Source: Bacteroidota bacterium (lineage in GTDB: Bacteria > Bacteroidota > Ignavibacteria > Kryptoniales > JAKASW01). Taken from it: 64,000 nt of DNA. This document shows positions 1 through 64,000 of this stretch, in pieces. The notes beneath the pieces were generated by a model. That model saw only the letters and a list, made by a program, of their open reading frames with translations. It was not told where the DNA came from and made no database searches. The translations under genes and the position numbers were made by a program. The stretch lies in NCBI GenBank assembly GCA_021812985.1, contig JAKAMG010000006.1:1-64000 (forward strand). The letters are read 5' to 3'. Numbering within the stretch: the stretch's first letter is position 1; every line of letters starts with the position of its first letter.

Positions 1-211
1 AGGCCAAATCCGCGTTGACATATTCGACGCGCTCATTGCCTGAAACACGTTTAACTTCAGAGGCCACGGATTGTCCTTTTCGGCTGTCACGGCCGTGTAG
101 GATTAAAGTCGCCCCGCGACGGGCCATGCGGAGCGCAGCGAGTTTCCCCAGACCGTCCGTCGAGCCGGTGATCATCACTACTTTGTTTAACAGGTCTATG
201 GTCGTTTCCAA
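1..211 (-). CDS. Short-chain dehydrogenase/reductase (SDR), 5' part only, runs off the window start
   Basis: Reverse-strand translation from a TTG at 211 gives (M)ETTIDLLNKVVMITGSTDGLGKLAALRMARRGATLILHGRDSRKGQSVASEVKRVSGNERVEYVNADLA; Rossmann TGxxxGLG motif typical of SDR. Not in the ORF track because it is truncated. Confidence 0.82.
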   Translation of the reverse strand, partial: METTIDLLNKVVMITGSTDGLGKLAALRMARRGATLILHGRDSRKGQSVASEVKRVSGNERVEYVNADLA

Positions 212-325
212 TGTAATCTGATTTCAGTTATTGCTTGGAGTAATTTTGGCGATTCATATTAAAGAACAATAAGAGCCACGATGGCGGTTCCATTTCTTCA
301 CCGTTGGTTGAGGATGACGCCCGCG

Positions 326-1963
326 TCAGAACCTGTAGCTGAATCCGCCCATGACTGAAGTATAGGTGGTGCTTCCTGAAAAAGTCCCTTGGTAAAAGAA
401 ATTCAGAAAAAGGCCGCCGAAGAATCGGGTGCTGAAAGTGACGTTCGATTGATTTTGCAGAATGCCCAGACTCCCGGTCTTGTAGTCTACATGCATGTAC
501 CCGGCGCTTATGTTCGAAGAGTTGAACGGAAGCCATTTGTATAGGTTTATTCCGTAAGTATATCCCTGCAGGAATCCGCTGAACGTCCGGTCGTATGAAA
601 GAGTCGCAGAGATGCCGATCAATGGGATGTCAGATTGAGTGAGAGAGACGGTCGCGTTTCTGGTTGGGCTGAGGTCGCCCTCCTGAAAACTGTAACCAGC
701 GCCGAGGCTGATCTGCGTCCTGAAGGAGGGGTGGAGGTAAAACCCGAGTCTGAAATTGTGTCTGAGCTGATTCTGACTTAGCAGCAGGCTGTCCAGAGTG
801 CTCCCGAACGTCTGATAGTATATGGTATTCCGCTGGGTGTTGTATGAAAAATCAACCGAGAAGAGACTCACGGGCGAATAGAGAGATGAGAAGTAAAAGT
901 CAGTCAATGAGAATGAGGACTGCGGTATCCCAGCGCTGATTTTGAAAAGATCCACCTGTGCTGACATATACAGGTTGAGGTAGCTCGTTGGACTGCTCGT
1001 GTGCTGGAGATAAATGAATCTCCTGTCGGTGGACATGCCGTTGTTTTGCTGGAACAGTCCCAACGTGCTTTGCAGCAGCCCGGACGCCGTCGTGTCAGTT
1101 CGCGTCAGATATCCTCCGACCTGGAACAGGTTCGGATTATAACCGAGCGTGTAGAAATCAGGTCTGGACCCGACCACCTCGCCTAACTTGTAGGCCCCGA
1201 ACTGTTCCTCGAACTGGAGGCCATCAATCGGTCCGACACCGGACAACTCTCTGTTTATGTGCCTCCCGGCCCACATCCTGAAGGTAGTTCCCTTGTATTG
1301 AGCTGCCAGGTCATACACCCTGAGGTTTGACAGCGGCGAACCCCGAATCCCTTTCCACTGGCTGCCTAGATATGAGTAGTTCATATAGCTCGAAAATGAG
1401 ACCGGACTCCCGAGTACGTTATCGCCGTTGAAGTTCAGAGAATAATTCCACCTTTGTATTTTCGGTGACGATGCGAAATTTGAGAAGTTGGAATATGAAT
1501 TCGCGCTTATCCCTCCGTAATACCTCGGGGAATGTTCCGAATTGAATCTCACCACAGGGCGAGTTTCGTCCCGCGCGGTTTCAGCCACGGGAACAGGCTT
1601 TTGCGCTGCAGGGGAAACCTCTGCCGTTGAAGGTCCTGGCTCTTCAACCCTGGCGAGTACATAGACGTGTTCTCCAACCTTCAAACTAGGCTTCCCAATT
1701 ATTGGCCCGGCGCATGACTGAGATGAGAGATACTTAACCACCATGATAGGGAGCGGACCATTTGCGAAAACGGAGAACACCGTATCTCCCGCCGCGATGC
1801 CTTTCGTATCGGCAAACTGAACGTACGCGTTTTGTATTGTGATGAAGGATATCGTCCCGGATTTCCGCCTGAGACTGTCCGTCTGTGCATGTGAAATGGC
1901 ATACGGGACCAGAGACAGTATCATGAAAAACGCGAACGAAATGGACTGCCGACGCCGTTTCAT
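326..1963 (-). CDS. Predicted outer-membrane beta-barrel protein, downstream partner of the multiheme cytochrome
   Basis: 545 aa, signal peptide (MKRRRQSISFAFFMILSLVPYAISHAQ), short N-terminal soluble region, then alternating aromatic/polar strands and a C-terminal aromatic residue (GGFSYRF). Start codon overlaps the cytochrome stop codon. Confidence 0.7.
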   Translation of the reverse strand: MKRRRQSISFAFFMILSLVPYAISHAQTDSLRRKSGTISFITIQNAYVQFADTKGIAAGDTVFSVFANGPLPIMVVKYLSSQSCAGPIIGKPSLKVGEHVYVLARVEEPGPSTAEVSPAAQKPVPVAETARDETRPVVRFNSEHSPRYYGGISANSYSNFSNFASSPKIQRWNYSLNFNGDNVLGSPVSFSSYMNYSYLGSQWKGIRGSPLSNLRVYDLAAQYKGTTFRMWAGRHINRELSGVGPIDGLQFEEQFGAYKLGEVVGSRPDFYTLGYNPNLFQVGGYLTRTDTTASGLLQSTLGLFQQNNGMSTDRRFIYLQHTSSPTSYLNLYMSAQVDLFKISAGIPQSSFSLTDFYFSSLYSPVSLFSVDFSYNTQRNTIYYQTFGSTLDSLLLSQNQLRHNFRLGFYLHPSFRTQISLGAGYSFQEGDLSPTRNATVSLTQSDIPLIGISATLSYDRTFSGFLQGYTYGINLYKWLPFNSSNISAGYMHVDYKTGSLGILQNQSNVTFSTRFFGGLFLNFFYQGTFSGSTTYTSVMGGFSYRF

Positions 1964-3402
1964 CAGTCTCCCCCACTACCTGTGGGATGACAGCTGTAAC
2001 AGGATGTCGGGCTGTACACATAATTCTGCACGTCTCCGTGCTCCCGGTCAGTAGTCGACTGACTGTGACAAGTATTCGTGCAAGAGAACTGCGCGAAGTT
2101 GGAGCTGTTGATATGGCAGGTGGAGCAGGAGACGTTATGACTTCCGGTCAGAGGGAAGAAACTTGTGTGGTCAAACGTAGACGGCGACCATGCGGTCTGC
2201 GAATGACAGAGCGTGCAGTCAGTTGGGAACCCGGCGCCCGTATGGGATGGGTCGGTGGTTGCACTGTAATCTTTCTGATGACATCCGTAGCATGTGGCCG
2301 GCGCCGTTGTGTAGTTGCCGTTGTGGCACTGATCGCAGGTCAACGAAGTATGCGCTCCGGTGATAACATAGTACTTGCTGTGAACGGCGAATGTCGCGGG
2401 GGACCAACCGGGATTTGTCGTATGGCATGTCGAGCAATCGTTGGAAAGGGCGAGGGCAGTGTGGCTCGGATTTGTAGTTGCCTGATAATTGCTCTGGTGG
2501 CAAGTAATACAGGCGGTCGATGTGTTGGTGTATCCCGAAGCGTGACATTGGGCGCACTGCAGATTAGCGTGCCCCGCAGTAAGAGGGAAGCCGGTCTTGT
2601 TGTGGTCGAATGTCGCGTTGAGCCAGCTCGTAATCGTATGACATTGTGAGCAGTCGTGGGGAAATCCTGATGTCACGTGGTTCGGGTCTGTGGCGCCTGC
2701 GAAAGCAGAGCTGTGGCACGAATAGCAGTCAGTGGAGAGTCCCTTGAAGTTGCCTCCCTTCGCGTGGCAGGCATAACAGTCCTGAATATTGTGCCCTCCC
2801 ACGAGCGGGAAGAAGCTGTGGTTAAAGTTGCCCGAAGACCATACAAGGCCGGCGACTGCATGGCAGTCCTGACACTGCGTCGAGAATCCTGCCTGCACAT
2901 GGTTTGGGGACGTGGTGGCGTAATATTCCTTTGAGTGGCAGGTAACGCAGGCAACGTTGATCGGCGGGAAGTACAGCCGGGAATAGCCGCTGTGGCACGC
3001 GGAGCAATCAGCAGTCTGATGCGCCCCCACGAGAGGGAAGCGAGTCCGCTGGTGCAGCTCGCCAGTCTCAGGTATCAGCCATGTCGAAGGGGTGTGGCAC
3101 CTTGCGCAGTCCGGACCTACTGAGTTCTGATGCACATCCTGGTGACACGATTTGCACTGCGTCGGAGTCCCGGAGAAGTCGAGGTTTGAATGACACGACC
3201 TGCAGCCGACCGAGGTATGCTGACCGACGAGCCTGAAACCGGTCTCGTCATGATTGAACTTCATGTCTGAGCGGAGTACATCCCACCCTGCCGCGACGTG
3301 GCAGTTGGAGCAATCTATTTTGAACCCCTTTCCGTGGGGGGACTGGGCATAGGCCAATGAGGCCGAAAGCAAAAGCGCCATGACAAGGGCGGGTACACGC
3401 AT
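1963..3402 (-). CDS. Multiheme c-type cytochrome, 18 CXXCH plus one CXXXCH
   Basis: 479 aa with signal peptide (MRVPALVMALLLSASLAYAQ); heme-binding motifs counted directly in the translation. Confidence 0.96.
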   Translation of the reverse strand: MRVPALVMALLLSASLAYAQSPHGKGFKIDCSNCHVAAGWDVLRSDMKFNHDETGFRLVGQHTSVGCRSCHSNLDFSGTPTQCKSCHQDVHQNSVGPDCARCHTPSTWLIPETGELHQRTRFPLVGAHQTADCSACHSGYSRLYFPPINVACVTCHSKEYYATTSPNHVQAGFSTQCQDCHAVAGLVWSSGNFNHSFFPLVGGHNIQDCYACHAKGGNFKGLSTDCYSCHSSAFAGATDPNHVTSGFPHDCSQCHTITSWLNATFDHNKTGFPLTAGHANLQCAQCHASGYTNTSTACITCHQSNYQATTNPSHTALALSNDCSTCHTTNPGWSPATFAVHSKYYVITGAHTSLTCDQCHNGNYTTAPATCYGCHQKDYSATTDPSHTGAGFPTDCTLCHSQTAWSPSTFDHTSFFPLTGSHNVSCSTCHINSSNFAQFSCTNTCHSQSTTDREHGDVQNYVYSPTSCYSCHPTGSGGD

Positions 3403-3798
3403 CCTGCTAGCTCCGTCTTTTATTCTATGGTTTCTTCAGCACTCAAAGCTAAGGTGCGTCGACTCGTCCTTCTACCTGCCTAAGGATAAACAAGCGGAAA
3501 TACATTTTCAAGTATGGAAATCTTTTTGGAAGGGGGGAAAAGTCCCATGCCCGATATCATTTGAGCTCGCATCGGCAGAGAGAGCCCGTCAAGGCACATC
3601 AGCAGCTGGGCCTGTGGTGGACGTAGCGGCTCATTTCATGGTTATTTCATCCGTATGAGATAAATTTTTAACCGAAGCCTTTTTCATCATGAAGGACGCC
3701 CCAAACTGGTTTGACGCTTATCTTTGAACCGGTGGCGGAAGCGGCAAGCCCTTCCAATGAGTTGGGATAACAAAAGTTAACATGCGCCATAATATGAA

Positions 3799-5067
3799 AT
3801 GAAGTCCAATAACATCTCTGCAGTGATTGTCTGTTCCATTCTTCTCCTCACTGGGCGGAGTGTTTACGCCCAGGGAGCTCCCAAATCGTTAACAGAGTAC
3901 CTCTCCGCGGCGATGAGATCGAACCCGCTGCTTGCTTCGGCAGCTCAGGACAGGGTTTCTGCGGAGTACTCTGGGAGGTCGATCAGGGAGGCGTACCGTC
4001 CCCAAATCGGGATTACTTCTCATTTGATTGTGGCACCTGGATATGACCCCGCCATAACTAACGGAGGGGAGCTGGGTGCTCAACTGACCGCTTCCTACAC
4101 GCTGTACGACGGGGGTACTAGCTCGCTCGAAATCGAGAGAGGCGATTTGGGCACGACGCGTGGCAAACTCGGCGAGGCGCGGCTAAGGGCCGACGTGGTT
4201 TACTCCGTTTCCACCGCGTACGTCGATGCCGTGCGACAGAAAAGGGAACTTGGCGTCATCCGTAACGAGTACGATTTGCTGAGCGACTACCTAGTGCTGG
4301 TCAAACAGCTTCACGCTGCGGGTCAGGGAAGCGAGACGGACGTTTTAAAAACAACCGTCGATTTAAACAATGTGGCTGTCGACATGAGCACACGACGAGT
4401 CGCGTATGCAAGCGCACTTTTGTCCCTCGCGCAGGTTTGCGGCCTCCCGTCGAGCGAGGTGACGGATGTTGATACTTCCGTCGTGTCTGTCAGCTATGAC
4501 TCCGTGTTCAACGCGCGGCAGAATGTCGATCTCGCCTCACTTGATCTCGCACAGAAGGATGCGGAACTTCAGGCGCGCATCGCGGGGTCGAGGCTCGGGC
4601 CTACTGTCTCCGTAGGCGCTGATGCGGGTGCGCTGACATCTCTACCCAACCTTCAGCAGGGTTTGGCGAACGTTTTCGGCGCCTCTGTTATGGTCTCGGT
4701 CTCAATGCCGGTCTTCACGCTTGGCTCTCTCGAGGACAATTATAATGCCGCTCAGGCGGCCGAGAAGAGCGTTTCGCTTCGGAACCGCTATTCGAGAGAC
4801 GAGGTATCGAGCGAGTTTATAAAGACAAGAAACGCAATTGCCCAGGCTGATTCGCAGATCACGGCTCTGAAAAGCAATCTTGATATTGCTGATGAGAACC
4901 TTCTCCTCACGAAGTCGAGGTATGCGGGCGGAAGCGGGCTGAGCCTCGAAGTTCTTGACGCCATAAGGAGCGTCAACCAAATCAGGCTGTCTATCGAGGA
5001 GGCAAGGGCAAGCCGAGCCATGAGCGAACTGAAATTGAACAGGTTGAACTATAACGGAGCCGATTGA
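3799..5067 (+). CDS. TolC family outer membrane efflux protein
   Basis: 422 aa, signal peptide, TolC-like helical repeats (LTEYLSAAMRSNPLLASAAQDRVSAEYSGRSIREAYRPQIG...), adjacent to MFP and RND genes. Confidence 0.9.
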   Translation: MKSNNISAVIVCSILLLTGRSVYAQGAPKSLTEYLSAAMRSNPLLASAAQDRVSAEYSGRSIREAYRPQIGITSHLIVAPGYDPAITNGGELGAQLTASYTLYDGGTSSLEIERGDLGTTRGKLGEARLRADVVYSVSTAYVDAVRQKRELGVIRNEYDLLSDYLVLVKQLHAAGQGSETDVLKTTVDLNNVAVDMSTRRVAYASALLSLAQVCGLPSSEVTDVDTSVVSVSYDSVFNARQNVDLASLDLAQKDAELQARIAGSRLGPTVSVGADAGALTSLPNLQQGLANVFGASVMVSVSMPVFTLGSLEDNYNAAQAAEKSVSLRNRYSRDEVSSEFIKTRNAIAQADSQITALKSNLDIADENLLLTKSRYAGGSGLSLEVLDAIRSVNQIRLSIEEARASRAMSELKLNRLNYNGAD

Positions 5068-5069
5068 TA

Positions 5070-6053
5070 ATGACCCGAAGAATTTCCGTCCTGACACTAA
5101 TTCTATCTCTCTCTGGTATTGTCGTCGGCTGCGGTTCAGGCAAGGACGACAGCCCCGCGGACGTGAAGCCGCGCGCGAAAGTTGAGATTGCGCTGGCACG
5201 GCTCGGCAACATTGACAACACTGTAAGCACCACCGGTTCATTCCAGGTCCTCCGCGACGAAAAAGTGAAATCCACCATTTCCGGAAAGATTGAGAGAGTG
5301 TTCGTCAGGGAAGGGGATGCCGTGAAAAGGGGTGAAGTCCTCGTCACAATTATGTCGCAGGAATCGAACGCCGCCATCGAGGGGGCGAGGGAGTTGATGG
5401 GACAGGCGAAGACAGCCGCCGCGAAAAGCGAGGCCGAGAAAGCCTTGAAACTCGCTGAGGGAACCGCGGCGTTGGCGAAGATCACCGCACCATTCGACGG
5501 CGCTGTCTCGAACAGGTTTGTGACCGAAGGCGAGCTCGTGAATGCCGGCAGCGATCTCCTTGAGATGATCGATCCGCAGACTGAGTATTTCGTCGCGGAC
5601 GTGCCGGTGAGCTTGCTTCCGTCGATCCGTGCGGGTGAGACTGCTGAGCTATTCATCCCCAATCTCAGCGGCAACGGTATACGCGGCATCGTTGAATCCG
5701 TAAACCCGGCCACTGATCCCAACAGCCAAAGCGTCCCCGTCAGAATAGGTTTCCAGGCCGACCGGACCGCCATCCCTGCAGGTACTTTTGGAAACGTCAG
5801 AATAAAAATCGGGATGGAAACTTCGGTCATACTTGTCCCGAAGCAGGCCGTTTATCACGACGATGAACTCGACAGATATCTTGTCTGGCGGATACAGGGG
5901 GATTCTCTGGCGCTACTCACACAGGTTCAGATTGGACTTACGGATTCATCCCGCATCGAGATAAAGTCCGGTCTTAAACCCGGCGACGCCATCGCCACGG
6001 TCGGCGGGTACGGCCTGCCGGATTCAACAGCTGTCACCGTGGTCAAGGAATAG
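5070..6053 (+). CDS. RND efflux periplasmic adaptor (membrane fusion protein)
   Basis: Lipoprotein-like signal (GIVVGCGSG), biotinyl-lipoyl-like segment (VKSTISGKIERVFVREGDAVKRGEVLVTI), ITAPFDGAV motif. ORF track starts at TTG 5064; ATG 5070 preferred. Confidence 0.93.
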   Translation: MTRRISVLTLILSLSGIVVGCGSGKDDSPADVKPRAKVEIALARLGNIDNTVSTTGSFQVLRDEKVKSTISGKIERVFVREGDAVKRGEVLVTIMSQESNAAIEGARELMGQAKTAAAKSEAEKALKLAEGTAALAKITAPFDGAVSNRFVTEGELVNAGSDLLEMIDPQTEYFVADVPVSLLPSIRAGETAELFIPNLSGNGIRGIVESVNPATDPNSQSVPVRIGFQADRTAIPAGTFGNVRIKIGMETSVILVPKQAVYHDDELDRYLVWRIQGDSLALLTQVQIGLTDSSRIEIKSGLKPGDAIATVGGYGLPDSTAVTVVKE

Positions 6054-6067
6054 GTGGTCGGGGCAAT

Positions 6068-9000
6068 ATGAAATTTTACGAGTTTATCTCCGCGCATAAG
6101 AAGGGTATCATCTTCATCGTCTCGATACTTAGTGTCGGGGGGCTCGTTTCGCTTTTCTCCATGCCAATCTCATTGTTCCCAAACATAGACTTCCCGCGGA
6201 TAGTCATGCTGGCAGACAACGGCGAAGAGCCAGCGAACAGGATGATGATTGACGTGACTCGTCCGCTCGAGGAGGCGGCGAGGTCTGTCCCGGGCGTGAC
6301 AAGGGTGAAGTCCGCCACAAGCCGCGGCTCGTCTGAAGTCGACGTAAGCTTCAAGTGGGGGACGGATATCATCCAGGCGCTTGAGCTTCTGCAGGGAGAA
6401 GTCGCGAGCATCCGCAACCAGCTTCCGCCAACGGTCTCTATACAGATAGCGAGGATGAACGCTACCGTCTTTCCAATCGAGGGCTTCAGTCTCGTTTCGG
6501 ATTCGTTGAACCAGGTCCAGCTTCGCGACCTTGCCTACTATACCATCAGGCCGGTGCTGACAAGGATAAACGGGATCGCGCAGGTGGTGGTACAAGGAGG
6601 GAACAAGAGGGAGTTTCTCGTCGATGTCGACCCGGAAAAACTGCAGAGTTACGGGTTAAGCGTCGCGAATGTCGTGTCCGCAGTAAACAGCACGAACTTC
6701 GTCTCATCGACGGGCCTGGTGCAGCGGAACTATCAGATCTACCTTACTCTCGTCGACGGCCTTTACAAGAATCTGGATGACATCAGGAACACCGTGGTTA
6801 CTTTCAGGAACGGTACTCCAATTACTATCGGTCAGGTCGCGACGGTCAAGCCATCCGAGAAGATCGAGTACGTCCGGATAACCGCTGACGGAAAGCCAGC
6901 CGTGCTTGTGTATGTCGTACGCCAGCCTGGCGGCAACACGGTAGAAATCGGGAAGCAAGTCCGTGCTGCGCTTGCGGGGCTCAGAAGCGAAATCCCGCCG
7001 GGGGTGCGCGTCAAATATTTCTACGACCAGGGCGACTTCATCAGTAGCTCCATCGGGAGCGCGAGGGACTCGATCATCATAGGGCTTTTCCTTGCTATCT
7101 TAATCATCTTCGCATTCCTCAGAAGCGTCAGAATCGGTTCGGTTGCCGTGATTACCGTTCCCGCAGTCTTTGCCACGACGGTTCTATTTCTCGATTTGCT
7201 CGGATATACGCTGAACATCATGACGTTGGGGGGCATAGCGGCTGCCGTCGGACTCGTCATCGACGACAACGTGGTGATGATAGAAAATATCTTCAGGAAC
7301 ATGAGATTCGAGCGGGAGAGCAAGAGCAGAGCCACTGCGCAATCGATGAGGGAGATTCTGCCCGCGATCATCGGCTCATCGCTCAGCTCGATAATCGTTT
7401 TTGCCCCATTCGCGTTCCTCTACGGCGTCACGGGTGCCTTCTTCAAGCCGCTCGCTGTGACGATGGCCGTCTCTCTCGGCGTATCCATGATATACTCCTT
7501 GGTGTTCGTTCCTATACTCGCTGAGAAGTTCATAAGACAGAAGGATATCGACCTCGAGGTGGCCAGAGAGGAGAAATCGCGCCACAGAATAAGTCTCATT
7601 TATGACCGTATCCTCGGCGCTCTCCTGAAGAGAAGCTATCTTGGCCCGATCTTCGCTGTGATCGTCCTCTTCGGCACATTCATGCTGTACCAGAATATAG
7701 GGAGTGACTTCATGCCGCGAATGGACGAAGGATCCTTCGTCCTGGACTTTCTCTCCCCTCCTGGCACTTCGCTCCAGGAGACAAACCGGATGCTCGACCA
7801 GGTGGAGAAGATCATCATGTCCGTTCCGGAGGTCGAATCATATTCGCGGCGGGAGGGGACACAGCTCGGTTTCTTCATAACCGAACCCAACAACGGCGAT
7901 TTCCTCATCAGGTTGAAAAAGGACAGGAAGCGTTCGGTGTTTCAAATCATGGATGAGCTGAGAAGGAAGATCGAGGCTTCCGAACCCGCGCTGCAAATCG
8001 ATTTCGGCCAGGCAATGCAGGACCTAATTGGCGATCTTACGAACTCGCCATCTCCCATACAGATAAAGATTTTCGGTCCGAACCAGGAGGTCATACAAAG
8101 GAAGGCCAATGAAGTCGCTGATTTGATATCGGCGGTGCCGGGTGTCGTAGATGTCTTCAACGGCATTACTATCAGCGGCCCCTCGATCGTCGTTCATCCC
8201 GATCCGGTGCTCGCAGCAAGGGCCGGGCTGACTATGTCGGATGTTCAATCCCAGCTCTCTACAATCATGAACGGAACCGCTGACACCTACGTCCTCGAAG
8301 GTGAAAAGCTTATTGCGGTCCGAGTCAGGTATCCCGAGAAGTATCATGCGATGCTTCAGGCCATCGAGAATGTCAAGCTCAGATCTCCAAACGGTTTCTA
8401 TGTCCCGGTGAGCAGTATAGCGACCGTGGACATACTCAAAGGCCAGAGCGAGATCGACCGGGAAGACCTGAAACTGACGGATGCCGTTTCCGCGAGGATC
8501 GAGGGGAGAGACCTTGGAAGCACAATATCGGACATTCAAAAGAGTCTTCGCGCGCATCTTGTGCTTCCGCAGGGGGTGACGTACACCTTCGGAGGGTTGT
8601 ACCAGAGCCAGCAGGAATCATTCCGAAGCCTTCTGCTGGTGCTCATCGCCGCCTCCGTTCTGGTAATAGCTCTCATGATTCTTGAGTTTGAGAGTTTCTC
8701 GATTCCTATCGCAGTGTTTTCGACCAACCTCACGTCGCTCTTCGGCGTAATCCTCGCGCTCCTCGTTACCGGAATAACCTTTAACATCTCGAGCTTTGTC
8801 GGCATGATCATGATGGTCGGAATTGTGCACGAGAACGGCGTGTTCATAGTGCACATGATACAGGAGATAGGGCGCGAGAAAGGGTACACGGTCGACACTG
8901 TAATTGAGGCTACGAAGGTACGGGCGAGGCCGATATTGATGACTACTTTCGCGGCCGTATTCGCATTGATGCCGTTGGCGCTCGGCATCGGGGCGGGCGC

Positions 9001-9112
9001 ACAGATGCAGCAGCCTCTCGCCGTCGCGGTCATCGGAGGATTCCTCCTTTCGAGCTTCCTCCTTCTCTTTGAGCTCCCAATGCTTTACGTCTTTCTCAAC
9101 CGGATTAAATAG
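6068..9112 (+). CDS. RND-family efflux transporter permease (HAE/AcrB-like)
   Basis: 1014 aa; MKFYEFISAHKKGIIFIVSILSVGGLVSLFSMPISLFPNIDFPRIVM..., GGIAAAVGLVIDDNVVMIENIFR motif, internal duplication of TM blocks. Confidence 0.97.
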   Translation: MKFYEFISAHKKGIIFIVSILSVGGLVSLFSMPISLFPNIDFPRIVMLADNGEEPANRMMIDVTRPLEEAARSVPGVTRVKSATSRGSSEVDVSFKWGTDIIQALELLQGEVASIRNQLPPTVSIQIARMNATVFPIEGFSLVSDSLNQVQLRDLAYYTIRPVLTRINGIAQVVVQGGNKREFLVDVDPEKLQSYGLSVANVVSAVNSTNFVSSTGLVQRNYQIYLTLVDGLYKNLDDIRNTVVTFRNGTPITIGQVATVKPSEKIEYVRITADGKPAVLVYVVRQPGGNTVEIGKQVRAALAGLRSEIPPGVRVKYFYDQGDFISSSIGSARDSIIIGLFLAILIIFAFLRSVRIGSVAVITVPAVFATTVLFLDLLGYTLNIMTLGGIAAAVGLVIDDNVVMIENIFRNMRFERESKSRATAQSMREILPAIIGSSLSSIIVFAPFAFLYGVTGAFFKPLAVTMAVSLGVSMIYSLVFVPILAEKFIRQKDIDLEVAREEKSRHRISLIYDRILGALLKRSYLGPIFAVIVLFGTFMLYQNIGSDFMPRMDEGSFVLDFLSPPGTSLQETNRMLDQVEKIIMSVPEVESYSRREGTQLGFFITEPNNGDFLIRLKKDRKRSVFQIMDELRRKIEASEPALQIDFGQAMQDLIGDLTNSPSPIQIKIFGPNQEVIQRKANEVADLISAVPGVVDVFNGITISGPSIVVHPDPVLAARAGLTMSDVQSQLSTIMNGTADTYVLEGEKLIAVRVRYPEKYHAMLQAIENVKLRSPNGFYVPVSSIATVDILKGQSEIDREDLKLTDAVSARIEGRDLGSTISDIQKSLRAHLVLPQGVTYTFGGLYQSQQESFRSLLLVLIAASVLVIALMILEFESFSIPIAVFSTNLTSLFGVILALLVTGITFNISSFVGMIMMVGIVHENGVFIVHMIQEIGREKGYTVDTVIEATKVRARPILMTTFAAVFALMPLALGIGAGAQMQQPLAVAVIGGFLLSSFLLLFELPMLYVFLNRIK

Positions 9113-9125
9113 AAGAGCCCAGCTT

Positions 9126-9806
9126 ATGCGCATCCTTCTCGTGGAAGATGACCGGAGCCTGCAACGCACTCTCGTCCGATTGTTCAAGACGCAGAATTTT
9201 GCCGTGGATGCCACGGCATTCGGTAAAGAAGCATCCTTTCTGGCAAAGACAAACGACTACGATGTCGTCGTTCTGGATATAATGCTCCCGGACATTGACG
9301 GCTACGAGGTTTGCCGGCAAATCAGGAAGGAGGGGGTGAAAACGCCTGTCATGATGCTGACGGCGCTTGATGACGTTGGGAACAAAATAAAGGGGTTAGA
9401 CACAGGCGCTGACGACTACCTTCCTAAACCGTTCCACGCGGGGGAGCTTCTGGCGCGCGTCCGGGCGCTCGCGAGACGCCTTTCTGATGAAAAAACGTCC
9501 GTACTCCAACTATCCGACCTTGAGCTGGACGCGTCAGCGAGGAAGGCGTTCCGCGGCGGGAAAGATCTGAAGCTCTCAGCCAAGGAATTTGCCCTCCTCG
9601 AATACCTTCTCATGAACAGGAAAAGAATCGTGACAAGGGGGGAAATGGCCGAGCACGTCTGGGATCTAAATTTTGATCCGAGAAGCAACGTCATCGACGC
9701 TTTCATTAAACTCCTCAGGAAGAAAGTTGACGCTGGGCACAAGCTGAAATTAATCAGGACTGTTCGCGGCATCGGCTACACCATTTCATCCGACGATGAG
9801 AAATGA
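9126..9806 (+). CDS. OmpR-family response regulator (REC + winged helix)
   Basis: MRILLVEDDRSLQRTLVRLF..., DVVVLDIMLPDIDGYEVCRQIR, TGADDYLPKPFHAGELLARVRAL, C-terminal RNVIDAFIKLLRKKVD...RTVRGIGYTI. Start refined to ATG 9126. Confidence 0.95.
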   Translation: MRILLVEDDRSLQRTLVRLFKTQNFAVDATAFGKEASFLAKTNDYDVVVLDIMLPDIDGYEVCRQIRKEGVKTPVMMLTALDDVGNKIKGLDTGADDYLPKPFHAGELLARVRALARRLSDEKTSVLQLSDLELDASARKAFRGGKDLKLSAKEFALLEYLLMNRKRIVTRGEMAEHVWDLNFDPRSNVIDAFIKLLRKKVDAGHKLKLIRTVRGIGYTISSDDEK

Positions 9807-11202
9807 GAGGCGAATGCGCATCCCAATAAGATACAGGGTCGCAGTTTACGTCACGCTCTCTTTCGCGATCGTAATAGTCTCACTGAGCTATGCGCTTACG
9901 GAGCTATACGAAAGCTATTCGTTCCGGTCCTTCGATGTAACACTCCAGGCAGCCGCGAGCAGTGTCGCGAACCGGATGGCGGACCTCGATATGACTGCCG
10001 GTCGCGCGAGCGTTGAGGAGGATATATCCGAGACAATCGCCGATTTCGAAAACAAGATAGGGCTCGTGCGCATCGGGGTGTTTGACTCCTCATCGCATGA
10101 AATACTTTCGCTGAACGACGCCGACTCCATAACCGTGAAGACAGGACCCGTCACGGGGGGAAATTTCAGCTCGGTCCGGCTTGCCGGAAAGAGATACCGG
10201 GCCGCATACGCGGAGTTTGAGATGTCTGGCAACCGGCAGGGAAAAGTAGTCGCCATCGCTTCTCTCGCGCCACTCCGTGAGTCCATCGACAGGATTCAGG
10301 GGCTGGTGTTTGTAATAGCCCCCATAACCATTCTCCTCGTCGGCATCGGCTCGATAAAAATCGCGAGAAGGGCTCTTAAACCTCTTGAACGTATTGCGGA
10401 AGAGATTGACGGAATGGACGCGGATGGCGGAACGATGAAGATAAAGGTTCCACCCACTAACGATGAGATCGAGAGGGTCGCCGAATCCTTTAACGCGTTG
10501 ATGAGCAGGGTGGCTTATCTTATTAAGTCGCAGAGAAACTTCCTGATGGATGCTTCGCATGAGCTCAAGACCCCTCTGACTGTCATACAAGCTGAGATAG
10601 AGATGCTCCTCATGAAACCTGATCTCGCAGAAGAGGAAAGGGAAAACTTGCAGCACCTCGTTTCAGAGGTGGAATACGCGTCGAAGCTCGCGGTCGACCT
10701 GATTTACCTCTCACGGCTTGAATCGGCGTCCGCCAGCCTTGGGATGATCAATCCGCTCCCGGTGGTAATTGACGTGGTCGGTCAGCAGACCTCGGTTGCG
10801 CGGCGAAAGGAAATATCTCTGCATTTCAGTCCCGGGGTCAAGTGTAATGTCAAGGGGGACGTGGAACTCCTTAAAAGGGCCTTCTCTAACGTGGTGGAGA
10901 ATGCTGTCAAGTACAGTCATGCTGGGGGCCGCGTAGAAGTCCACACGCGTGTAGACCGTGATTCCATGAATTTCATCCTTGTCGTTGCGGACAACGGTTC
11001 AGGCATCAATCCAGACGAGCTCCCTCGTGTATTCGACAGGTTCTACAGAACCAGGAGCGCACGTGGAGGGGAGGAGAAAGGGAGCGGCCTGGGGTTGTCG
11101 ATAGCCAGACGAATCGTGGAACAGCATGACGGCTCAATCAAAATCGAGAGCGAACCTGGCAAAGGGACGACGGTCTCTATTGAGCTCCCTCTCGCACATT
11201 AG
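9796..11202 (+). CDS. Sensor histidine kinase (two TM, HAMP, HisKA, HATPase)
   Basis: MDASHELKTPLTVIQAEIEMLL (H-box), NVVENAVKYSHAGG (N-box), DNGSGI, GSGLGLSIARRIVEQHDGSI. Overlaps the response regulator by 11 nt. Confidence 0.94.
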   Translation: MRNERRMRIPIRYRVAVYVTLSFAIVIVSLSYALTELYESYSFRSFDVTLQAAASSVANRMADLDMTAGRASVEEDISETIADFENKIGLVRIGVFDSSSHEILSLNDADSITVKTGPVTGGNFSSVRLAGKRYRAAYAEFEMSGNRQGKVVAIASLAPLRESIDRIQGLVFVIAPITILLVGIGSIKIARRALKPLERIAEEIDGMDADGGTMKIKVPPTNDEIERVAESFNALMSRVAYLIKSQRNFLMDASHELKTPLTVIQAEIEMLLMKPDLAEEERENLQHLVSEVEYASKLAVDLIYLSRLESASASLGMINPLPVVIDVVGQQTSVARRKEISLHFSPGVKCNVKGDVELLKRAFSNVVENAVKYSHAGGRVEVHTRVDRDSMNFILVVADNGSGINPDELPRVFDRFYRTRSARGGEEKGSGLGLSIARRIVEQHDGSIKIESEPGKGTTVSIELPLAH

Positions 11203-11773
11203 CAGAATCCCTCTGTTCGGTTCTTAGACCGTCCTCCCTCGCCATTAAAGTTGCCACATTTTATTCCGAATAAATATTTGAGGCTTTTTGGGATGAGGGC
11301 TTTTCCGCATCTCTCCCGATAAGCTTTTTCATTGTCAATCTAATTCGGCTGGTATGTATTCATGAAATCTGCTCATGGGTTATAAGCTACCCAATAAGTG
11401 TCCTTGACTTCAGCCGAGGCGAGAAGGCTGAGTCATTTGTTTCGTAAAAGGGAGCGGACATTGCCTGAGGGAGTGCGCGTTTATATCGCCCCTGATGACG
11501 CGACCGGCCCGAAAGAGGGCTTGATAACGACTCCGGGGATTGGCTGGATGCGACTTTCGCAGCCCCGGGCCGAAGAGTGAAGATGAGACTTGAGGGCTTG
11601 AACATGCGTGGGAGGGCTTTTGCGTTCAAATCGCGCGTTTCATATAGAGAATTATCACGGGAGTTATGCCATCCTATAATCATATAGGATCGAGCACAAA
11701 CTTTCCAGAAGATGCTTATCGGGCCTGATCAACGGCACGAGTAAGAGTCTGATTCAGAATACCAGTTCAAAAC

Positions 11774-14700
11774 ATGGACAAGGCAAACCGACAAAGGGCG
11801 AATGCTGTGAGCGGAAAGACTCTATTGAAAACGAACTCTCCCCGATTCTGGGCATTGTTATCGACCGCCTTAAGTCTGGTCATCCTGGCAATTGGGATTA
11901 TTTATTACAGGGCAGAAAAATCCAGGATCAGATCAGAAAAATATGATGACGTCGCCTCAGTTGCCCGACTCAAGGTAAATGAAATCAGCCAGTGGAGGCT
12001 TGAGCGGCTTTCAGACGTCTCTGCCCAGTCGAACAGTTCGCTCACTAGGAGGGCTATTGTTGAGCTCCTCCACGCGTCGTCAAATTCACAGCTTAGAGCC
12101 ATGCTCGAAGAAAGATTATCAATCGAGAGGAGGCTCGAACCATATAGCGATGCGTTTGTCATAGATACCACGGGACGCGTCCTGATCCCGTCTTCCAGGG
12201 CTGGATCGAGGATAGATTCTTCCGAGATACAATCAGTTCGTGATAACTTGTCAGGAGGCAAGCCTTTCCTAACGGACCTTTTCAAGGGCTCGGACGGAAT
12301 AGTGCATATTGATGTCATGGGACCGGTAACGGATGGGGCAGGGAGACCTGTCGCTTTTTTTGTTCTCAGAAGCGACGCTGAGCGATTTCTCTATCCTCTC
12401 CTCGGTTCCTGGCCGGTGGCGAGCCAGACATCAGAGACTTTCATAGTAGAAAGACGGGGCGACAGGATACTACTCCTAAGCTCGCTCCGTTTCAATCCGG
12501 GGGCGGAATTCAACTCGTGCGGCGTTCGTGACAAGATGGCAAGGCCCGCCGCCGAGGCAGTATCGGGGAAGACAGGATTCTTTGAGGGCGTTGATTACAG
12601 AGGGAAGGATGTGCTTGCGGACCTGAGGCAGATTCCCGATTCCCCCTGGTATATGGTCTCGAAAGTCGACGCGAGTGAGATAGATGATGAGGTGAGCTAT
12701 CGCGGGGGAACTGTGGGGCTCCTCATCGCCATGTTCATACTTATGTCCGCTGCAGTTACCGCCTACGTCTACAGACACAGGGAGTCATCGCTGTATCGCC
12801 GGCTCTATGAGACGGAAAGCAAGAGATACGTAATCCAGGGCGAGTACAAGACTACGTTGTACAGCATCGGTGACGCGGTGATAACGACCAACGTACGCGG
12901 TGAAGTAATGGAAATGAACCCGGTAGCGGAGAATCTGACAGGCTGGAAGGAGGCTGATGCGAAAGGGAGACCTCTGGCGGATGTGTTCAGGATCCTAAAT
13001 GAGGATAGCCGGGCACAAGTCGATAGTCCAGTTGAACGCGCCTTGAAAGAAGGGATACCGGTTGGTCTCGCTAATCATACGGTTCTAATCTCAAAGGACG
13101 GAAGGGAAATCCCGATCGCCGACAGTGCTGCGCCCATTCGGGACCAGTCAGACGCGATCACCGGCGTTGTTCTCATTTTCAGAGACCAGGTCAAGGAGAG
13201 GGAAGCTGAACGCAAACTGAAAGAAAGCGAGCTCCAGCTGAAACGTTCCCAAAGCGTGACCAGAGTCGGCTATTATATACTCGATATCAAGAGCGGAGTC
13301 TGGTCAAGCTCCGAAATGCTGGATGCGATCTTCGGGATAGATGAGACGTTCGATCACGACCTTGCAGGCTGGCTTAATCTGGTTCACCCTGACGACCGGC
13401 AGGAGATGTCGTTCTATTTCACGAATGACGTGCTGATGGAGAGGAGGCAGTTCGACAGGGAATACAGGGTAAACCGAAGGAGTGACGGAGCCGAGCTGTG
13501 GGTTCACGGACTGGGGGAACTCGAGTTCGACGAAGGCGGTCAACCGATACGCATGTTCGGGACTATTCAGGATGTCACCGAGCGCAAGCGCGCCGAGGAG
13601 TCGCTGAGGGAAAGCGAACAGAAATTCCGGACTCTGGTCGAAAACTCGAGTGCCGCGGTTATGATATTCAACGGGGAGAGACTTGTCTATGTGAATCCGG
13701 CGGCTGCCCATATCACGGGGTATTCAGTTGAGGAACTCACACGGATGCATCCACTTGAAATTATTGACCCCGAATTCCATGAGGAAATAAAAAGGGACAT
13801 GGAAGACCGGATTGGAGGAATGAAAGTCCCGAGCGATGTGGTCCATCCGATAATGACCAAGGACGGGAAGAGGAAGTGGATTGAATTCACCGGCAACCTC
13901 ATAGAGTACGAAGGACGGCCGGCGGTGATTGCGATGTGGGTCGACATAACGGAGCGCAAGCACGCCGAAGAGGCGCTTAGGAAGAGTGAAGCTAAATTCA
14001 GGGCGGTGGTCGAGAACAGCCATGACGGAATAATCTTTGCCGACGCCCGGGGTATCGTTAGATATGCAAGTTCTGGGTACGAGGCCATGAGCGGCTACTC
14101 GGGCGATGAGAGGATAGGGAAAAGTGGGCTCGAGCTCATACATCCTGAAGACGTTGAGATGGTAAAGGAGAAGTTGGAACGTGCCCTGCGTAATCCTGGA
14201 ATTGCACAGACCTCGGAGTACCGCGTCCGGCACAAGAATGGCGAATGGCGTTGGATCGAGTCAACGGTCAGGAATCTCCTTGACAACCCGGACGTAAGGG
14301 AAATGGTGGTTGTAACGAGGGATATAACTGAGCGGAAACTGGCCGCGGAAAGGCTCAGAGAGCGGGACGTAATTTTGAACCGGGCCGTGGAAGCAGCACC
14401 AATGATACTGTTTACGCTCGACAACGACGGGATATTCCAGCTTTCTACCGGCGCCGGACTGAAAAGCATCGGATTGAAACCGGGCCAGGTGGTCGGCATG
14501 TCGCATTTCGACGTCTACAAGGATCTCGAGATCGCTAACGAGAATGTCCGCCGCGTTCTGAAAGGCGAATCTATTTCATTTGTCAGCGAAGCGCTTGGTG
14601 TTGTCTGGGATATACGCTATTCCCCCCTATACGATTTAAACAATGAAATCAAAGGGATGGTGGGAACGGCTATAGACGTAACAGAGAACAAGAGAGCGAT

Positions 14701-17314
14701 TGACGCGTTGCGCGATTCCGAGTTACGTTACCGGACCCTCTTCGACAATGCCCCGGATGGGGTCCTCATTGTTGACCCGGAGACCGGCAGGCACATAGCC
14801 TTCAACAACAAAGCACATACACAGCTCGGTTATTCCAGGGAAGAATTTGGGAACATGGGAGTTTCGGACTACGAAGTGCTGGAAGATGCGGCGACCACAC
14901 GCAGCCACATTTTGCGGATCTTGGAGGAGGGGAGCGACACGTTCGAGACCAAGCATCGTACAAAGCAAGGTGACACTCGTAACATACTGGTGATGGTCCA
15001 GAAGCTGGAGCTGAACGGCCGTCCGGTTCTGAACTGCATTTTCCGTGATATCACGGAGGTGAAGGAGGTTGAACGCAAGGCGCAGGAAGTTCAGGAAAGG
15101 TATCGTGCTGTCATCGACAACAGCAACGACGGCATCACCATAACCGACACAGATGGGAAGTTTCTCCTCGTCAACGATGCGTTTTCATCCATGACGGGGC
15201 ACTCCACCGACGAACTCCTGAGTATGACCTTCAGAGAGCTTATGGTCTCCGGTACTAAGCCGGAATTACTACAGCAAGTCGCTGAGAAGGGAATTTCCAG
15301 AACGAGGGAGACCTCGCTCATACGTAAAGATGGTACACGGAAGAAGATCAACTTGAACGTTTCCAGGATAATTGTCGGCGACGAGATGCTTTTCCAGGGT
15401 ATTATACGTGACGTCACCGACTTAAGGGATTCGGAAGAGATCAGGCGCCTCCAGTCTGCCGCTATGGAAGCTGCGGCAGACGCAATTGTCATGACTGACA
15501 GGGAAGGACTTATCCAGTATGTGAACAAGGCTTTCACGGAGTTGACGGGCTACACGTTCGATGAAGCAATAGGGAACACTCCAAGGGTATTGAAGTCTGA
15601 AAGACAAGACCCGCGTTTCTACAGGGCACTTTGGGAGACGATTCTGTCCGGCAGAGTATGGCGCGGCGAGCTTGTGAACAGGAGAAAGGATGGCTCGACT
15701 TACGACGAGTCGATGTCCATAACTCCTGTAAAGGACAACAAAGGGGAGGTAACTCACTTCATCGCCGTCAAACGGGACGTCACCGAGCGGAAAGAAGCGG
15801 AAAACGCCCTGAAAGAAAGCGAGTCGAAGTTCCGCGCCCTTGTGGAAGCTTCTGCTTCGGCGATATTGATACACGACGGAAAGCATATCTTCTACGCCAA
15901 CCCCATGGCAATGAAATTGACGGGGCATACAAAGGATGACATTTCACGCCTCAGTGTGATGGACCTCGTACACCCCGACTACCGCAAGCTTGCCGCATCA
16001 AAAATGGAGGCGAGACTTGAAGGAGGTGAAATGCCGGACAGCTACGAGATAAAAGTAGTCAAGAAATCTGGAGAAGACTTCTGGATTGACCTGAACTCCG
16101 CATTGATTGAATATGAAGGAAAACCGGCATTGCTCATTTCCGCCTATGACATAAGCGACAGGAAAAAGCTCGAAGAGCAGCTGATACAGGCGCAGAAGAT
16201 GGAAGGGATCGGAAGGCTCGCGGGCGGAGTCGCGCACGACTATAACAACATGCTTGGCGTCGTGATAGGCTATACACAGCTCATTCAGAAGAAGATTGAA
16301 AAGGGGAACCCGATATATCGTTATGTCGAACTCATCGATTCCGCTGCGAGAAGGGGAGCCGACCTGACAAGGCAACTCCTTGCGTTTGCCAGGCGCGAAA
16401 TGGTTTCACCGAAACCTATAAATCCAAACGCCGCAATCTCCTCTCTTCAGAGAATGCTCATGAAGCTGATCGGCGAGGACATTTCGCTCAAATTCCTCCC
16501 CGGCAACGGCACATGGAACATCAAGATGGACCCGACGCAGTTTGACCAGGTGCTCGTTAACCTGGCGACAAATTCCAGGGACGCCATCCATGGCGTTGGT
16601 ACAATAGCTCTTGAGACTTCCAACGTGGTACTCGACGGTGCGATTGACATGGACAAGGTTGGCGTCCCGCCCGGCGAGTATGTTGTTCTAACCGTCACTG
16701 ATGACGGTGCAGGCATGGGGAAGGACACTCTGGACAAGATTTTCGAGCCTTTCTTCACTACGAAACCCAAAGGGCGTGGAACGGGCCTCGGCCTCTCGAC
16801 GGTTTACGGCATCGTAAAACAGAACGGAGGGAGCGTAGCCGTGGAAAGTCAAGAGGGAAAGGGGACCACTTTCAAAATATACATCCCGCGCTATGTGGGT
16901 GAGGCGGAGCTGGTCGAAACTGAATCCGAGAGCGGCAGCCTTAACGGTGGGGAGACTGTCCTTGTAGTCGAAGACCAGGCGGAACTTCTGGATCTCGCAA
17001 GGAGCAGTCTGGGGGAATATGGCTACAAAGTCATCGCTTCGCTTTCGCCTGGAGAGGGTATATCAATTTGTGAGAAGTATGAAGGCAAGATTCATCTCCT
17101 GCTGACAGACGTGATCATGCCGGGCATGAACGGAAAGGACCTGCGCGACAGAATACAGGCGATTAAGCCGGACATAAAAACCATCTTCATGTCAGGGTAC
17201 ACTTCTGACATCATCGCCAATAGTGGAGTCCTCGATGAAGGGGTTGAGTTCATACAAAAGCCTTTCAGGCCTAACGAATTGGCTAAGAAGATTCGCGAGG
17301 TGCTAGACTCCTGA
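11774..17314 (+). CDS. Hybrid sensor histidine kinase with extracytoplasmic sensor region, about nine PAS domains, HisKA/HATPase and C-terminal receiver
   Basis: 1846 aa; repeated PAS/PAC segments (ITERK/VTERK linkers), [43 protein letters not shown] domain [18 protein letters not shown]...[12 protein letters not shown]...IQKPF. Confidence 0.95.
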
Positions 17315-17500
17315 TTCGTCCGTAAGAAATGCCTCGGGCAATGACCGTCAGTTCTCCCGATGCCCATGTCCCGCGGTCTGAGAATGAAGCCCCCGGTGGG
17401 AGGTTTGTTCGTGTCGATCCCCTTTGCTACCTTCCTTATCATACTGAGACGGGATTCCTTCCCCCGTCCCGCCGATCACACTCAATGCAGGAAACCATCA

Positions 17501-20500
17501 ATGACCTGGAATAGAATCCTTTCGAAATATGCCGGGATGTTGTCCGTCCTGGCTTGCATCATGGTTGTGCCGCTGTCCGCGAAATCTGCGTCGGGTGAAT
17601 GGCACGTACGTGTTGACCGCCTCCGGCATGTCTTCCGGATTTCAGAACCGAACCTAAGGCTCGTTGTCGGCTATGATAAACGATGCGTTGTGGATGAGTT
17701 GTGGGTTGGGAAGCGGATGGTTCTCGCGAAATCGGCCGGAGTGTTCACGGGCATCAGGAGCGGCGGCGTGCAGATGACTTCTCGTCATCTCCTTAGCATG
17801 CCTGCGGTAGAAACGTCCGACAGCTCAGTCGTCATAGATGACATTTTATACGGTGCTGGAGAGGATACCGTAAGTGAGAAATGGACATTCTCATTCGAAG
17901 GCGACACTGTGGTCTGGCGGATCGAGCGCGATCTTAAGCACCCCATGCGTGTCGACGACGATGAGTTCCCATCGCTGAATATCAAGAGCATTGGAGAATA
18001 TAACGGCGCTCTCCTCGGCAATGGAGGGGTTGCCTGGTTCAGATTGTTCAACGATTCTGCAATTGCCTACGGCGTCCACACCAACCTCGCAACGTTTTGG
18101 AAGTCCCGGCAGGATGAGTGCCTGCAGGTCGGCGCCAGCACACCAGATCGCTCCGGTGCCATCAAGTTTGCACGCGTCGGTGACCGCCTCGGAGTGTCCT
18201 TTACATGTTCACCCTCTGAGCTCGGCTATCGCTACGATCCGGGGACGAACCGGAGAAGGTTCATCAGGGGAAAGACTGACGTCTGGGCGCCAACGACATA
18301 CGCCGCGGGGAAGTACGTGCAGGTGCTTCGCATATCTGCCAAACCATATGAGGAGGTGTTGGGGAGGGGGACTTTCCGAGGGATAGATGGCAACGCTGTT
18401 ACCTCCATCCTGAACACAATCGCCCGCCTCGGCGTGATCGATTCCAGATTGTACGGTGGAAACAGCTGGCACACCCCGTACGGCCCGATTTGTCTTCACG
18501 AGCAGTACATCGGCCAGTTCGGCATCGGCATCGATGACCAGAACTATATTAACGGATATAAGGAATGTCTGAATTATTACCGCGATCATGCGATAGAGCG
18601 GGATGGACGGGTGAAGGCAAGGTGGGCCTACACGAACGAAGACGCCAGCCCAGGCTCCGCAGACAGTCTCGGATTCTACGAGGCTCAGTGGGGAATGCTC
18701 CTTGACTCCAACCCAGACTTCGTCATTAACGTGGCCGACCTGTTCGATCAATGCGGCGATGAAACCTGGCTTCGCGGTCAAAAGAAAGCATGCGAGGCGG
18801 CTCTCGATTACATGCTTCGCAGGGACTCGAACCACGACTCACTCGTAGAGATGTTCACGAAGACCCACCTCGAACACAGGGGGAGTGATTGGCTCGACGT
18901 GATCTGGGCATCCTGGGAAGACGCCTTTGTGAACGCGGAAATGTACCATGCCTTGCGTCTCTGGTCCGGACTGGAGGAACTTCTTGGTGACAGCGCGCGA
19001 GCTGACCATTACAGGACGTTCGCCGCCGGGCTTAAGAGAAGGTTCAATGCTCCCATATCAGACGGAGGATTCTGGGATCCCAAACATGGCTGGTATGTGC
19101 ATTGGAGGGAGCCCGACGGCTCCGTGTGGGGAGACAACCTGGTCACCCCGGTGAACTTCATGGCGATAGGCTACGGAATCTGTGACGACCCCGCCCGCAG
19201 GGCATCCATTCTCCACGCAATCGACACCGAGATGGAGAAGGAGAATCTCTTCTTCTGGCCGATATGCATGTTCCCTTATGAGGAAGGTGCGGGTGGCGAA
19301 CAAAACTTTCCCTTCCCGAATTATGAGAACGGAGATCTCTTCCTGTCATGGGGAGAGTTGGGAGTGAGGGCGTTTGCGATGGATTACCCTGAAGTGGCGC
19401 TACGGTATATCAGATTACTCATCCGGAAGTACGATGAAGACGGGCTGGCTTTTCAACGTTACCTGAGGACGAGCCAGAAGGGAGCCGGCGACGACATACT
19501 TGCCGGTAATGCCTCGGCAATAGTCGGACTTTACAGGGATATCTATGGCATCAGGCCAAGCTACAACCGGCTTTATCTCGAGCCGCATCTCGTCGGCGAT
19601 CTGTATGGGACGAGACTTCGATACAATTTTGAGGGAAACATCTATCTCATATCGCTGGACGGCGCGTGGAATGCCATCTCGACCGGAAACGTTTCGTTCA
19701 AATCCTCCGATCCGTTCGGACTTAAGAGACATGGCGAAGATGTCACATGGTTTGAGAGGGACAACACTTCACCCTCGCTGAGCGTTCGCAATGACGGAAA
19801 AGATTCACTCGCGGTTACGATGCTTGACTGGTCGCAGCGACGCCGGTGGACGGAGGTTGCATCGGGCGGAGTAGCAGAGGTGACCCATCAGCTCTTGGGC
19901 CTCAAGCCAAATGATTTGTACGCCGTGTACCGGGACGGCAGGATGCTCTATTCAGGAAAGGCGGGAGCCGATGGACACCTGGAATTTAAGTGTGCCGTAC
20001 GGACGGGCAATCAGCAACTCTTCGAAGTGCGCCAGGCACGATTGCCTGGGGACATAAGGCCGGGAACGGTTATTTCTGTTTCCCGCCCAGCAATTTACCC
20101 TCGCGATACGCTCGTCTTTTCCCCCGGAAAGGTAACTGTGGCAGTTGGTTGTGATATGCCGGGAGCCGTCGTTCGCTATACGCTTGACCGATCTGTCCCT
20201 GGCCCCTCCTCTTCAGTGTACACACATCCTTTGACTCTCAATGCGACGACGGTGGTCAAGGCCCGCGCATGGAGGGAAGGACTCGCGCCGAGCGTTGTGG
20301 ATTCTTCAGAGGTCCTTTTTGTACCTAAGGATTCCACGGGAGTGTTCAAGTTGGGCGGAAAGACGGTTCACTGCCACAAGGCATTCGGGGCGAATGTCGC
20401 GCTAAGATATCCATATTCTCCTCAGTATGCAGCATCAGGACCGAACGCGCTGACGGATGGCCTACTCGGGACTGACATTTTCCAGAATGACTGGCAGGGT

Positions 20501-20848
20501 TTTGAGTGGAACAATCTGGATGCGACAATAGATATGGGGAGATTGAAATCTGTCGACAGCGTCATGGTCGGGTTTTTGCAGAACCCATCGCTCTGGATCC
20601 ATTATCCTGTGAGAGTCGATATTTATACGTCAGCGGACGGCCGACATTTCAAGCCGCTCAACGTCGGGATCGGCTCGGAGCATAATTACGGTAACGGATT
20701 CTCGCGGAGGAGCTATTTCTCTCGGGCGAATGGCGCGGAATGTCGGTACATACGCGTGCACGCCGTGAATATACACCGTTGCCCTCCTGGGAGTCCAGGA
20801 GCGGGAGGAAAGGCGTGGCTCTTTGTCGATGAGGTTATCGCAGAATGA
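17501..20848 (+). CDS. Secreted six-hairpin glycosidase-like protein with C-terminal chitobiase/hexosaminidase-type and discoidin-like modules
   Basis: Start refined to ATG 17501 (MTWNRILSKYAGMLSVLACIMVVPLSAKSASG signal). Alpha/alpha-barrel-like central region (CEAALDYMLRRDSNHDSLVEM..., NAEMYHALRLWSGLEELLGDSARADHY); AVVRYTLDRSVPGPSSSVYTHPLTLNATTVVKARAW is CHB_HEX_C-like; C-terminus resembles a galactose-binding-like fold. Confidence 0.78.
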   Translation: MTWNRILSKYAGMLSVLACIMVVPLSAKSASGEWHVRVDRLRHVFRISEPNLRLVVGYDKRCVVDELWVGKRMVLAKSAGVFTGIRSGGVQMTSRHLLSMPAVETSDSSVVIDDILYGAGEDTVSEKWTFSFEGDTVVWRIERDLKHPMRVDDDEFPSLNIKSIGEYNGALLGNGGVAWFRLFNDSAIAYGVHTNLATFWKSRQDECLQVGASTPDRSGAIKFARVGDRLGVSFTCSPSELGYRYDPGTNRRRFIRGKTDVWAPTTYAAGKYVQVLRISAKPYEEVLGRGTFRGIDGNAVTSILNTIARLGVIDSRLYGGNSWHTPYGPICLHEQYIGQFGIGIDDQNYINGYKECLNYYRDHAIERDGRVKARWAYTNEDASPGSADSLGFYEAQWGMLLDSNPDFVINVADLFDQCGDETWLRGQKKACEAALDYMLRRDSNHDSLVEMFTKTHLEHRGSDWLDVIWASWEDAFVNAEMYHALRLWSGLEELLGDSARADHYRTFAAGLKRRFNAPISDGGFWDPKHGWYVHWREPDGSVWGDNLVTPVNFMAIGYGICDDPARRASILHAIDTEMEKENLFFWPICMFPYEEGAGGEQNFPFPNYENGDLFLSWGELGVRAFAMDYPEVALRYIRLLIRKYDEDGLAFQRYLRTSQKGAGDDILAGNASAIVGLYRDIYGIRPSYNRLYLEPHLVGDLYGTRLRYNFEGNIYLISLDGAWNAISTGNVSFKSSDPFGLKRHGEDVTWFERDNTSPSLSVRNDGKDSLAVTMLDWSQRRRWTEVASGGVAEVTHQLLGLKPNDLYAVYRDGRMLYSGKAGADGHLEFKCAVRTGNQQLFEVRQARLPGDIRPGTVISVSRPAIYPRDTLVFSPGKVTVAVGCDMPGAVVRYTLDRSVPGPSSSVYTHPLTLNATTVVKARAWREGLAPSVVDSSEVLFVPKDSTGVFKLGGKTVHCHKAFGANVALRYPYSPQYAASGPNALTDGLLGTDIFQNDWQGFEWNNLDATIDMGRLKSVDSVMVGFLQNPSLWIHYPVRVDIYTSADGRHFKPLNVGIGSEHNYGNGFSRRSYFSRANGAECRYIRVHAVNIHRCPPGSPGAGGKAWLFVDEVIAE

Positions 20849-20947
20849 GCGAAGGCGACAGGCGCTGAATTGCTTTTCGAGACACAACTTCGGTCGAATA
20901 CCGACCGTCGAAACAGAGCTTACAAGCCCCAATTGAAACTAAATGAG

Positions 20948-23143
20948 ATGAAAAGAAACCTACTGACATTCGCGCGGGCTGCGTCCCGCATCATCCTGAT
21001 ACTCGTCGCATCTTCAATTTCAGAAACTGCGTTCGCGCAGTCTGGGGGTGGACCTGTCGCACCAAAGACTGTTTTTCAAACCGGGCAGCCATGGAACGAG
21101 GCTTATGATTTGCGATCTGACGCGGCCATCGTCTACGGTGTGTACAACAAGTTTCACGGAAGAGTAGACTCCTGGAGGGAACACGGATACGCGGTGCAGT
21201 TCATGACCGGCATAGCATGGGGAAACTACCAGGATTATTTTCTCGGCAAATTTGACGGGAAGAGGCATATGGGCGACGGCCAGGTCGACAGCGCGGGGAA
21301 CGTCATTTGGCACGGGAAAGATGTCCCTTATGTCGTCCCGTCGCAGCCATATCTAAAATATATTGAATCTATCATAAGGGAAGTCATAGACGAAGGTATG
21401 ACGACAATCTACCTTGAGGAGCCGGAGTTTTGGGCAAGGTCGGGGTACAGCGACGCGTTCAAGAGAGAATGGACCAAATACTATGGTACACCATGGGAGC
21501 CGCAGTACAAATCTGCGGATGCCACTTACCTTTCGTCGAAATTGAAATTTCATCTCTACTACGAGGCTCTCAGGGAGGTGCTCCATTATGCGAAGGCTTA
21601 CGGACGCGGCAAGGGAAAGGAGATTAAGTGCTTCGTCGCGACGCATTCACTTCTGAACTACTCTTCATGGGAAATTGTCAGCCCTGAAGCAAGCCTCGCT
21701 TCCATACCAGACATCGATGGATATATTGCTCAAGTTTGGTCTAACACCGCCCAGGCGCCCAACTATTACAACGGCGTGCTCAAATCACGGACGTTTGAAA
21801 CAGCGTTCCTTGAATACGGCGCGATGGAGTCTATGACGGCTCCGACGCACCGCATGATGTATTTCCTTTCCGATCCTGTAGGCGATGCAGTGTCAACCTG
21901 GTCCAGCTACAGGAAGAGCTACGAGCAAACCTTCACCGCGGAGCTCATGTACCCGAAGGTTAACAGGTTCGAGGTGATGCCGTGGCCGGAGCGGATATAT
22001 CTCGGTAAGTATAAGCTGTCTGACTCAAAGGAAACGGAGCGCATTCCTCCATCTTTTGCGACGCAGATACAGGTCATGGTTAATTCGCTTAATCAGATGC
22101 CGAAAGGTAGGAGCGGCGCAGGAGGGGCGGAAGGAGTCGCGGTTCTCCTCGGCAATTCGCTTATGTTCCAACGCTTCCCGACTCACGGCGGGTACAGCGA
22201 TCCGAATCTCTCCAACTTTTATGGGCTCGCCCTGCCGCTCCTCCTCAGAGGCATTCCATTGAAGCTCGTCAACATGGAGAACCTTGGTTACCCGGCGACA
22301 CTTCAAAAGGTTCGAGTCCTCCTGATGAGTTATGCCAGCATGAAGCCGCTCTCGCCCGAAGTCCACAGGTACCTGGCGGCTTGGGTCAAGAAGGGGGGTG
22401 TGCTCATCTACTTCGGACGGGACGATGACCCATTTCAGAAGGTTACCGAATGGTGGGACACAGGCCGGAACCACTACGCCGTCCCTTCGGAACATCTCTT
22501 CAATCTTATGGGTATAAAACTGGAGGCATCCAGAATCGGATACAAAGTGGGGAGAGGAAAAGTCTACGTCATAAGGGAAGACCCAAAGGAATTTGTCCTG
22601 AGGAGGGATGGAGATACTTCGTTTGTCGATCTGGTTAAACACGCGTATGAAACCGATGCCCGCGCTGGAAAAATGACGGTGAAGAATTACTTCCATCTTA
22701 GGAGAGGCGCATACGACATTGCCGCTGTCATGAAAGAGAGCGTCGACACTTCTTCGCTGACAATAAAGGGGCCCGTGATAGATCTGTTCGATCCGACTCT
22801 TCCTGTACTGACTGAGAAAGTCGTGCGTCCGGGTGAAGAGGCCCTCCTTCTGAATGTCGGGAGAATAACGAACCGCGACCTGCCGGGCGTCTTATGCGGG
22901 GCCTCGAGAGTGTACGACGAGGTTGTCAGGAAAAGTTCGTATGCTTTCCTAACAAAAGGTCCCTCAGGCACCCACGATGTGATGAGGGTGATGCTCCCGA
23001 ACCGTCCGACTTCAGTAAATGTTGTCGGAGGCGAAGGGGGGGTGCTGATCGACGAGTCACACCAGTGGGACAGCAAGTCAGGGACGCTCCTTCTCCAATT
23101 CGGGAACTCGCCTGCAGGCGTGCGTGTCAGGCTGACGTGGTGA
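20948..23143 (+). CDS. Secreted protein, putative glycoside hydrolase-like (TIM-barrel-like N-terminal part, GATase-like/beta-galactosidase-trimerization-like C-terminal part)
   Basis: Start refined to ATG 20948 (MKRNLLTFARAASRIILILVASSISETAFAQ signal). IREVIDEGMTTIYLEEPEFWAR and later VLLMSYASMKPLSPEVHRYLAAWVKKGGVLIYFGRDDDPFQ segments. Family assignment tentative. Confidence 0.6.
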   Translation: MKRNLLTFARAASRIILILVASSISETAFAQSGGGPVAPKTVFQTGQPWNEAYDLRSDAAIVYGVYNKFHGRVDSWREHGYAVQFMTGIAWGNYQDYFLGKFDGKRHMGDGQVDSAGNVIWHGKDVPYVVPSQPYLKYIESIIREVIDEGMTTIYLEEPEFWARSGYSDAFKREWTKYYGTPWEPQYKSADATYLSSKLKFHLYYEALREVLHYAKAYGRGKGKEIKCFVATHSLLNYSSWEIVSPEASLASIPDIDGYIAQVWSNTAQAPNYYNGVLKSRTFETAFLEYGAMESMTAPTHRMMYFLSDPVGDAVSTWSSYRKSYEQTFTAELMYPKVNRFEVMPWPERIYLGKYKLSDSKETERIPPSFATQIQVMVNSLNQMPKGRSGAGGAEGVAVLLGNSLMFQRFPTHGGYSDPNLSNFYGLALPLLLRGIPLKLVNMENLGYPATLQKVRVLLMSYASMKPLSPEVHRYLAAWVKKGGVLIYFGRDDDPFQKVTEWWDTGRNHYAVPSEHLFNLMGIKLEASRIGYKVGRGKVYVIREDPKEFVLRRDGDTSFVDLVKHAYETDARAGKMTVKNYFHLRRGAYDIAAVMKESVDTSSLTIKGPVIDLFDPTLPVLTEKVVRPGEEALLLNVGRITNRDLPGVLCGASRVYDEVVRKSSYAFLTKGPSGTHDVMRVMLPNRPTSVNVVGGEGGVLIDESHQWDSKSGTLLLQFGNSPAGVRVRLTW

Positions 23144-23318
23144 CGATCCTGGGATGGCGTAAATCTAAATCAGCGTTTGGCGTCAACGGCATTCCGGGAC
23201 TGGAAACCAAAAAGTTAGTGGTAAACCATCCGGACATTAGCGGACATAATAAGATATTTTAGGAATAGTTTGGAGTTTTAACCCCTGAGTGGTACTTTTA
23301 TTCCGTTCAATTTGAAAC

Positions 23319-23990
23319 ATGGAACTCAAGATCAAAGATATTGTCGATTTGTTGCAGGTAAACGAGAAGACGGTTTACCGTTGGATAAAAGAGAAGAAGA
23401 TTCCCTGTTATCGCATCAACCATCAGTATCGATTCAACCGGGCCGAGATAAATGAATGGATACTGAGCAACAAGATAGACCTTGCCTCTTCCGCGGTTAA
23501 CCTCGGACTGACCGACCACAATCTTGCCAACCTGTTCGCGGAGGGGGGGCTTGTCTCATCTGTATCTGGATCGACTCCTGCAGAAGTCATAACGAGCGCC
23601 GTCGAACAGATCAAGCTCCCGCCCGGCTTGAAGAAGGAAGAGGTAGTCCTCGCTCTCATGCGGCGCGAAGAGCTTATGCCCACTGCGATTGGGAGAGGCG
23701 TCGCGATTCCCCACCCGCGCAGTCCCATAGTCACAGACCCGAAGAACGCGAACATATCAATCTGCTATCTTGAGCAACCGGCAAATTTCCATGCGCTGGA
23801 CGGCAAGCTGGTACACACGATCTTCATCTTGTTCACTGCCACCCCGCGCATGCATCTTGAAGTTCTCTCAAAGATTTCTCATCTCTGCCAGGAGGACGTT
23901 TTCCTGGATAAGCTGAGTTCAAGAGCTCCGAAGGCTGAGGTATTGGAATTCATTCGCTCAAGGGAAATTGAGTGGAGCACGAAGGACTGA
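23319..23990 (+). CDS. Excisionase-type helix-turn-helix domain fused to a PTS EIIA (fructose/mannitol-type) domain
   Basis: MELKIKDIVDLLQVNEKTVYRWIKEKKIPCYRINHQYRFNRAEINEWILSNKI (HTH_17/excisionase-like) followed by LKKEEVVLALMRREELMPTAIGRGVAIPHPRSPIV...HTIFILFTATPRMHLEVLSKISHLCQ (EIIA type 2 with active-site His in AIPHPR). Confidence 0.9.
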   Translation: MELKIKDIVDLLQVNEKTVYRWIKEKKIPCYRINHQYRFNRAEINEWILSNKIDLASSAVNLGLTDHNLANLFAEGGLVSSVSGSTPAEVITSAVEQIKLPPGLKKEEVVLALMRREELMPTAIGRGVAIPHPRSPIVTDPKNANISICYLEQPANFHALDGKLVHTIFILFTATPRMHLEVLSKISHLCQEDVFLDKLSSRAPKAEVLEFIRSREIEWSTKD

Positions 23991-23996
23991 TTTGCC

Positions 23997-25979
23997 TTGA
24001 CTGAGTTTCTCGTCGGAGTCGCGGTGATTTTTCTCGGAGGTGTCGCGGCATGCGTCTCCCCGGAGAAGGGGAAAGGGTGGGTGTTTTCACTTTTTGCCGC
24101 TTCGGCCCAGTTTCTGATTCTCCCCGCCGTAATAAGTACCCTTCTTAGCGGCGGACTGGCACAGCTGCCTCTCAGTTTCGGCGAGCCGATAGGTTTAGCG
24201 TACCTCCGCCTCGACCCGCTGGCTGCCCTGTTCTCTCTCCTGATATCAACAGGTACGATTTTCGCTTCGGTATATTCGATCGGCTACATGAAGATGTACG
24301 CGGGGAGGGCTTCTTCTCTTTCCTCGCATTATTTGTTCCTCGGCATGATGTCCGCCGCGATGCTTCTCGTTGTGGTAGTGCAGAACGCCATTCTTTTCCT
24401 CATCGTATGGGAGGTCATGTCTGTCTCCTCTTTTCTTCTCGTCGCTTTTGACAATGGGGACGCTGAGGTGAGGAAGGCGGCCCTCTATTATTTCACGGCG
24501 ATGCAGGTTGGGGCGGCCTTTCTGATAGCTGCTTTCGGATGGGTATCGGCGGCCTCCGGTTCGCTTGACTTCAATTCATTTACCTCCGTGCTTGGAAGAT
24601 GGGACTTTGTATCGATCCTCCTATTCGTACTCTTCTTCTTAGGTTTTGGTACGAAAGCTGGGTTTGTGCCGCTTCACACGTGGCTCCCAAGAGCACATCC
24701 GGCCGCCCCGACGGGCGTATCTGCCCTGATGTCGGGTGTCATGATCAAGTTGGGCATATACGGAATCCTCAGGATTCTACTACTGTCAGGGGTCCCCAAC
24801 AGCCATGTCGCGTATGGGGTGCTCGTGATATCGGTTCTCACCGGGATATTCGGCATCACAAACGCGATAGCCCAGGACGACATCAAGCGGCTACTCGCTT
24901 ATTCGAGCATCGAGAACGTTGGCATAATTGGCATTGGTATTGGAATCGGAATGCTAGGGCTTGCGTACCATTCCCCTCTTGTGGCAATGCTTGGATTCCT
25001 CGGGGCGCTCCTCCACACGGTCAACCATTTTACGTTCAAGAGCGTTCTCTTCCACGCGAGCGGAGTGATCTACTCCCGGACACACACGAGAGACATGAAT
25101 AAACTCGGCGGGCTGGGGAAGTATCTGCCGGTGACCTCCGCCGGGTTCCTCATCGCCTCACTCGCGGCAATGGGGCTTCCGGTCTTCAATGGGTTCATTT
25201 CAGAGCTTGCGTTATATCTCGGCCTTGCCAAGGCGTTCATGATAAGCTCAGTCGTCACTTCAGTCGCCGCTTTATTCTCTTTGTCAGGGCTTGCGTTCAC
25301 AGGAGCGATGGCGCTCCTCGCCTTCTCGAAGGCCTATGGCATCACTTTCCTCGGTCTGCCTCGCGAGAGGCTCCATGCCAATCCGGCTGAGACTGAGTGG
25401 ACGCTCATCGCCCCTATGGTCACCCTTGCGGTGGTGATTGTCGCGATGGGACTCCTCCCTTGGCTGGCAGTGATATTGCTTAGAAATGTGATAATTCAGT
25501 TTGTCCCGGCCCTTTCTCCCGACGACTTTTTATTTGTAACCGAGACACTTCGGACTGTATCCACCGTATTTACCGGACTTCTGGTGTTGACGGGTGTATT
25601 CCTCGGATTGAGATCTCTTCTTCTGAAGCGGAGAAACGTCGCCACCTTCAAGACTTGGGACTGCGGCTATCAGGTGGGGAGTGCAAGACTCCAGTACACC
25701 GGCAGCTCTTTTGCCCAGCCATTCCTTCACCTCGTGGAGGAACTGGTGCCTAGGCGGATCCGCGTGAACAAGGAACCGTTCCTGTTCCCGAAGGACGCGT
25801 CTCTCGAGAGCCACACGCAGGACCTTTCGGAAAGGTTCATATACAGGCCGACTATAAGGGCGGTCGATCGGTTCCTGGGCCTCTTCTCGTGGATACAGAG
25901 CGGCCGAATGCAGCAATACATAATGTACGGCCTCGTGTTCATCGTCGCTCTTCTCATTTGGATACTCGGGGTGAAGTAG
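23997..25979 (+). CDS. Proton-translocating membrane subunit, HyfB/NuoL-like (Ehr complex)
   Basis: 660 aa, TTG start; antiporter-like core (HTWLPRAHPAAPTGVSALMSGVMIKLGIYGILRI, AYSSIENVGIIGIGIGIGMLGL, HTVNHFTFKSVLFHASGVIY); C-terminal TWDCGYQVGSARLQYTGSSFAQPF typical of HyfB-like proteins. Confidence 0.93.
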   Translation: MTEFLVGVAVIFLGGVAACVSPEKGKGWVFSLFAASAQFLILPAVISTLLSGGLAQLPLSFGEPIGLAYLRLDPLAALFSLLISTGTIFASVYSIGYMKMYAGRASSLSSHYLFLGMMSAAMLLVVVVQNAILFLIVWEVMSVSSFLLVAFDNGDAEVRKAALYYFTAMQVGAAFLIAAFGWVSAASGSLDFNSFTSVLGRWDFVSILLFVLFFLGFGTKAGFVPLHTWLPRAHPAAPTGVSALMSGVMIKLGIYGILRILLLSGVPNSHVAYGVLVISVLTGIFGITNAIAQDDIKRLLAYSSIENVGIIGIGIGIGMLGLAYHSPLVAMLGFLGALLHTVNHFTFKSVLFHASGVIYSRTHTRDMNKLGGLGKYLPVTSAGFLIASLAAMGLPVFNGFISELALYLGLAKAFMISSVVTSVAALFSLSGLAFTGAMALLAFSKAYGITFLGLPRERLHANPAETEWTLIAPMVTLAVVIVAMGLLPWLAVILLRNVIIQFVPALSPDDFLFVTETLRTVSTVFTGLLVLTGVFLGLRSLLLKRRNVATFKTWDCGYQVGSARLQYTGSSFAQPFLHLVEELVPRRIRVNKEPFLFPKDASLESHTQDLSERFIYRPTIRAVDRFLGLFSWIQSGRMQQYIMYGLVFIVALLIWILGVK

Positions 25980-26890
25980 TGGCGATAGCGCTGGCGGTAC
26001 TCCTTTTGTCCCCATTATTCTTCTCCGGATTGATCTCTAAAGTGAAGGCCGTCTGGGGAGGGAGGAGAGGAGCCCCGGTCCTTCAACCTTACTACGATTT
26101 CTTCAAGCTACTTCGCAAGGGGGAAGTTATAAGCGCAACCACAACTCCAATATTCCGGATCGCTCCATCTATCGGCATAGCCGCGACGATCCTCGCTCTC
26201 ATGATTGTGCCGATCCCGACTTTCGGATCGCTTATAAGCTTCAACGGCGACTTCGCGCTCTTTGCTTATTTGATGGGGCTGACGAAATTTTTCACAGTCG
26301 CTGCGGCGCTCGACACTGGAAGTAGTTTCGAGGGAATGGGAGCGAGCCGTGAAGTCACATATTCAACGATAGTGGAGACGGCATTCCTGATCGTCATCGG
26401 GTCGCTCGCACTTCTCACCCACCATGTCTCATTTGATTCCATATTCTCCTCAGTGGGCCTGATATCTGAATACACTCCGCTTGTCAGGATTCTTCTCGTC
26501 GCTTCGCTCTTCATCATGCTCCTTGCCGAGGGGAGCCGTGTTCCCGTCGACGATCCCAATACGCATCTTGAACTCACAATGATCCATGAAGTGATGGTGC
26601 TGGATTATTCAGGTCCTGACCTGGCCTTCATACAATATACAGCGGCGCTGAGGATGACGATCATTTCAACTTTGATCGCGAACCTGATTGTGCCGGCTTT
26701 AGCTCCCGCGATCCAGGCCTTGCTGTTGTTTGGCGTAACAATGCTCGTGACTTTCGTAGCCGTCGGGGGAGTGGAATCGCTCATTGCCCGTTCGCGAATG
26801 TCGCATGTACCCCAGTTCCTCTTTCTGATGACCGCGCTGTCGCTCACCGCCTTCGCAGTAGTCGTATTCTTCCTTTACGGGGGCAGATGA
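25979..26890 (+). CDS. Membrane subunit, HyfC/NuoH-like (Ehr complex)
   Basis: GTG 25979 overlapping the previous TAG; KAVWGGRRGAPVLQPYYDFFKLLRKGEVIS and EGSRVPVDDPNTHLELTMIHEVMVLDYSGPDLAFI are NuoH/HyfC hallmarks. Confidence 0.93.
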   Translation: MAIALAVLLLSPLFFSGLISKVKAVWGGRRGAPVLQPYYDFFKLLRKGEVISATTTPIFRIAPSIGIAATILALMIVPIPTFGSLISFNGDFALFAYLMGLTKFFTVAAALDTGSSFEGMGASREVTYSTIVETAFLIVIGSLALLTHHVSFDSIFSSVGLISEYTPLVRILLVASLFIMLLAEGSRVPVDDPNTHLELTMIHEVMVLDYSGPDLAFIQYTAALRMTIISTLIANLIVPALAPAIQALLLFGVTMLVTFVAVGGVESLIARSRMSHVPQFLFLMTALSLTAFAVVVFFLYGGR

Positions 26891-27525
26891 TGACTGAAAT
26901 ACTCATTATAATCCTTGGTACGACGATGCTTTACGTCTTTTCGGTAAGCAGGCTCGAATCATACGTAAAGGCGCTCTCTGCCCAGGGTTTCATTCTCTTC
27001 CTCCTCGTCCTTTTTGGCATTAGCCGAATGACGTGGCTGAACGTTGCTTTCCTGGTCTTCGAAACGCTAATCGTCAAGGCAATCGTGATTCCTTACTTCC
27101 TCCTGACCGTAATCAGGAAGAGCGAAACCTCACGCGAGATAGAGCCCTACCTCTCACAGTTCTATTCGCTTCTAATTGCGACGGCGATATTCGCCTTTGG
27201 TTTTATCGCGGCGTTCTGGGTGAGAACTACAGGAAGTCACATCAGGCCGCTCTATTTTGGAATATCCATCGCCATGATCATCCTCAGCCTCTTTCTCATC
27301 GTCAACAGAAAGCGAATTCTCACGCACATACTCGCTTACATGATGCTCGAGAATGGAATATTCCTCCTCTCTCTGTCTGTCGCTAACGAACTACCGATGC
27401 TTGTGAATATAGGAGTCCTACTGGATCTTTTCGTGGCGATTTATCTTTTCGCGATCTTTTTCAACAAGATTAACGAAATCTTCGACGGCAGCCACGTCGA
27501 CGCCTTGACGGAATTGAAAGACTAG
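26887..27525 (+). CDS. Membrane subunit, HyfE-like (Ehr complex)
   Basis: 212 aa, multi-TM; LTHILAYMMLENGIFLLSLSVANELPMLVNIGVLLDLFVAIYLFAIFFNKI resembles the HyfE/NuoK-like domain; 4-nt overlap with preceding gene. Confidence 0.88.
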   Translation: MMTEILIIILGTTMLYVFSVSRLESYVKALSAQGFILFLLVLFGISRMTWLNVAFLVFETLIVKAIVIPYFLLTVIRKSETSREIEPYLSQFYSLLIATAIFAFGFIAAFWVRTTGSHIRPLYFGISIAMIILSLFLIVNRKRILTHILAYMMLENGIFLLSLSVANELPMLVNIGVLLDLFVAIYLFAIFFNKINEIFDGSHVDALTELKD

Positions 27526-28989
27526 GTGATGACGGGGATTGTAATAATACTTCCGCTGATTTTGGCGTTTGCCAGCCTTGCTCTGAATAGCAGGGTGGTG
27601 AATCGATTAGCGCTCATGAGTGCGGCAGTGCTCTTTGTCGTGGTGCCGATTTGCAGATGGTACGGGCTTGACTGGGAGTTGGGGCTCGGAGGGTTTCTGT
27701 CTTACTTCAGGTTCGACGACATAGGACTTTTCTTCTTTTTTATTATGGGGTTGGTTTTTGCCGGCGTGGCCGTCTACAGTCTGTCATACTTCCGTATGCA
27801 TAATTTGAAAGCGACCGAGGAATCCGTGTTTGTCGCAGAGCTCCTCGCGTTTACTGTGGCGATGGCCGGCGTGATTCTCTCCACCAACCTCGCGCTCCTG
27901 TGGGTGTTTGTCGAAGCGACAACGTTGACGAGCGCGCTCCTCATTTATTTTGAGAAGCGAAAATCTTCCCTCGAGGCCACGTGGAAATATATCTACATTT
28001 GTTCTGTTGGTATCGCCCTCGCCTTTGTCGGGATAATATTACTGTCCATTGGAAGCGAAAGCGTCGGATCTCTTTTCTTCAGCGATCTGTATGAGCATGC
28101 CTCCCAGGTGAACCCGGTTTGGCTGAAGCTTGCGTTTGCGTTTCTCTTCGTCGGACTTGGGACCAAGATCGGTCTGGCGCCGATTCATGCATGGCTCCCG
28201 GATGCACACTCCGAGGCGCCGTCGCCGGTCTCCGCGCTCCTATCCGGTACACTGCTCAATTCCGCATTCCTCGGACTCCTGAGAGTACAGGAGCTGGTGA
28301 TTCGGGCAGGCGAGGAGAAGTTTTCAAATTTCATACTCATCTTGACGGGGTTTCTCTCGCTCCTGGTGAGCGCGGTCTACATGCTAAGGGTGAAAAACTA
28401 CAAACGAATGTTGGCGTACTCGTCCGTCGAGAACATGGGCATCATGATTCTTGCCGTTGGGCTTGGCCCCGTTGGTCTTTTTGCCGCAATGCTCCAGGCC
28501 CTCGCGCATTCTCTCTCCAAAACTTCACTCTTTCTGACCTCCGGTAATATCCTCCATGAGTACGGGACAAAGAAAATTGAGAGTGTTACCGGGTTGCTCA
28601 AGCGCGACTCTGTGACCGGATGGATATGGATCGCTTCTTTCCTCTCCATTGTCGGGATTCCGCCGTTTCCGATTTTCATCAGCAAGTTCTTCATCATCAG
28701 GGCATTCTGGTTTGATGGCCAGGGATGGTTGGCGGCACTCTTCTTCCTCTTCATCATTGTCGTCACTTTTGGAATGGGAAGCGCCGTATTCAAGATGGTG
28801 TTTGGAGAGAGTAGTCTGGAATCGGCGGACGCCTCAAAACCCGGACTCTCTGCTTACATCCCGCAAATTGCCCTGCTGGTTATGCTCTTGATTATCGGAA
28901 TAAACATGCCTCAACAATTGCACGACATGCTTGAAAAGGCGGCATTGTTCCTGTCGGCCGGCTCAGGCGGTGGTGTTCTGGGAAGATAA
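27526..28989 (+). CDS. Proton-translocating membrane subunit, HyfF/NuoM-like (Ehr complex)
   Basis: 487 aa; FLFVGLGTKIGLAPIHAWLPDAHSEAPSPVSALLSGTLLNSAFLGLLRV, AYSSVENMGIMILAVGLG, ALAHSLSKTSLFLTSGNIL. Confidence 0.93.
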   Translation: MMTGIVIILPLILAFASLALNSRVVNRLALMSAAVLFVVVPICRWYGLDWELGLGGFLSYFRFDDIGLFFFFIMGLVFAGVAVYSLSYFRMHNLKATEESVFVAELLAFTVAMAGVILSTNLALLWVFVEATTLTSALLIYFEKRKSSLEATWKYIYICSVGIALAFVGIILLSIGSESVGSLFFSDLYEHASQVNPVWLKLAFAFLFVGLGTKIGLAPIHAWLPDAHSEAPSPVSALLSGTLLNSAFLGLLRVQELVIRAGEEKFSNFILILTGFLSLLVSAVYMLRVKNYKRMLAYSSVENMGIMILAVGLGPVGLFAAMLQALAHSLSKTSLFLTSGNILHEYGTKKIESVTGLLKRDSVTGWIWIASFLSIVGIPPFPIFISKFFIIRAFWFDGQGWLAALFFLFIIVVTFGMGSAVFKMVFGESSLESADASKPGLSAYIPQIALLVMLLIIGINMPQQLHDMLEKAALFLSAGSGGGVLGR

Positions 28990-28991
28990 CG

Positions 28992-30491
28992 TTGAGCCCT
29001 ATGATGAAATGGCTTGAGACTGCGAACCTGCGAACTGTTCGGTTAGCCGAGATACCTAATTGGGATCTGGAGGAGCTCGCGCATCAGACGGTGGCGAGAG
29101 TTAATGGCGGCGGAAGGCTTCTGTTATTCTTTGGCGAAGAAACCCGGGAAGGAGTCTTTGTCTACTCGCTCGTAGCGGACGACAATCAGTCCAAGATATT
29201 TGTCGCCTCGTCACGCGTCACGAGGGGGATGTCGTACAAGTCTATGACTCCGGATATTCCATCCGCGCATTTGTTCGAGAGGGAATTGTTTGAGGAATTC
29301 GGCGTGGAGCCGAAGGGACATCCCTGGTTGAAGCCGGTGCGTTACGGAATTCCCGGAGTCAACGAGCGCGAGGATCAGTACGAGTTCTTTAGCGTGAAAG
29401 GCGATGAAGCCCACGAGGTAGGCGTCGGCCCCATTCATGCCGGGGTCATTGAGCCGGGCCACTTCAGGTTTTCATGCCATGGCGAGAAAATATACCAGTT
29501 GGAGATTAAACTCGGCTTCCAGCACCGGGGCGTCCAAGAGCTTTTCATAAGAGAACCTTTCAGCACGATATATCTGGAAAAACTTGCCGAGTCTGTCGCC
29601 GGTGACACAGTCATAGGCCACGCGGGTGGTTTCGCCCGCGCCTTTGAATCTCTATCGGGTACCCAGGTTCCTGAAAGGGCAAAGGTGATCAGGACGATCG
29701 CCCTGGAACTCGAGCGAGTCGCGATTCACCTTGGAGACTTATCCGCTATCTCCGGAGACGTCGCATATCTCACGGGGAACTCAGTCTTCGGCGCATTAAG
29801 GACGAAGGTCATTAACACGACGATGGCGATATGCGGAAACCGGTTCGGCCGGGGATTAATGAAGCTGGGCGGCGTTGGTTTCGATGTTACTCCGGTCTTG
29901 CGCGACAAAATCACCGCGCTGGTCGACGATTTGGAAGAGGACGTTTCGCTCGCTGCCGAAGTACTCTTCTCGTCGTCGTCCGTCCTGGAAAGGTTGGAGG
30001 AGACGGGTGTTGTAACGAAGGAGGCTGCACGCGATATAGGCATGGTTGGACCGGCCGCCCGCGCGAGCGGCGTCGCCGTGGATGTAAGGTCAGATCATCC
30101 GTTTGACGGATTCGTCCTTATGCCGGTCCATAAGCTGACGCTTCCCGGCGGAGATGTCTTTGCAAGAGCCTACATCAGATATATCGAGATTCAGCAGTCG
30201 TTCAGGCTTATCAGGGAACAACTTGCCAGCCTGAGCCCCGGCGGGATAAGGAGTGAATTGAAGGGCCCGCACCCCGGTATTTTTGTGGTTTCTCTTACCG
30301 AGGGCTGGCGAGGCGAAATCGCTCACGCCGTTATTACAGACGAGGCTGGCAAAATCCGAAAAGTGAAAGTTAAAGATCCGTCGTTCAACAACTGGTTCGG
30401 GCTGTCGCTCGCTGTACGTGAAGAGGGAATATCTGATTTCCCGCTGTGCAACAAGAGCTTCAACCTGTCTTACTGCGGATTCGACCTGTAG
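28992..30491 (+). CDS. Hydrogenase-large-subunit-like protein (HyfG/NuoCD-like, fused 30-kDa and 49-kDa domains) lacking NiFe ligand cysteines
   Basis: 499 aa; IYQLEIKLGFQHRGVQELF, VDVRSDHPFDGF, C-terminal KDPSFNNWFGLSLAVREEGISDFPLCNKSFNLSYCGFDL; equivalents of both CxxC motifs are replaced. Confidence 0.93.
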   Translation: MSPMMKWLETANLRTVRLAEIPNWDLEELAHQTVARVNGGGRLLLFFGEETREGVFVYSLVADDNQSKIFVASSRVTRGMSYKSMTPDIPSAHLFERELFEEFGVEPKGHPWLKPVRYGIPGVNEREDQYEFFSVKGDEAHEVGVGPIHAGVIEPGHFRFSCHGEKIYQLEIKLGFQHRGVQELFIREPFSTIYLEKLAESVAGDTVIGHAGGFARAFESLSGTQVPERAKVIRTIALELERVAIHLGDLSAISGDVAYLTGNSVFGALRTKVINTTMAICGNRFGRGLMKLGGVGFDVTPVLRDKITALVDDLEEDVSLAAEVLFSSSSVLERLEETGVVTKEAARDIGMVGPAARASGVAVDVRSDHPFDGFVLMPVHKLTLPGGDVFARAYIRYIEIQQSFRLIREQLASLSPGGIRSELKGPHPGIFVVSLTEGWRGEIAHAVITDEAGKIRKVKVKDPSFNNWFGLSLAVREEGISDFPLCNKSFNLSYCGFDL

Positions 30492-30502
30492 AGAGGAATG
30501 CG

Positions 30503-31261
30503 ATGCTGGAGCTTTTGAGACTTCGTAAAAGACATGGAAGCCAGGCGATCCCGGACATCGTCAAGGCGGAACTCATGGAAACCCACAGAGGTTTTCCTGA
30601 AATAAATGAATCGAGGTTCTCTGGAAATCTAGACGAGCTGACCGCAATTTGTCCCACAGGCGCTATCGGCACGAGACCTCTTTCGATAGACATGGGGAAA
30701 TGCATTTTCTGCGGCGAGTGTGAGATACAGTCGGCGGGCGCCATCAGGTTCACTAACAGACATAAGACGGCGTCGACCAGAAGGGACGATCTTGTCGTTC
30801 CATCGGGATTGGCTTACGAAGAGTTCGGCGCGAAGGCGATTGAAGCTGCGGGAGGAATACGGAAAATACTTGGCCGTTCATTGAAGCTCAGGCAGGTTTC
30901 CGCGGGGGGGTGTAACGGGTGTGAGATGGAGCTCAATGCCTGCTCCAACGTGAACTTCGATATGGGGAGGTTCGGCATCGACTTCGTGGCCTCTCCCCGA
31001 CATGCCGATGGAATCGTGATCACCGGCCCAATCACGGGCAATATGGCGCCTGCCCTCTCTGACGCCTACAAAAGCGTGAGCGATCCGAAAATCGTTGTGG
31101 CTGTAGGCGCATGCGCCATCAGCGGGGGAGTGTTCGCGGAATCCAAACACTTGAACCGTACCTTCGTTGGCGAAGTGCAGGTCGACCTGTTTGTTCCCGG
31201 ATGTCCGCCGCATCCACTTACTTTTATAAATGCAATTCTTGATTTTCTGAAACGTCGCTGA
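30503..31261 (+). CDS. Ferredoxin domain fused to NuoB/HyfI-like small subunit (N2-type cluster)
   Basis: Start refined to ATG 30503 (MLELLRLRKRHGSQAIPDI). GGCNGCEMELNA...VAVGACAISGGVFAES...FVPGCPPHPLTFINAI small-subunit motifs; upstream ferredoxin-like ICPTGAI...KCIFCGECEIQSAGAI. Confidence 0.94.
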   Translation: MLELLRLRKRHGSQAIPDIVKAELMETHRGFPEINESRFSGNLDELTAICPTGAIGTRPLSIDMGKCIFCGECEIQSAGAIRFTNRHKTASTRRDDLVVPSGLAYEEFGAKAIEAAGGIRKILGRSLKLRQVSAGGCNGCEMELNACSNVNFDMGRFGIDFVASPRHADGIVITGPITGNMAPALSDAYKSVSDPKIVVAVGACAISGGVFAESKHLNRTFVGEVQVDLFVPGCPPHPLTFINAILDFLKRR

Positions 31262-31645
31262 AAAGTCTTCCCGGGAGATTAGTGGGTACTTCCTTCGTGT
31301 GACCCCCTCTTATCTTTTCCTCATTGTCTTGCTCAAGCCGTGAACCGGGTTGCGGTAGCGTTGACTTCCATCCCACGATGATTAAGTAACGCCCGGAAAT
31401 GGCCACGTCTCAAATTCATGTGATGGTGTTCGTGGCCAATTCATTCCCGCCGTCTTCTCGTTTGCCCGGTGGTAGACCTAGATGCAGAAAATGTTCTTCG
31501 GTTCAGTTTGCCAAAGCTTGCTGAGATTACTAACTTACCAGGCGCACATCACTCGTAGATTGCCACCCAGGCGTACGGGAGAGTCTGATGACGCAGTTCT
31601 TTTAATCCACGTTTCAAGAGACAGGACTAAGGGAGGTACCCAGGA

Positions 31646-32341
31646 ATGAGAACGATACTTCGTTACGCTTTTCTATCGCTGATTCTCCTTCAATATTCCG
31701 CCTACGGCCAAACCGTCACCGATTGGGCAAACCTGAAAAGATACGCTGAGGCCGATAGCAATCTCCCTCAGTTGGCTCCGGGAGAAAAGCGGGTTGTCTT
31801 CATGGGTAACTCCATCACTGAATTCTGGGCCAGGCTGGACAGCACCTTCTTCATTGACAACGGTTACATCGACAGAGGAATCAGCGGGCAGGTATCATCT
31901 CAGATGCTGCTCCGCTTCAGACAGGATGTTATCGACCTCAAACCGACGGTCGTCGTGATTCTCGCCGGTACAAATGACATAGCGGAAAATGCCGGTCCGA
32001 TATCACTGGAAGATGTCATGGGGAACATTATCTCCATGGCACAACTGGCTGAGACGAATAATATTAAAGTGATTCTTTGCTCCGTACTGCCGGCGTACGA
32101 TTTTCCATGGCACAAGGGTTTGCAGCCAGCGGAGAAGATCGTGAAGCTGAACTCCATGATTAAATCGTACTGTGATAAAAGCAATATCACCTACGCGGAT
32201 TACTACTCGAAAATGGTCGATGAGATGAAGGGGTTACCCGAAAAATATTCGCAAGACGGTGTCCATCCAAACTATGAAGGTTACAAGGTTATGGACTCGG
32301 TCATTAAGGGAGAAATCAATTCGTTACTGAGATCAAAATAG
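31646..32341 (+). CDS. SGNH/GDSL hydrolase family protein, secreted
   Basis: Signal peptide; VVFMGNSITEFW (block I), VVVILAGTNDIAENAG (block III), DGVHPNYEGY (block V). Confidence 0.92.
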   Translation: MRTILRYAFLSLILLQYSAYGQTVTDWANLKRYAEADSNLPQLAPGEKRVVFMGNSITEFWARLDSTFFIDNGYIDRGISGQVSSQMLLRFRQDVIDLKPTVVVILAGTNDIAENAGPISLEDVMGNIISMAQLAETNNIKVILCSVLPAYDFPWHKGLQPAEKIVKLNSMIKSYCDKSNITYADYYSKMVDEMKGLPEKYSQDGVHPNYEGYKVMDSVIKGEINSLLRSK

Positions 32342-32578
32342 CGTTTGTTTGGCGGATGCTTCCGGTCCGCTCCAGTCTGGCGACAGCAAGGCATACCGGC
32401 CTGCGTGTTTTTGCCACCGGTGAGGTAAAACAGTGCAAGAACCCGTATTGACCCCCTTTCTTCCGTTGAGAAGCGATGTGAAAGTAGGGGAATCGCCGGT
32501 TGCATGCCGGCACCAATTTTGTGGAACCTAAAGAGGTAGCTTTTGTTTAATTTTATTGAAGGATATATTTAGTAGTAA

Positions 32579-33010
32579 ATGAGTACGAGAGTTAAATATT
32601 TCAATCTTCTGGTCCTGTCGGCCTTCCTGGTCGGGCAGGTTCAGTACGCGTACTCCTATTATTTCTGCAGCATGTCAAAGCAGCAGGTCAGCTCTCCGTC
32701 GATGAATATGGACATGATGGATGCCGCGTCAGAAAACATGTGCGACCAGTGTCAGGCAGTTACGCCGATTCGCGATGGCGCGCATCTCACCCAGACTGAT
32801 TGTGTCAGCTTAATTACATCCCAGAAAAGCACGGTCGACAACTTTACCGACTCACACAGGCTGGTACAGCATTTCATATCAGCCGCATTAGTCGGCAGTT
32901 CTCTTTCAACGGTTGCCTCTCGGCTGCCATTTACTGCATCCCACGTACTGCCTACCGCTGTTTCACCTCCATTAGATTTACCAACTCTCAATAGTAATCT
33001 CCGTATTTAA
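32579..33010 (+). CDS. Small exported Cys/Met-containing protein, possible periplasmic metal-binding protein
   Basis: 143 aa, N-terminal hydrophobic segment, YYFCSMSKQQ and MNMDMMDAASENMCDQCQAV; located upstream of the Cus-like operon. Confidence 0.55.
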   Translation: MSTRVKYFNLLVLSAFLVGQVQYAYSYYFCSMSKQQVSSPSMNMDMMDAASENMCDQCQAVTPIRDGAHLTQTDCVSLITSQKSTVDNFTDSHRLVQHFISAALVGSSLSTVASRLPFTASHVLPTAVSPPLDLPTLNSNLRI

Positions 33011-33168
33011 GTCCTCTCCCCGGCGATAAGTTCCCTGGGGCGTAGTGTGTCCGAGCGAACATGCCGTGCACGGTGTGATCCAGACCGCTCAGTCCCTCGA
33101 TGTACTTGTCTATTCTCCTCAAATGTGCTTAATCGTGCAGTGGGCTTCCGCTGCATTAGAAAAGGAAA

Positions 33169-34479
33169 ATGGAAAGGCGAAGCATGTTTTCAAAGAATCT
33201 TAGGTTGTCAATTTTGAATTGCGTAATAGGACTGGGGCTTGTTCTGCTATCGACGGTGAGCGCGTTCGGAAGGTCTCAGCTTGACAGCCTCATCTCGGTG
33301 GCGGTGAGGCACAATCCTGAAATCAGGATGGCCCAATATGAATCGATGGCAGCTCAGGCAAAGCTTGAGCCTGCGGGACAACTCCCTGATCCCGAGCTAA
33401 GGGTGGGAGCCATGAATGTTCCATCCGATTTCAACTTCACTTCCGAGACCATGACGATGGCGCCGGAATTCACGCTGATGGAAATGTTCCCGTGGTTTGG
33501 GAAGTTATCTGCCGCCGCCGATGCCGAGAAATACGGATACGAGTCTTCGTCGGACAGACTGGCGAGCGTGGCACTTGACGTTGTGACCAATCTGAAGAAA
33601 ATCTATGGCGAGCTTTATAGCGTCGAGAAATCTGTGCAGTATCTTGAATACAAGAAGCGGCTCCTCCAAGGCGTGGTCAGGGTCGCTGAGCAGCTATTCG
33701 CCGTCGGCCAGGTTCCTCAACAGGATGTCTTCCGTGCTACCGCTGAGCTGACTATGGTACAATCCGCTATCGTACTGAAACGGGGAGAACTTTCCGAATT
33801 GGAAGCAAAGCTTGGTGCAATCCTCGGCCGGAACGAGTCCTACAGATTACAGGTCGATACACTAATGCTCCCTGATCTCGCACCCCTGTCAACGCTTGAA
33901 ATCAGACTACGTGAAGGAAGCCCTGATCTGAGTGAGGTAAGGAACGTTCAGCGGGCAGCTGAGGCAAAGGAGGTATTGGCGAGAAAAGCGGCGGTACCGG
34001 ACATCACTGCCGGGGTGTCGTACGGATTTCGCAGCGCGCTTATCCCGGGCGGCATGAAAGCCCCGAATCTCATAAGCGTCGAGTTCGGAGTCAATATTCC
34101 AATCTTCTTCGGGGCCCGACAACAGAAGATGATTGATGAGGCGGATTTCATGCGGCGTGCCGCCGACCAGCAATATGGCGTGGTCACTCTCGCGTTATAC
34201 AGCCGGCTCCGCTCCTCGTATGCAAATGCGGCCGCCCAAAAAGAGCTTATTCCTCTTTATGCAAATGAATTGATCCCGCAGTATGAGGCGACTTACAACT
34301 CTTCGCTGTCTGCCTATTCCGTTGGTAAGACGACATTCGCGATGCTGATTGACAACCTTACCACTTTGATAAATGCGAAAATTGAGTTTGTGAAAATTGA
34401 ATCCGCGTATTTCTCCGCATCAGCCGACATTTCTAGGCTTGTCGGAGAAGGTTCAGAATCTTACAAAGGTGTGAAATGA
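33169..34479 (+). CDS. TolC/CusC-like outer membrane efflux protein
   Basis: 436 aa; signal peptide, SLISVAVRHNPEIRMAQYESMAAQAKLEPAGQLPDPELRVGAMNVP typical of heavy-metal RND OMFs; overlaps next gene. Confidence 0.92.
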   Translation: MERRSMFSKNLRLSILNCVIGLGLVLLSTVSAFGRSQLDSLISVAVRHNPEIRMAQYESMAAQAKLEPAGQLPDPELRVGAMNVPSDFNFTSETMTMAPEFTLMEMFPWFGKLSAAADAEKYGYESSSDRLASVALDVVTNLKKIYGELYSVEKSVQYLEYKKRLLQGVVRVAEQLFAVGQVPQQDVFRATAELTMVQSAIVLKRGELSELEAKLGAILGRNESYRLQVDTLMLPDLAPLSTLEIRLREGSPDLSEVRNVQRAAEAKEVLARKAAVPDITAGVSYGFRSALIPGGMKAPNLISVEFGVNIPIFFGARQQKMIDEADFMRRAADQQYGVVTLALYSRLRSSYANAAAQKELIPLYANELIPQYEATYNSSLSAYSVGKTTFAMLIDNLTTLINAKIEFVKIESAYFSASADISRLVGEGSESYKGVK

Positions 34480-36158
34480 GAAAAACATATTTGATAATCG
34501 TCCCATTGATCGCGACAGCGCTTATGCTGGCTGGCTGTGGCAAATCTCAAAGAGGGAGCGGTACAGCTAGCGGAGATTCGACCGTAGTCGGCGCCAGCTC
34601 CGGCGCACGGAAAGTCTTGTTCTGGTACGATCCCATGAATCCGACAGTCCACTTCGACCACCCCGGGAAATCTCCGTTCATGGATATGGAGCTTCAGCCG
34701 ATGTATGCCGACCGGAACGTTTCCAATCCAAACATGATTTCTGTGGATCCTGCCATGGTACAAAACATCGGTGTTGTAACGGCGCCGGTCGAACGCCGCC
34801 GGCTTACCAGGACTATCAACACGTACGGCGTAGTAATGCCGGACGAGAAGAGCATAAGCGACATAAATACGCGCGTCAGCGGCTGGATTGACAGACTATA
34901 CTTTGACTATACCGGCATGACTGTTCGAAAGGGAGAGCCGATGGCCGTCATATACAGCCCTGAGCTGATTGCCGCCGAACAGGAATTCCTGCAATCCGTG
35001 AGCTTTGCGGGAGTCAGCGGGAACGGCGTAACACAGTCAAATCCTCTAATAGCCAGCGCGCGTCAACGTCTCGCATTCTTCGGGATGAGCGACGGGGAAA
35101 TCAATGAGCTTCAAAAGACAGGTAAGGTAAACGACCGGGTCACGATTTATTCTCCAAGTGACGGTGTGATTTTGGAAAAGGATGTATTCGAGGGACAGAA
35201 GATTTCCGAAGGCCAAAGTCTTTTCAGGGTCGCGAACCTCTACCAAGTGTGGATTCTCGCCGACGTATTCAAGATTGACATGCCGTTTCTGAAACTCGGC
35301 TCACCGGCGACCGTGAGCTACAGCAGTTCTGAATCATATGATGGGGAGGTCGATTTCGTCTACCCTGAAGTCGATGCCGCGGCAAGAAGCGTGAAAGTCA
35401 GGATCCCGCTCTACAATCCTGACATGGATATGAAAGTCGGACAGTATGTGAATGTCACGATTCGTTCGCAGGTTAGCTATGACGCGGTCGCGGTCCCTTC
35501 ACAGGCGGTAATCAACACGGGGCTCAGGCAGGTTGTCGCTGTGGCTCTCGGAGCAGGAAAATTTGAAATTCGTCAGGTAAAACTGGGCGCGTATGCAGAT
35601 GGTTATTACGAGGTGCTCGATGGCCTCGACGAGGGAGAAATGGTGGTGACGTCAGGACAATTTCTTATCGATTCCGACGCGAACCTGCGTGAGGCTGGCG
35701 CCGCCATGGCCGGCATGTCCATGCCGCCCCCTTCGCCCGGAACTCCCGATGGGCAAAACGGAAGCACTGACGACATGCCTGGAATGAATGTACCCACTCA
35801 TGGAAACGGTTCAGCTGAACGCACGGAGGACATGCCCGGCATGGATATGCATGGCAAGGGGATGGACCATCTAACGCATAACGGAGACCACCGAACGGGG
35901 AACGGATCAACGCAAAGCATGGATATGCCGGGGATGAATATGAGATCCAGGAAGAAGACGGTGAAGAGAAGCTCCATGGAAGGCATCGGGATGCCAGGAT
36001 TGGACATGTCGGGCCACGCCGCGAAGAAGATGAACGCGGAGCGGAAGACGAAATCGGTAAAGCCTAAGAATAATGATTCCATGGACGGAATGGACATTAA
36101 CATGCCCGGAATGAAGATGGGCAACATGTCAAACGATAGTACGAGACAGGAGCACTGA
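34476..36158 (+). CDS. CusB-like efflux periplasmic adaptor with heavy-metal-binding domain and Met/His-rich C-terminal tail
   Basis: VLFWYDPMNPTVHFDHPGKSPFMDMELQPMY metal-binding segment; RVSGWIDRLYFDYTGMTVRKGEPMAVIYSPELIAAEQEFL; repeated DMPGM motifs at C-terminus. Confidence 0.95.
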   Translation: MRKTYLIIVPLIATALMLAGCGKSQRGSGTASGDSTVVGASSGARKVLFWYDPMNPTVHFDHPGKSPFMDMELQPMYADRNVSNPNMISVDPAMVQNIGVVTAPVERRRLTRTINTYGVVMPDEKSISDINTRVSGWIDRLYFDYTGMTVRKGEPMAVIYSPELIAAEQEFLQSVSFAGVSGNGVTQSNPLIASARQRLAFFGMSDGEINELQKTGKVNDRVTIYSPSDGVILEKDVFEGQKISEGQSLFRVANLYQVWILADVFKIDMPFLKLGSPATVSYSSSESYDGEVDFVYPEVDAAARSVKVRIPLYNPDMDMKVGQYVNVTIRSQVSYDAVAVPSQAVINTGLRQVVAVALGAGKFEIRQVKLGAYADGYYEVLDGLDEGEMVVTSGQFLIDSDANLREAGAAMAGMSMPPPSPGTPDGQNGSTDDMPGMNVPTHGNGSAERTEDMPGMDMHGKGMDHLTHNGDHRTGNGSTQSMDMPGMNMRSRKKTVKRSSMEGIGMPGLDMSGHAAKKMNAERKTKSVKPKNNDSMDGMDINMPGMKMGNMSNDSTRQEH

Positions 36159-36159
36159 C

Positions 36160-39100
36160 ATGCTTGCGAAAATAATTGAATGGTCGATAAAGAATCGCTT
36201 CATAGTCATGCTGCTCCTGATCTTCCTACTGGCGGCGGGCTATTACTCTCTGTCGACAAGCCCCGTCGACGCGATCCCGGATTTGAGCGATGTCCAGGTG
36301 ATTGTGTACACGGAGTATCCCGGCCAGTCGCCGACGGTGGTACAGGACCAGGTCACGTATCCGCTCACCTCATCTCTCATTTCGCTTCCAAATGCAAAAG
36401 TCGTACGCGGTTACTCCTACTTCGGATTCTCGCTGGTCTACATAATCTTCAAAGATGGCACAGATCTCTACTGGGCCCGAAGCCGTGTTCTGGAGTACCT
36501 CAATTATGCGGCTAAGCGATTACCGCAGGGGGTGATGCCCGCTCTTGGTCCTGACGCCACGCCTGTCGGCTGGGTCTACGAGTATGCTCTCAAGTCCGAC
36601 AAGAGAAGCCTTGGGGACTTGCGCTCGATACAGGATTATTATTTAAAGTATGGGCTATCGACAGTACCGGGTGTCGCAGAGGTCGCGAGCGTCGGCGGAT
36701 ACGTGAAGGAGTGGAGGGCCACGCTCGACCCGCGCAAACTTTTGGCATACCACATTTCTCCCATGCAGGTGATGAACTCCATCAAGGAAAGCAACAACGA
36801 CGTAGGCGGGGAGGTCATCGACCATGCCGGGTATGAGCTGATGATTAGAGGTCTTGGTTACATCAAGACACCGGACGACATGAAGAATATTCCTCTCGGT
36901 GTATCCCGCGGCGGTAGATTCTACCCGCTCTCTGGCGCTATGGGTACGGCACAGAACGGGAGCGCTGAATCCGGTTCTATGAACAGTGGGTCTTCTCAGC
37001 AGGGGATGGGACGGAGCGCGGGGAGTGCAACTTCAGACACGCGGAATCTTGTCTCTGCCTACCAGTCTCCTGCATCCGATTTTTCCACCGGAACTCCGGT
37101 TCTCCTTGGAGACGTTGCAGATGTCGAGGTAGTCGCGGCCGCGCGGCGCGGAGTGGCGGATCTGAACGGCGAAGGAGACGTTGTCGGAGGTATAATCGAG
37201 ATGCGATACGGGGAGAACGCGCTCAAAGTCATCGAGGGGGTTAAGGCAAAACTCGCCGAGCTGAAACAGGGGCTACCGCCTGACGTCCATATAGTTCCCG
37301 TCTACGACAGGGCTGACCTGATCCAAAGAGCTATCAACACACTTCGGGACAAGCTCATAGAGGAATCAATCATAGTGGCTTTGGTTTGCCTCCTCTTCCT
37401 GTTCCACTTCAGAAGCGGGTTCGTCGCGATATTCACTCTCCCCACCGCGATACTCATGGCATTCATCGTGATGAGGTGGCAAGGACTTAACGCGAATATT
37501 ATGTCACTCGGAGGGATTGCCGTTGCGATTGGAGCGATGGTGGACTCCGCCATAATCATGATCGAGAACGCCCACAAACATATCGAGGAGGATGGCGGGA
37601 AGACGGACAGGTGGACACTCATCACTGAATCGTCGAAGGAGGTCGGCCCGTCTCTGTTCTACTCACTTCTCGTGATAACCGTATCGTTCGTGCCAGTGTT
37701 TGCTTTGACCGGACAATCCGGTCGCCTGTTCAAGCCGCTCGCGTTTACCAAGACTTATTCGATGGCGGCCGCCGCGCTACTCGGCATAACTGTCGTACCC
37801 ATTCTGATGGGATACTTCATAAGGGGAAAAGTGCCGCCGGAAGAAAGGAATCCAATCAACCGGATATTGATGAAATTATATGCTCCGGTACTTGATTTCG
37901 TATTGAAATTCAAATGGTGGGTTCTCGGTGTTGCTTTGCTGATAATGGGAGTCACGGTCTATCCCTACATGAGGCTTGGTTCAGAGTTCATGCCGCCACT
38001 TTGGGAGGGAACCCTCCTCTACATGCCTTCCACGTTTCCGGGAATCTCCATTACGCAGGCACGCCAGACGCTCGAGATGACGGACAAGATCATAAAGAAA
38101 TTTCCGGAAGTCACGACCGTGTTTGGAAAAGCGGGTAGAGCGAATACACCTCTGGATCCGGCCGGTCTTGACATGTTCGAGACAACAGTGAATCTCAAGC
38201 CTGAATCTGAATGGCCAAAGGGAATGACGCCGGAAAAACTGAAAGCGGCTCTGAATGATGCCCTTCAGGTTCCGGGCCTTTCAAATGTCTGGACCATGCC
38301 CATCAAGAATCGCGTAGACATGACCAGCACCGGGATCAAAAGCCAGATCGGCATAAAAGTCATGGGGCCTGATCTCGATTCGCTCCAGGCTATAGGGGAG
38401 AGGATAGAGGCTCTTCTGAAGAAACTTCCTGAAACCTCGAGCGCGTTCGCGGAGCGTGTCGGATTCGGAAATTATGTCGACTTCAAGATAGACCGGGTCG
38501 AAGCGGCGAGATACGATCTGAGTGTGGAAGATATTGAAGACGTTATTAAAAGCGCAATGGGCGGCATGCCAGTTGGGCAGATCGTCTCAGGCATTGAGCG
38601 TTACCCGATCACCGTCCGCTACGCGCTCGAACAAAGGGACAATCCAGAAGCCCTGAAACGCGTTCTTGTCCCCACGCCTACCGGAGCCCAAATTCCGATA
38701 GGGGATGTGGCGCAAATGATAATTCATCACGGCCCGATGTTCATCAGGACGGAAGGCGCCGTTCCGACCATCTACGTCTTCGTGGATGCAAACACTTCAG
38801 ACATAGGTGGATACGTCTCCAAAGCAAAGCAATACCTTGCGCAGAATCTCAAGGTTCCGACGGGCTACTTCATAACCTGGAGCGGACAATTCGAGTTCAT
38901 GCAGGAAGCCGCGAGGACTTTGTGGCTCATAATTCCGGCCACGCTGCTCCTTGTCCTCCTCATCATCCACCTCAACACGAAGTCCCTGACGAAAACGCTC
39001 ATCGTCATGCTTGCCGTCCCGTTCTCACTCGTGGGGGCGATATGGTTCCTTTACATACTCGGTTACAACCTCAGCGTAGCGGTCGCGGTCGGCATGATTG

Positions 39101-39492
39101 CGCTTGCAGGCCTCGATGCTGAAACTGGTGTGGTGATGCTCTTATATCTGGACATCGCATACGAAAAGATGAAGAATGCCGGACATATGCTGACATCTGC
39201 ACATCTTAAGGAAGCCATACACGAGGGTGCTGTGAGAAGAGTTCGCCCCAAGATGATGACCGCTTCTGCAATCTTCGCGGGCCTGCTCCCGATTATGTGG
39301 GCCACCGGGACAGGCGCTGACGTGATGAAGAGGATCGCGGCTCCAATGGTTGGAGGAGTAGTCACAAGCGTGCTTCTTGAACTCATGGTCTATCCGGTGA
39401 TTTATTATCTCTGGAGGAGACGGGAACTGAGACAAAAAGCGGGTATTGTCGAAAGCTTTTCGCAAGGGGGGAAGGAGCCTGAAGGTAGGTAA
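36160..39492 (+). CDS. CusA/CzcA-family heavy-metal RND efflux pump
   Basis: 1110 aa; DAIPDLSDVQVIVYTEYPGQSPTVVQDQVTYPL, GGIAVAIGAMVDSAIIMIENAHKHIE, LNGEGDVVGGIIEMRYGENALKVI, VKVMGPDLDSLQ. Confidence 0.97.
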   Translation: MLAKIIEWSIKNRFIVMLLLIFLLAAGYYSLSTSPVDAIPDLSDVQVIVYTEYPGQSPTVVQDQVTYPLTSSLISLPNAKVVRGYSYFGFSLVYIIFKDGTDLYWARSRVLEYLNYAAKRLPQGVMPALGPDATPVGWVYEYALKSDKRSLGDLRSIQDYYLKYGLSTVPGVAEVASVGGYVKEWRATLDPRKLLAYHISPMQVMNSIKESNNDVGGEVIDHAGYELMIRGLGYIKTPDDMKNIPLGVSRGGRFYPLSGAMGTAQNGSAESGSMNSGSSQQGMGRSAGSATSDTRNLVSAYQSPASDFSTGTPVLLGDVADVEVVAAARRGVADLNGEGDVVGGIIEMRYGENALKVIEGVKAKLAELKQGLPPDVHIVPVYDRADLIQRAINTLRDKLIEESIIVALVCLLFLFHFRSGFVAIFTLPTAILMAFIVMRWQGLNANIMSLGGIAVAIGAMVDSAIIMIENAHKHIEEDGGKTDRWTLITESSKEVGPSLFYSLLVITVSFVPVFALTGQSGRLFKPLAFTKTYSMAAAALLGITVVPILMGYFIRGKVPPEERNPINRILMKLYAPVLDFVLKFKWWVLGVALLIMGVTVYPYMRLGSEFMPPLWEGTLLYMPSTFPGISITQARQTLEMTDKIIKKFPEVTTVFGKAGRANTPLDPAGLDMFETTVNLKPESEWPKGMTPEKLKAALNDALQVPGLSNVWTMPIKNRVDMTSTGIKSQIGIKVMGPDLDSLQAIGERIEALLKKLPETSSAFAERVGFGNYVDFKIDRVEAARYDLSVEDIEDVIKSAMGGMPVGQIVSGIERYPITVRYALEQRDNPEALKRVLVPTPTGAQIPIGDVAQMIIHHGPMFIRTEGAVPTIYVFVDANTSDIGGYVSKAKQYLAQNLKVPTGYFITWSGQFEFMQEAARTLWLIIPATLLLVLLIIHLNTKSLTKTLIVMLAVPFSLVGAIWFLYILGYNLSVAVAVGMIALAGLDAETGVVMLLYLDIAYEKMKNAGHMLTSAHLKEAIHEGAVRRVRPKMMTASAIFAGLLPIMWATGTGADVMKRIAAPMVGGVVTSVLLELMVYPVIYYLWRRRELRQKAGIVESFSQGGKEPEGR

Positions 39493-39797
39493 CGTGATGT
39501 CACCTCGGGCGGCGGTTCCCAATGCCGCCGCTTCAGGTGAGTCCCATCGACTGCCCAATGCCGCTTGTAATGTATGATCGGCGACTAACCTGAGTGAAGT
39601 TGCCTGTGAGATGTTCTTTTCGCATCATGGCACGGTGGAGGTCACGCTTCAAAAGCCCTGGATCCATAACCACCGTTCGTAAGTCCCCCTCTTGGTTTGC
39701 CAATGCCCCATCGGAACACTAATTTGCCATAAGTACTGGTTTTGGGTGAAGCTCAGCTGTAATACTGAGAACTTGTTCCGAATAAGGAGGCAATTCG

Positions 39798-41465
39798 ATG
39801 GACCATGACGATGATTTGATTCGAGAGCTGAGACTCTATTCTCGAACTCTCGAAGATCTCAAATTGAGAATTGAGAGGATTGAAAAACATCTGGAACTTG
39901 AGGCTGCCCCTGCCGATGTCCGACCGGTTCAAAATCCGGAAAACGCGTCAATTATTTCACGTAGTAGCGGACTGGATAATACGGAAAGTGATCTGGAATT
40001 GCGCATTGGACTTTATTGGTTTGGGAGGGTCGGGGTGGTCGCCCTCGTTATCGGATTGGTGTTCCTTTTACTTCAACCCTTCAGTAGTCAGCATCCGGTC
40101 CTTTCGTCTGCAGGTGGCTTCGTGATAGCCGGAGGCGTCATTCTGTTGTCCCGATTTCTAAAACATTCTTTCACACTCCTCTCAGGGTATTTGCTTGGCG
40201 GCGGTTTAATAATTCTCTTTGTCTCAACATTGCACCTTCATTATTTCTCCGCTCAGCCATTTCTCGGCGGAAGCTTTGCGGAAACATTATTGCTCCTCAT
40301 AGCTGTTGGATTCAGTCTAATTGTTTCCATAAGAAGGAAGTCGAGCTACCTTGCCGCGATCAGTCTATCAATGGGTTTTGCCGTAGCTCTCATGAGCGGC
40401 CAGCTGTATTTGTTTTTCGCTGTCTCTTTGATTATGGCTGCTTTGACCTCATTCATCGCGGCCAAGTATCACTGGGTTGGGCTCCTCATTTATGGGATGG
40501 TGGTAACCTATCTCGCCCAGTTGGAGTGGTTCTTCAATAATCCCGCTTTCGGGAACACTCTAGAGTTGAGAGAGATACCTTATGGTGCAATGTTCCTTCT
40601 CCTCCTCCTAACAGCTATATTCTCGCTTTCATTGTTGTTGCGCAACAAGGACGGGAACGAAGGCGTCGACGTCAATCTAAGTGCATTCCTGAACCTGACT
40701 TTCGGCTACGGGCTCTTCATCTTTCTGTCATTACTGAAATTCCAGGATCACTTGCTTTCGTTGCACCTAACGGCGTCACTGGTGTTTTTGCTCCTCGCAA
40801 TCGTTTTCTGGTTGAAGCAAAACAGTAGATTCCGGACGTTTGTGTACGCGATGACGGGGTACACGGCGCTAAGTGTTGCTATAGTGGCAGGCACCGGTAC
40901 ACCGACCTCATTTGTCCTATTGTGCTGGCAGAGTCTGCTCGTCGTCTCCACCGCAGTGTTGTTCCGGTCGAAATACATCGTCATTGCGAATTTCGTAATT
41001 TTTACGATTGTCTTCATAGCTTATCTGGCACTTGCAGGTAGCATCAACATAACGAGCCTGAGTTTCGGGGTCGTGGCAATACTGAGTGCCCGAATTTTGA
41101 ACTGGCAACAGAGCCGGCTTGATCTCAAGACCGACATGCTGCGTTCAGCCTATCTCGTCGCGGCCTTTTTCATATTTCCATACGCATTGTACCACATTGT
41201 TCCCGGCGACTATGTCGGGCTGTCGTGGCTAGGAGTTGCCATAGTCTACTACATCATCAGCGTTTTACTCAAGAATGTGAAATATCGGTGGATGGCTCTA
41301 CTTACGTTTCTTATGACCGCATTTTATTTAATCATAATAGGAACGACGAGACTTGGGCCGACCTTCCGCATAATATCGTTTCTGATACTCGGCATCGCGC
41401 TCCTGGTCATTTCTTTTCTATATGCAAAGATGAGGATGAAATCAGGGACGAAGGACACACGGTAG
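39798..41465 (+). CDS. DUF2339-like multi-pass membrane protein
   Basis: N-terminal coiled-coil-like segment then DLELRIGLYWFGRVGVVALVIGLVFLLLQ and many TM helices. Confidence 0.75.
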   Translation: MDHDDDLIRELRLYSRTLEDLKLRIERIEKHLELEAAPADVRPVQNPENASIISRSSGLDNTESDLELRIGLYWFGRVGVVALVIGLVFLLLQPFSSQHPVLSSAGGFVIAGGVILLSRFLKHSFTLLSGYLLGGGLIILFVSTLHLHYFSAQPFLGGSFAETLLLLIAVGFSLIVSIRRKSSYLAAISLSMGFAVALMSGQLYLFFAVSLIMAALTSFIAAKYHWVGLLIYGMVVTYLAQLEWFFNNPAFGNTLELREIPYGAMFLLLLLTAIFSLSLLLRNKDGNEGVDVNLSAFLNLTFGYGLFIFLSLLKFQDHLLSLHLTASLVFLLLAIVFWLKQNSRFRTFVYAMTGYTALSVAIVAGTGTPTSFVLLCWQSLLVVSTAVLFRSKYIVIANFVIFTIVFIAYLALAGSINITSLSFGVVAILSARILNWQQSRLDLKTDMLRSAYLVAAFFIFPYALYHIVPGDYVGLSWLGVAIVYYIISVLLKNVKYRWMALLTFLMTAFYLIIIGTTRLGPTFRIISFLILGIALLVISFLYAKMRMKSGTKDTR

Positions 41466-41558
41466 AAAGATCTCTATGAAGGAAAACAACTCATGATGGA
41501 CCTTCAGGAGGCGTCCGCATTACTTGGGAGTGACTTTCGGTCGTCAGACACACGTACG

Positions 41559-41588
41559 GCGGCAGTCCCGTCGACTGCCGCTTTTTCT
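41559..41588 (+). terminator. Rho-independent terminator downstream of the DUF2339-like gene
   Basis: GCGGCAGT-CCCGTCG-ACTGCCGC perfect 8-bp stem followed by TTTTTC. Confidence 0.8.
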
Positions 41589-41983
41589 TCTGGTCCCGTA
41601 ACTTGTCTTCGCTTCTGTTTTGGGCGACGCGTGCTCGGTTATCTCATAGCCGTGCAAGTTATGATGTGCTCAATGCAATGTGATATTTTCGAATTGTCCC
41701 GATTGCTAACTGGAGCGATGACTTGGTGTACTGTCATTGGCAATCCAGCAAATAAGATTTTTAATACCAGTCTTGACGGTCTAAATTTAGAAAACCGCCG
41801 GACATCGCTAAGTGAGTCAGCGCAGGACTATGATGGAACTGAATGATTGGCCTGAGGAAAGAGATCCGACTTCAGGTTGTTAATCTTTGGAGATGACGTG
41901 CGGGAACTCGCCCTGCTCGTGAAGGAGAAAGCGAGCCATGCGATGCAGATAGAGAACGAATGGGCAGGAAAAGGAGGAAAAAC

Positions 41984-42343
41984 GTGAATATTCTGCTATG
42001 GGTGTTTCAGATTGTGCTGGCCCTGTGGAACCTGGTCGGCGGAATTTATGTGGTAAACAACTACGGAAAGATCGCCAACGGATGGGCATTGGACGCTATG
42101 CCAAAGGCCGGTTGGTTGATACTCGGCGGGCTTCAGATAGTTTTCGCGATAGCTTTGATACTACCGGTCAAGAAGGTCCGCAAACTGACCTCCGTAGCGG
42201 GGGCCTGTCTGGCAATACTATCGCTATTCGGCATCGGACTGTACTTCCAATATGCAGGGTTCCCCGGCATGCTCTGGGGTTTGATCCCTGCCATTCTTGC
42301 CGGCTTCGTCGCCTATAAAAGATGGGGGAACCCGATCGCTTAA
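41984..42343 (+). CDS. Small predicted membrane protein (about four TM helices)
   Basis: GTG start preceded by AGGAGG; VNILLWVFQIVLALWNLVGGIYVVNNYGKIANGWALDAMPKAGWLILGGLQIVFAIALILPV... Confidence 0.7.
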   Translation: MNILLWVFQIVLALWNLVGGIYVVNNYGKIANGWALDAMPKAGWLILGGLQIVFAIALILPVKKVRKLTSVAGACLAILSLFGIGLYFQYAGFPGMLWGLIPAILAGFVAYKRWGNPIA

Positions 42344-42975
42344 TTGCGGAAGGGTGAAGGAGCCTTTTAAACACCAGTGAGCTCAGGATTCGTCTCATAA
42401 ACTGCTCCTGCCCGGAGGAGAATTGTGGTTTGCCGTGAGTGTCCGAGAAATATACTCGTTAGGTACTAGGTCGAGTGAATTGGGATAAAGCGGTCAGACT
42501 GGATGGGGGATCAATTTGTTCCCCCTCGAGTGTCATGGCTTAGGTTCGATCACTCTCCTTAATTGTTCTCAAAATCCTTATCGGGATTATTCCGTCCTGG
42601 CGCTTTAAATGAATCATCCCTTGAATTGGCTACTCGGGTCAACGGTCTGTCTACGGTGGGTCGCTTGAGGTAACAGGAGGAACATATCTTCCGGAAGCGG
42701 ACCTGGCTCCAAATGAACGTCGCCATGTTGCGTGATGCCGCGCTCTGGCTTTCGCTCTCTCACCCACGCGAACCGGTGATCGCGAACATTTAGGAGCGTT
42801 ACTTCGGCAGGATGGAGGCTTCATCGGTGCTGATGGCGTGTATTTCGATCGAATCAAGGGAGGAATGGGCACCCAACACGTAGAATTTGGAATGGATAGC
42901 GTTTCCATGACGAAAGGTCTTTTGTTCGCATCTCAAGCCCCTTCTTAACAAGAGGCGGTTAGCTTATTAGTTAAT

Positions 42976-43007
42976 CGACAAGAGGTACTCATAAGTTCCT
43001 CTTGTCG
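42976..43007. terminator. Near-perfect intergenic hairpin, possible bidirectional terminator or RNA structure
   Basis: CGACAAGAGG-T-ACT-CATA-AGT-T-CCTCTTGTCG inverted repeat; no U-tract. Confidence 0.4.
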
Positions 43008-43076
43008 GACGATCCCTTCCTTCCTCCGGTAGAGAACGGCTTGCGGCGCTCCTTCCGAATTTATGTCACTTTCCAC

Positions 43077-43120
43077 TTGACACGAGTGTCTACATGCTTT
43101 ATCTTGATATACAAGGTATA
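43077..43120 (+). promoter_or_regulatory. Candidate promoter with overlapping palindromic operator upstream of the T9SS protein gene
   Basis: TTGACA (43077-43082), 17-nt spacer, TATCTT (43100-43105), then TATAC-AAG-GTATA palindrome (43108-43120). Confidence 0.35.
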
Positions 43121-43309
43121 CCGAGTATTAACACTTTTGGGAGCTTGCTTCGGGCGATGTCAGTGAAGGTACTAAAGGATCACAGAGCTGAAGCGGAGAA
43201 GGAGATTTCGGCTGAGGTCGAGTTTACGGTCGGAAGTGTGTGCGTTATGATTATCCCATGCGAGAACAGGCTATACACAAGTCATAGATAAACGAATCAG
43301 GAGACCAAC

Positions 43310-45919
43310 ATGTCTAGAAAACTCAACATCTCCGCCTTTGTAGTCATGACGTTTCTTCTTCTAGTTGGGAGTGGGGGGGCATACGCACAGGCGCCCACAC
43401 CCGCCGTCGGTGATTACGGGGCAGTCACATCGGGGAATTGGAGTTCATTACCCACATGGAAGCTGTGGTCGTTCAACGGTCAGGCTTTCGATTCAGCCGC
43501 GAGTGGTACACCCAGCTCGAGCAAACAAGTCTTCATCCTTTCAGGAACTACCGTGACCTTCGACGTTGGTTCGCAGAACTGTAAGAACCTCATAGTCCAG
43601 TCGGGCGCAACTCTCAAGTCGGACAGTACACTTCCTTGCCCGTCCAGTTCGCTCATGCCGCTGAAGGTTAACGGCCCAATTGTGTGGGTCGACGGTAACT
43701 TGGGGGGGGGACCGAATGACGCTTTGGTGTTGGAAACCAAGTACAGTGATACCATAACGCTTGAGGGGACCGGAAAGGTGAACCTCGCGCAGGTCAGACC
43801 GAACTCCGGCCAGAGCGGCACGATGTCATTTGTCTTTGCGATGAACGCAAACCTCAACTATGCGGGCGTAGACAGCACCGGAGGTGCCGGCATCTATACT
43901 CAGAGAGGAAGCCAGACAAGCTCGACGATTACTATTAGCGCTGGCGACACGGTGAACTTTGCCGCGAACAGCAGCTTCAGGATCAATCCCACCATTGGTC
44001 TTAACGGTTTGATGAATACGACTCTTAACGTCAACGGAGTCTTGAACGATTCCGGAACGGTTGTCCTTGCCGACTCCGGAACAGCCACCGCCGCCCTAAA
44101 CGTGGGTAGCATGGGAAAGCTTATTGTCCATGGTGGTAGCATTGTGCAGAGTCTTAATGGTGCTAACACCGCCATTGTCACGATCGACGGGATTTACGAA
44201 CACGCCATGGATGGGGGAGTACTGCCGGCAGCTACCTGGAACGCCGGGTCTACTTGCCTGGTGACGGGCTCTGTGACGTTGGCGCCAACGAACGCCAATC
44301 AGAACTTCTACAATCTTACGGTAGACTGCCCCGCCTTGACGCAGCCCTCTTATCCGTGTCACTTCGACATGGCGAGCAACACCATTGCCGGCAACCTGAC
44401 TTTCGTCAACACGGACAGCAGTTACTTCGCTCTCACGGGGTACGAGGTCGCGGGCAGCCCGAAGACTATAACTGTCAGTGGTGATTTCAATATTGACAGT
44501 ACCTCGGCCTTTGTTGCCGTCGATGATTACGGCAGCACACACCCCGTAGAGACAGTCAAGCTTCTTGTAAACGGCAACGTCTCGGTTAAGGGGTCGTTTG
44601 GAATGACCGTCGGAAGTGCCAAGAATCTGATAGACCTGGTCCTGCGTGGCAATCTCAGTTTACAGAGCGGCTCTTCGTTCTTCTCGCATTCAAAAACACA
44701 GGACTCGCTCTTCTTCGCGGGAACCGGCGTTCAAACTTACACGGCCGGTGCGTTGTCCAATGGAAACTATATAAACACTCTCGTCCAAAGTGGCAGCAGA
44801 GTGAACGTAGACACCAGTGCTTTCCAGGGATCCTCAAGCACCTTTACGCTTGATTCTGCCGCGACACTGACGACCTCTCATCCGGGAGGGTTTGACGGGA
44901 ATCTAAGAGTCGGAGGACTAAAGACGCTGAGCATGGATGCGGGATATGGTTTCAATGGCGATACGACTCAAGTTACTGGCGTTCTGTTGCCTGATTCCCT
45001 GCGAAACTTGACTTTTAGCAACTCAAAGAGCGTGATTCTTTCGAAAGATATAACCGTAACAGGTGACCTCGCGATGACAAACGGTTTGCTTCTCCTTGAC
45101 ACGAACTCCATCGTGGCGGCCAGCGTGACGGGGGGATCACCGACGAGTTATATCTCGACCGATTCTGCCGGTAGTGCTCTTACGATACCGACCGTTGGCT
45201 CAACGCAGGCGATATTTCCGGTCGGTACTTCTCTTGGTTATGCTCCAGTCTGGGTTACGAGTGCGAACAATCCCGACGGCTTCGCTGTATCAGTGAAACC
45301 GGACACGAGCAGAACGACGAACGGGCTTGGAAGAGTCAACATGAAATGGAGTGTAGTCAAGTCCCATTATTCCGGCTCGGCGTTCGAGCTTCAGTTAGGA
45401 TGGATGGCTTCTGAGGAAGATTCAATCTTTGCGCGCAATCGTTCTAGCTATTCGACGATCTATGTCCTGACCGACACGTCTGCCACCGAGCAGGGCACCG
45501 GCTCCTACACGACCCAGTTTTCGAGCCAGCCGTATACTGTGTCCCGTGGAGGGATCACAGCAGCTATACAAGGCGCAGCAGCCAGCTACGGCTCAACATT
45601 TGTCGTAGGGCATTTTACTACCACGGGTGTTGAAGAACAGCGAAACGTTCCAGCCGTGTTCATGTTGTCGCACAACTATCCCAATCCTTTCAACCCGACC
45701 ACGAAGATTGAGTTTTCGGTCGCCAGGAAGGGTGACACTTCCTTGCGCGTCTACAACATACTTGGACAGCTAGTCGCGACGTTGTATTCGGGCGACGCTC
45801 AGCCCGGTAAGAATTATTCAGTCGAGTTCGACGGCGGTCTCTTCTCTTCGGGAGTCTATTTCAGCGTCCTGCAAAGTGGCGGTCAGCGCCAAATACAGAA
45901 GATGGTTTTGATGAAGTAA
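43310..45919 (+). CDS. Secreted repetitive beta-structured surface protein with T9SS type A sorting domain
   Basis: 869 aa, signal peptide, C-terminal HNYPNPFNPTTKIEFSVARKGDTSLRVYNILGQLVATL...SGVYFSVLQSGGQRQIQKMVLMK. Confidence 0.92.
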   Translation: MSRKLNISAFVVMTFLLLVGSGGAYAQAPTPAVGDYGAVTSGNWSSLPTWKLWSFNGQAFDSAASGTPSSSKQVFILSGTTVTFDVGSQNCKNLIVQSGATLKSDSTLPCPSSSLMPLKVNGPIVWVDGNLGGGPNDALVLETKYSDTITLEGTGKVNLAQVRPNSGQSGTMSFVFAMNANLNYAGVDSTGGAGIYTQRGSQTSSTITISAGDTVNFAANSSFRINPTIGLNGLMNTTLNVNGVLNDSGTVVLADSGTATAALNVGSMGKLIVHGGSIVQSLNGANTAIVTIDGIYEHAMDGGVLPAATWNAGSTCLVTGSVTLAPTNANQNFYNLTVDCPALTQPSYPCHFDMASNTIAGNLTFVNTDSSYFALTGYEVAGSPKTITVSGDFNIDSTSAFVAVDDYGSTHPVETVKLLVNGNVSVKGSFGMTVGSAKNLIDLVLRGNLSLQSGSSFFSHSKTQDSLFFAGTGVQTYTAGALSNGNYINTLVQSGSRVNVDTSAFQGSSSTFTLDSAATLTTSHPGGFDGNLRVGGLKTLSMDAGYGFNGDTTQVTGVLLPDSLRNLTFSNSKSVILSKDITVTGDLAMTNGLLLLDTNSIVAASVTGGSPTSYISTDSAGSALTIPTVGSTQAIFPVGTSLGYAPVWVTSANNPDGFAVSVKPDTSRTTNGLGRVNMKWSVVKSHYSGSAFELQLGWMASEEDSIFARNRSSYSTIYVLTDTSATEQGTGSYTTQFSSQPYTVSRGGITAAIQGAAASYGSTFVVGHFTTTGVEEQRNVPAVFMLSHNYPNPFNPTTKIEFSVARKGDTSLRVYNILGQLVATLYSGDAQPGKNYSVEFDGGLFSSGVYFSVLQSGGQRQIQKMVLMK

Positions 45920-45932
45920 CAATGTCGTTGCC

Positions 45933-45960
45933 GGGGGATGGTGCTCAGGCACCGTCCCTC
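45933..45960 (+). terminator. Intergenic hairpin after the T9SS protein gene
   Basis: GGGATGGTGC-TCAG-GCACCGTCCC stem with one G-U wobble; no clear U-tract. Confidence 0.45.
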
Positions 45961-46016
45961 TGATCCTTGGTTAAATTAACTGTGCCATAGATTAAATTTA
46001 CCTGACCGGAATTCTA

Positions 46017-48959
46017 TTGATGATTCACCTAATTCAAGCCTCTCAGATAAGTGTGTGCTCCAATCGAATGCGGAATTGCGGTAAGGCAGTCGTTGCATCC
46101 GTTTCATGGATTACGTCTGCCTTGGTTGTGCTGCTTTTTGTGTCGTTCGCGTCGCGGGCCTATGGTCAGGTTGGGCAGATCTACGGGAGAGTGTTGGACG
46201 CGACTGATGGCTCTGCGCTTCCGGGTGCTAACATATTACTGAAAGGGACGGCTCAGGGAACCACATCAGACATTTACGGTAATTTCTCTCTGACGCAGCT
46301 TGAGCCTGGGAAGAGGGAGCTCATATTCAGATACGTGGGATATCAGCAGCAGATAGTGTCCGTCGAAGTAAAGAGCAGCGGTAAGACTGAGCTTAGCGTG
46401 CGGATGCAACCGGAGGCTATTAGAGGACGAGAAGTTGTCGTGACGGGTCAGCTCCGTGGCCAAAACGCGGCTATCAACCAGCAAGTAACTTCTTCATCGA
46501 TTGTCAACGTGATCTCTAAAGAGCGAATACAGGAGCTTCCCGACCAGAACGCGGCTGAGACAATTTCGAGGCTTCCCGGAATATCAATTCAGAGAAGCGG
46601 GGGGGAGGGACAGAAAATTATCGTGCGCGGGCTCGATCCGAAGTTTACAGATGTGACTGTGAACGGAGTGAAGATCCCGTCCCTCGATCAGGTGGATCGA
46701 TCTGTTGATCTCAGCTCGGTATCATCTGACATGCTGGCAGGTGTGGAGGTGTTCAAGTCCTTTACGGCAGAACAGGATGGTGATGCGGTTGGAGGTACGG
46801 TGAATTTCGAAATGAAGAGAGCGCCTGATTCGCTGCGTGCCGAAGTGAGGGCGCAGGGGGGGTACAATGGCCTTCAGAACGATTACGGTGATTACCGCGT
46901 CTCGGTTAGTCTCAGCAATCGATTTTTTGGCGACGCGCTGGGTATTGTTGTAACCGGCAGCGCTGAGCGTGCCGACAGGAGTTCCGACGAGTTAAGCGCG
47001 AACTACTCGACTCCGCGTCCCTTCACTGTCTCGCCAAAGCTTTATGACACGTATGACATCCGCAAACGATACGGCGCGAGCATAGCCTCAGACTTGAAGC
47101 TCGGGACAGGTGCCATCTACCTCACGGGTTTCTTCAGTGAGTTGGGACACGATCCGGTCGAACAGGAAAAGAGATTTAAACCGACGACTGGCAACGTTGG
47201 AGATTTTCAGTTCCTTGAGGGGCAAACCACTGAGCAGTTGGGTGTCCTAAGCCTCACCGGAACCCATCCTATTGCCATCCCCTCGCTGGGTGTGCTCGAC
47301 CTCAGCTGGGGGGTGTCCGGAACGCGCTCCGAGCAGCTCACCCCGCTTCAACTTGGCGCCAGATTTTACGAGAACGGCGTTAACGGAGTTAACACCAACT
47401 CTGGTCCCGATTCAGTGTTCACAACCTGGCAGATTAATCCGGACACTACATATCTTCAGCAAATGACGTCTGATTCGGTCAGGGTTCTGGATGAAAATCT
47501 GATTTACCAGGTTAACGGCAAGTCAGCTTATGACTTCGGATCCGGCATTTCAGGGACGCTGAAGTTTGGAGGGAAATTATCGACAAAATCTCGCGACCGC
47601 GTCAACTCGGAATGGTGGACGAATAGCTATCTGAACACATCGATCCCCGGTGTCATGCTGTATTATAGGAACCACCCATCAGTCCCAAATCCGTTCTCAT
47701 CTTTCAGGCTGACGGGCAATAAATTGTCTATGGCGAATTTCATTTCGAGCGGTGATCAGATCGGGAGTTTTCTTGATGGAAGGTTCGCCTCGTGGCCGAC
47801 TCTGGACGCAGCGACTATTCACGCCTTCTATGATGCCTTCAGAAATTTTACGGACCCGAGGGGGGGCGTCAACCAGCAGATGTTCACGGCGAATCCGATT
47901 GTGTCGGCTCAAAGCTACACCGCCTCCGAGCGCGTCACCGCGGCGTACGTAGAGACCGAGGTCAATTTAGGCAACACCCTTCTTGTCTTTCCTGGGGTAC
48001 GTTACGAGCACACCTATAACAACTACAAAAGTACCTTCGGTACAATAACCATCGGAGAAAACGACGTTCCCACACTTTCCGGTGCGCGGGATACCGTCGG
48101 CACATCGACTTTCGAAGACTGGCTGCCAACCCTCAATGTCCGTTATACGCCGATACCCTGGTTGGTGATGAGAGGCTCCGCAACGAAGACTCTGTCGCGA
48201 CCTGACTTTTTCGACCTGGTACCGTATCAGCAGATAGGAAACGACAATACTATACATATGGGAAATCCAACGCTTAAGCACGTGACATCATATAATTATG
48301 ACGCCGGAGTCTCTCTGAACTATGAGTTCGGCTTCTTCTCGGCCGATTACTTTCACAAGGACCTGTACAATGTCATGTACGCGGCGACGGAGATCATAAA
48401 TGCCGGTACGCCTCGGACGAATCCGTATTACGGCTGGACACTTTACCAGACCGTGAACGCTCCCGGCGTTTCGAATGTCGATGGCGTCGAATTGGAAGTC
48501 CAGGCGAATTTCCTGATGCTTCCGAATCCATTTAACGGAATCATTCTCAACGGAAACATCTCGTTCATGGGTTCCAAAACCATAGTCCCTTTCATCGACA
48601 TCAATAATCCAGCCGACACGACAAGAACTGTGGCTTTGCCGGGGCAGTCGAATGAAATAGCAAATCTCACCGTGGGCTACGAAAGAGGAGGGTTCTCAGG
48701 GAGGATATCCCTTATCTACCAGGGAAAGAGTATATACGCGGTCGGTCAAGCCTCTGATCTCGATTCATACACCGCGCCGTACTACAGGTGGGATTTATCG
48801 GTCCAACAAAAGATCATGGATGGTTTCAGCGCGTACCTGAGTCTATACAACATTACGAACGTGAAAGATGTATCGTATCTCGGCACAGAGTCGTTGCCGA
48901 CGTCGATTCAGGAATATGGGCTGACCGCTAACTTCGGGATACAGTATAGGATAAGATGA
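46017..48959 (+). CDS. TonB-dependent receptor with N-terminal carboxypeptidase-regulatory-like domain
   Basis: GQIYGRVLDATDGSALPGANILLKGTAQGTTSDIYGNFSL; plug LPDQNAAETISRLPGISIQRSGGEGQKIIVRGLDPKFTDVTVNGVKIPS; C-terminal barrel ending GIQYRIR. Confidence 0.95.
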   Translation: MMIHLIQASQISVCSNRMRNCGKAVVASVSWITSALVVLLFVSFASRAYGQVGQIYGRVLDATDGSALPGANILLKGTAQGTTSDIYGNFSLTQLEPGKRELIFRYVGYQQQIVSVEVKSSGKTELSVRMQPEAIRGREVVVTGQLRGQNAAINQQVTSSSIVNVISKERIQELPDQNAAETISRLPGISIQRSGGEGQKIIVRGLDPKFTDVTVNGVKIPSLDQVDRSVDLSSVSSDMLAGVEVFKSFTAEQDGDAVGGTVNFEMKRAPDSLRAEVRAQGGYNGLQNDYGDYRVSVSLSNRFFGDALGIVVTGSAERADRSSDELSANYSTPRPFTVSPKLYDTYDIRKRYGASIASDLKLGTGAIYLTGFFSELGHDPVEQEKRFKPTTGNVGDFQFLEGQTTEQLGVLSLTGTHPIAIPSLGVLDLSWGVSGTRSEQLTPLQLGARFYENGVNGVNTNSGPDSVFTTWQINPDTTYLQQMTSDSVRVLDENLIYQVNGKSAYDFGSGISGTLKFGGKLSTKSRDRVNSEWWTNSYLNTSIPGVMLYYRNHPSVPNPFSSFRLTGNKLSMANFISSGDQIGSFLDGRFASWPTLDAATIHAFYDAFRNFTDPRGGVNQQMFTANPIVSAQSYTASERVTAAYVETEVNLGNTLLVFPGVRYEHTYNNYKSTFGTITIGENDVPTLSGARDTVGTSTFEDWLPTLNVRYTPIPWLVMRGSATKTLSRPDFFDLVPYQQIGNDNTIHMGNPTLKHVTSYNYDAGVSLNYEFGFFSADYFHKDLYNVMYAATEIINAGTPRTNPYYGWTLYQTVNAPGVSNVDGVELEVQANFLMLPNPFNGIILNGNISFMGSKTIVPFIDINNPADTTRTVALPGQSNEIANLTVGYERGGFSGRISLIYQGKSIYAVGQASDLDSYTAPYYRWDLSVQQKIMDGFSAYLSLYNITNVKDVSYLGTESLPTSIQEYGLTANFGIQYRIR

Positions 48960-49030
48960 CAGCTGCGGGATCATGCTCGTCCGGCCGTCTGATGCGACGC
49001 ATAATTTCTACTCGAACTATGGAGTTCAAA

Positions 49031-50584
49031 ATGAAGACTTACTTCACGCATATCTTTCGCAGATTCATCGGGCTGCTCATATTCCTTGCAGCTCCCACAC
49101 TGGTCTTCGCCCAGCGGTACATCAACGTTCCTCCCGGCGATGGGACCCTCAACAGCGTGATAAGCGCGGACAGCCTGAACAGAATAGCGAATCCGACCTC
49201 GACATGGTACGTACTGCAGCGCGGGGAAAACGTAATCTACTATCTCTCTAACATTGTAAACCATTGGGGACCGACACCGCTTCAAATAATGTCCAGCGGG
49301 ACGGGGTCCCTCCCACGGATAATAGGAGGTCTACAAACCGGGGGCGTACAAGTCAATAAATTGTTCGTGGCTACCGAGAACCTTACTATCAGGAGTGTAT
49401 TCCTTTCAGGGTTGCCCGCGTCGGGTCCGGTTGACCAGCGTGTCATGGAATTGTCAGCTGATAGTATCACGGTCTGGCTAGACTCATGTCAGATTGATCT
49501 GGCCTGGCAATCGACGGTGCGCGTTAACAACGGCTTGTCGGTCGTCAAGCTGACCAACTGCACGGTGAGCAACATGTGCAACTACTATCCTTCAAACGGT
49601 CGGGTCGTCGACAACCGGGACATATCGATGGATACTCTGATCATCCAAAATTGCTCTATGTTCCGCGGGGTCATGCAGATATACCGCGGTTCAACAGGGT
49701 CTGTTAAATATGCTTTCATAAATCACAACACTTTCGATGAGTATTCAGGCCCGCTGTTTAACTTCAATCAGGCTGGGACGATTGTTTTCCAGAATAACCT
49801 TGTCGTCAATTGCGGCTTTGTCGGTAGAGACCCTTTATCCACCGGAAATCAACTACTCAGTGCGACTTACGGCGCCGACTCTGCGATGATAAGGAACAAC
49901 TGCTTTTATGCAGACACGGCTCTGCTGCAAAGCGGCTGGCCGGCGGACGTCTCTTTCGACCCGTGGTTCGACGACACTTTAAATTATTTCATTAATTTAT
50001 ACGGAACTGGTTCTACTAATATTGAGGCGCCGGTTAAGTTTGTTATGCAACCGAACGACATCACAGTCGATCCCTATCTTGTTTCAATCGACTCTATCGC
50101 AAAGTGGTACTGGACTGGCAACAACTCGGCCAGCCAGAACGTCAATCCAATAGAACAGGTGGACAGCATACAGCTTGTAAACTTCGAGTACAATAACGAT
50201 TCTCCAGCATATACGCTCGGTCTCGACGGCGAGCCTGTCGGTGCGCTGACCTGGTTCGGGATACCACTTCTTGGGATAAGGCAAGGTGGACTAGGGCATG
50301 TCCCCTCGGGTTTCGCGTTGATGCAGAATTATCCGAACCCATTCAATCCGACTACCACTATAACCTATGCACTGGCCAGTTCCGAAGATGTCGGAATTGT
50401 GATATATAGCGTACTGGGGCAGAAAATAAGGACCCTTTTCCATGGCAGACAGTCCTCCGGGAGCCACACAATTGTATGGGATGGTCTGGACCAGTTCGGT
50501 CGCCCGGCCGCGAGCGGCGTTTACATCTATAGGCTCGAGGCAGGGAACCGCAGCGTATCGAAGAAGATGCTCTTAATTAAGTAA
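49031..50584 (+). CDS. Secreted parallel beta-helix-like protein with T9SS type A sorting domain
   Basis: Start refined to ATG 49031 (MKTYFTHIFRRFIGLLIFLAAPTLVFAQ). Beta-helix-like turns; C-terminal MQNYPNPFNPTTTITYALASSEDVGIVIYSVLGQKIRTL...SGVYIYRLEAGNRSVSKKMLLIK. Confidence 0.87.
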   Translation: MKTYFTHIFRRFIGLLIFLAAPTLVFAQRYINVPPGDGTLNSVISADSLNRIANPTSTWYVLQRGENVIYYLSNIVNHWGPTPLQIMSSGTGSLPRIIGGLQTGGVQVNKLFVATENLTIRSVFLSGLPASGPVDQRVMELSADSITVWLDSCQIDLAWQSTVRVNNGLSVVKLTNCTVSNMCNYYPSNGRVVDNRDISMDTLIIQNCSMFRGVMQIYRGSTGSVKYAFINHNTFDEYSGPLFNFNQAGTIVFQNNLVVNCGFVGRDPLSTGNQLLSATYGADSAMIRNNCFYADTALLQSGWPADVSFDPWFDDTLNYFINLYGTGSTNIEAPVKFVMQPNDITVDPYLVSIDSIAKWYWTGNNSASQNVNPIEQVDSIQLVNFEYNNDSPAYTLGLDGEPVGALTWFGIPLLGIRQGGLGHVPSGFALMQNYPNPFNPTTTITYALASSEDVGIVIYSVLGQKIRTLFHGRQSSGSHTIVWDGLDQFGRPAASGVYIYRLEAGNRSVSKKMLLIK

Positions 50585-50627
50585 TTGATTGCGAAGTGCT
50601 ATCAGAAATGACAACCGAGAGGAGAAA

Positions 50628-51791
50628 ATGAAAAAAGAGATAAGCCTGTCGGATCCGAGTCCGCTCTATGCACAAGTAGAGAAGAACATACTTAGAAAAA
50701 TAAAGGAAGGAACGCTCAAGCCGGGAGATCAGATCGGCTCCTACAGCGAGCTGAGCAAGGAGTATTCCGTAAGCATCATTACCGTCAAAAGGGCCGTCTC
50801 AAACCTGATTAATAAAGGGGTCGTTTTTACACGCGTCGGCAAAGGGATGTACGTCGCTGAACCCGCGAAAGCGAAACTCGATTTGTCTAAACACAAGTCG
50901 ATCGGCGTGGTACTGCAGGATCTGGGGCATCCTTATTTTTCACTTGTGGTCCAGGGAATCGAAGAGAGAGCATATGAGCTCGGTTATAATCTCCTCATTT
51001 CCAATTCGTCCAACCGGATCGAGAAGGAAGAAAGCCAGATAGAGCATTTCAGGGACCTGGGGGTCGATGGACTGATCATCGCCTCGTTGTCGCTGCAGTA
51101 TAAAGCGACAGATCCCATTCGCAGACTGCACGACGAGGATTTCCCATATGTCATGGTTTCCTACATACACGAGCCGGAATACTGGTACGCCGGTACAAAT
51201 CAGGAACTCGGCGGTTACCTTGCCACTCAACATCTTGTCAGGATGGGATACAAATCGATCGGTTATCTGCATGTGGGAAAGAGCAATCTCCTCAGCGAGA
51301 TAAGAAAGAACGGATACTACAGGGCGTTGACCGAGAACGATATCGCGTTCGACTCTAGGTTCGTCTTCTATCTGGATGAAATGACAAACTCGTCTCCTGC
51401 CGACAGGTTTATGCTCGGCTACTCATTCGGCAAGAATTGGAAGGGTGTGCCTCACAAGCCCCAGGCTGTTTTCGTTTACAGCGACCTGGTTGCGTTGGGG
51501 CTTGAGAAGGGGCTCATGGAAGAAGGTGTATCTGTGCCTGACGACGTTGCCATTGTCGGGTTCGATGATATCGTGATGGCCGCGTACGCGAGCGTTCCGC
51601 TGACGACAGTCCGTCAGCCGGCTCAAAAGATCGGAAGAATGTCTGTGGATGTGATTCAGAAGCGGATTGATGGCACAGACGTCGGCAATCGAACAATCTT
51701 AAATCCGACTCTGGTCGTCAGGGAGTCCTCTGGCGCCCTTAAGAGGAGCCCCATGCAGGGGACCTCTGATCCGAAAGTCACAGTTCAGTAA
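50628..51791 (+). CDS. GntR-type winged-helix DNA-binding domain fused to LacI/GalR-type sugar-binding domain (AraR-like architecture)
   Basis: Start ATG 50628. SPLYAQVEKNILRKIKEGTLKPGDQIGSYSELSKEYSVSIITVKRAVSNLINKGVVFTRVGKGMYV then SIGVVLQDLGHPYFSLVVQGIEERAYELGYNLLISNSS...DDVAIVGFDDIVMAAYASVPLTTVRQP. Confidence 0.95.
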   Translation: MKKEISLSDPSPLYAQVEKNILRKIKEGTLKPGDQIGSYSELSKEYSVSIITVKRAVSNLINKGVVFTRVGKGMYVAEPAKAKLDLSKHKSIGVVLQDLGHPYFSLVVQGIEERAYELGYNLLISNSSNRIEKEESQIEHFRDLGVDGLIIASLSLQYKATDPIRRLHDEDFPYVMVSYIHEPEYWYAGTNQELGGYLATQHLVRMGYKSIGYLHVGKSNLLSEIRKNGYYRALTENDIAFDSRFVFYLDEMTNSSPADRFMLGYSFGKNWKGVPHKPQAVFVYSDLVALGLEKGLMEEGVSVPDDVAIVGFDDIVMAAYASVPLTTVRQPAQKIGRMSVDVIQKRIDGTDVGNRTILNPTLVVRESSGALKRSPMQGTSDPKVTVQ

Positions 51792-51824
51792 AGAAGAAGA
51801 CCTTACAGGGAGCGCCGGGCAGGT

Positions 51825-53609
51825 ATGCTTTATCCAATAAGTAACACCTTCAGGGAGATCCTTAACGTTGATCCTTTTTGGAAATTCGCCATCGATCCGG
51901 AGAAATCGGGGGAAGGACAACTCTGGCAAAACGATTTTGAGAGTGGCATAGAGATCGCCGTTCCAGGGAGCTGGAACGAGCAGCTTGAAGAAAGTGGTCT
52001 ACTCCATTATGTCGGGCTCGCATGGTACTCGAAGAAGATATTCATACCCGAACACTTCGCGGGGAAGAGAATCTGGGTGCGTCTCGGATCAGCAGATTTC
52101 TCATCCAAGGTGTGGGTTAACGGAGCCGTCGTAGGCGAAGGACCTTTTGGATTTCTTCCCGTTGAGTGCGAGATAACTGAATTTGTCAGGTGTGGTGCTG
52201 ACAATTTGTTCGTCATCTCGGTCAGCAATGAGCTTAACGACGCCTCCATTCCACAGGGCATCACGTCTGAGCATTACACTGCCGAGAACCGGCTGAGGGA
52301 GGAGACTAACCCTCCAGCTCGCTTCGACTTCTCTCCATTCGGCGGAATCAACCGACCCGTCGTGATCTATACGACGCCTCTCAACTTCATTGAAAAGGTT
52401 GCTGTGACGACAAGAGTGGAGCTTCCAGGTACAGGAAGGGTCAGGATCGCAGCTCATTCGGGGCTCAGGAAGGCGGGCATCTCAGCTGAGATAACCGACA
52501 AATCGGGCATTGTCGTCGCCGCGTCGGGCCTTAAGGATATTGGAACCCCCACCGAACTTGAGATAGTGAATTGCCGTTTCTGGTCAAATAATCTCCCGTA
52601 CTTGTACAATCTGCGAATACGTCTCTATGAAAATGGAAAGACTTGTGACGAGTATTCCATGGATATCGGCGTGAGGGAAGTTACTGTCGAGGGTGACAGA
52701 CTCCTTCTAAACGGGGAGGAGATATTTCTTAGAGGTTTCGGCAAACATGAGGATTTCCCGGTGGCAGGGCGGGGGTTCTTTCCGCCCTTGACCGTCAAAG
52801 ATTTCGCTTTGATGCAGTGGACTAATTCAAATTCATTTAGGACATCTCACTATCCATACTCCGAGGAGGTATTGTCTTACGCGGATCGAAAGGGAATGCT
52901 CGTCATATCGGAGGCGCCCGCGGTCAGCCTGGATTTGCGGCATGCCACCCAGCAATTGCTTGATAATCACAAGCTATTCATCGAAAAGATGGTAGAGCGG
53001 GACCGTAATCACCCAAGCGTCATCATATGGTCAGTGGGCAACGAACCGAACATCGTTGGAGACGAAGGATACTATAACGGTAGCGGGAGAAATTATTGGA
53101 AGGACGTGTTTAGCTTCACCAGAGGCCTCGACCCGTCCCGTCCCATTACGGTCCCAAATTGTTCGAGAGCCGGCGTCGATGATCCGGTGTTCGAGTTCTC
53201 AGATATCCTGTCCATAAACAGGTACTACGGTTGGTATGAATATCCCGGCAATGTAAGGCTAGCCATAGAGAAGCTGTCTTCGGAAATGGAGGAACTCCAC
53301 TCAAAGTATCAGAAGCCCATCCTGGTCACCGAATTCGGGGCGGACAGTCTTGCAGGGAGTCATTCCACCTCTATGCAAATGTTCACGGAGGAATATCAGT
53401 CTGCCCTTATTGAGGCTTACATCAAGTGCATTGAATCGATTCCATACACGGTAGGTGAAATGGTCTGGAATTTTGCTGACTTCAGGACTCCTCAGCACTT
53501 CAGACGGGTGGTTCTCAACCTTAAGGGAGTGTTTACCCGGAACCGTGAACCAAAACTTTCGGCCTACAAACTGAAAGAAATGTGGGGTAAGGGGCGAAAA
53601 CAGCCTTAG
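51825..53609 (+). CDS. Glycoside hydrolase family 2 (beta-glucuronidase/beta-galactosidase-like)
   Basis: RGFGKHEDFPVAGRGF, SFRTSHYPYSEEVLSYADRKGMLVISEAPAV, HPSVIIWSVGNEPN (acid/base Glu), PILVTEFGADSL (nucleophile Glu). Confidence 0.94.
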   Translation: MLYPISNTFREILNVDPFWKFAIDPEKSGEGQLWQNDFESGIEIAVPGSWNEQLEESGLLHYVGLAWYSKKIFIPEHFAGKRIWVRLGSADFSSKVWVNGAVVGEGPFGFLPVECEITEFVRCGADNLFVISVSNELNDASIPQGITSEHYTAENRLREETNPPARFDFSPFGGINRPVVIYTTPLNFIEKVAVTTRVELPGTGRVRIAAHSGLRKAGISAEITDKSGIVVAASGLKDIGTPTELEIVNCRFWSNNLPYLYNLRIRLYENGKTCDEYSMDIGVREVTVEGDRLLLNGEEIFLRGFGKHEDFPVAGRGFFPPLTVKDFALMQWTNSNSFRTSHYPYSEEVLSYADRKGMLVISEAPAVSLDLRHATQQLLDNHKLFIEKMVERDRNHPSVIIWSVGNEPNIVGDEGYYNGSGRNYWKDVFSFTRGLDPSRPITVPNCSRAGVDDPVFEFSDILSINRYYGWYEYPGNVRLAIEKLSSEMEELHSKYQKPILVTEFGADSLAGSHSTSMQMFTEEYQSALIEAYIKCIESIPYTVGEMVWNFADFRTPQHFRRVVLNLKGVFTRNREPKLSAYKLKEMWGKGRKQP

Positions 53610-53652
53610 CTGCTTTTTTCTCCCACGCCACACACTTCCGAGGAGATCAGAA

Positions 53653-55353
53653 TTGTTCTTCGGACTATCGCTAGCGGATTGGCTTGTAGTCGTCGCATAC
53701 GTCCTTGTCGTGGTCGCCTTGGGTTGGTGGACGACACGAAGAGTCAGGACGGGGGGGGACTATTTCATGGCGGGGCGCAGGGGCAATAAGATCGCAATGA
53801 TAGCTAATGCCTTGGGCGCGGGAACTCACACTGATCAGGCCATAGCTGTAGCCGGGGCAGCCTACCAGCTGGGGCTCGCTGGGATTTGGTATCAATGGGT
53901 GTACCTGTTTGTGACCCCTTTTTTCTGGATACTCGCGCCTGTGTACAGAAGGCTCCGTTACGTGACCACTGCAGATTTTTATGAAGAGAGGTTCGGCTCG
54001 AAGCTTTCCAATGCCTATGTGGCGATGGCTCTTCTTTATTTTGCGATGGATTTGGGGCTGATACTAAAAGGCACCGCCCTGGCAATCAGCGCCATAACCG
54101 GTGGGCAGATACCAACGGAAACGGTAATAATGTTCATCGTCATCTTCTTCCTGACCTACAGTGTCCTCGGCGGACTCACATCAGCCCTTTCGCTCAATCT
54201 GTTGCAAGGCGTCTTCATACTCGTCCTTTCTTTCCTTCTTATTCCATTCGCGCTGGCACGTGGTGGGGGGATTGCGGTCATCAGAGAAAAGCTTCCTGAG
54301 TTCATGTTTAGTTTCGTGGCTCCCCATGAAGTAACCCTCTTTTTCATCGTGATGATAGTCATAAACGGTCTTGTAGGCATCGTAGCCCAGCCGCACCACA
54401 TGGCGATCGCCGGTTCCGGCAAGACTGAGAATAGTTGTAGGATGGGTTGGACCTATGGAACGTTCACGAAGAGGATTGCTACCCTCGGCTGGGCTTTCGT
54501 GGGCGTCTTTGCAGCGGCTCTCTTCCCGGGATTAACGGACAAAAGCAGGGAGCTTGCGTTTGGAATCGCAGTCAAGAATTTACTCCCGGTCGGGCTCGTC
54601 GGACTGATGGTTGCTGCCATGACAGCTGCAGTCCTTCCGGTGTGCCATAATTATATGGTATCCGGCTCCGCTCTTTTTACCCGGAACATCTTTAGGAAAT
54701 ATTTTAGATCGACCGTCTCCAATCGCGAGGAACTCAGGATCGCGCGCTCTGCTTCAGTGGTTATCATACTTGCTGGTGTCGTTATCGCGTTGACTATCCC
54801 GAGCATTGTGAAGGGGCTGATCCTTCAGATGTTTCTGACTTCTTATTTTGGAATATCCTTTTACATGGGAATAATGTGGAGAAGAGCTAACCGGTACGGC
54901 GTGTGGGCGAGCGTGGGTGCCGCGTTCATCACCAACCTTCTAGTCGGTCCATATCTTCCCTTCGGGCTGCATCTCGGCGTGCCTTACCAGATCGCGCTCT
55001 TTCTTCCGGCGGGGTTTGCAGCACTGATTGCGGTGAGCATCATGACGAAGCCTGAACCTGATGACAAATTAGATGCTGTTTACGCGCTTCTTCACACTCC
55101 GGTCGGTGAAGAGGACCGGTTGAAGTTAAAGGGAATCGAGATGAAGTACGAGGGCGATTCCAGACCGGATGAGGAAGTATCTGACGTGGCGCTTGAGGAT
55201 AGAGGTCATAGCCTGCTCCTTGTCGATTTCCTTAGTCTTGGAAAGAAATTCTCGTTCAAACGGTACAGAATCGACCTTGAAGGTTTTGGCTTGGCTCTCT
55301 TGTTTGTTCTCGGAATCTTTGCTGTGGGATTAATAACTGCTTCAATTCGCTGA
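53653..55353 (+). CDS. Sodium:solute symporter (SSS) family transporter
   Basis: DWLVVVAYVLVVVALGWWTTRRVRTGGDYFMAGRRGNKIAMIANALGAGTHTDQAIAVAGAAYQLGLAGIWYQW; multi-TM; TTG start. Confidence 0.95.
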   Translation: MFFGLSLADWLVVVAYVLVVVALGWWTTRRVRTGGDYFMAGRRGNKIAMIANALGAGTHTDQAIAVAGAAYQLGLAGIWYQWVYLFVTPFFWILAPVYRRLRYVTTADFYEERFGSKLSNAYVAMALLYFAMDLGLILKGTALAISAITGGQIPTETVIMFIVIFFLTYSVLGGLTSALSLNLLQGVFILVLSFLLIPFALARGGGIAVIREKLPEFMFSFVAPHEVTLFFIVMIVINGLVGIVAQPHHMAIAGSGKTENSCRMGWTYGTFTKRIATLGWAFVGVFAAALFPGLTDKSRELAFGIAVKNLLPVGLVGLMVAAMTAAVLPVCHNYMVSGSALFTRNIFRKYFRSTVSNREELRIARSASVVIILAGVVIALTIPSIVKGLILQMFLTSYFGISFYMGIMWRRANRYGVWASVGAAFITNLLVGPYLPFGLHLGVPYQIALFLPAGFAALIAVSIMTKPEPDDKLDAVYALLHTPVGEEDRLKLKGIEMKYEGDSRPDEEVSDVALEDRGHSLLLVDFLSLGKKFSFKRYRIDLEGFGLALLFVLGIFAVGLITASIR

Positions 55354-55385
55354 ACTTGTTCTGCAAATCGCAATAGAGAAAGTAG

Positions 55386-56648
55386 ATGGATACGATGGTC
55401 GGATCATTTAAGTTTTCGGCGTTTGTCCTCTCCCTGACGTTGGCGTTGGTCTGGAGCGTCAAAGCGGATCAGAATCCCGATAGCGTCAAAAGTAATGTCA
55501 GAAATCAGATTGCAGAGTTGGCCGACTACGCCTGTCGGACCATTCTAAATCCTGAAGGCGAATCGAGATGCGATTACAATATTGCTCTGGGTAAGTGGCT
55601 CCCATACGAGCCGGCTTGGCACACGGGACAAGTCATAAACGGTTTAATCGACGCATTCAGGCTGACGGGTGACTCAACTTATCTCGACTACGCGAAGAAG
55701 GCTGGCGACTGGTGGTGTGGCTTGAAAATACAGGGCAATCCCAGGCTGGATGGTCTCGTCAAAGCTGTCCACGGCGATTTCGTGGGGGACTACATAATCT
55801 TCTCGACGATTTCTGATGGCACACCCGGGTTATTTAAGCTGTTTAGGGTCACCGGCGACAGTGAGTACGCTCAGATACCAACGGATGCTGGAAGATGGAT
55901 GCTAAGGAATATGTATATTCCCGCGGATGGAATGTTTTATGACGCTGTCAGCGTGAAGACCGGCGAAGTCATGAAACATTGGAGCCCGTTCTGGCCTGGA
56001 AAAAAGAATCAGAAGCTGGATGACGTGGCCAGACCAAACAACGAGGGCTCTCTCTTCCTTGACATGTATAGGTTTACAAATGATGAACGCTACAGGAGAG
56101 TGTTTCTTGAAATCTGTAACAGCCTGGTTGATAAGGAAGGGAAGGAAGGGCTCTGGATGCAATTCACTCCTAATAACATAGCGGACAGTTCTTTTCATCC
56201 GAGGTTCAATCTGTGGTACGCCGAATCGCTCATAAACGGATATGAGCTCACGAAGAATCTCAGATATCTAGAGGCTGCCAGGAAGACACTCAAGACCTAT
56301 CAAAAGGCGCAACAGAAGGACGGTACGATCTACTACAAGAATTATCTTGATGGAAGATTCGAAAAAGGGTCAATCGCCGGTTCAGCTGTAGCCTTTGCGG
56401 GAATTCTCTGGATGAGAATAGATAAGGAGAGCAACTCGCATGAATTCCATGAAAACATTGAACGATCGTATGAGTGGATCTCCCATAATTTCTTCTCTTA
56501 TGATCATCCCGATACTAATTTGCGGGGAGGGGTGATTGACATCGCGATAAGAAGCAAGGCGGGGAAAGTCTGGATAACCCAGAGAGATTTAGGGACGATA
56601 TTCGCTCTGAGGTTCCTGGTAGATTACTATCGCTATCGTTTTGAGTAA
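55386..56648 (+). CDS. Secreted six-hairpin (alpha/alpha toroid) glycosidase-like protein
   Basis: Signal peptide; AWHTGQVINGLIDAFRLTGDSTYLDYAKKAGDWWCGLKI..., AESLINGYELTKNLRYLEAARKTLKTYQKAQQKDGTIYY. Confidence 0.78.
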   Translation: MDTMVGSFKFSAFVLSLTLALVWSVKADQNPDSVKSNVRNQIAELADYACRTILNPEGESRCDYNIALGKWLPYEPAWHTGQVINGLIDAFRLTGDSTYLDYAKKAGDWWCGLKIQGNPRLDGLVKAVHGDFVGDYIIFSTISDGTPGLFKLFRVTGDSEYAQIPTDAGRWMLRNMYIPADGMFYDAVSVKTGEVMKHWSPFWPGKKNQKLDDVARPNNEGSLFLDMYRFTNDERYRRVFLEICNSLVDKEGKEGLWMQFTPNNIADSSFHPRFNLWYAESLINGYELTKNLRYLEAARKTLKTYQKAQQKDGTIYYKNYLDGRFEKGSIAGSAVAFAGILWMRIDKESNSHEFHENIERSYEWISHNFFSYDHPDTNLRGGVIDIAIRSKAGKVWITQRDLGTIFALRFLVDYYRYRFE

Positions 56649-57477
56649 GCCTTGCGTAAAGTCGGAAAGCAATCATCGGATCATGGAACCATCTGCTGAT
56701 TCAAAACTTCCGGATCGCACTTTCGGTAAATTAAAAGTTGAGATTGCCGATGGGCGCAGGGAGATGGGGGAGCGAGCCGCTCATCATATCGAAGCCCGAA
56801 TAAATAATCTCCTCGGTGGCCAAGCCGTGGTGAGAATGGCTTTTTCGGGATCAACGGCTCTTTATGATACGTTCCGTTACTTGATTTCTGAATGTGACGT
56901 AGAGTGGGAGCGAGTGACGGCGTTCCAGGTCGATGAATTCATTGGGTTAGCCAGGAACTCTTCCCGGCTGTACCAGGCTTATCTTGACGAATACCTGTTC
57001 AGCAAGGTCAGGCTCGGGCGGGTGTTCCGAATAAACGCGCACGCACCAAACGTGCCTGATGAATGCAGAAGATACGGGGATCTGGTAAGTGCCGCTCCCA
57101 TTGACATTCTATTCTTGGAGGTTGGAGAGAATGGGCATTTAGCATCGAACGATCCGGCGACGGCAGACTTTGGAGACCCGGAGTTCGTGAAGGTCTCTAA
57201 ACTTGACGGCATTAGCCGCAGGCAGCAGGTCAACGACGGTCGATTTGAAAAGTTAAGAGCTGTGCCGCGGTTTGCTTATACACTTACCATTCCGGCGCTT
57301 TTTGCCGCCTCGCACATTCTTGCCTGTGCTCCTGGGATAAGAAAGGCCGAGGCGGTTAGGTGTACCCTCATTGATCCTGTCAGCGAGGCATGTCCATCGA
57401 CGGTACTTACCCGTCATGAGGACGCGACGCTGTTTCTGGATAATGACTCCGCGTCGCTTGTGGACTTCGTGGATTGA
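56641..57477 (+). CDS. NagB/glucosamine-6-phosphate isomerase-like (6PGL/GNPDA fold) protein
   Basis: VRMAFSGSTALYDTFRYLI, VTAFQVDEFIGLARNSSRLYQAYLDEYLF, IDILFLEVGENGHLASNDP correspond to GNPDA motifs. ATG 56683 is an alternative start. Confidence 0.8.
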   Translation: MSKPCVKSESNHRIMEPSADSKLPDRTFGKLKVEIADGRREMGERAAHHIEARINNLLGGQAVVRMAFSGSTALYDTFRYLISECDVEWERVTAFQVDEFIGLARNSSRLYQAYLDEYLFSKVRLGRVFRINAHAPNVPDECRRYGDLVSAAPIDILFLEVGENGHLASNDPATADFGDPEFVKVSKLDGISRRQQVNDGRFEKLRAVPRFAYTLTIPALFAASHILACAPGIRKAEAVRCTLIDPVSEACPSTVLTRHEDATLFLDNDSASLVDFVD

Positions 57478-57544
57478 TGGCGAGCGTTGTCGGGCCGGAC
57501 AAGGAGGACTTCCAGGTGTCAGCTCAAGATGAGGACAATAAACG

Positions 57545-59008
57545 TTGAAAACAGCGATCCTTTTCGTCATACTCATCTCTTCCTTTTTGCGCGCTCAAAC
57601 CGGAACGGCAGTCAATGTCACACAGTTTGGAGCCAGGGGGGATGGTGTTACGCTCAACACCGCAGCTATCCAGCATGGGATCGACAGCGTATCGTTGAAA
57701 GGAGGGACACTTTATTTTCCTCCCGGTTCGTACCTAACGGGGTCATTGTACCTGAAATCTAACGTGTGTATCTGGATAGAAACGGGTGCTACAATCCTTG
57801 GTAGCGGGAACATACTGGATTATGACTCTCATATTCCGAATCTAAGATCTTACAATGATGCGTTTCTCCGGTACAGCCTCTTTTACTCCGAAGGGGAAAA
57901 GAACATTTCAATAGTCGGAAGGGGGACAATCGACGGCCAGGGCGCTCTGTTCAAGGTGAAAACAAAAAAGAAACCGGCTCGGTACGAAGACAGACCATTC
58001 ATAATTCGTTTTGTGGAATGTAAGAACGTCGTCGTCAGCGGCGTAACAATGAAGAACTCTGCTATGTGGATGCAACAGTACCTCGCATGCGACCAACTCA
58101 GGATCGAGGGGATCTCAGTCTTTAACCATGCCAACCAGAACAACGATATGATGGACATTGATGGCTGCAAGAACGTCATAATTTCAGGTTGTTACGGTGA
58201 TACAGACGATGACGGGATAGTGCTTAAGAGCACGAGCGAATTTCCCGATGAAAACATTTCAGTGAGCAATTGCGTCGTAAGCAGCCACTGCAACGCGCTC
58301 AAACTTGGCACGGAGTCTATCGGAGGTTTCAAGAATATCAGTATCTCAAACATTATTGTGAAACCGTCTATTGTCGACTCAGCGATATTCGGATGCCCCG
58401 GTGGGATTTCAGGAATAACCATTACTGAGGTAGACGGGGGGACTCTTGATGGGGTCAGCGTCTCGGGTGTTGTCATGGATGGTCCGCGGGTGCCGATATT
58501 CATTCGGCTTGGTGACGTCGGAAGAGGTGTTGCCGGAAGCCAAGGTAAAAATGCGATCGGAAAGCTTGAAAATGTTTCGATTCGAGACGTCTTGGCGACA
58601 AACGTGAAATCGATCGGATGTTCGATAACCGGTTTGCCTGGTCATCCCGTCAAGGGGATTACACTCAGCGGGATCAGAATCACATTTGCAGGTGGTGTGC
58701 TGAGCGACACTTCCCTCGGATTACCTGATGAACTCGCGAGCCACTATCCTGAAGGCACAATGTGGGGAGAACTCCCCGCTTACGGCTTCTTCGTCAGACA
58801 CGCTGAGGACATTTCGTTCAGCAACGTCGAGCTGCGATATCGCAGAAGGGACGAACGGCCGCCCGTGTATTGCGATGATGTCAACGGTTTCAAAGCCGCC
58901 GGAATTTCGGCCGAGCTTCCATCGGGAAGGATAGAAGTGTTTAAACTCATCAATGTCGAAAACGCGGTTATAACATCATCGGAACCAATGCGGCGCTATT
59001 CACGGTGA
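57545..59008 (+). CDS. GH28 (polygalacturonase-like) family protein
   Basis: NVTQFGARGDGVTLNTAAIQHGIDSVSLKGGTLYFPPGSYLTGSLYLKSNVCIWIETGATILGS; beta-helix with NNDMMDIDGCKNVIISGCYGDTDDDGIVLKS. Confidence 0.92.
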   Translation: MKTAILFVILISSFLRAQTGTAVNVTQFGARGDGVTLNTAAIQHGIDSVSLKGGTLYFPPGSYLTGSLYLKSNVCIWIETGATILGSGNILDYDSHIPNLRSYNDAFLRYSLFYSEGEKNISIVGRGTIDGQGALFKVKTKKKPARYEDRPFIIRFVECKNVVVSGVTMKNSAMWMQQYLACDQLRIEGISVFNHANQNNDMMDIDGCKNVIISGCYGDTDDDGIVLKSTSEFPDENISVSNCVVSSHCNALKLGTESIGGFKNISISNIIVKPSIVDSAIFGCPGGISGITITEVDGGTLDGVSVSGVVMDGPRVPIFIRLGDVGRGVAGSQGKNAIGKLENVSIRDVLATNVKSIGCSITGLPGHPVKGITLSGIRITFAGGVLSDTSLGLPDELASHYPEGTMWGELPAYGFFVRHAEDISFSNVELRYRRRDERPPVYCDDVNGFKAAGISAELPSGRIEVFKLINVENAVITSSEPMRRYSR

Positions 59009-60546
59009 AGGTGCTCCTATCCCTTTTGTGCTTCGTGTTGTTCTCGACGAGGGGTGAGACCCTGACCGTCCGGAAGGACGGCGTCAGTCAATTCGTCGTG
59101 ACAGAATACGGGGCCATCGGGAACGGGGAAAACCTTTGCACACGCGCAATCCAAAAGGCGATCGACGAATGCGAATTGAACGGTGGCGGGAGAGTTTATG
59201 TGCCGCCAGGAAGATACCTGACTGGTTCGTTGATTCTAAAGAGCGGTGTCGGACTATACCTCGAGCGGAATTCAGTCCTTTACGGGAGCGGAGACCTGAG
59301 CTCTTATCCCGCTGGAGTCCTCATCTCCGCAAGAAATGCGGAGAATGTTTCCATTGAGGGACGGGGGGAAATAAACGGGAATGGCAGACGATTCTGGAAG
59401 AGCGATAGTCTCCCTCTTAAGCGTCCACACGGACTTATCAGGTTCGAGGACTGTCGGAACGTGGTGTTGAAAGGTGTTAAGCTACACAATTCGCCGAAGT
59501 TCACCTTATATCTTGAGAATTGTTCCCTGGTCCAAATCGATGAGATAGAAATAGAAAACACCCTGGATTCTCCAAACACCGATGGGATCGACGTAACCAA
59601 TTCGTCGAATGTCTTCATCTCCAAGTCGTTCATAATGACCGGCGACGATGGGATTTGTCTTAAATCAAACAGGCTGGACAGGAACGTCGAGAATGTTGTT
59701 GTATCAAACTGCATCATAATTTCAGACGACACTGCGCTCAAGCTGGGGACGGGTTCGAAGAACACCATAAGCGACTGCATTTTCACGAATATCGTGATCC
59801 CGGAGGCGACTAACGGCGTTGGACTCTTCATGAATGACGGCGGTGTGTTTGAGAGATTACAGTTTTCGAATATTAATATGGTGACACGCGTTGCTCCTCA
59901 GAAGAGGTATTTTCCCGCTGATGGGGGAGCAGAGTACTGGCGCAACGTACTCGAAAAGAGGGAGAGTTTTCCCATCTTCATTGACAGTGATTCTCGGACC
60001 GGCGAGGGACCCGCAGGCGTAATTCAGGATGTGACATTCCGGGACATCGTCATGGACGTGAAGGATGGAAACTGCCTCATCTCCGGTAGGAAGGACCGGC
60101 ATCTTGAGAACATTACCATGGACGGCATTCGGATGGATGTAATCTCGGAAAGGGATTTTAGAGGGAGAAAGAAGCCGAGAGGGAGCCATGAGATGAAAGG
60201 AACTGGGCTCCAGGACTTTGCGAGTGTCCCTTCCTTCTTTACCTTCGCCTACGTCGACGGACTGACGCTCAGAGGTATATCCATCCGTAGATTTCAGCCG
60301 AGAGGGGTGGTTCCGATGAACTGTATTTTCGCAAAAGGTGTATCACGCGCGAGAATGAGCGGTGTCGATATCAGTGAAACCGAAAAGGACACACTCGCTG
60401 TAGTGAAGCTGGTTGAGAGCAGGGATATCCTACTGACCGATTCACCGCTTCCCGGGACGCGAACTGCGCTTGTGGAGGTGGACACAGGCACATCGCGTCA
60501 TAAGGTGATTGAGGGAGATCCCTTTGGCAACGTTCGTGTGAAATGA
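59005..60546 (+). CDS. GH28 (polygalacturonase-like) family protein, tandem paralog
   Basis: FVVTEYGAIGNGENLCTRAIQKAIDECELNGGGRVYVPPGRYLTGSLILKSGVGLYLERNSVLYGS; SPNTDGIDVTNSSNVFISKSFIMTGDDGICLKS. Confidence 0.93.
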   Translation: MKVLLSLLCFVLFSTRGETLTVRKDGVSQFVVTEYGAIGNGENLCTRAIQKAIDECELNGGGRVYVPPGRYLTGSLILKSGVGLYLERNSVLYGSGDLSSYPAGVLISARNAENVSIEGRGEINGNGRRFWKSDSLPLKRPHGLIRFEDCRNVVLKGVKLHNSPKFTLYLENCSLVQIDEIEIENTLDSPNTDGIDVTNSSNVFISKSFIMTGDDGICLKSNRLDRNVENVVVSNCIIISDDTALKLGTGSKNTISDCIFTNIVIPEATNGVGLFMNDGGVFERLQFSNINMVTRVAPQKRYFPADGGAEYWRNVLEKRESFPIFIDSDSRTGEGPAGVIQDVTFRDIVMDVKDGNCLISGRKDRHLENITMDGIRMDVISERDFRGRKKPRGSHEMKGTGLQDFASVPSFFTFAYVDGLTLRGISIRRFQPRGVVPMNCIFAKGVSRARMSGVDISETEKDTLAVVKLVESRDILLTDSPLPGTRTALVEVDTGTSRHKVIEGDPFGNVRVK

Positions 60547-60868
60547 AAGCAAGCTCCGGCCAATCCTTCCTTCAGCAAATCTAAAGACGGTAAACCGGTC
60601 TTTGCCGACGTGATGCGCAACTGGTACACCTTAGTGCAGACAATGATACGGGAAACCAATTGAGGTGAGTGACCGGTTTTCTCCGCTGTCTTGCCCCCAA
60701 CATCGGGAGGAGAGTTATGCCTGAACGCTCAGGCTGTTCGCCAAATGCTGGGCCAAATTCTCCCTTTACTCTTTGTTGAAATAGTTGACGCCGTGCGCCA
60801 TGTTTATGGCATGAGGATATGCAACTTAAACCACTCTGAGTTTTCGTTGAGCCACGGGAGCCGGCCAA

Positions 60869-61718
60869 ATGAGTGTTAAGTTTTCTATTTGCCGCGCTAT
60901 TTTAGCCTTTCTGATTGCATTTACGAGTTATGTGTCAGGTCAGTCAGACGGGAAACTCAGCTTACACTATTCAACGTCCATGGGGCTCTCAATCGTAATT
61001 CAACACGATCTTCACCGGAAGTACGGCTTCGCTTATCCCGAGACTTACAGCCTCAAGCTTCCGTCTGGCTCGAACGGACTCAGTGCCTCCAAACGATATT
61101 ATGCCTCCTCTGCATGGATTTCATTGCCGACGAAAGGGGATTCAAATTCTTTCAACTTTATAGACGCTGTGAGGTTCGATTATGCCAACGATGAGGCCTA
61201 TGTCACAGCGGCGTTTTCTGCGAACAGCGAAAGCCTCTTTATCAGGATTGTGGACGGGTCTGGAAACCCTGTATCCCCTGGTTTCCAGGGGGTCTGCAAG
61301 TATTACGACAATCGGCAGGAGGTGGTAACGGTTTCCGCGGAAGATTGGTCAGATTGGGTCGTCCAGCCTGGTTGGTTCACAGCCTTCCTCAGTGCCTTTC
61401 GCTCGCGCGGCTTGTATGTTACCGTTGGGGCGATCACGGGCAACCCCTCTGCATCGACGTGGCGGGTACTTCAATCCCACGACTGTTATCGGATATCAGC
61501 TTCCAGCTTTCACCAACGTTACGCCGGAAGTTTATGATGTCCTTCGAAGAGAGGTCGCCACTCTCGTGAATGAAATGCAGAAACCCGGTAATTTTGAATT
61601 ACGGTTCGACGGGTCGAACCTTGCAAGCGGAGTCTACTTCTATAGGTTGCAGTCCGGCAACTACATTCAGGCTAAGAAGCTGATCCTGTTAAGATTACAG
61701 GATGGTATAAGTAAATGA
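60869..61718 (+). pseudogene. Frameshifted/truncated T9SS-secreted protein remnant (N-terminal part possibly polysaccharide-deacetylase-like)
   Basis: Frame from 60869 has a signal peptide and VVTVSAEDWSDWVVQPGWFTAFLSAFRSRGLYVTVGAITG; the sorting-domain tail (YFNPTTVIGYQLPAFTNVTPEVYDVLRREVATLVNEMQKPGNFELRFDGSNLASGVYFYRLQSGNYIQAKKLILLR) lies in another frame (ORF 61392..61718). Confidence 0.75.
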
Positions 61719-61775
61719 GCGGTGCTGCGGTCTAGCGGCTGAGCGAAACCGCGTAATGTTAGAAAGGGTAAGAAC

Positions 61776-63212
61776 ATGACTATAATATACGCCTCTCTCG
61801 TCAGAGTTCGGTCGCTGCTTGTTTCACAGTGGTGGATCATGGCTGGATTTCTCTTCCTCGTGGTGGCATCGGAGGGAGTATGTGATTCCGGAAACAGGAT
61901 CGTTGGATACTACGCCAGCTGGAACTCGGCCAACCTGCCGTATGACAAGATTGAATATTCCAATCTGACAGACATCCTAGTTGCCTTTGGCACTCCCAAT
62001 TCTGACGGAACGATAACTTATGACTCAGGCATCCCTTTTCCACAGATGGTCGAAAGTGCACATGCTGCAGGTGTACGAGTTTTGATTTCCATAGGGGGTG
62101 CGGGGAGCGGGCCAAGTTTTTCGGCAGCTACTACTGACTCAGTGCAGCGCGCAAAACTGATTTCAAACATCATAGGGTTCTTGGAGCAAAATCATTACGA
62201 CGGTGTGGACGTGGACTGGGAGACGCCAACGAACTCAACTGAGACTCTCCAGCTGACGGACTTTATCCGAGAGATGCGCGGCCAATTCAACCAAACAGAC
62301 TCGTCCTGGCTCATCACCATGGCAATTCCGGCGTCGGATTATGGTGGAAAGCACTTCGATATTGTGAACCTGATCAGCTATGTCGATTGGCTCAACGTAA
62401 TGTGTTATGATTTCGTGGGAACCTGGACGTCGTATTCCGGACATAACTCGCCCCTTTACATGTTGCCTTCCGACCCTAACCAGGCGGGATCCGACTCTAA
62501 TGCCGTAGTTTATTGGATTTCGCGAGGGCAGGGCACCCCATTACAAAATAACAAGCTGGTACTCGGTATCCCTTTCTATTCGGTCAAGTTCAATGCGCCC
62601 GGCTTGTACAAGAAAGTTTCCAACAATGTAACGTCCAATCCTTATTATGCGGATGACATGGATTCTCTTTCTTCCGGCTGGACATACCATTGGGACAGCT
62701 ACTCATCAGTCCCCTATCTTCTGAACAAAGATGTGACAGAGTTCATTACATTCGAAGACACAAACTCGGTCCGGTTGAAAGTCCAGTTTGCAGTGCGTCA
62801 GAACCTGGGCGGCGTCATGATCTGGGAGTTGAGCCAGGGTCTCTACAACGGAAGGCAACCCCTCCTCGAGACCATTTCAAGTACCATGAAGAGTCTGACG
62901 GCAGTGGAGGCGACCACAAGACTCGCAAGTGGCTATCACCTCTATGACAACTATCCGAACCCGTTTAACCCAGCCACGACGATCAGGTTTGTTCTTCCCA
63001 GCCGATCAAATGTCAGTCTGATTATATATGACGCACTTGGAAGAGAGGTTCGAGAGCTGACCAAAAGCAGTCTGCAGGCGGGATCGTACGATTGTGTTTG
63101 GGATGCGTCGCGATTTGCCGGCGGTGTCTATTTATGTCGTATAGAAGCTCAGACGCTTGGCGGCGGCGGAAGGGGCTTTGTAGACGTCGTGAAACTCCTT
63201 TTGTTAAAGTGA
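61776..63212 (+). CDS. GH18 chitinase-like protein with T9SS type A sorting domain
   Basis: RIVGYYASWNSANLPYDKIEYSNLTDILVAF, VLISIGGAG, YDGVDVDWETP (DxxDxDxE catalytic motif), C-terminal YDNYPNPFNPATTIRFVLPSRSNVSLIIYDALGREVREL...VKLLLLK. Confidence 0.95.
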   Translation: MTIIYASLVRVRSLLVSQWWIMAGFLFLVVASEGVCDSGNRIVGYYASWNSANLPYDKIEYSNLTDILVAFGTPNSDGTITYDSGIPFPQMVESAHAAGVRVLISIGGAGSGPSFSAATTDSVQRAKLISNIIGFLEQNHYDGVDVDWETPTNSTETLQLTDFIREMRGQFNQTDSSWLITMAIPASDYGGKHFDIVNLISYVDWLNVMCYDFVGTWTSYSGHNSPLYMLPSDPNQAGSDSNAVVYWISRGQGTPLQNNKLVLGIPFYSVKFNAPGLYKKVSNNVTSNPYYADDMDSLSSGWTYHWDSYSSVPYLLNKDVTEFITFEDTNSVRLKVQFAVRQNLGGVMIWELSQGLYNGRQPLLETISSTMKSLTAVEATTRLASGYHLYDNYPNPFNPATTIRFVLPSRSNVSLIIYDALGREVRELTKSSLQAGSYDCVWDASRFAGGVYLCRIEAQTLGGGGRGFVDVVKLLLLK

Positions 63213-63504
63213 TGACGCCTGATAAAGGTGCAAGGCTTCGAGCTGGTGTCCTTTTCTTTGGCCAACGTAATTGGTAAGTCGTCATCAGCCGACGGTCGCA
63301 GCAGGCTATTGACGCGCAGGCCATCCGCAGGCTGCGAAGGTTTTTCTTTGTCTGCTTTGCAGGAGTCGACTCATTGCTTGAGAGAGACGATGACATCAAG
63401 GTATTATTGACAACAAGGGGGAATATACTGGACCAGCCATGCGTCGACCCCTCCGCCGGTTTCCGGAAGAGCCTGTGAAAGTTGCCAGGAAGGGGATTGG
63501 TTTG

Positions 63505-63578
63505 TGCGCCTGGAGGGATTCGAACCCCCAACCCTCAGATCCGTAGTCTGATGCTCTATCCAATTGAGCTACAGGCGC
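63505..63578 (-). tRNA. tRNA-Arg, anticodon ACG
   Basis: Reverse complement GCGCCTGTAGCTCAATTGGATAGAGCATCAGACTACGGATCTGAGGGTTGGGGGTTCGAATCCCTCCAGGCGCA folds as cloverleaf; anticodon loop CTACGGA. CCA not encoded. Confidence 0.95.
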
Positions 63579-63735
63579 GTTGTTATTAAATTACTAATCC
63601 GAAGATGAATTTCAAAGAGGACATCCTGAGGGAGAGAGGAGTAACTGTTCCCGGAACGGGTGTCCTTCCGAAATTCCTGGTCTGATTTGAAACCTGTCGG
63701 GTTATCCTGCATCAAAGATAACGAATGGAGATTTT

Positions 63736-64000
63736 ATGTCAGAGAAGACGGCAATAGTAAGACAAGTTCGGGGAATGACTTTCGCCGGCTTGACCGAGTC
63801 GGGTCACTGGGTGACAGTTGATGGTCCCCCTGAGTTTGGTGGCAGCAGTGCCGCTATCAGACCAAAGGAACTCATATTGATATCGTTGGGCGCCTGCACG
63901 GGGAGCGATGTTGTCTCGATCCTGCAGAAGAAACGGGTCAAGCTCGGTGGATTGGAGGTCAAGCTCAAGGCGCAGGTAGCGGAGGAACATCCTCAGGTCT
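63736..64000 (+). CDS. OsmC family protein, 5' part only, runs off the window end
   Basis: MSEKTAIVRQVRGMTFAGLTESGHWVTVDGPPEFGGSSAAIRPKELILISLGACTGSDVVSILQKKRVKLGGLEVKLKAQVAEEHPQV; PxxLxxxxLxxCxxxD pattern of OsmC/YhfA-like proteins. Confidence 0.88.
   Translation, partial: MSEKTAIVRQVRGMTFAGLTESGHWVTVDGPPEFGGSSAAIRPKELILISLGACTGSDVVSILQKKRVKLGGLEVKLKAQVAEEHPQV

Follow-up and report, generated by a model that had tools for sequence, protein, structure and literature searches.

A winged-helix-EIIA fusion protein as a probable PTS-responsive autoregulator of an Ehr-type membrane complex operon

Ehr (Ech-hydrogenase-related) complexes occur in many phyla and are represented by those of Geobacter sulfurreducens (GSU0739-0745), Riflemargulisbacteria and comammox Nitrospira. 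They share with the complex analyzed here a Hyf/Ech-like subunit set with antiporter-type subunits and no CxxC motifs. In the literature, their function is described as unknown (2019; 2023, PMC10284858) or as dead, a Geobacter paper of 2026 calling Ehr already nonfunctional (PMC13194489). A link to formate has been proposed (PMC7894505, PMC6349859), and G. sulfurreducens produces Ehr subunits, at the highest level in formate-grown cells (PMC7894505). In the open-licence literature searched, no HTH-EIIA regulator or operator linked to Ehr was found.

Formate hydrogenlyase and hydrogenase-4 (Hyc, Hyf) contain the same membrane modules and include the nearest solved relative of the large subunit, but the complex described here has no [NiFe] ligands and another type of regulator. 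Hyf is regulated by HyfR. A described counterpart for DNA binding is BldC of Streptomyces, a stand-alone MerR-like winged helix-turn-helix (wHTH) protein of 68 aa, which reads DNA with K26, R30 and W31 and whose crystal site CAATTCGGACAATTCGGACA consists of 9-bp repeats (PMC5859096).

In the window (the whole stretch of 64,000 nucleotides that was analyzed), positions 23319-31261 carry an HTH_17-EIIA fusion gene and then HyfB-, C-, E-, F-, G- and I-like genes, close-packed and all on the + strand. The features are as follows.

23232..23249, + strand: putative operator, direct repeats GGACATTAGC GGACATAA with 10-bp spacing, at -87 and -77 from the fusion ATG
23270..23300, + strand: putative promoter TTGGAG-N17-TACTTTTA, with TTGGA-N17-TAnnTT in 12 related loci
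23319..23990, + strand: BldC-like wHTH-PTS EIIA fusion, 223 aa (Pfam, AlphaFold, Foldseek, His132, BldC alignment)
23997..25979, + strand: HyfB-like antiporter-type membrane subunit (PF00361, 6.6e-54; start codon TTG)
25979..26890, + strand: HyfC-like (NuoH) membrane subunit (PF00146, 1.4e-32; longest ORF from 25889)
26887..27525, + strand: HyfE-like membrane subunit (NCBIfam hydrogenase 4 membrane subunit, 3.3e-20, under its cut-off)
27526..28989, + strand: HyfF-like antiporter-type membrane subunit (PF00361, 4.2e-52)
28992..30491, + strand: HyfG-like large subunit, NuoC/NuoD fusion without [NiFe] ligands (PF00329 and PF00346)
30503..31261, + strand: HyfI-like small subunit, ferredoxin-like and NuoB-like parts (PF01058, 5.7e-29; longest ORF from 30446)

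The ORFs and the Pfam and NCBIfam matches bear out the initial annotation, which ended the fusion gene at 23990, started HyfB at 23997 and placed HyfC, E, F, G and I after it. The stop of the fusion gene and the start of HyfB are 6 bp apart. The GTG at 25979 is more likely to be the HyfC start than the longest-ORF start at 25889, and if it is taken, HyfB and HyfC overlap by 1 base. The HyfI start was refined to the ATG at 30503, and the junctions past HyfC are overlaps or gaps of at most 11 bp. A sigma-70 scan, which is uninformative for this phylum, found no promoter-like sites on the forward strand in 23000-31700.

The assignment of the complex to the Ehr type, already proposed in the initial annotation, is strongly supported by its residues. 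All of the antiporter-type, NuoH-, NuoD- and NuoB-like subunits of the Hyf/Ech-like set are present. The nearest solved relative of HyfG is FHL-1 HycE (7z0s chain E; 5e-63), and the alignment to it places A203, T206, S493 and G496 at the four [NiFe] Cys positions. In 64 HyfG homologs, A, T/S, S and G predominate at these positions, and 2/64 have a Cys, at 203. The [NiFe] group 4 CxxC motifs L1 and L2 are absent from HyfG, both in the alignment to HycE and in the homolog columns. The ligands of electron transfer are retained: HyfI has an N-terminal ferredoxin-like part with four Cys, expected to hold one [4Fe-4S] cluster, together with a NuoB-like part that has the four proximal-cluster Cys, and these residues (69/86/89/92 and 156/159/223/253, numbered from 30446) are kept in 57-58 of 58 homologs. 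Likewise, E139, K220 and E403 of HyfB occur in all homologs (86/86) and K251 in almost all (84/86), and E130, K214 and K332 of HyfF are invariant in 68/68. In HyfG, H178 (61/64 homologs) aligns with the quinone-site His38 of complex I (Thermus thermophilus Nqo4), and position 214 (F in 37/64, Y in 16/64) with its Tyr87. Judging from these residues, an ordinary [NiFe] hydrogenase is ruled out, and the predicted electron-transfer and ion-path residues of the complex are kept. By gene content alone, the Desulfuromonas locus L111, with two HyfB and seven genes, resembles what is reported for Geobacter Ehr. The window complex differs from Geobacter Ehr in having one HyfB and no formate dehydrogenase partner nearby, and no recurring family of formate dehydrogenase or other redox partner was found in the flanks across loci.

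The link between the fusion gene and the operon is strongly supported by their distribution. In 13 genomes of the genus, the fusion and a close HyfG occur in the same 9/9 and are both missing in 4/4 (Fisher 0.0014), and the gene order is identical in the 8/8 congeners examined, one contig stopping inside HyfE. In a 396-genome sample of the phylum, 13 genomes, the window's own included, have a full-length fusion, and 13/13 have the operon (Fisher 3e-21). Outside the genus, 12/12 full-length fusions in this sample are located at the operon, with the gene order preserved down to 28% identity; 4 further genomes carry a divergent complex but no fusion. When 84,980 species were scanned, the best 80 loci included 63 full-length fusions, of which 1 is at a contig end and 62 are informative; the operon adjoins the fusion in 56/62, in about nine phyla. 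The record labels include Ignavibacteria, Calditrichota, Brevinematales, Omnitrophota, Victivallaceae, FCPU426, Spirochaetes, Aminicenantes, Acidobacteria, Desulfuromonadia and Planctomycetes. The survey of neighborhoods suggested with the initial annotation came out in favor of conservation of the fusion beside the complex, and cross-phylum synteny rules out a chance neighborhood. Variants of the arrangement are a divergent fusion and operon (L115), two complete operons in tandem with one fusion each (L106), and two consecutive fusions (L118, L120, L126 and L129). The distances of the fusion and HyfG correlate with r=0.94 over 53 loci, which shared ancestry alone could also give. No gene family in the flanks is conserved across loci, and therefore the unit consists of these seven genes. 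Stand-alone EIIA genes, found by the scan in 17 loci and mostly from Treponema, were not counted as members of the system, because none adjoins Ehr.

The fusion protein consists of a wHTH domain (~1-55; PF12728 HTH_17, 3.6e-15) and an EIIA domain (~69-220; PF00359 PTS_EIIA_2, 2.4e-23), both above cut-off. Its AlphaFold model (mean pLDDT 89.5) shows two confident domains with a loose linker between them. The EIIA domain is a structural match to PtsN/EIIA-Ntr with Foldseek, and its active-site residue, His132, is invariant in 77/77 homologs. By family, alignment and structure, it is therefore an EIIA_2 domain of the fructose/Ntr type with a phosphorylatable-type His. The fold and the His are shared with EIIA-Ntr/PtsN; unlike that protein, the fusion is joined to a DNA-binding domain and scores 46.5 bits against the PtsN equivalog model, below its cut-off of 138.7. 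In the wHTH domain, K17, T18, R21 and W22 align with the BldC contacts K26, T27, R30 and W31, giving the common helix K-T-x-x-R-W-x-K. The wHTH thus has the BldC-like contacts at weak E-values (0.33 in the alignment; 6.5e-4, below cut-off, in the family-model search). Whereas BldC is a wHTH alone with no effector domain, the fusion has EIIA attached and 10-bp instead of 9-bp repeats.

The statement of the initial annotation that no HPr or EI gene was present holds for the window, but not for the genome, where HPr and EI are encoded by adjacent genes on contig C21; HPr kinase is on C57, and one separate stand-alone EIIA is also encoded. The predicted phosphate donors for EIIA are thus encoded in the genome. 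Relatives also carry HPr, EI and HPr kinase, the exception for HPr/EI being one 84%-complete genome. No match to PF02378 (PTS_EIIC permease) was found in 16 genomes, here in the presence of EI and HPr. It is therefore likely that the PTS here is regulatory rather than sugar-importing, and sugar-PTS input is weakened as a candidate. Because only EI, HPr, HPr kinase and EIIA accompany the absence of PF02378, the input is more likely to be PEP/pyruvate or energy status. The earlier proposal that the fusion couples phosphorylation or sugar status to the operon is consequently supported in part: a putative operator speaks for transcriptional control, and sugar status is weakened as the signal.

GGACA-type repeats are located upstream of the fusions at positions -87, -77 and -47, with half-site distances of 10 and 30 bp that are fixed between loci. 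In the window, the third half-site (GGAG, at -47) lies within the putative -35 box, and the TTGGA-N17-TAnnTT element is seen in 12 loci beside the window's own at a similar distance. The operator sequence CGGACATTAGCGGACATAA resembles the BldC crystal site; both have GGACA-core direct repeats on the same helical face. The operator match is the single one in the window (0.05 expected), and GGACAWTNNNGGACAW has 1 exact match in the whole genome and 0 in the reversed control. With a score for two GGACA(A/T) half-sites 10 bp apart on both strands, the repeats were found for 37/49 fusions with a T[VI]YRW helix versus 0/27 other fusions (p=1.5e-11, a value inflated by shared ancestry of the loci) and for 7/991 control genes; 12 T[VI]YRW loci fall short of the strict threshold for the motif. 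The data used to define the half-site are the same ones, a circularity eased by distant phyla and by spacing controls, spacings of 7-9 and 11-13 bp giving matches in just 0-2/49 T[VI]YRW fusions. A position matrix for the + strand, which misses opposite-strand motifs, detected 34 loci versus 37 with the both-strand score (34/49 vs 0/27; controls 1/978). R21 and Y20 are present in 37/37 motif loci, versus 16/39 and 15/39 of the other loci, respectively. At the level of sequence, the motif co-varies with the recognition helix of the fusion. It is conserved between genera and in about five phyla, and is seen in loci outside training: L108-L110 (Acidobacteria), L111, L113, L115 and L117 (Desulfuromonadia), L126 and L129 (Planctomycetes), and L095 (Victivallaceae). 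The motifs of L108-L111, L113 and L117 are placed ~50 bp ahead of the start and lie on the other strand.

The fusion is probably a BldC-like protein that responds to the PTS and regulates its own operon, and with it a redox-driven ion pump of the Ehr type. The wHTH would bind the GGACA(A/T)T direct repeats with 10-bp spacing as a head-to-tail oligomer, at sites upstream of and reaching into the fusion's own promoter, and the bound fusion would set transcription of the seven-gene operon. HPr and EI from elsewhere in the genome would pass phosphate to His132, and PEP/pyruvate or energy status, not sugar import, would govern DNA binding or the oligomer form. Activation is slightly favored over repression, because the repeats lie upstream of the -35 box. 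The binding of the fusion to the motif and its phosphorylation are predictions from these features, as is the direction of electron and ion flow through the complex.

Not all fusions follow this pattern. In L053-L061 and Spirochaete-like loci, the R-W residues of the helix and the motif are lost, while the fusion with His132 is still beside the complex. No clear alternative direct repeat was found in the Spirochaete- or L053-type loci at 9, 10, 11, 20, 21, 30 or 31 bp, and no GGACA tandem was evident by eye upstream of SulP in five of them. Altogether, 27 fusion loci have neither the motif nor the T[VI]YRW helix, and DNA binding at this motif is therefore not the sole conserved role. The recurrent transporter neighbor is SulP: its gene immediately precedes the fusion in L053, L054, L057, L059 and L060, and L063 has a SulP-STAS-EIIA protein within an Ehr-like cluster. 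A few fusions are sited elsewhere, beside SulP, ClC or unrelated genes; in L117 an HTH-EIIA gene precedes SulP, and in L135, L140 and L142 such genes precede ClC. These neighbors and the L063 protein suggest that EIIA may also act directly on membrane proteins, and in the degenerate-HTH loci and those with SulP/ClC neighbors it may do so instead. Free EIIA-Ntr acts on K+ transport systems. Extended to all loci, this would mean a mainly post-translational role, in which the fusion docks on and gates the membrane complex and the HTH is autoregulatory or vestigial. Such a general role is unlikely, though of some weight, since it explains neither the operator nor why the operator goes with the T[VI]YRW helix; moreover, EIIA-type domains are also found in transcription regulators.

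A different regulator could also bind the GGACA repeats, or they could form an extended promoter, with the fusion just traveling with the operon, and the third half-site does belong to a -35-like TTGGAC. This is quite improbable, however, because the motif tracks R21 and Y20 of the fusion, occurs in about five phyla, with the strand switched in Acidobacteria and several Desulfuromonadia, and is similar to the site of BldC (PMC5859096). That the complex is a decayed, non-functional hydrogenase, and its regulator of small consequence, is hardly credible. The loss of all four [NiFe] cysteines and the description of Ehr in PMC13194489 would agree with decay, but the Fe-S Cys and antiporter Glu/Lys are retained in nearly all homologs across phyla, which argues against a dead enzyme, as does the formate-associated production of Ehr subunits in G. 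sulfurreducens reported in PMC7894505.

Beyond the autoregulator model, a broader role is conceivable, if doubtful. HTH-EIIA proteins would be a widespread class of regulators through which PTS phosphorylation is linked to membrane proteins that move charge (Ehr, SulP, ClC), acting on transcription via BldC-type repeats and on activity via EIIA contact. In that case, Ehr would be an ion pump driven by redox reactions and cooperating with anion transport (e.g., bicarbonate or sulfate), and PEP/energy status would control it in bacteria lacking a sugar PTS.

The component families are known. How they are combined, how widely this combination occurs and the putative operator seem not to have been described in the searchable literature. 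A dedicated conserved regulator, a predicted operator and a candidate EI-HPr input provide a handle on how, when and perhaps why the Ehr operon is switched on. If the autoregulator model is true, it would extend the BldC mode of DNA binding to a protein with a fused effector domain, and would give a transcriptional output to a PTS that apparently does not take up sugar. What the pump does, and which signal switches the operon on, are now open to direct tests.

The HTH-EIIA/Ehr operon, in which a gene for an HTH_17 and PTS EIIA fusion precedes the genes of the hydrogenase-like Ehr complex, is present in two complete tandem copies in L106, each with one HTH-EIIA fusion. In the Planctomycete loci L118, L120, L126, and L129, the operon is preceded by two consecutive HTH-EIIA fusions.

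A SulP transporter gene lies in line immediately upstream of the operon in L053, L054, L057, L059, and L060, and in L058 it appears to be reduced to a decayed remnant. The Ehr-like cluster of L063 includes, between the HyfG-like and HyfI-like genes, a gene for a SulP-STAS-EIIA fusion (6939-9140; PF00916, PF01740, and PF00359), and no HTH-EIIA gene was found in the genome carrying this locus. In three Desulfobacterota loci, a ClC-CBS chloride channel/transporter gene, in place of Ehr, directly follows the HTH-EIIA fusion:

L135:4626-6389
L140:10681-12414
L142:9731-11419

Treponema/Spirochaete loci (L119, L121, L123, L125, L128, and others) carry stand-alone EIIA genes whose sequences closely resemble the EIIA domain of the fusion. 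A conserved gene of ~670 aa (family f6) precedes these EIIA genes, a transketolase-like gene often comes after them, and no Ehr lies nearby.

Downstream of the operon in the window, a metal-efflux-like gene set was recognized by eye:

33169-39492, outer-membrane-factor-like gene; membrane-fusion-like gene with Met-rich DMPGMxM repeats; 1110-aa ORF

Judged likewise by eye, this set probably functions in copper/silver export.
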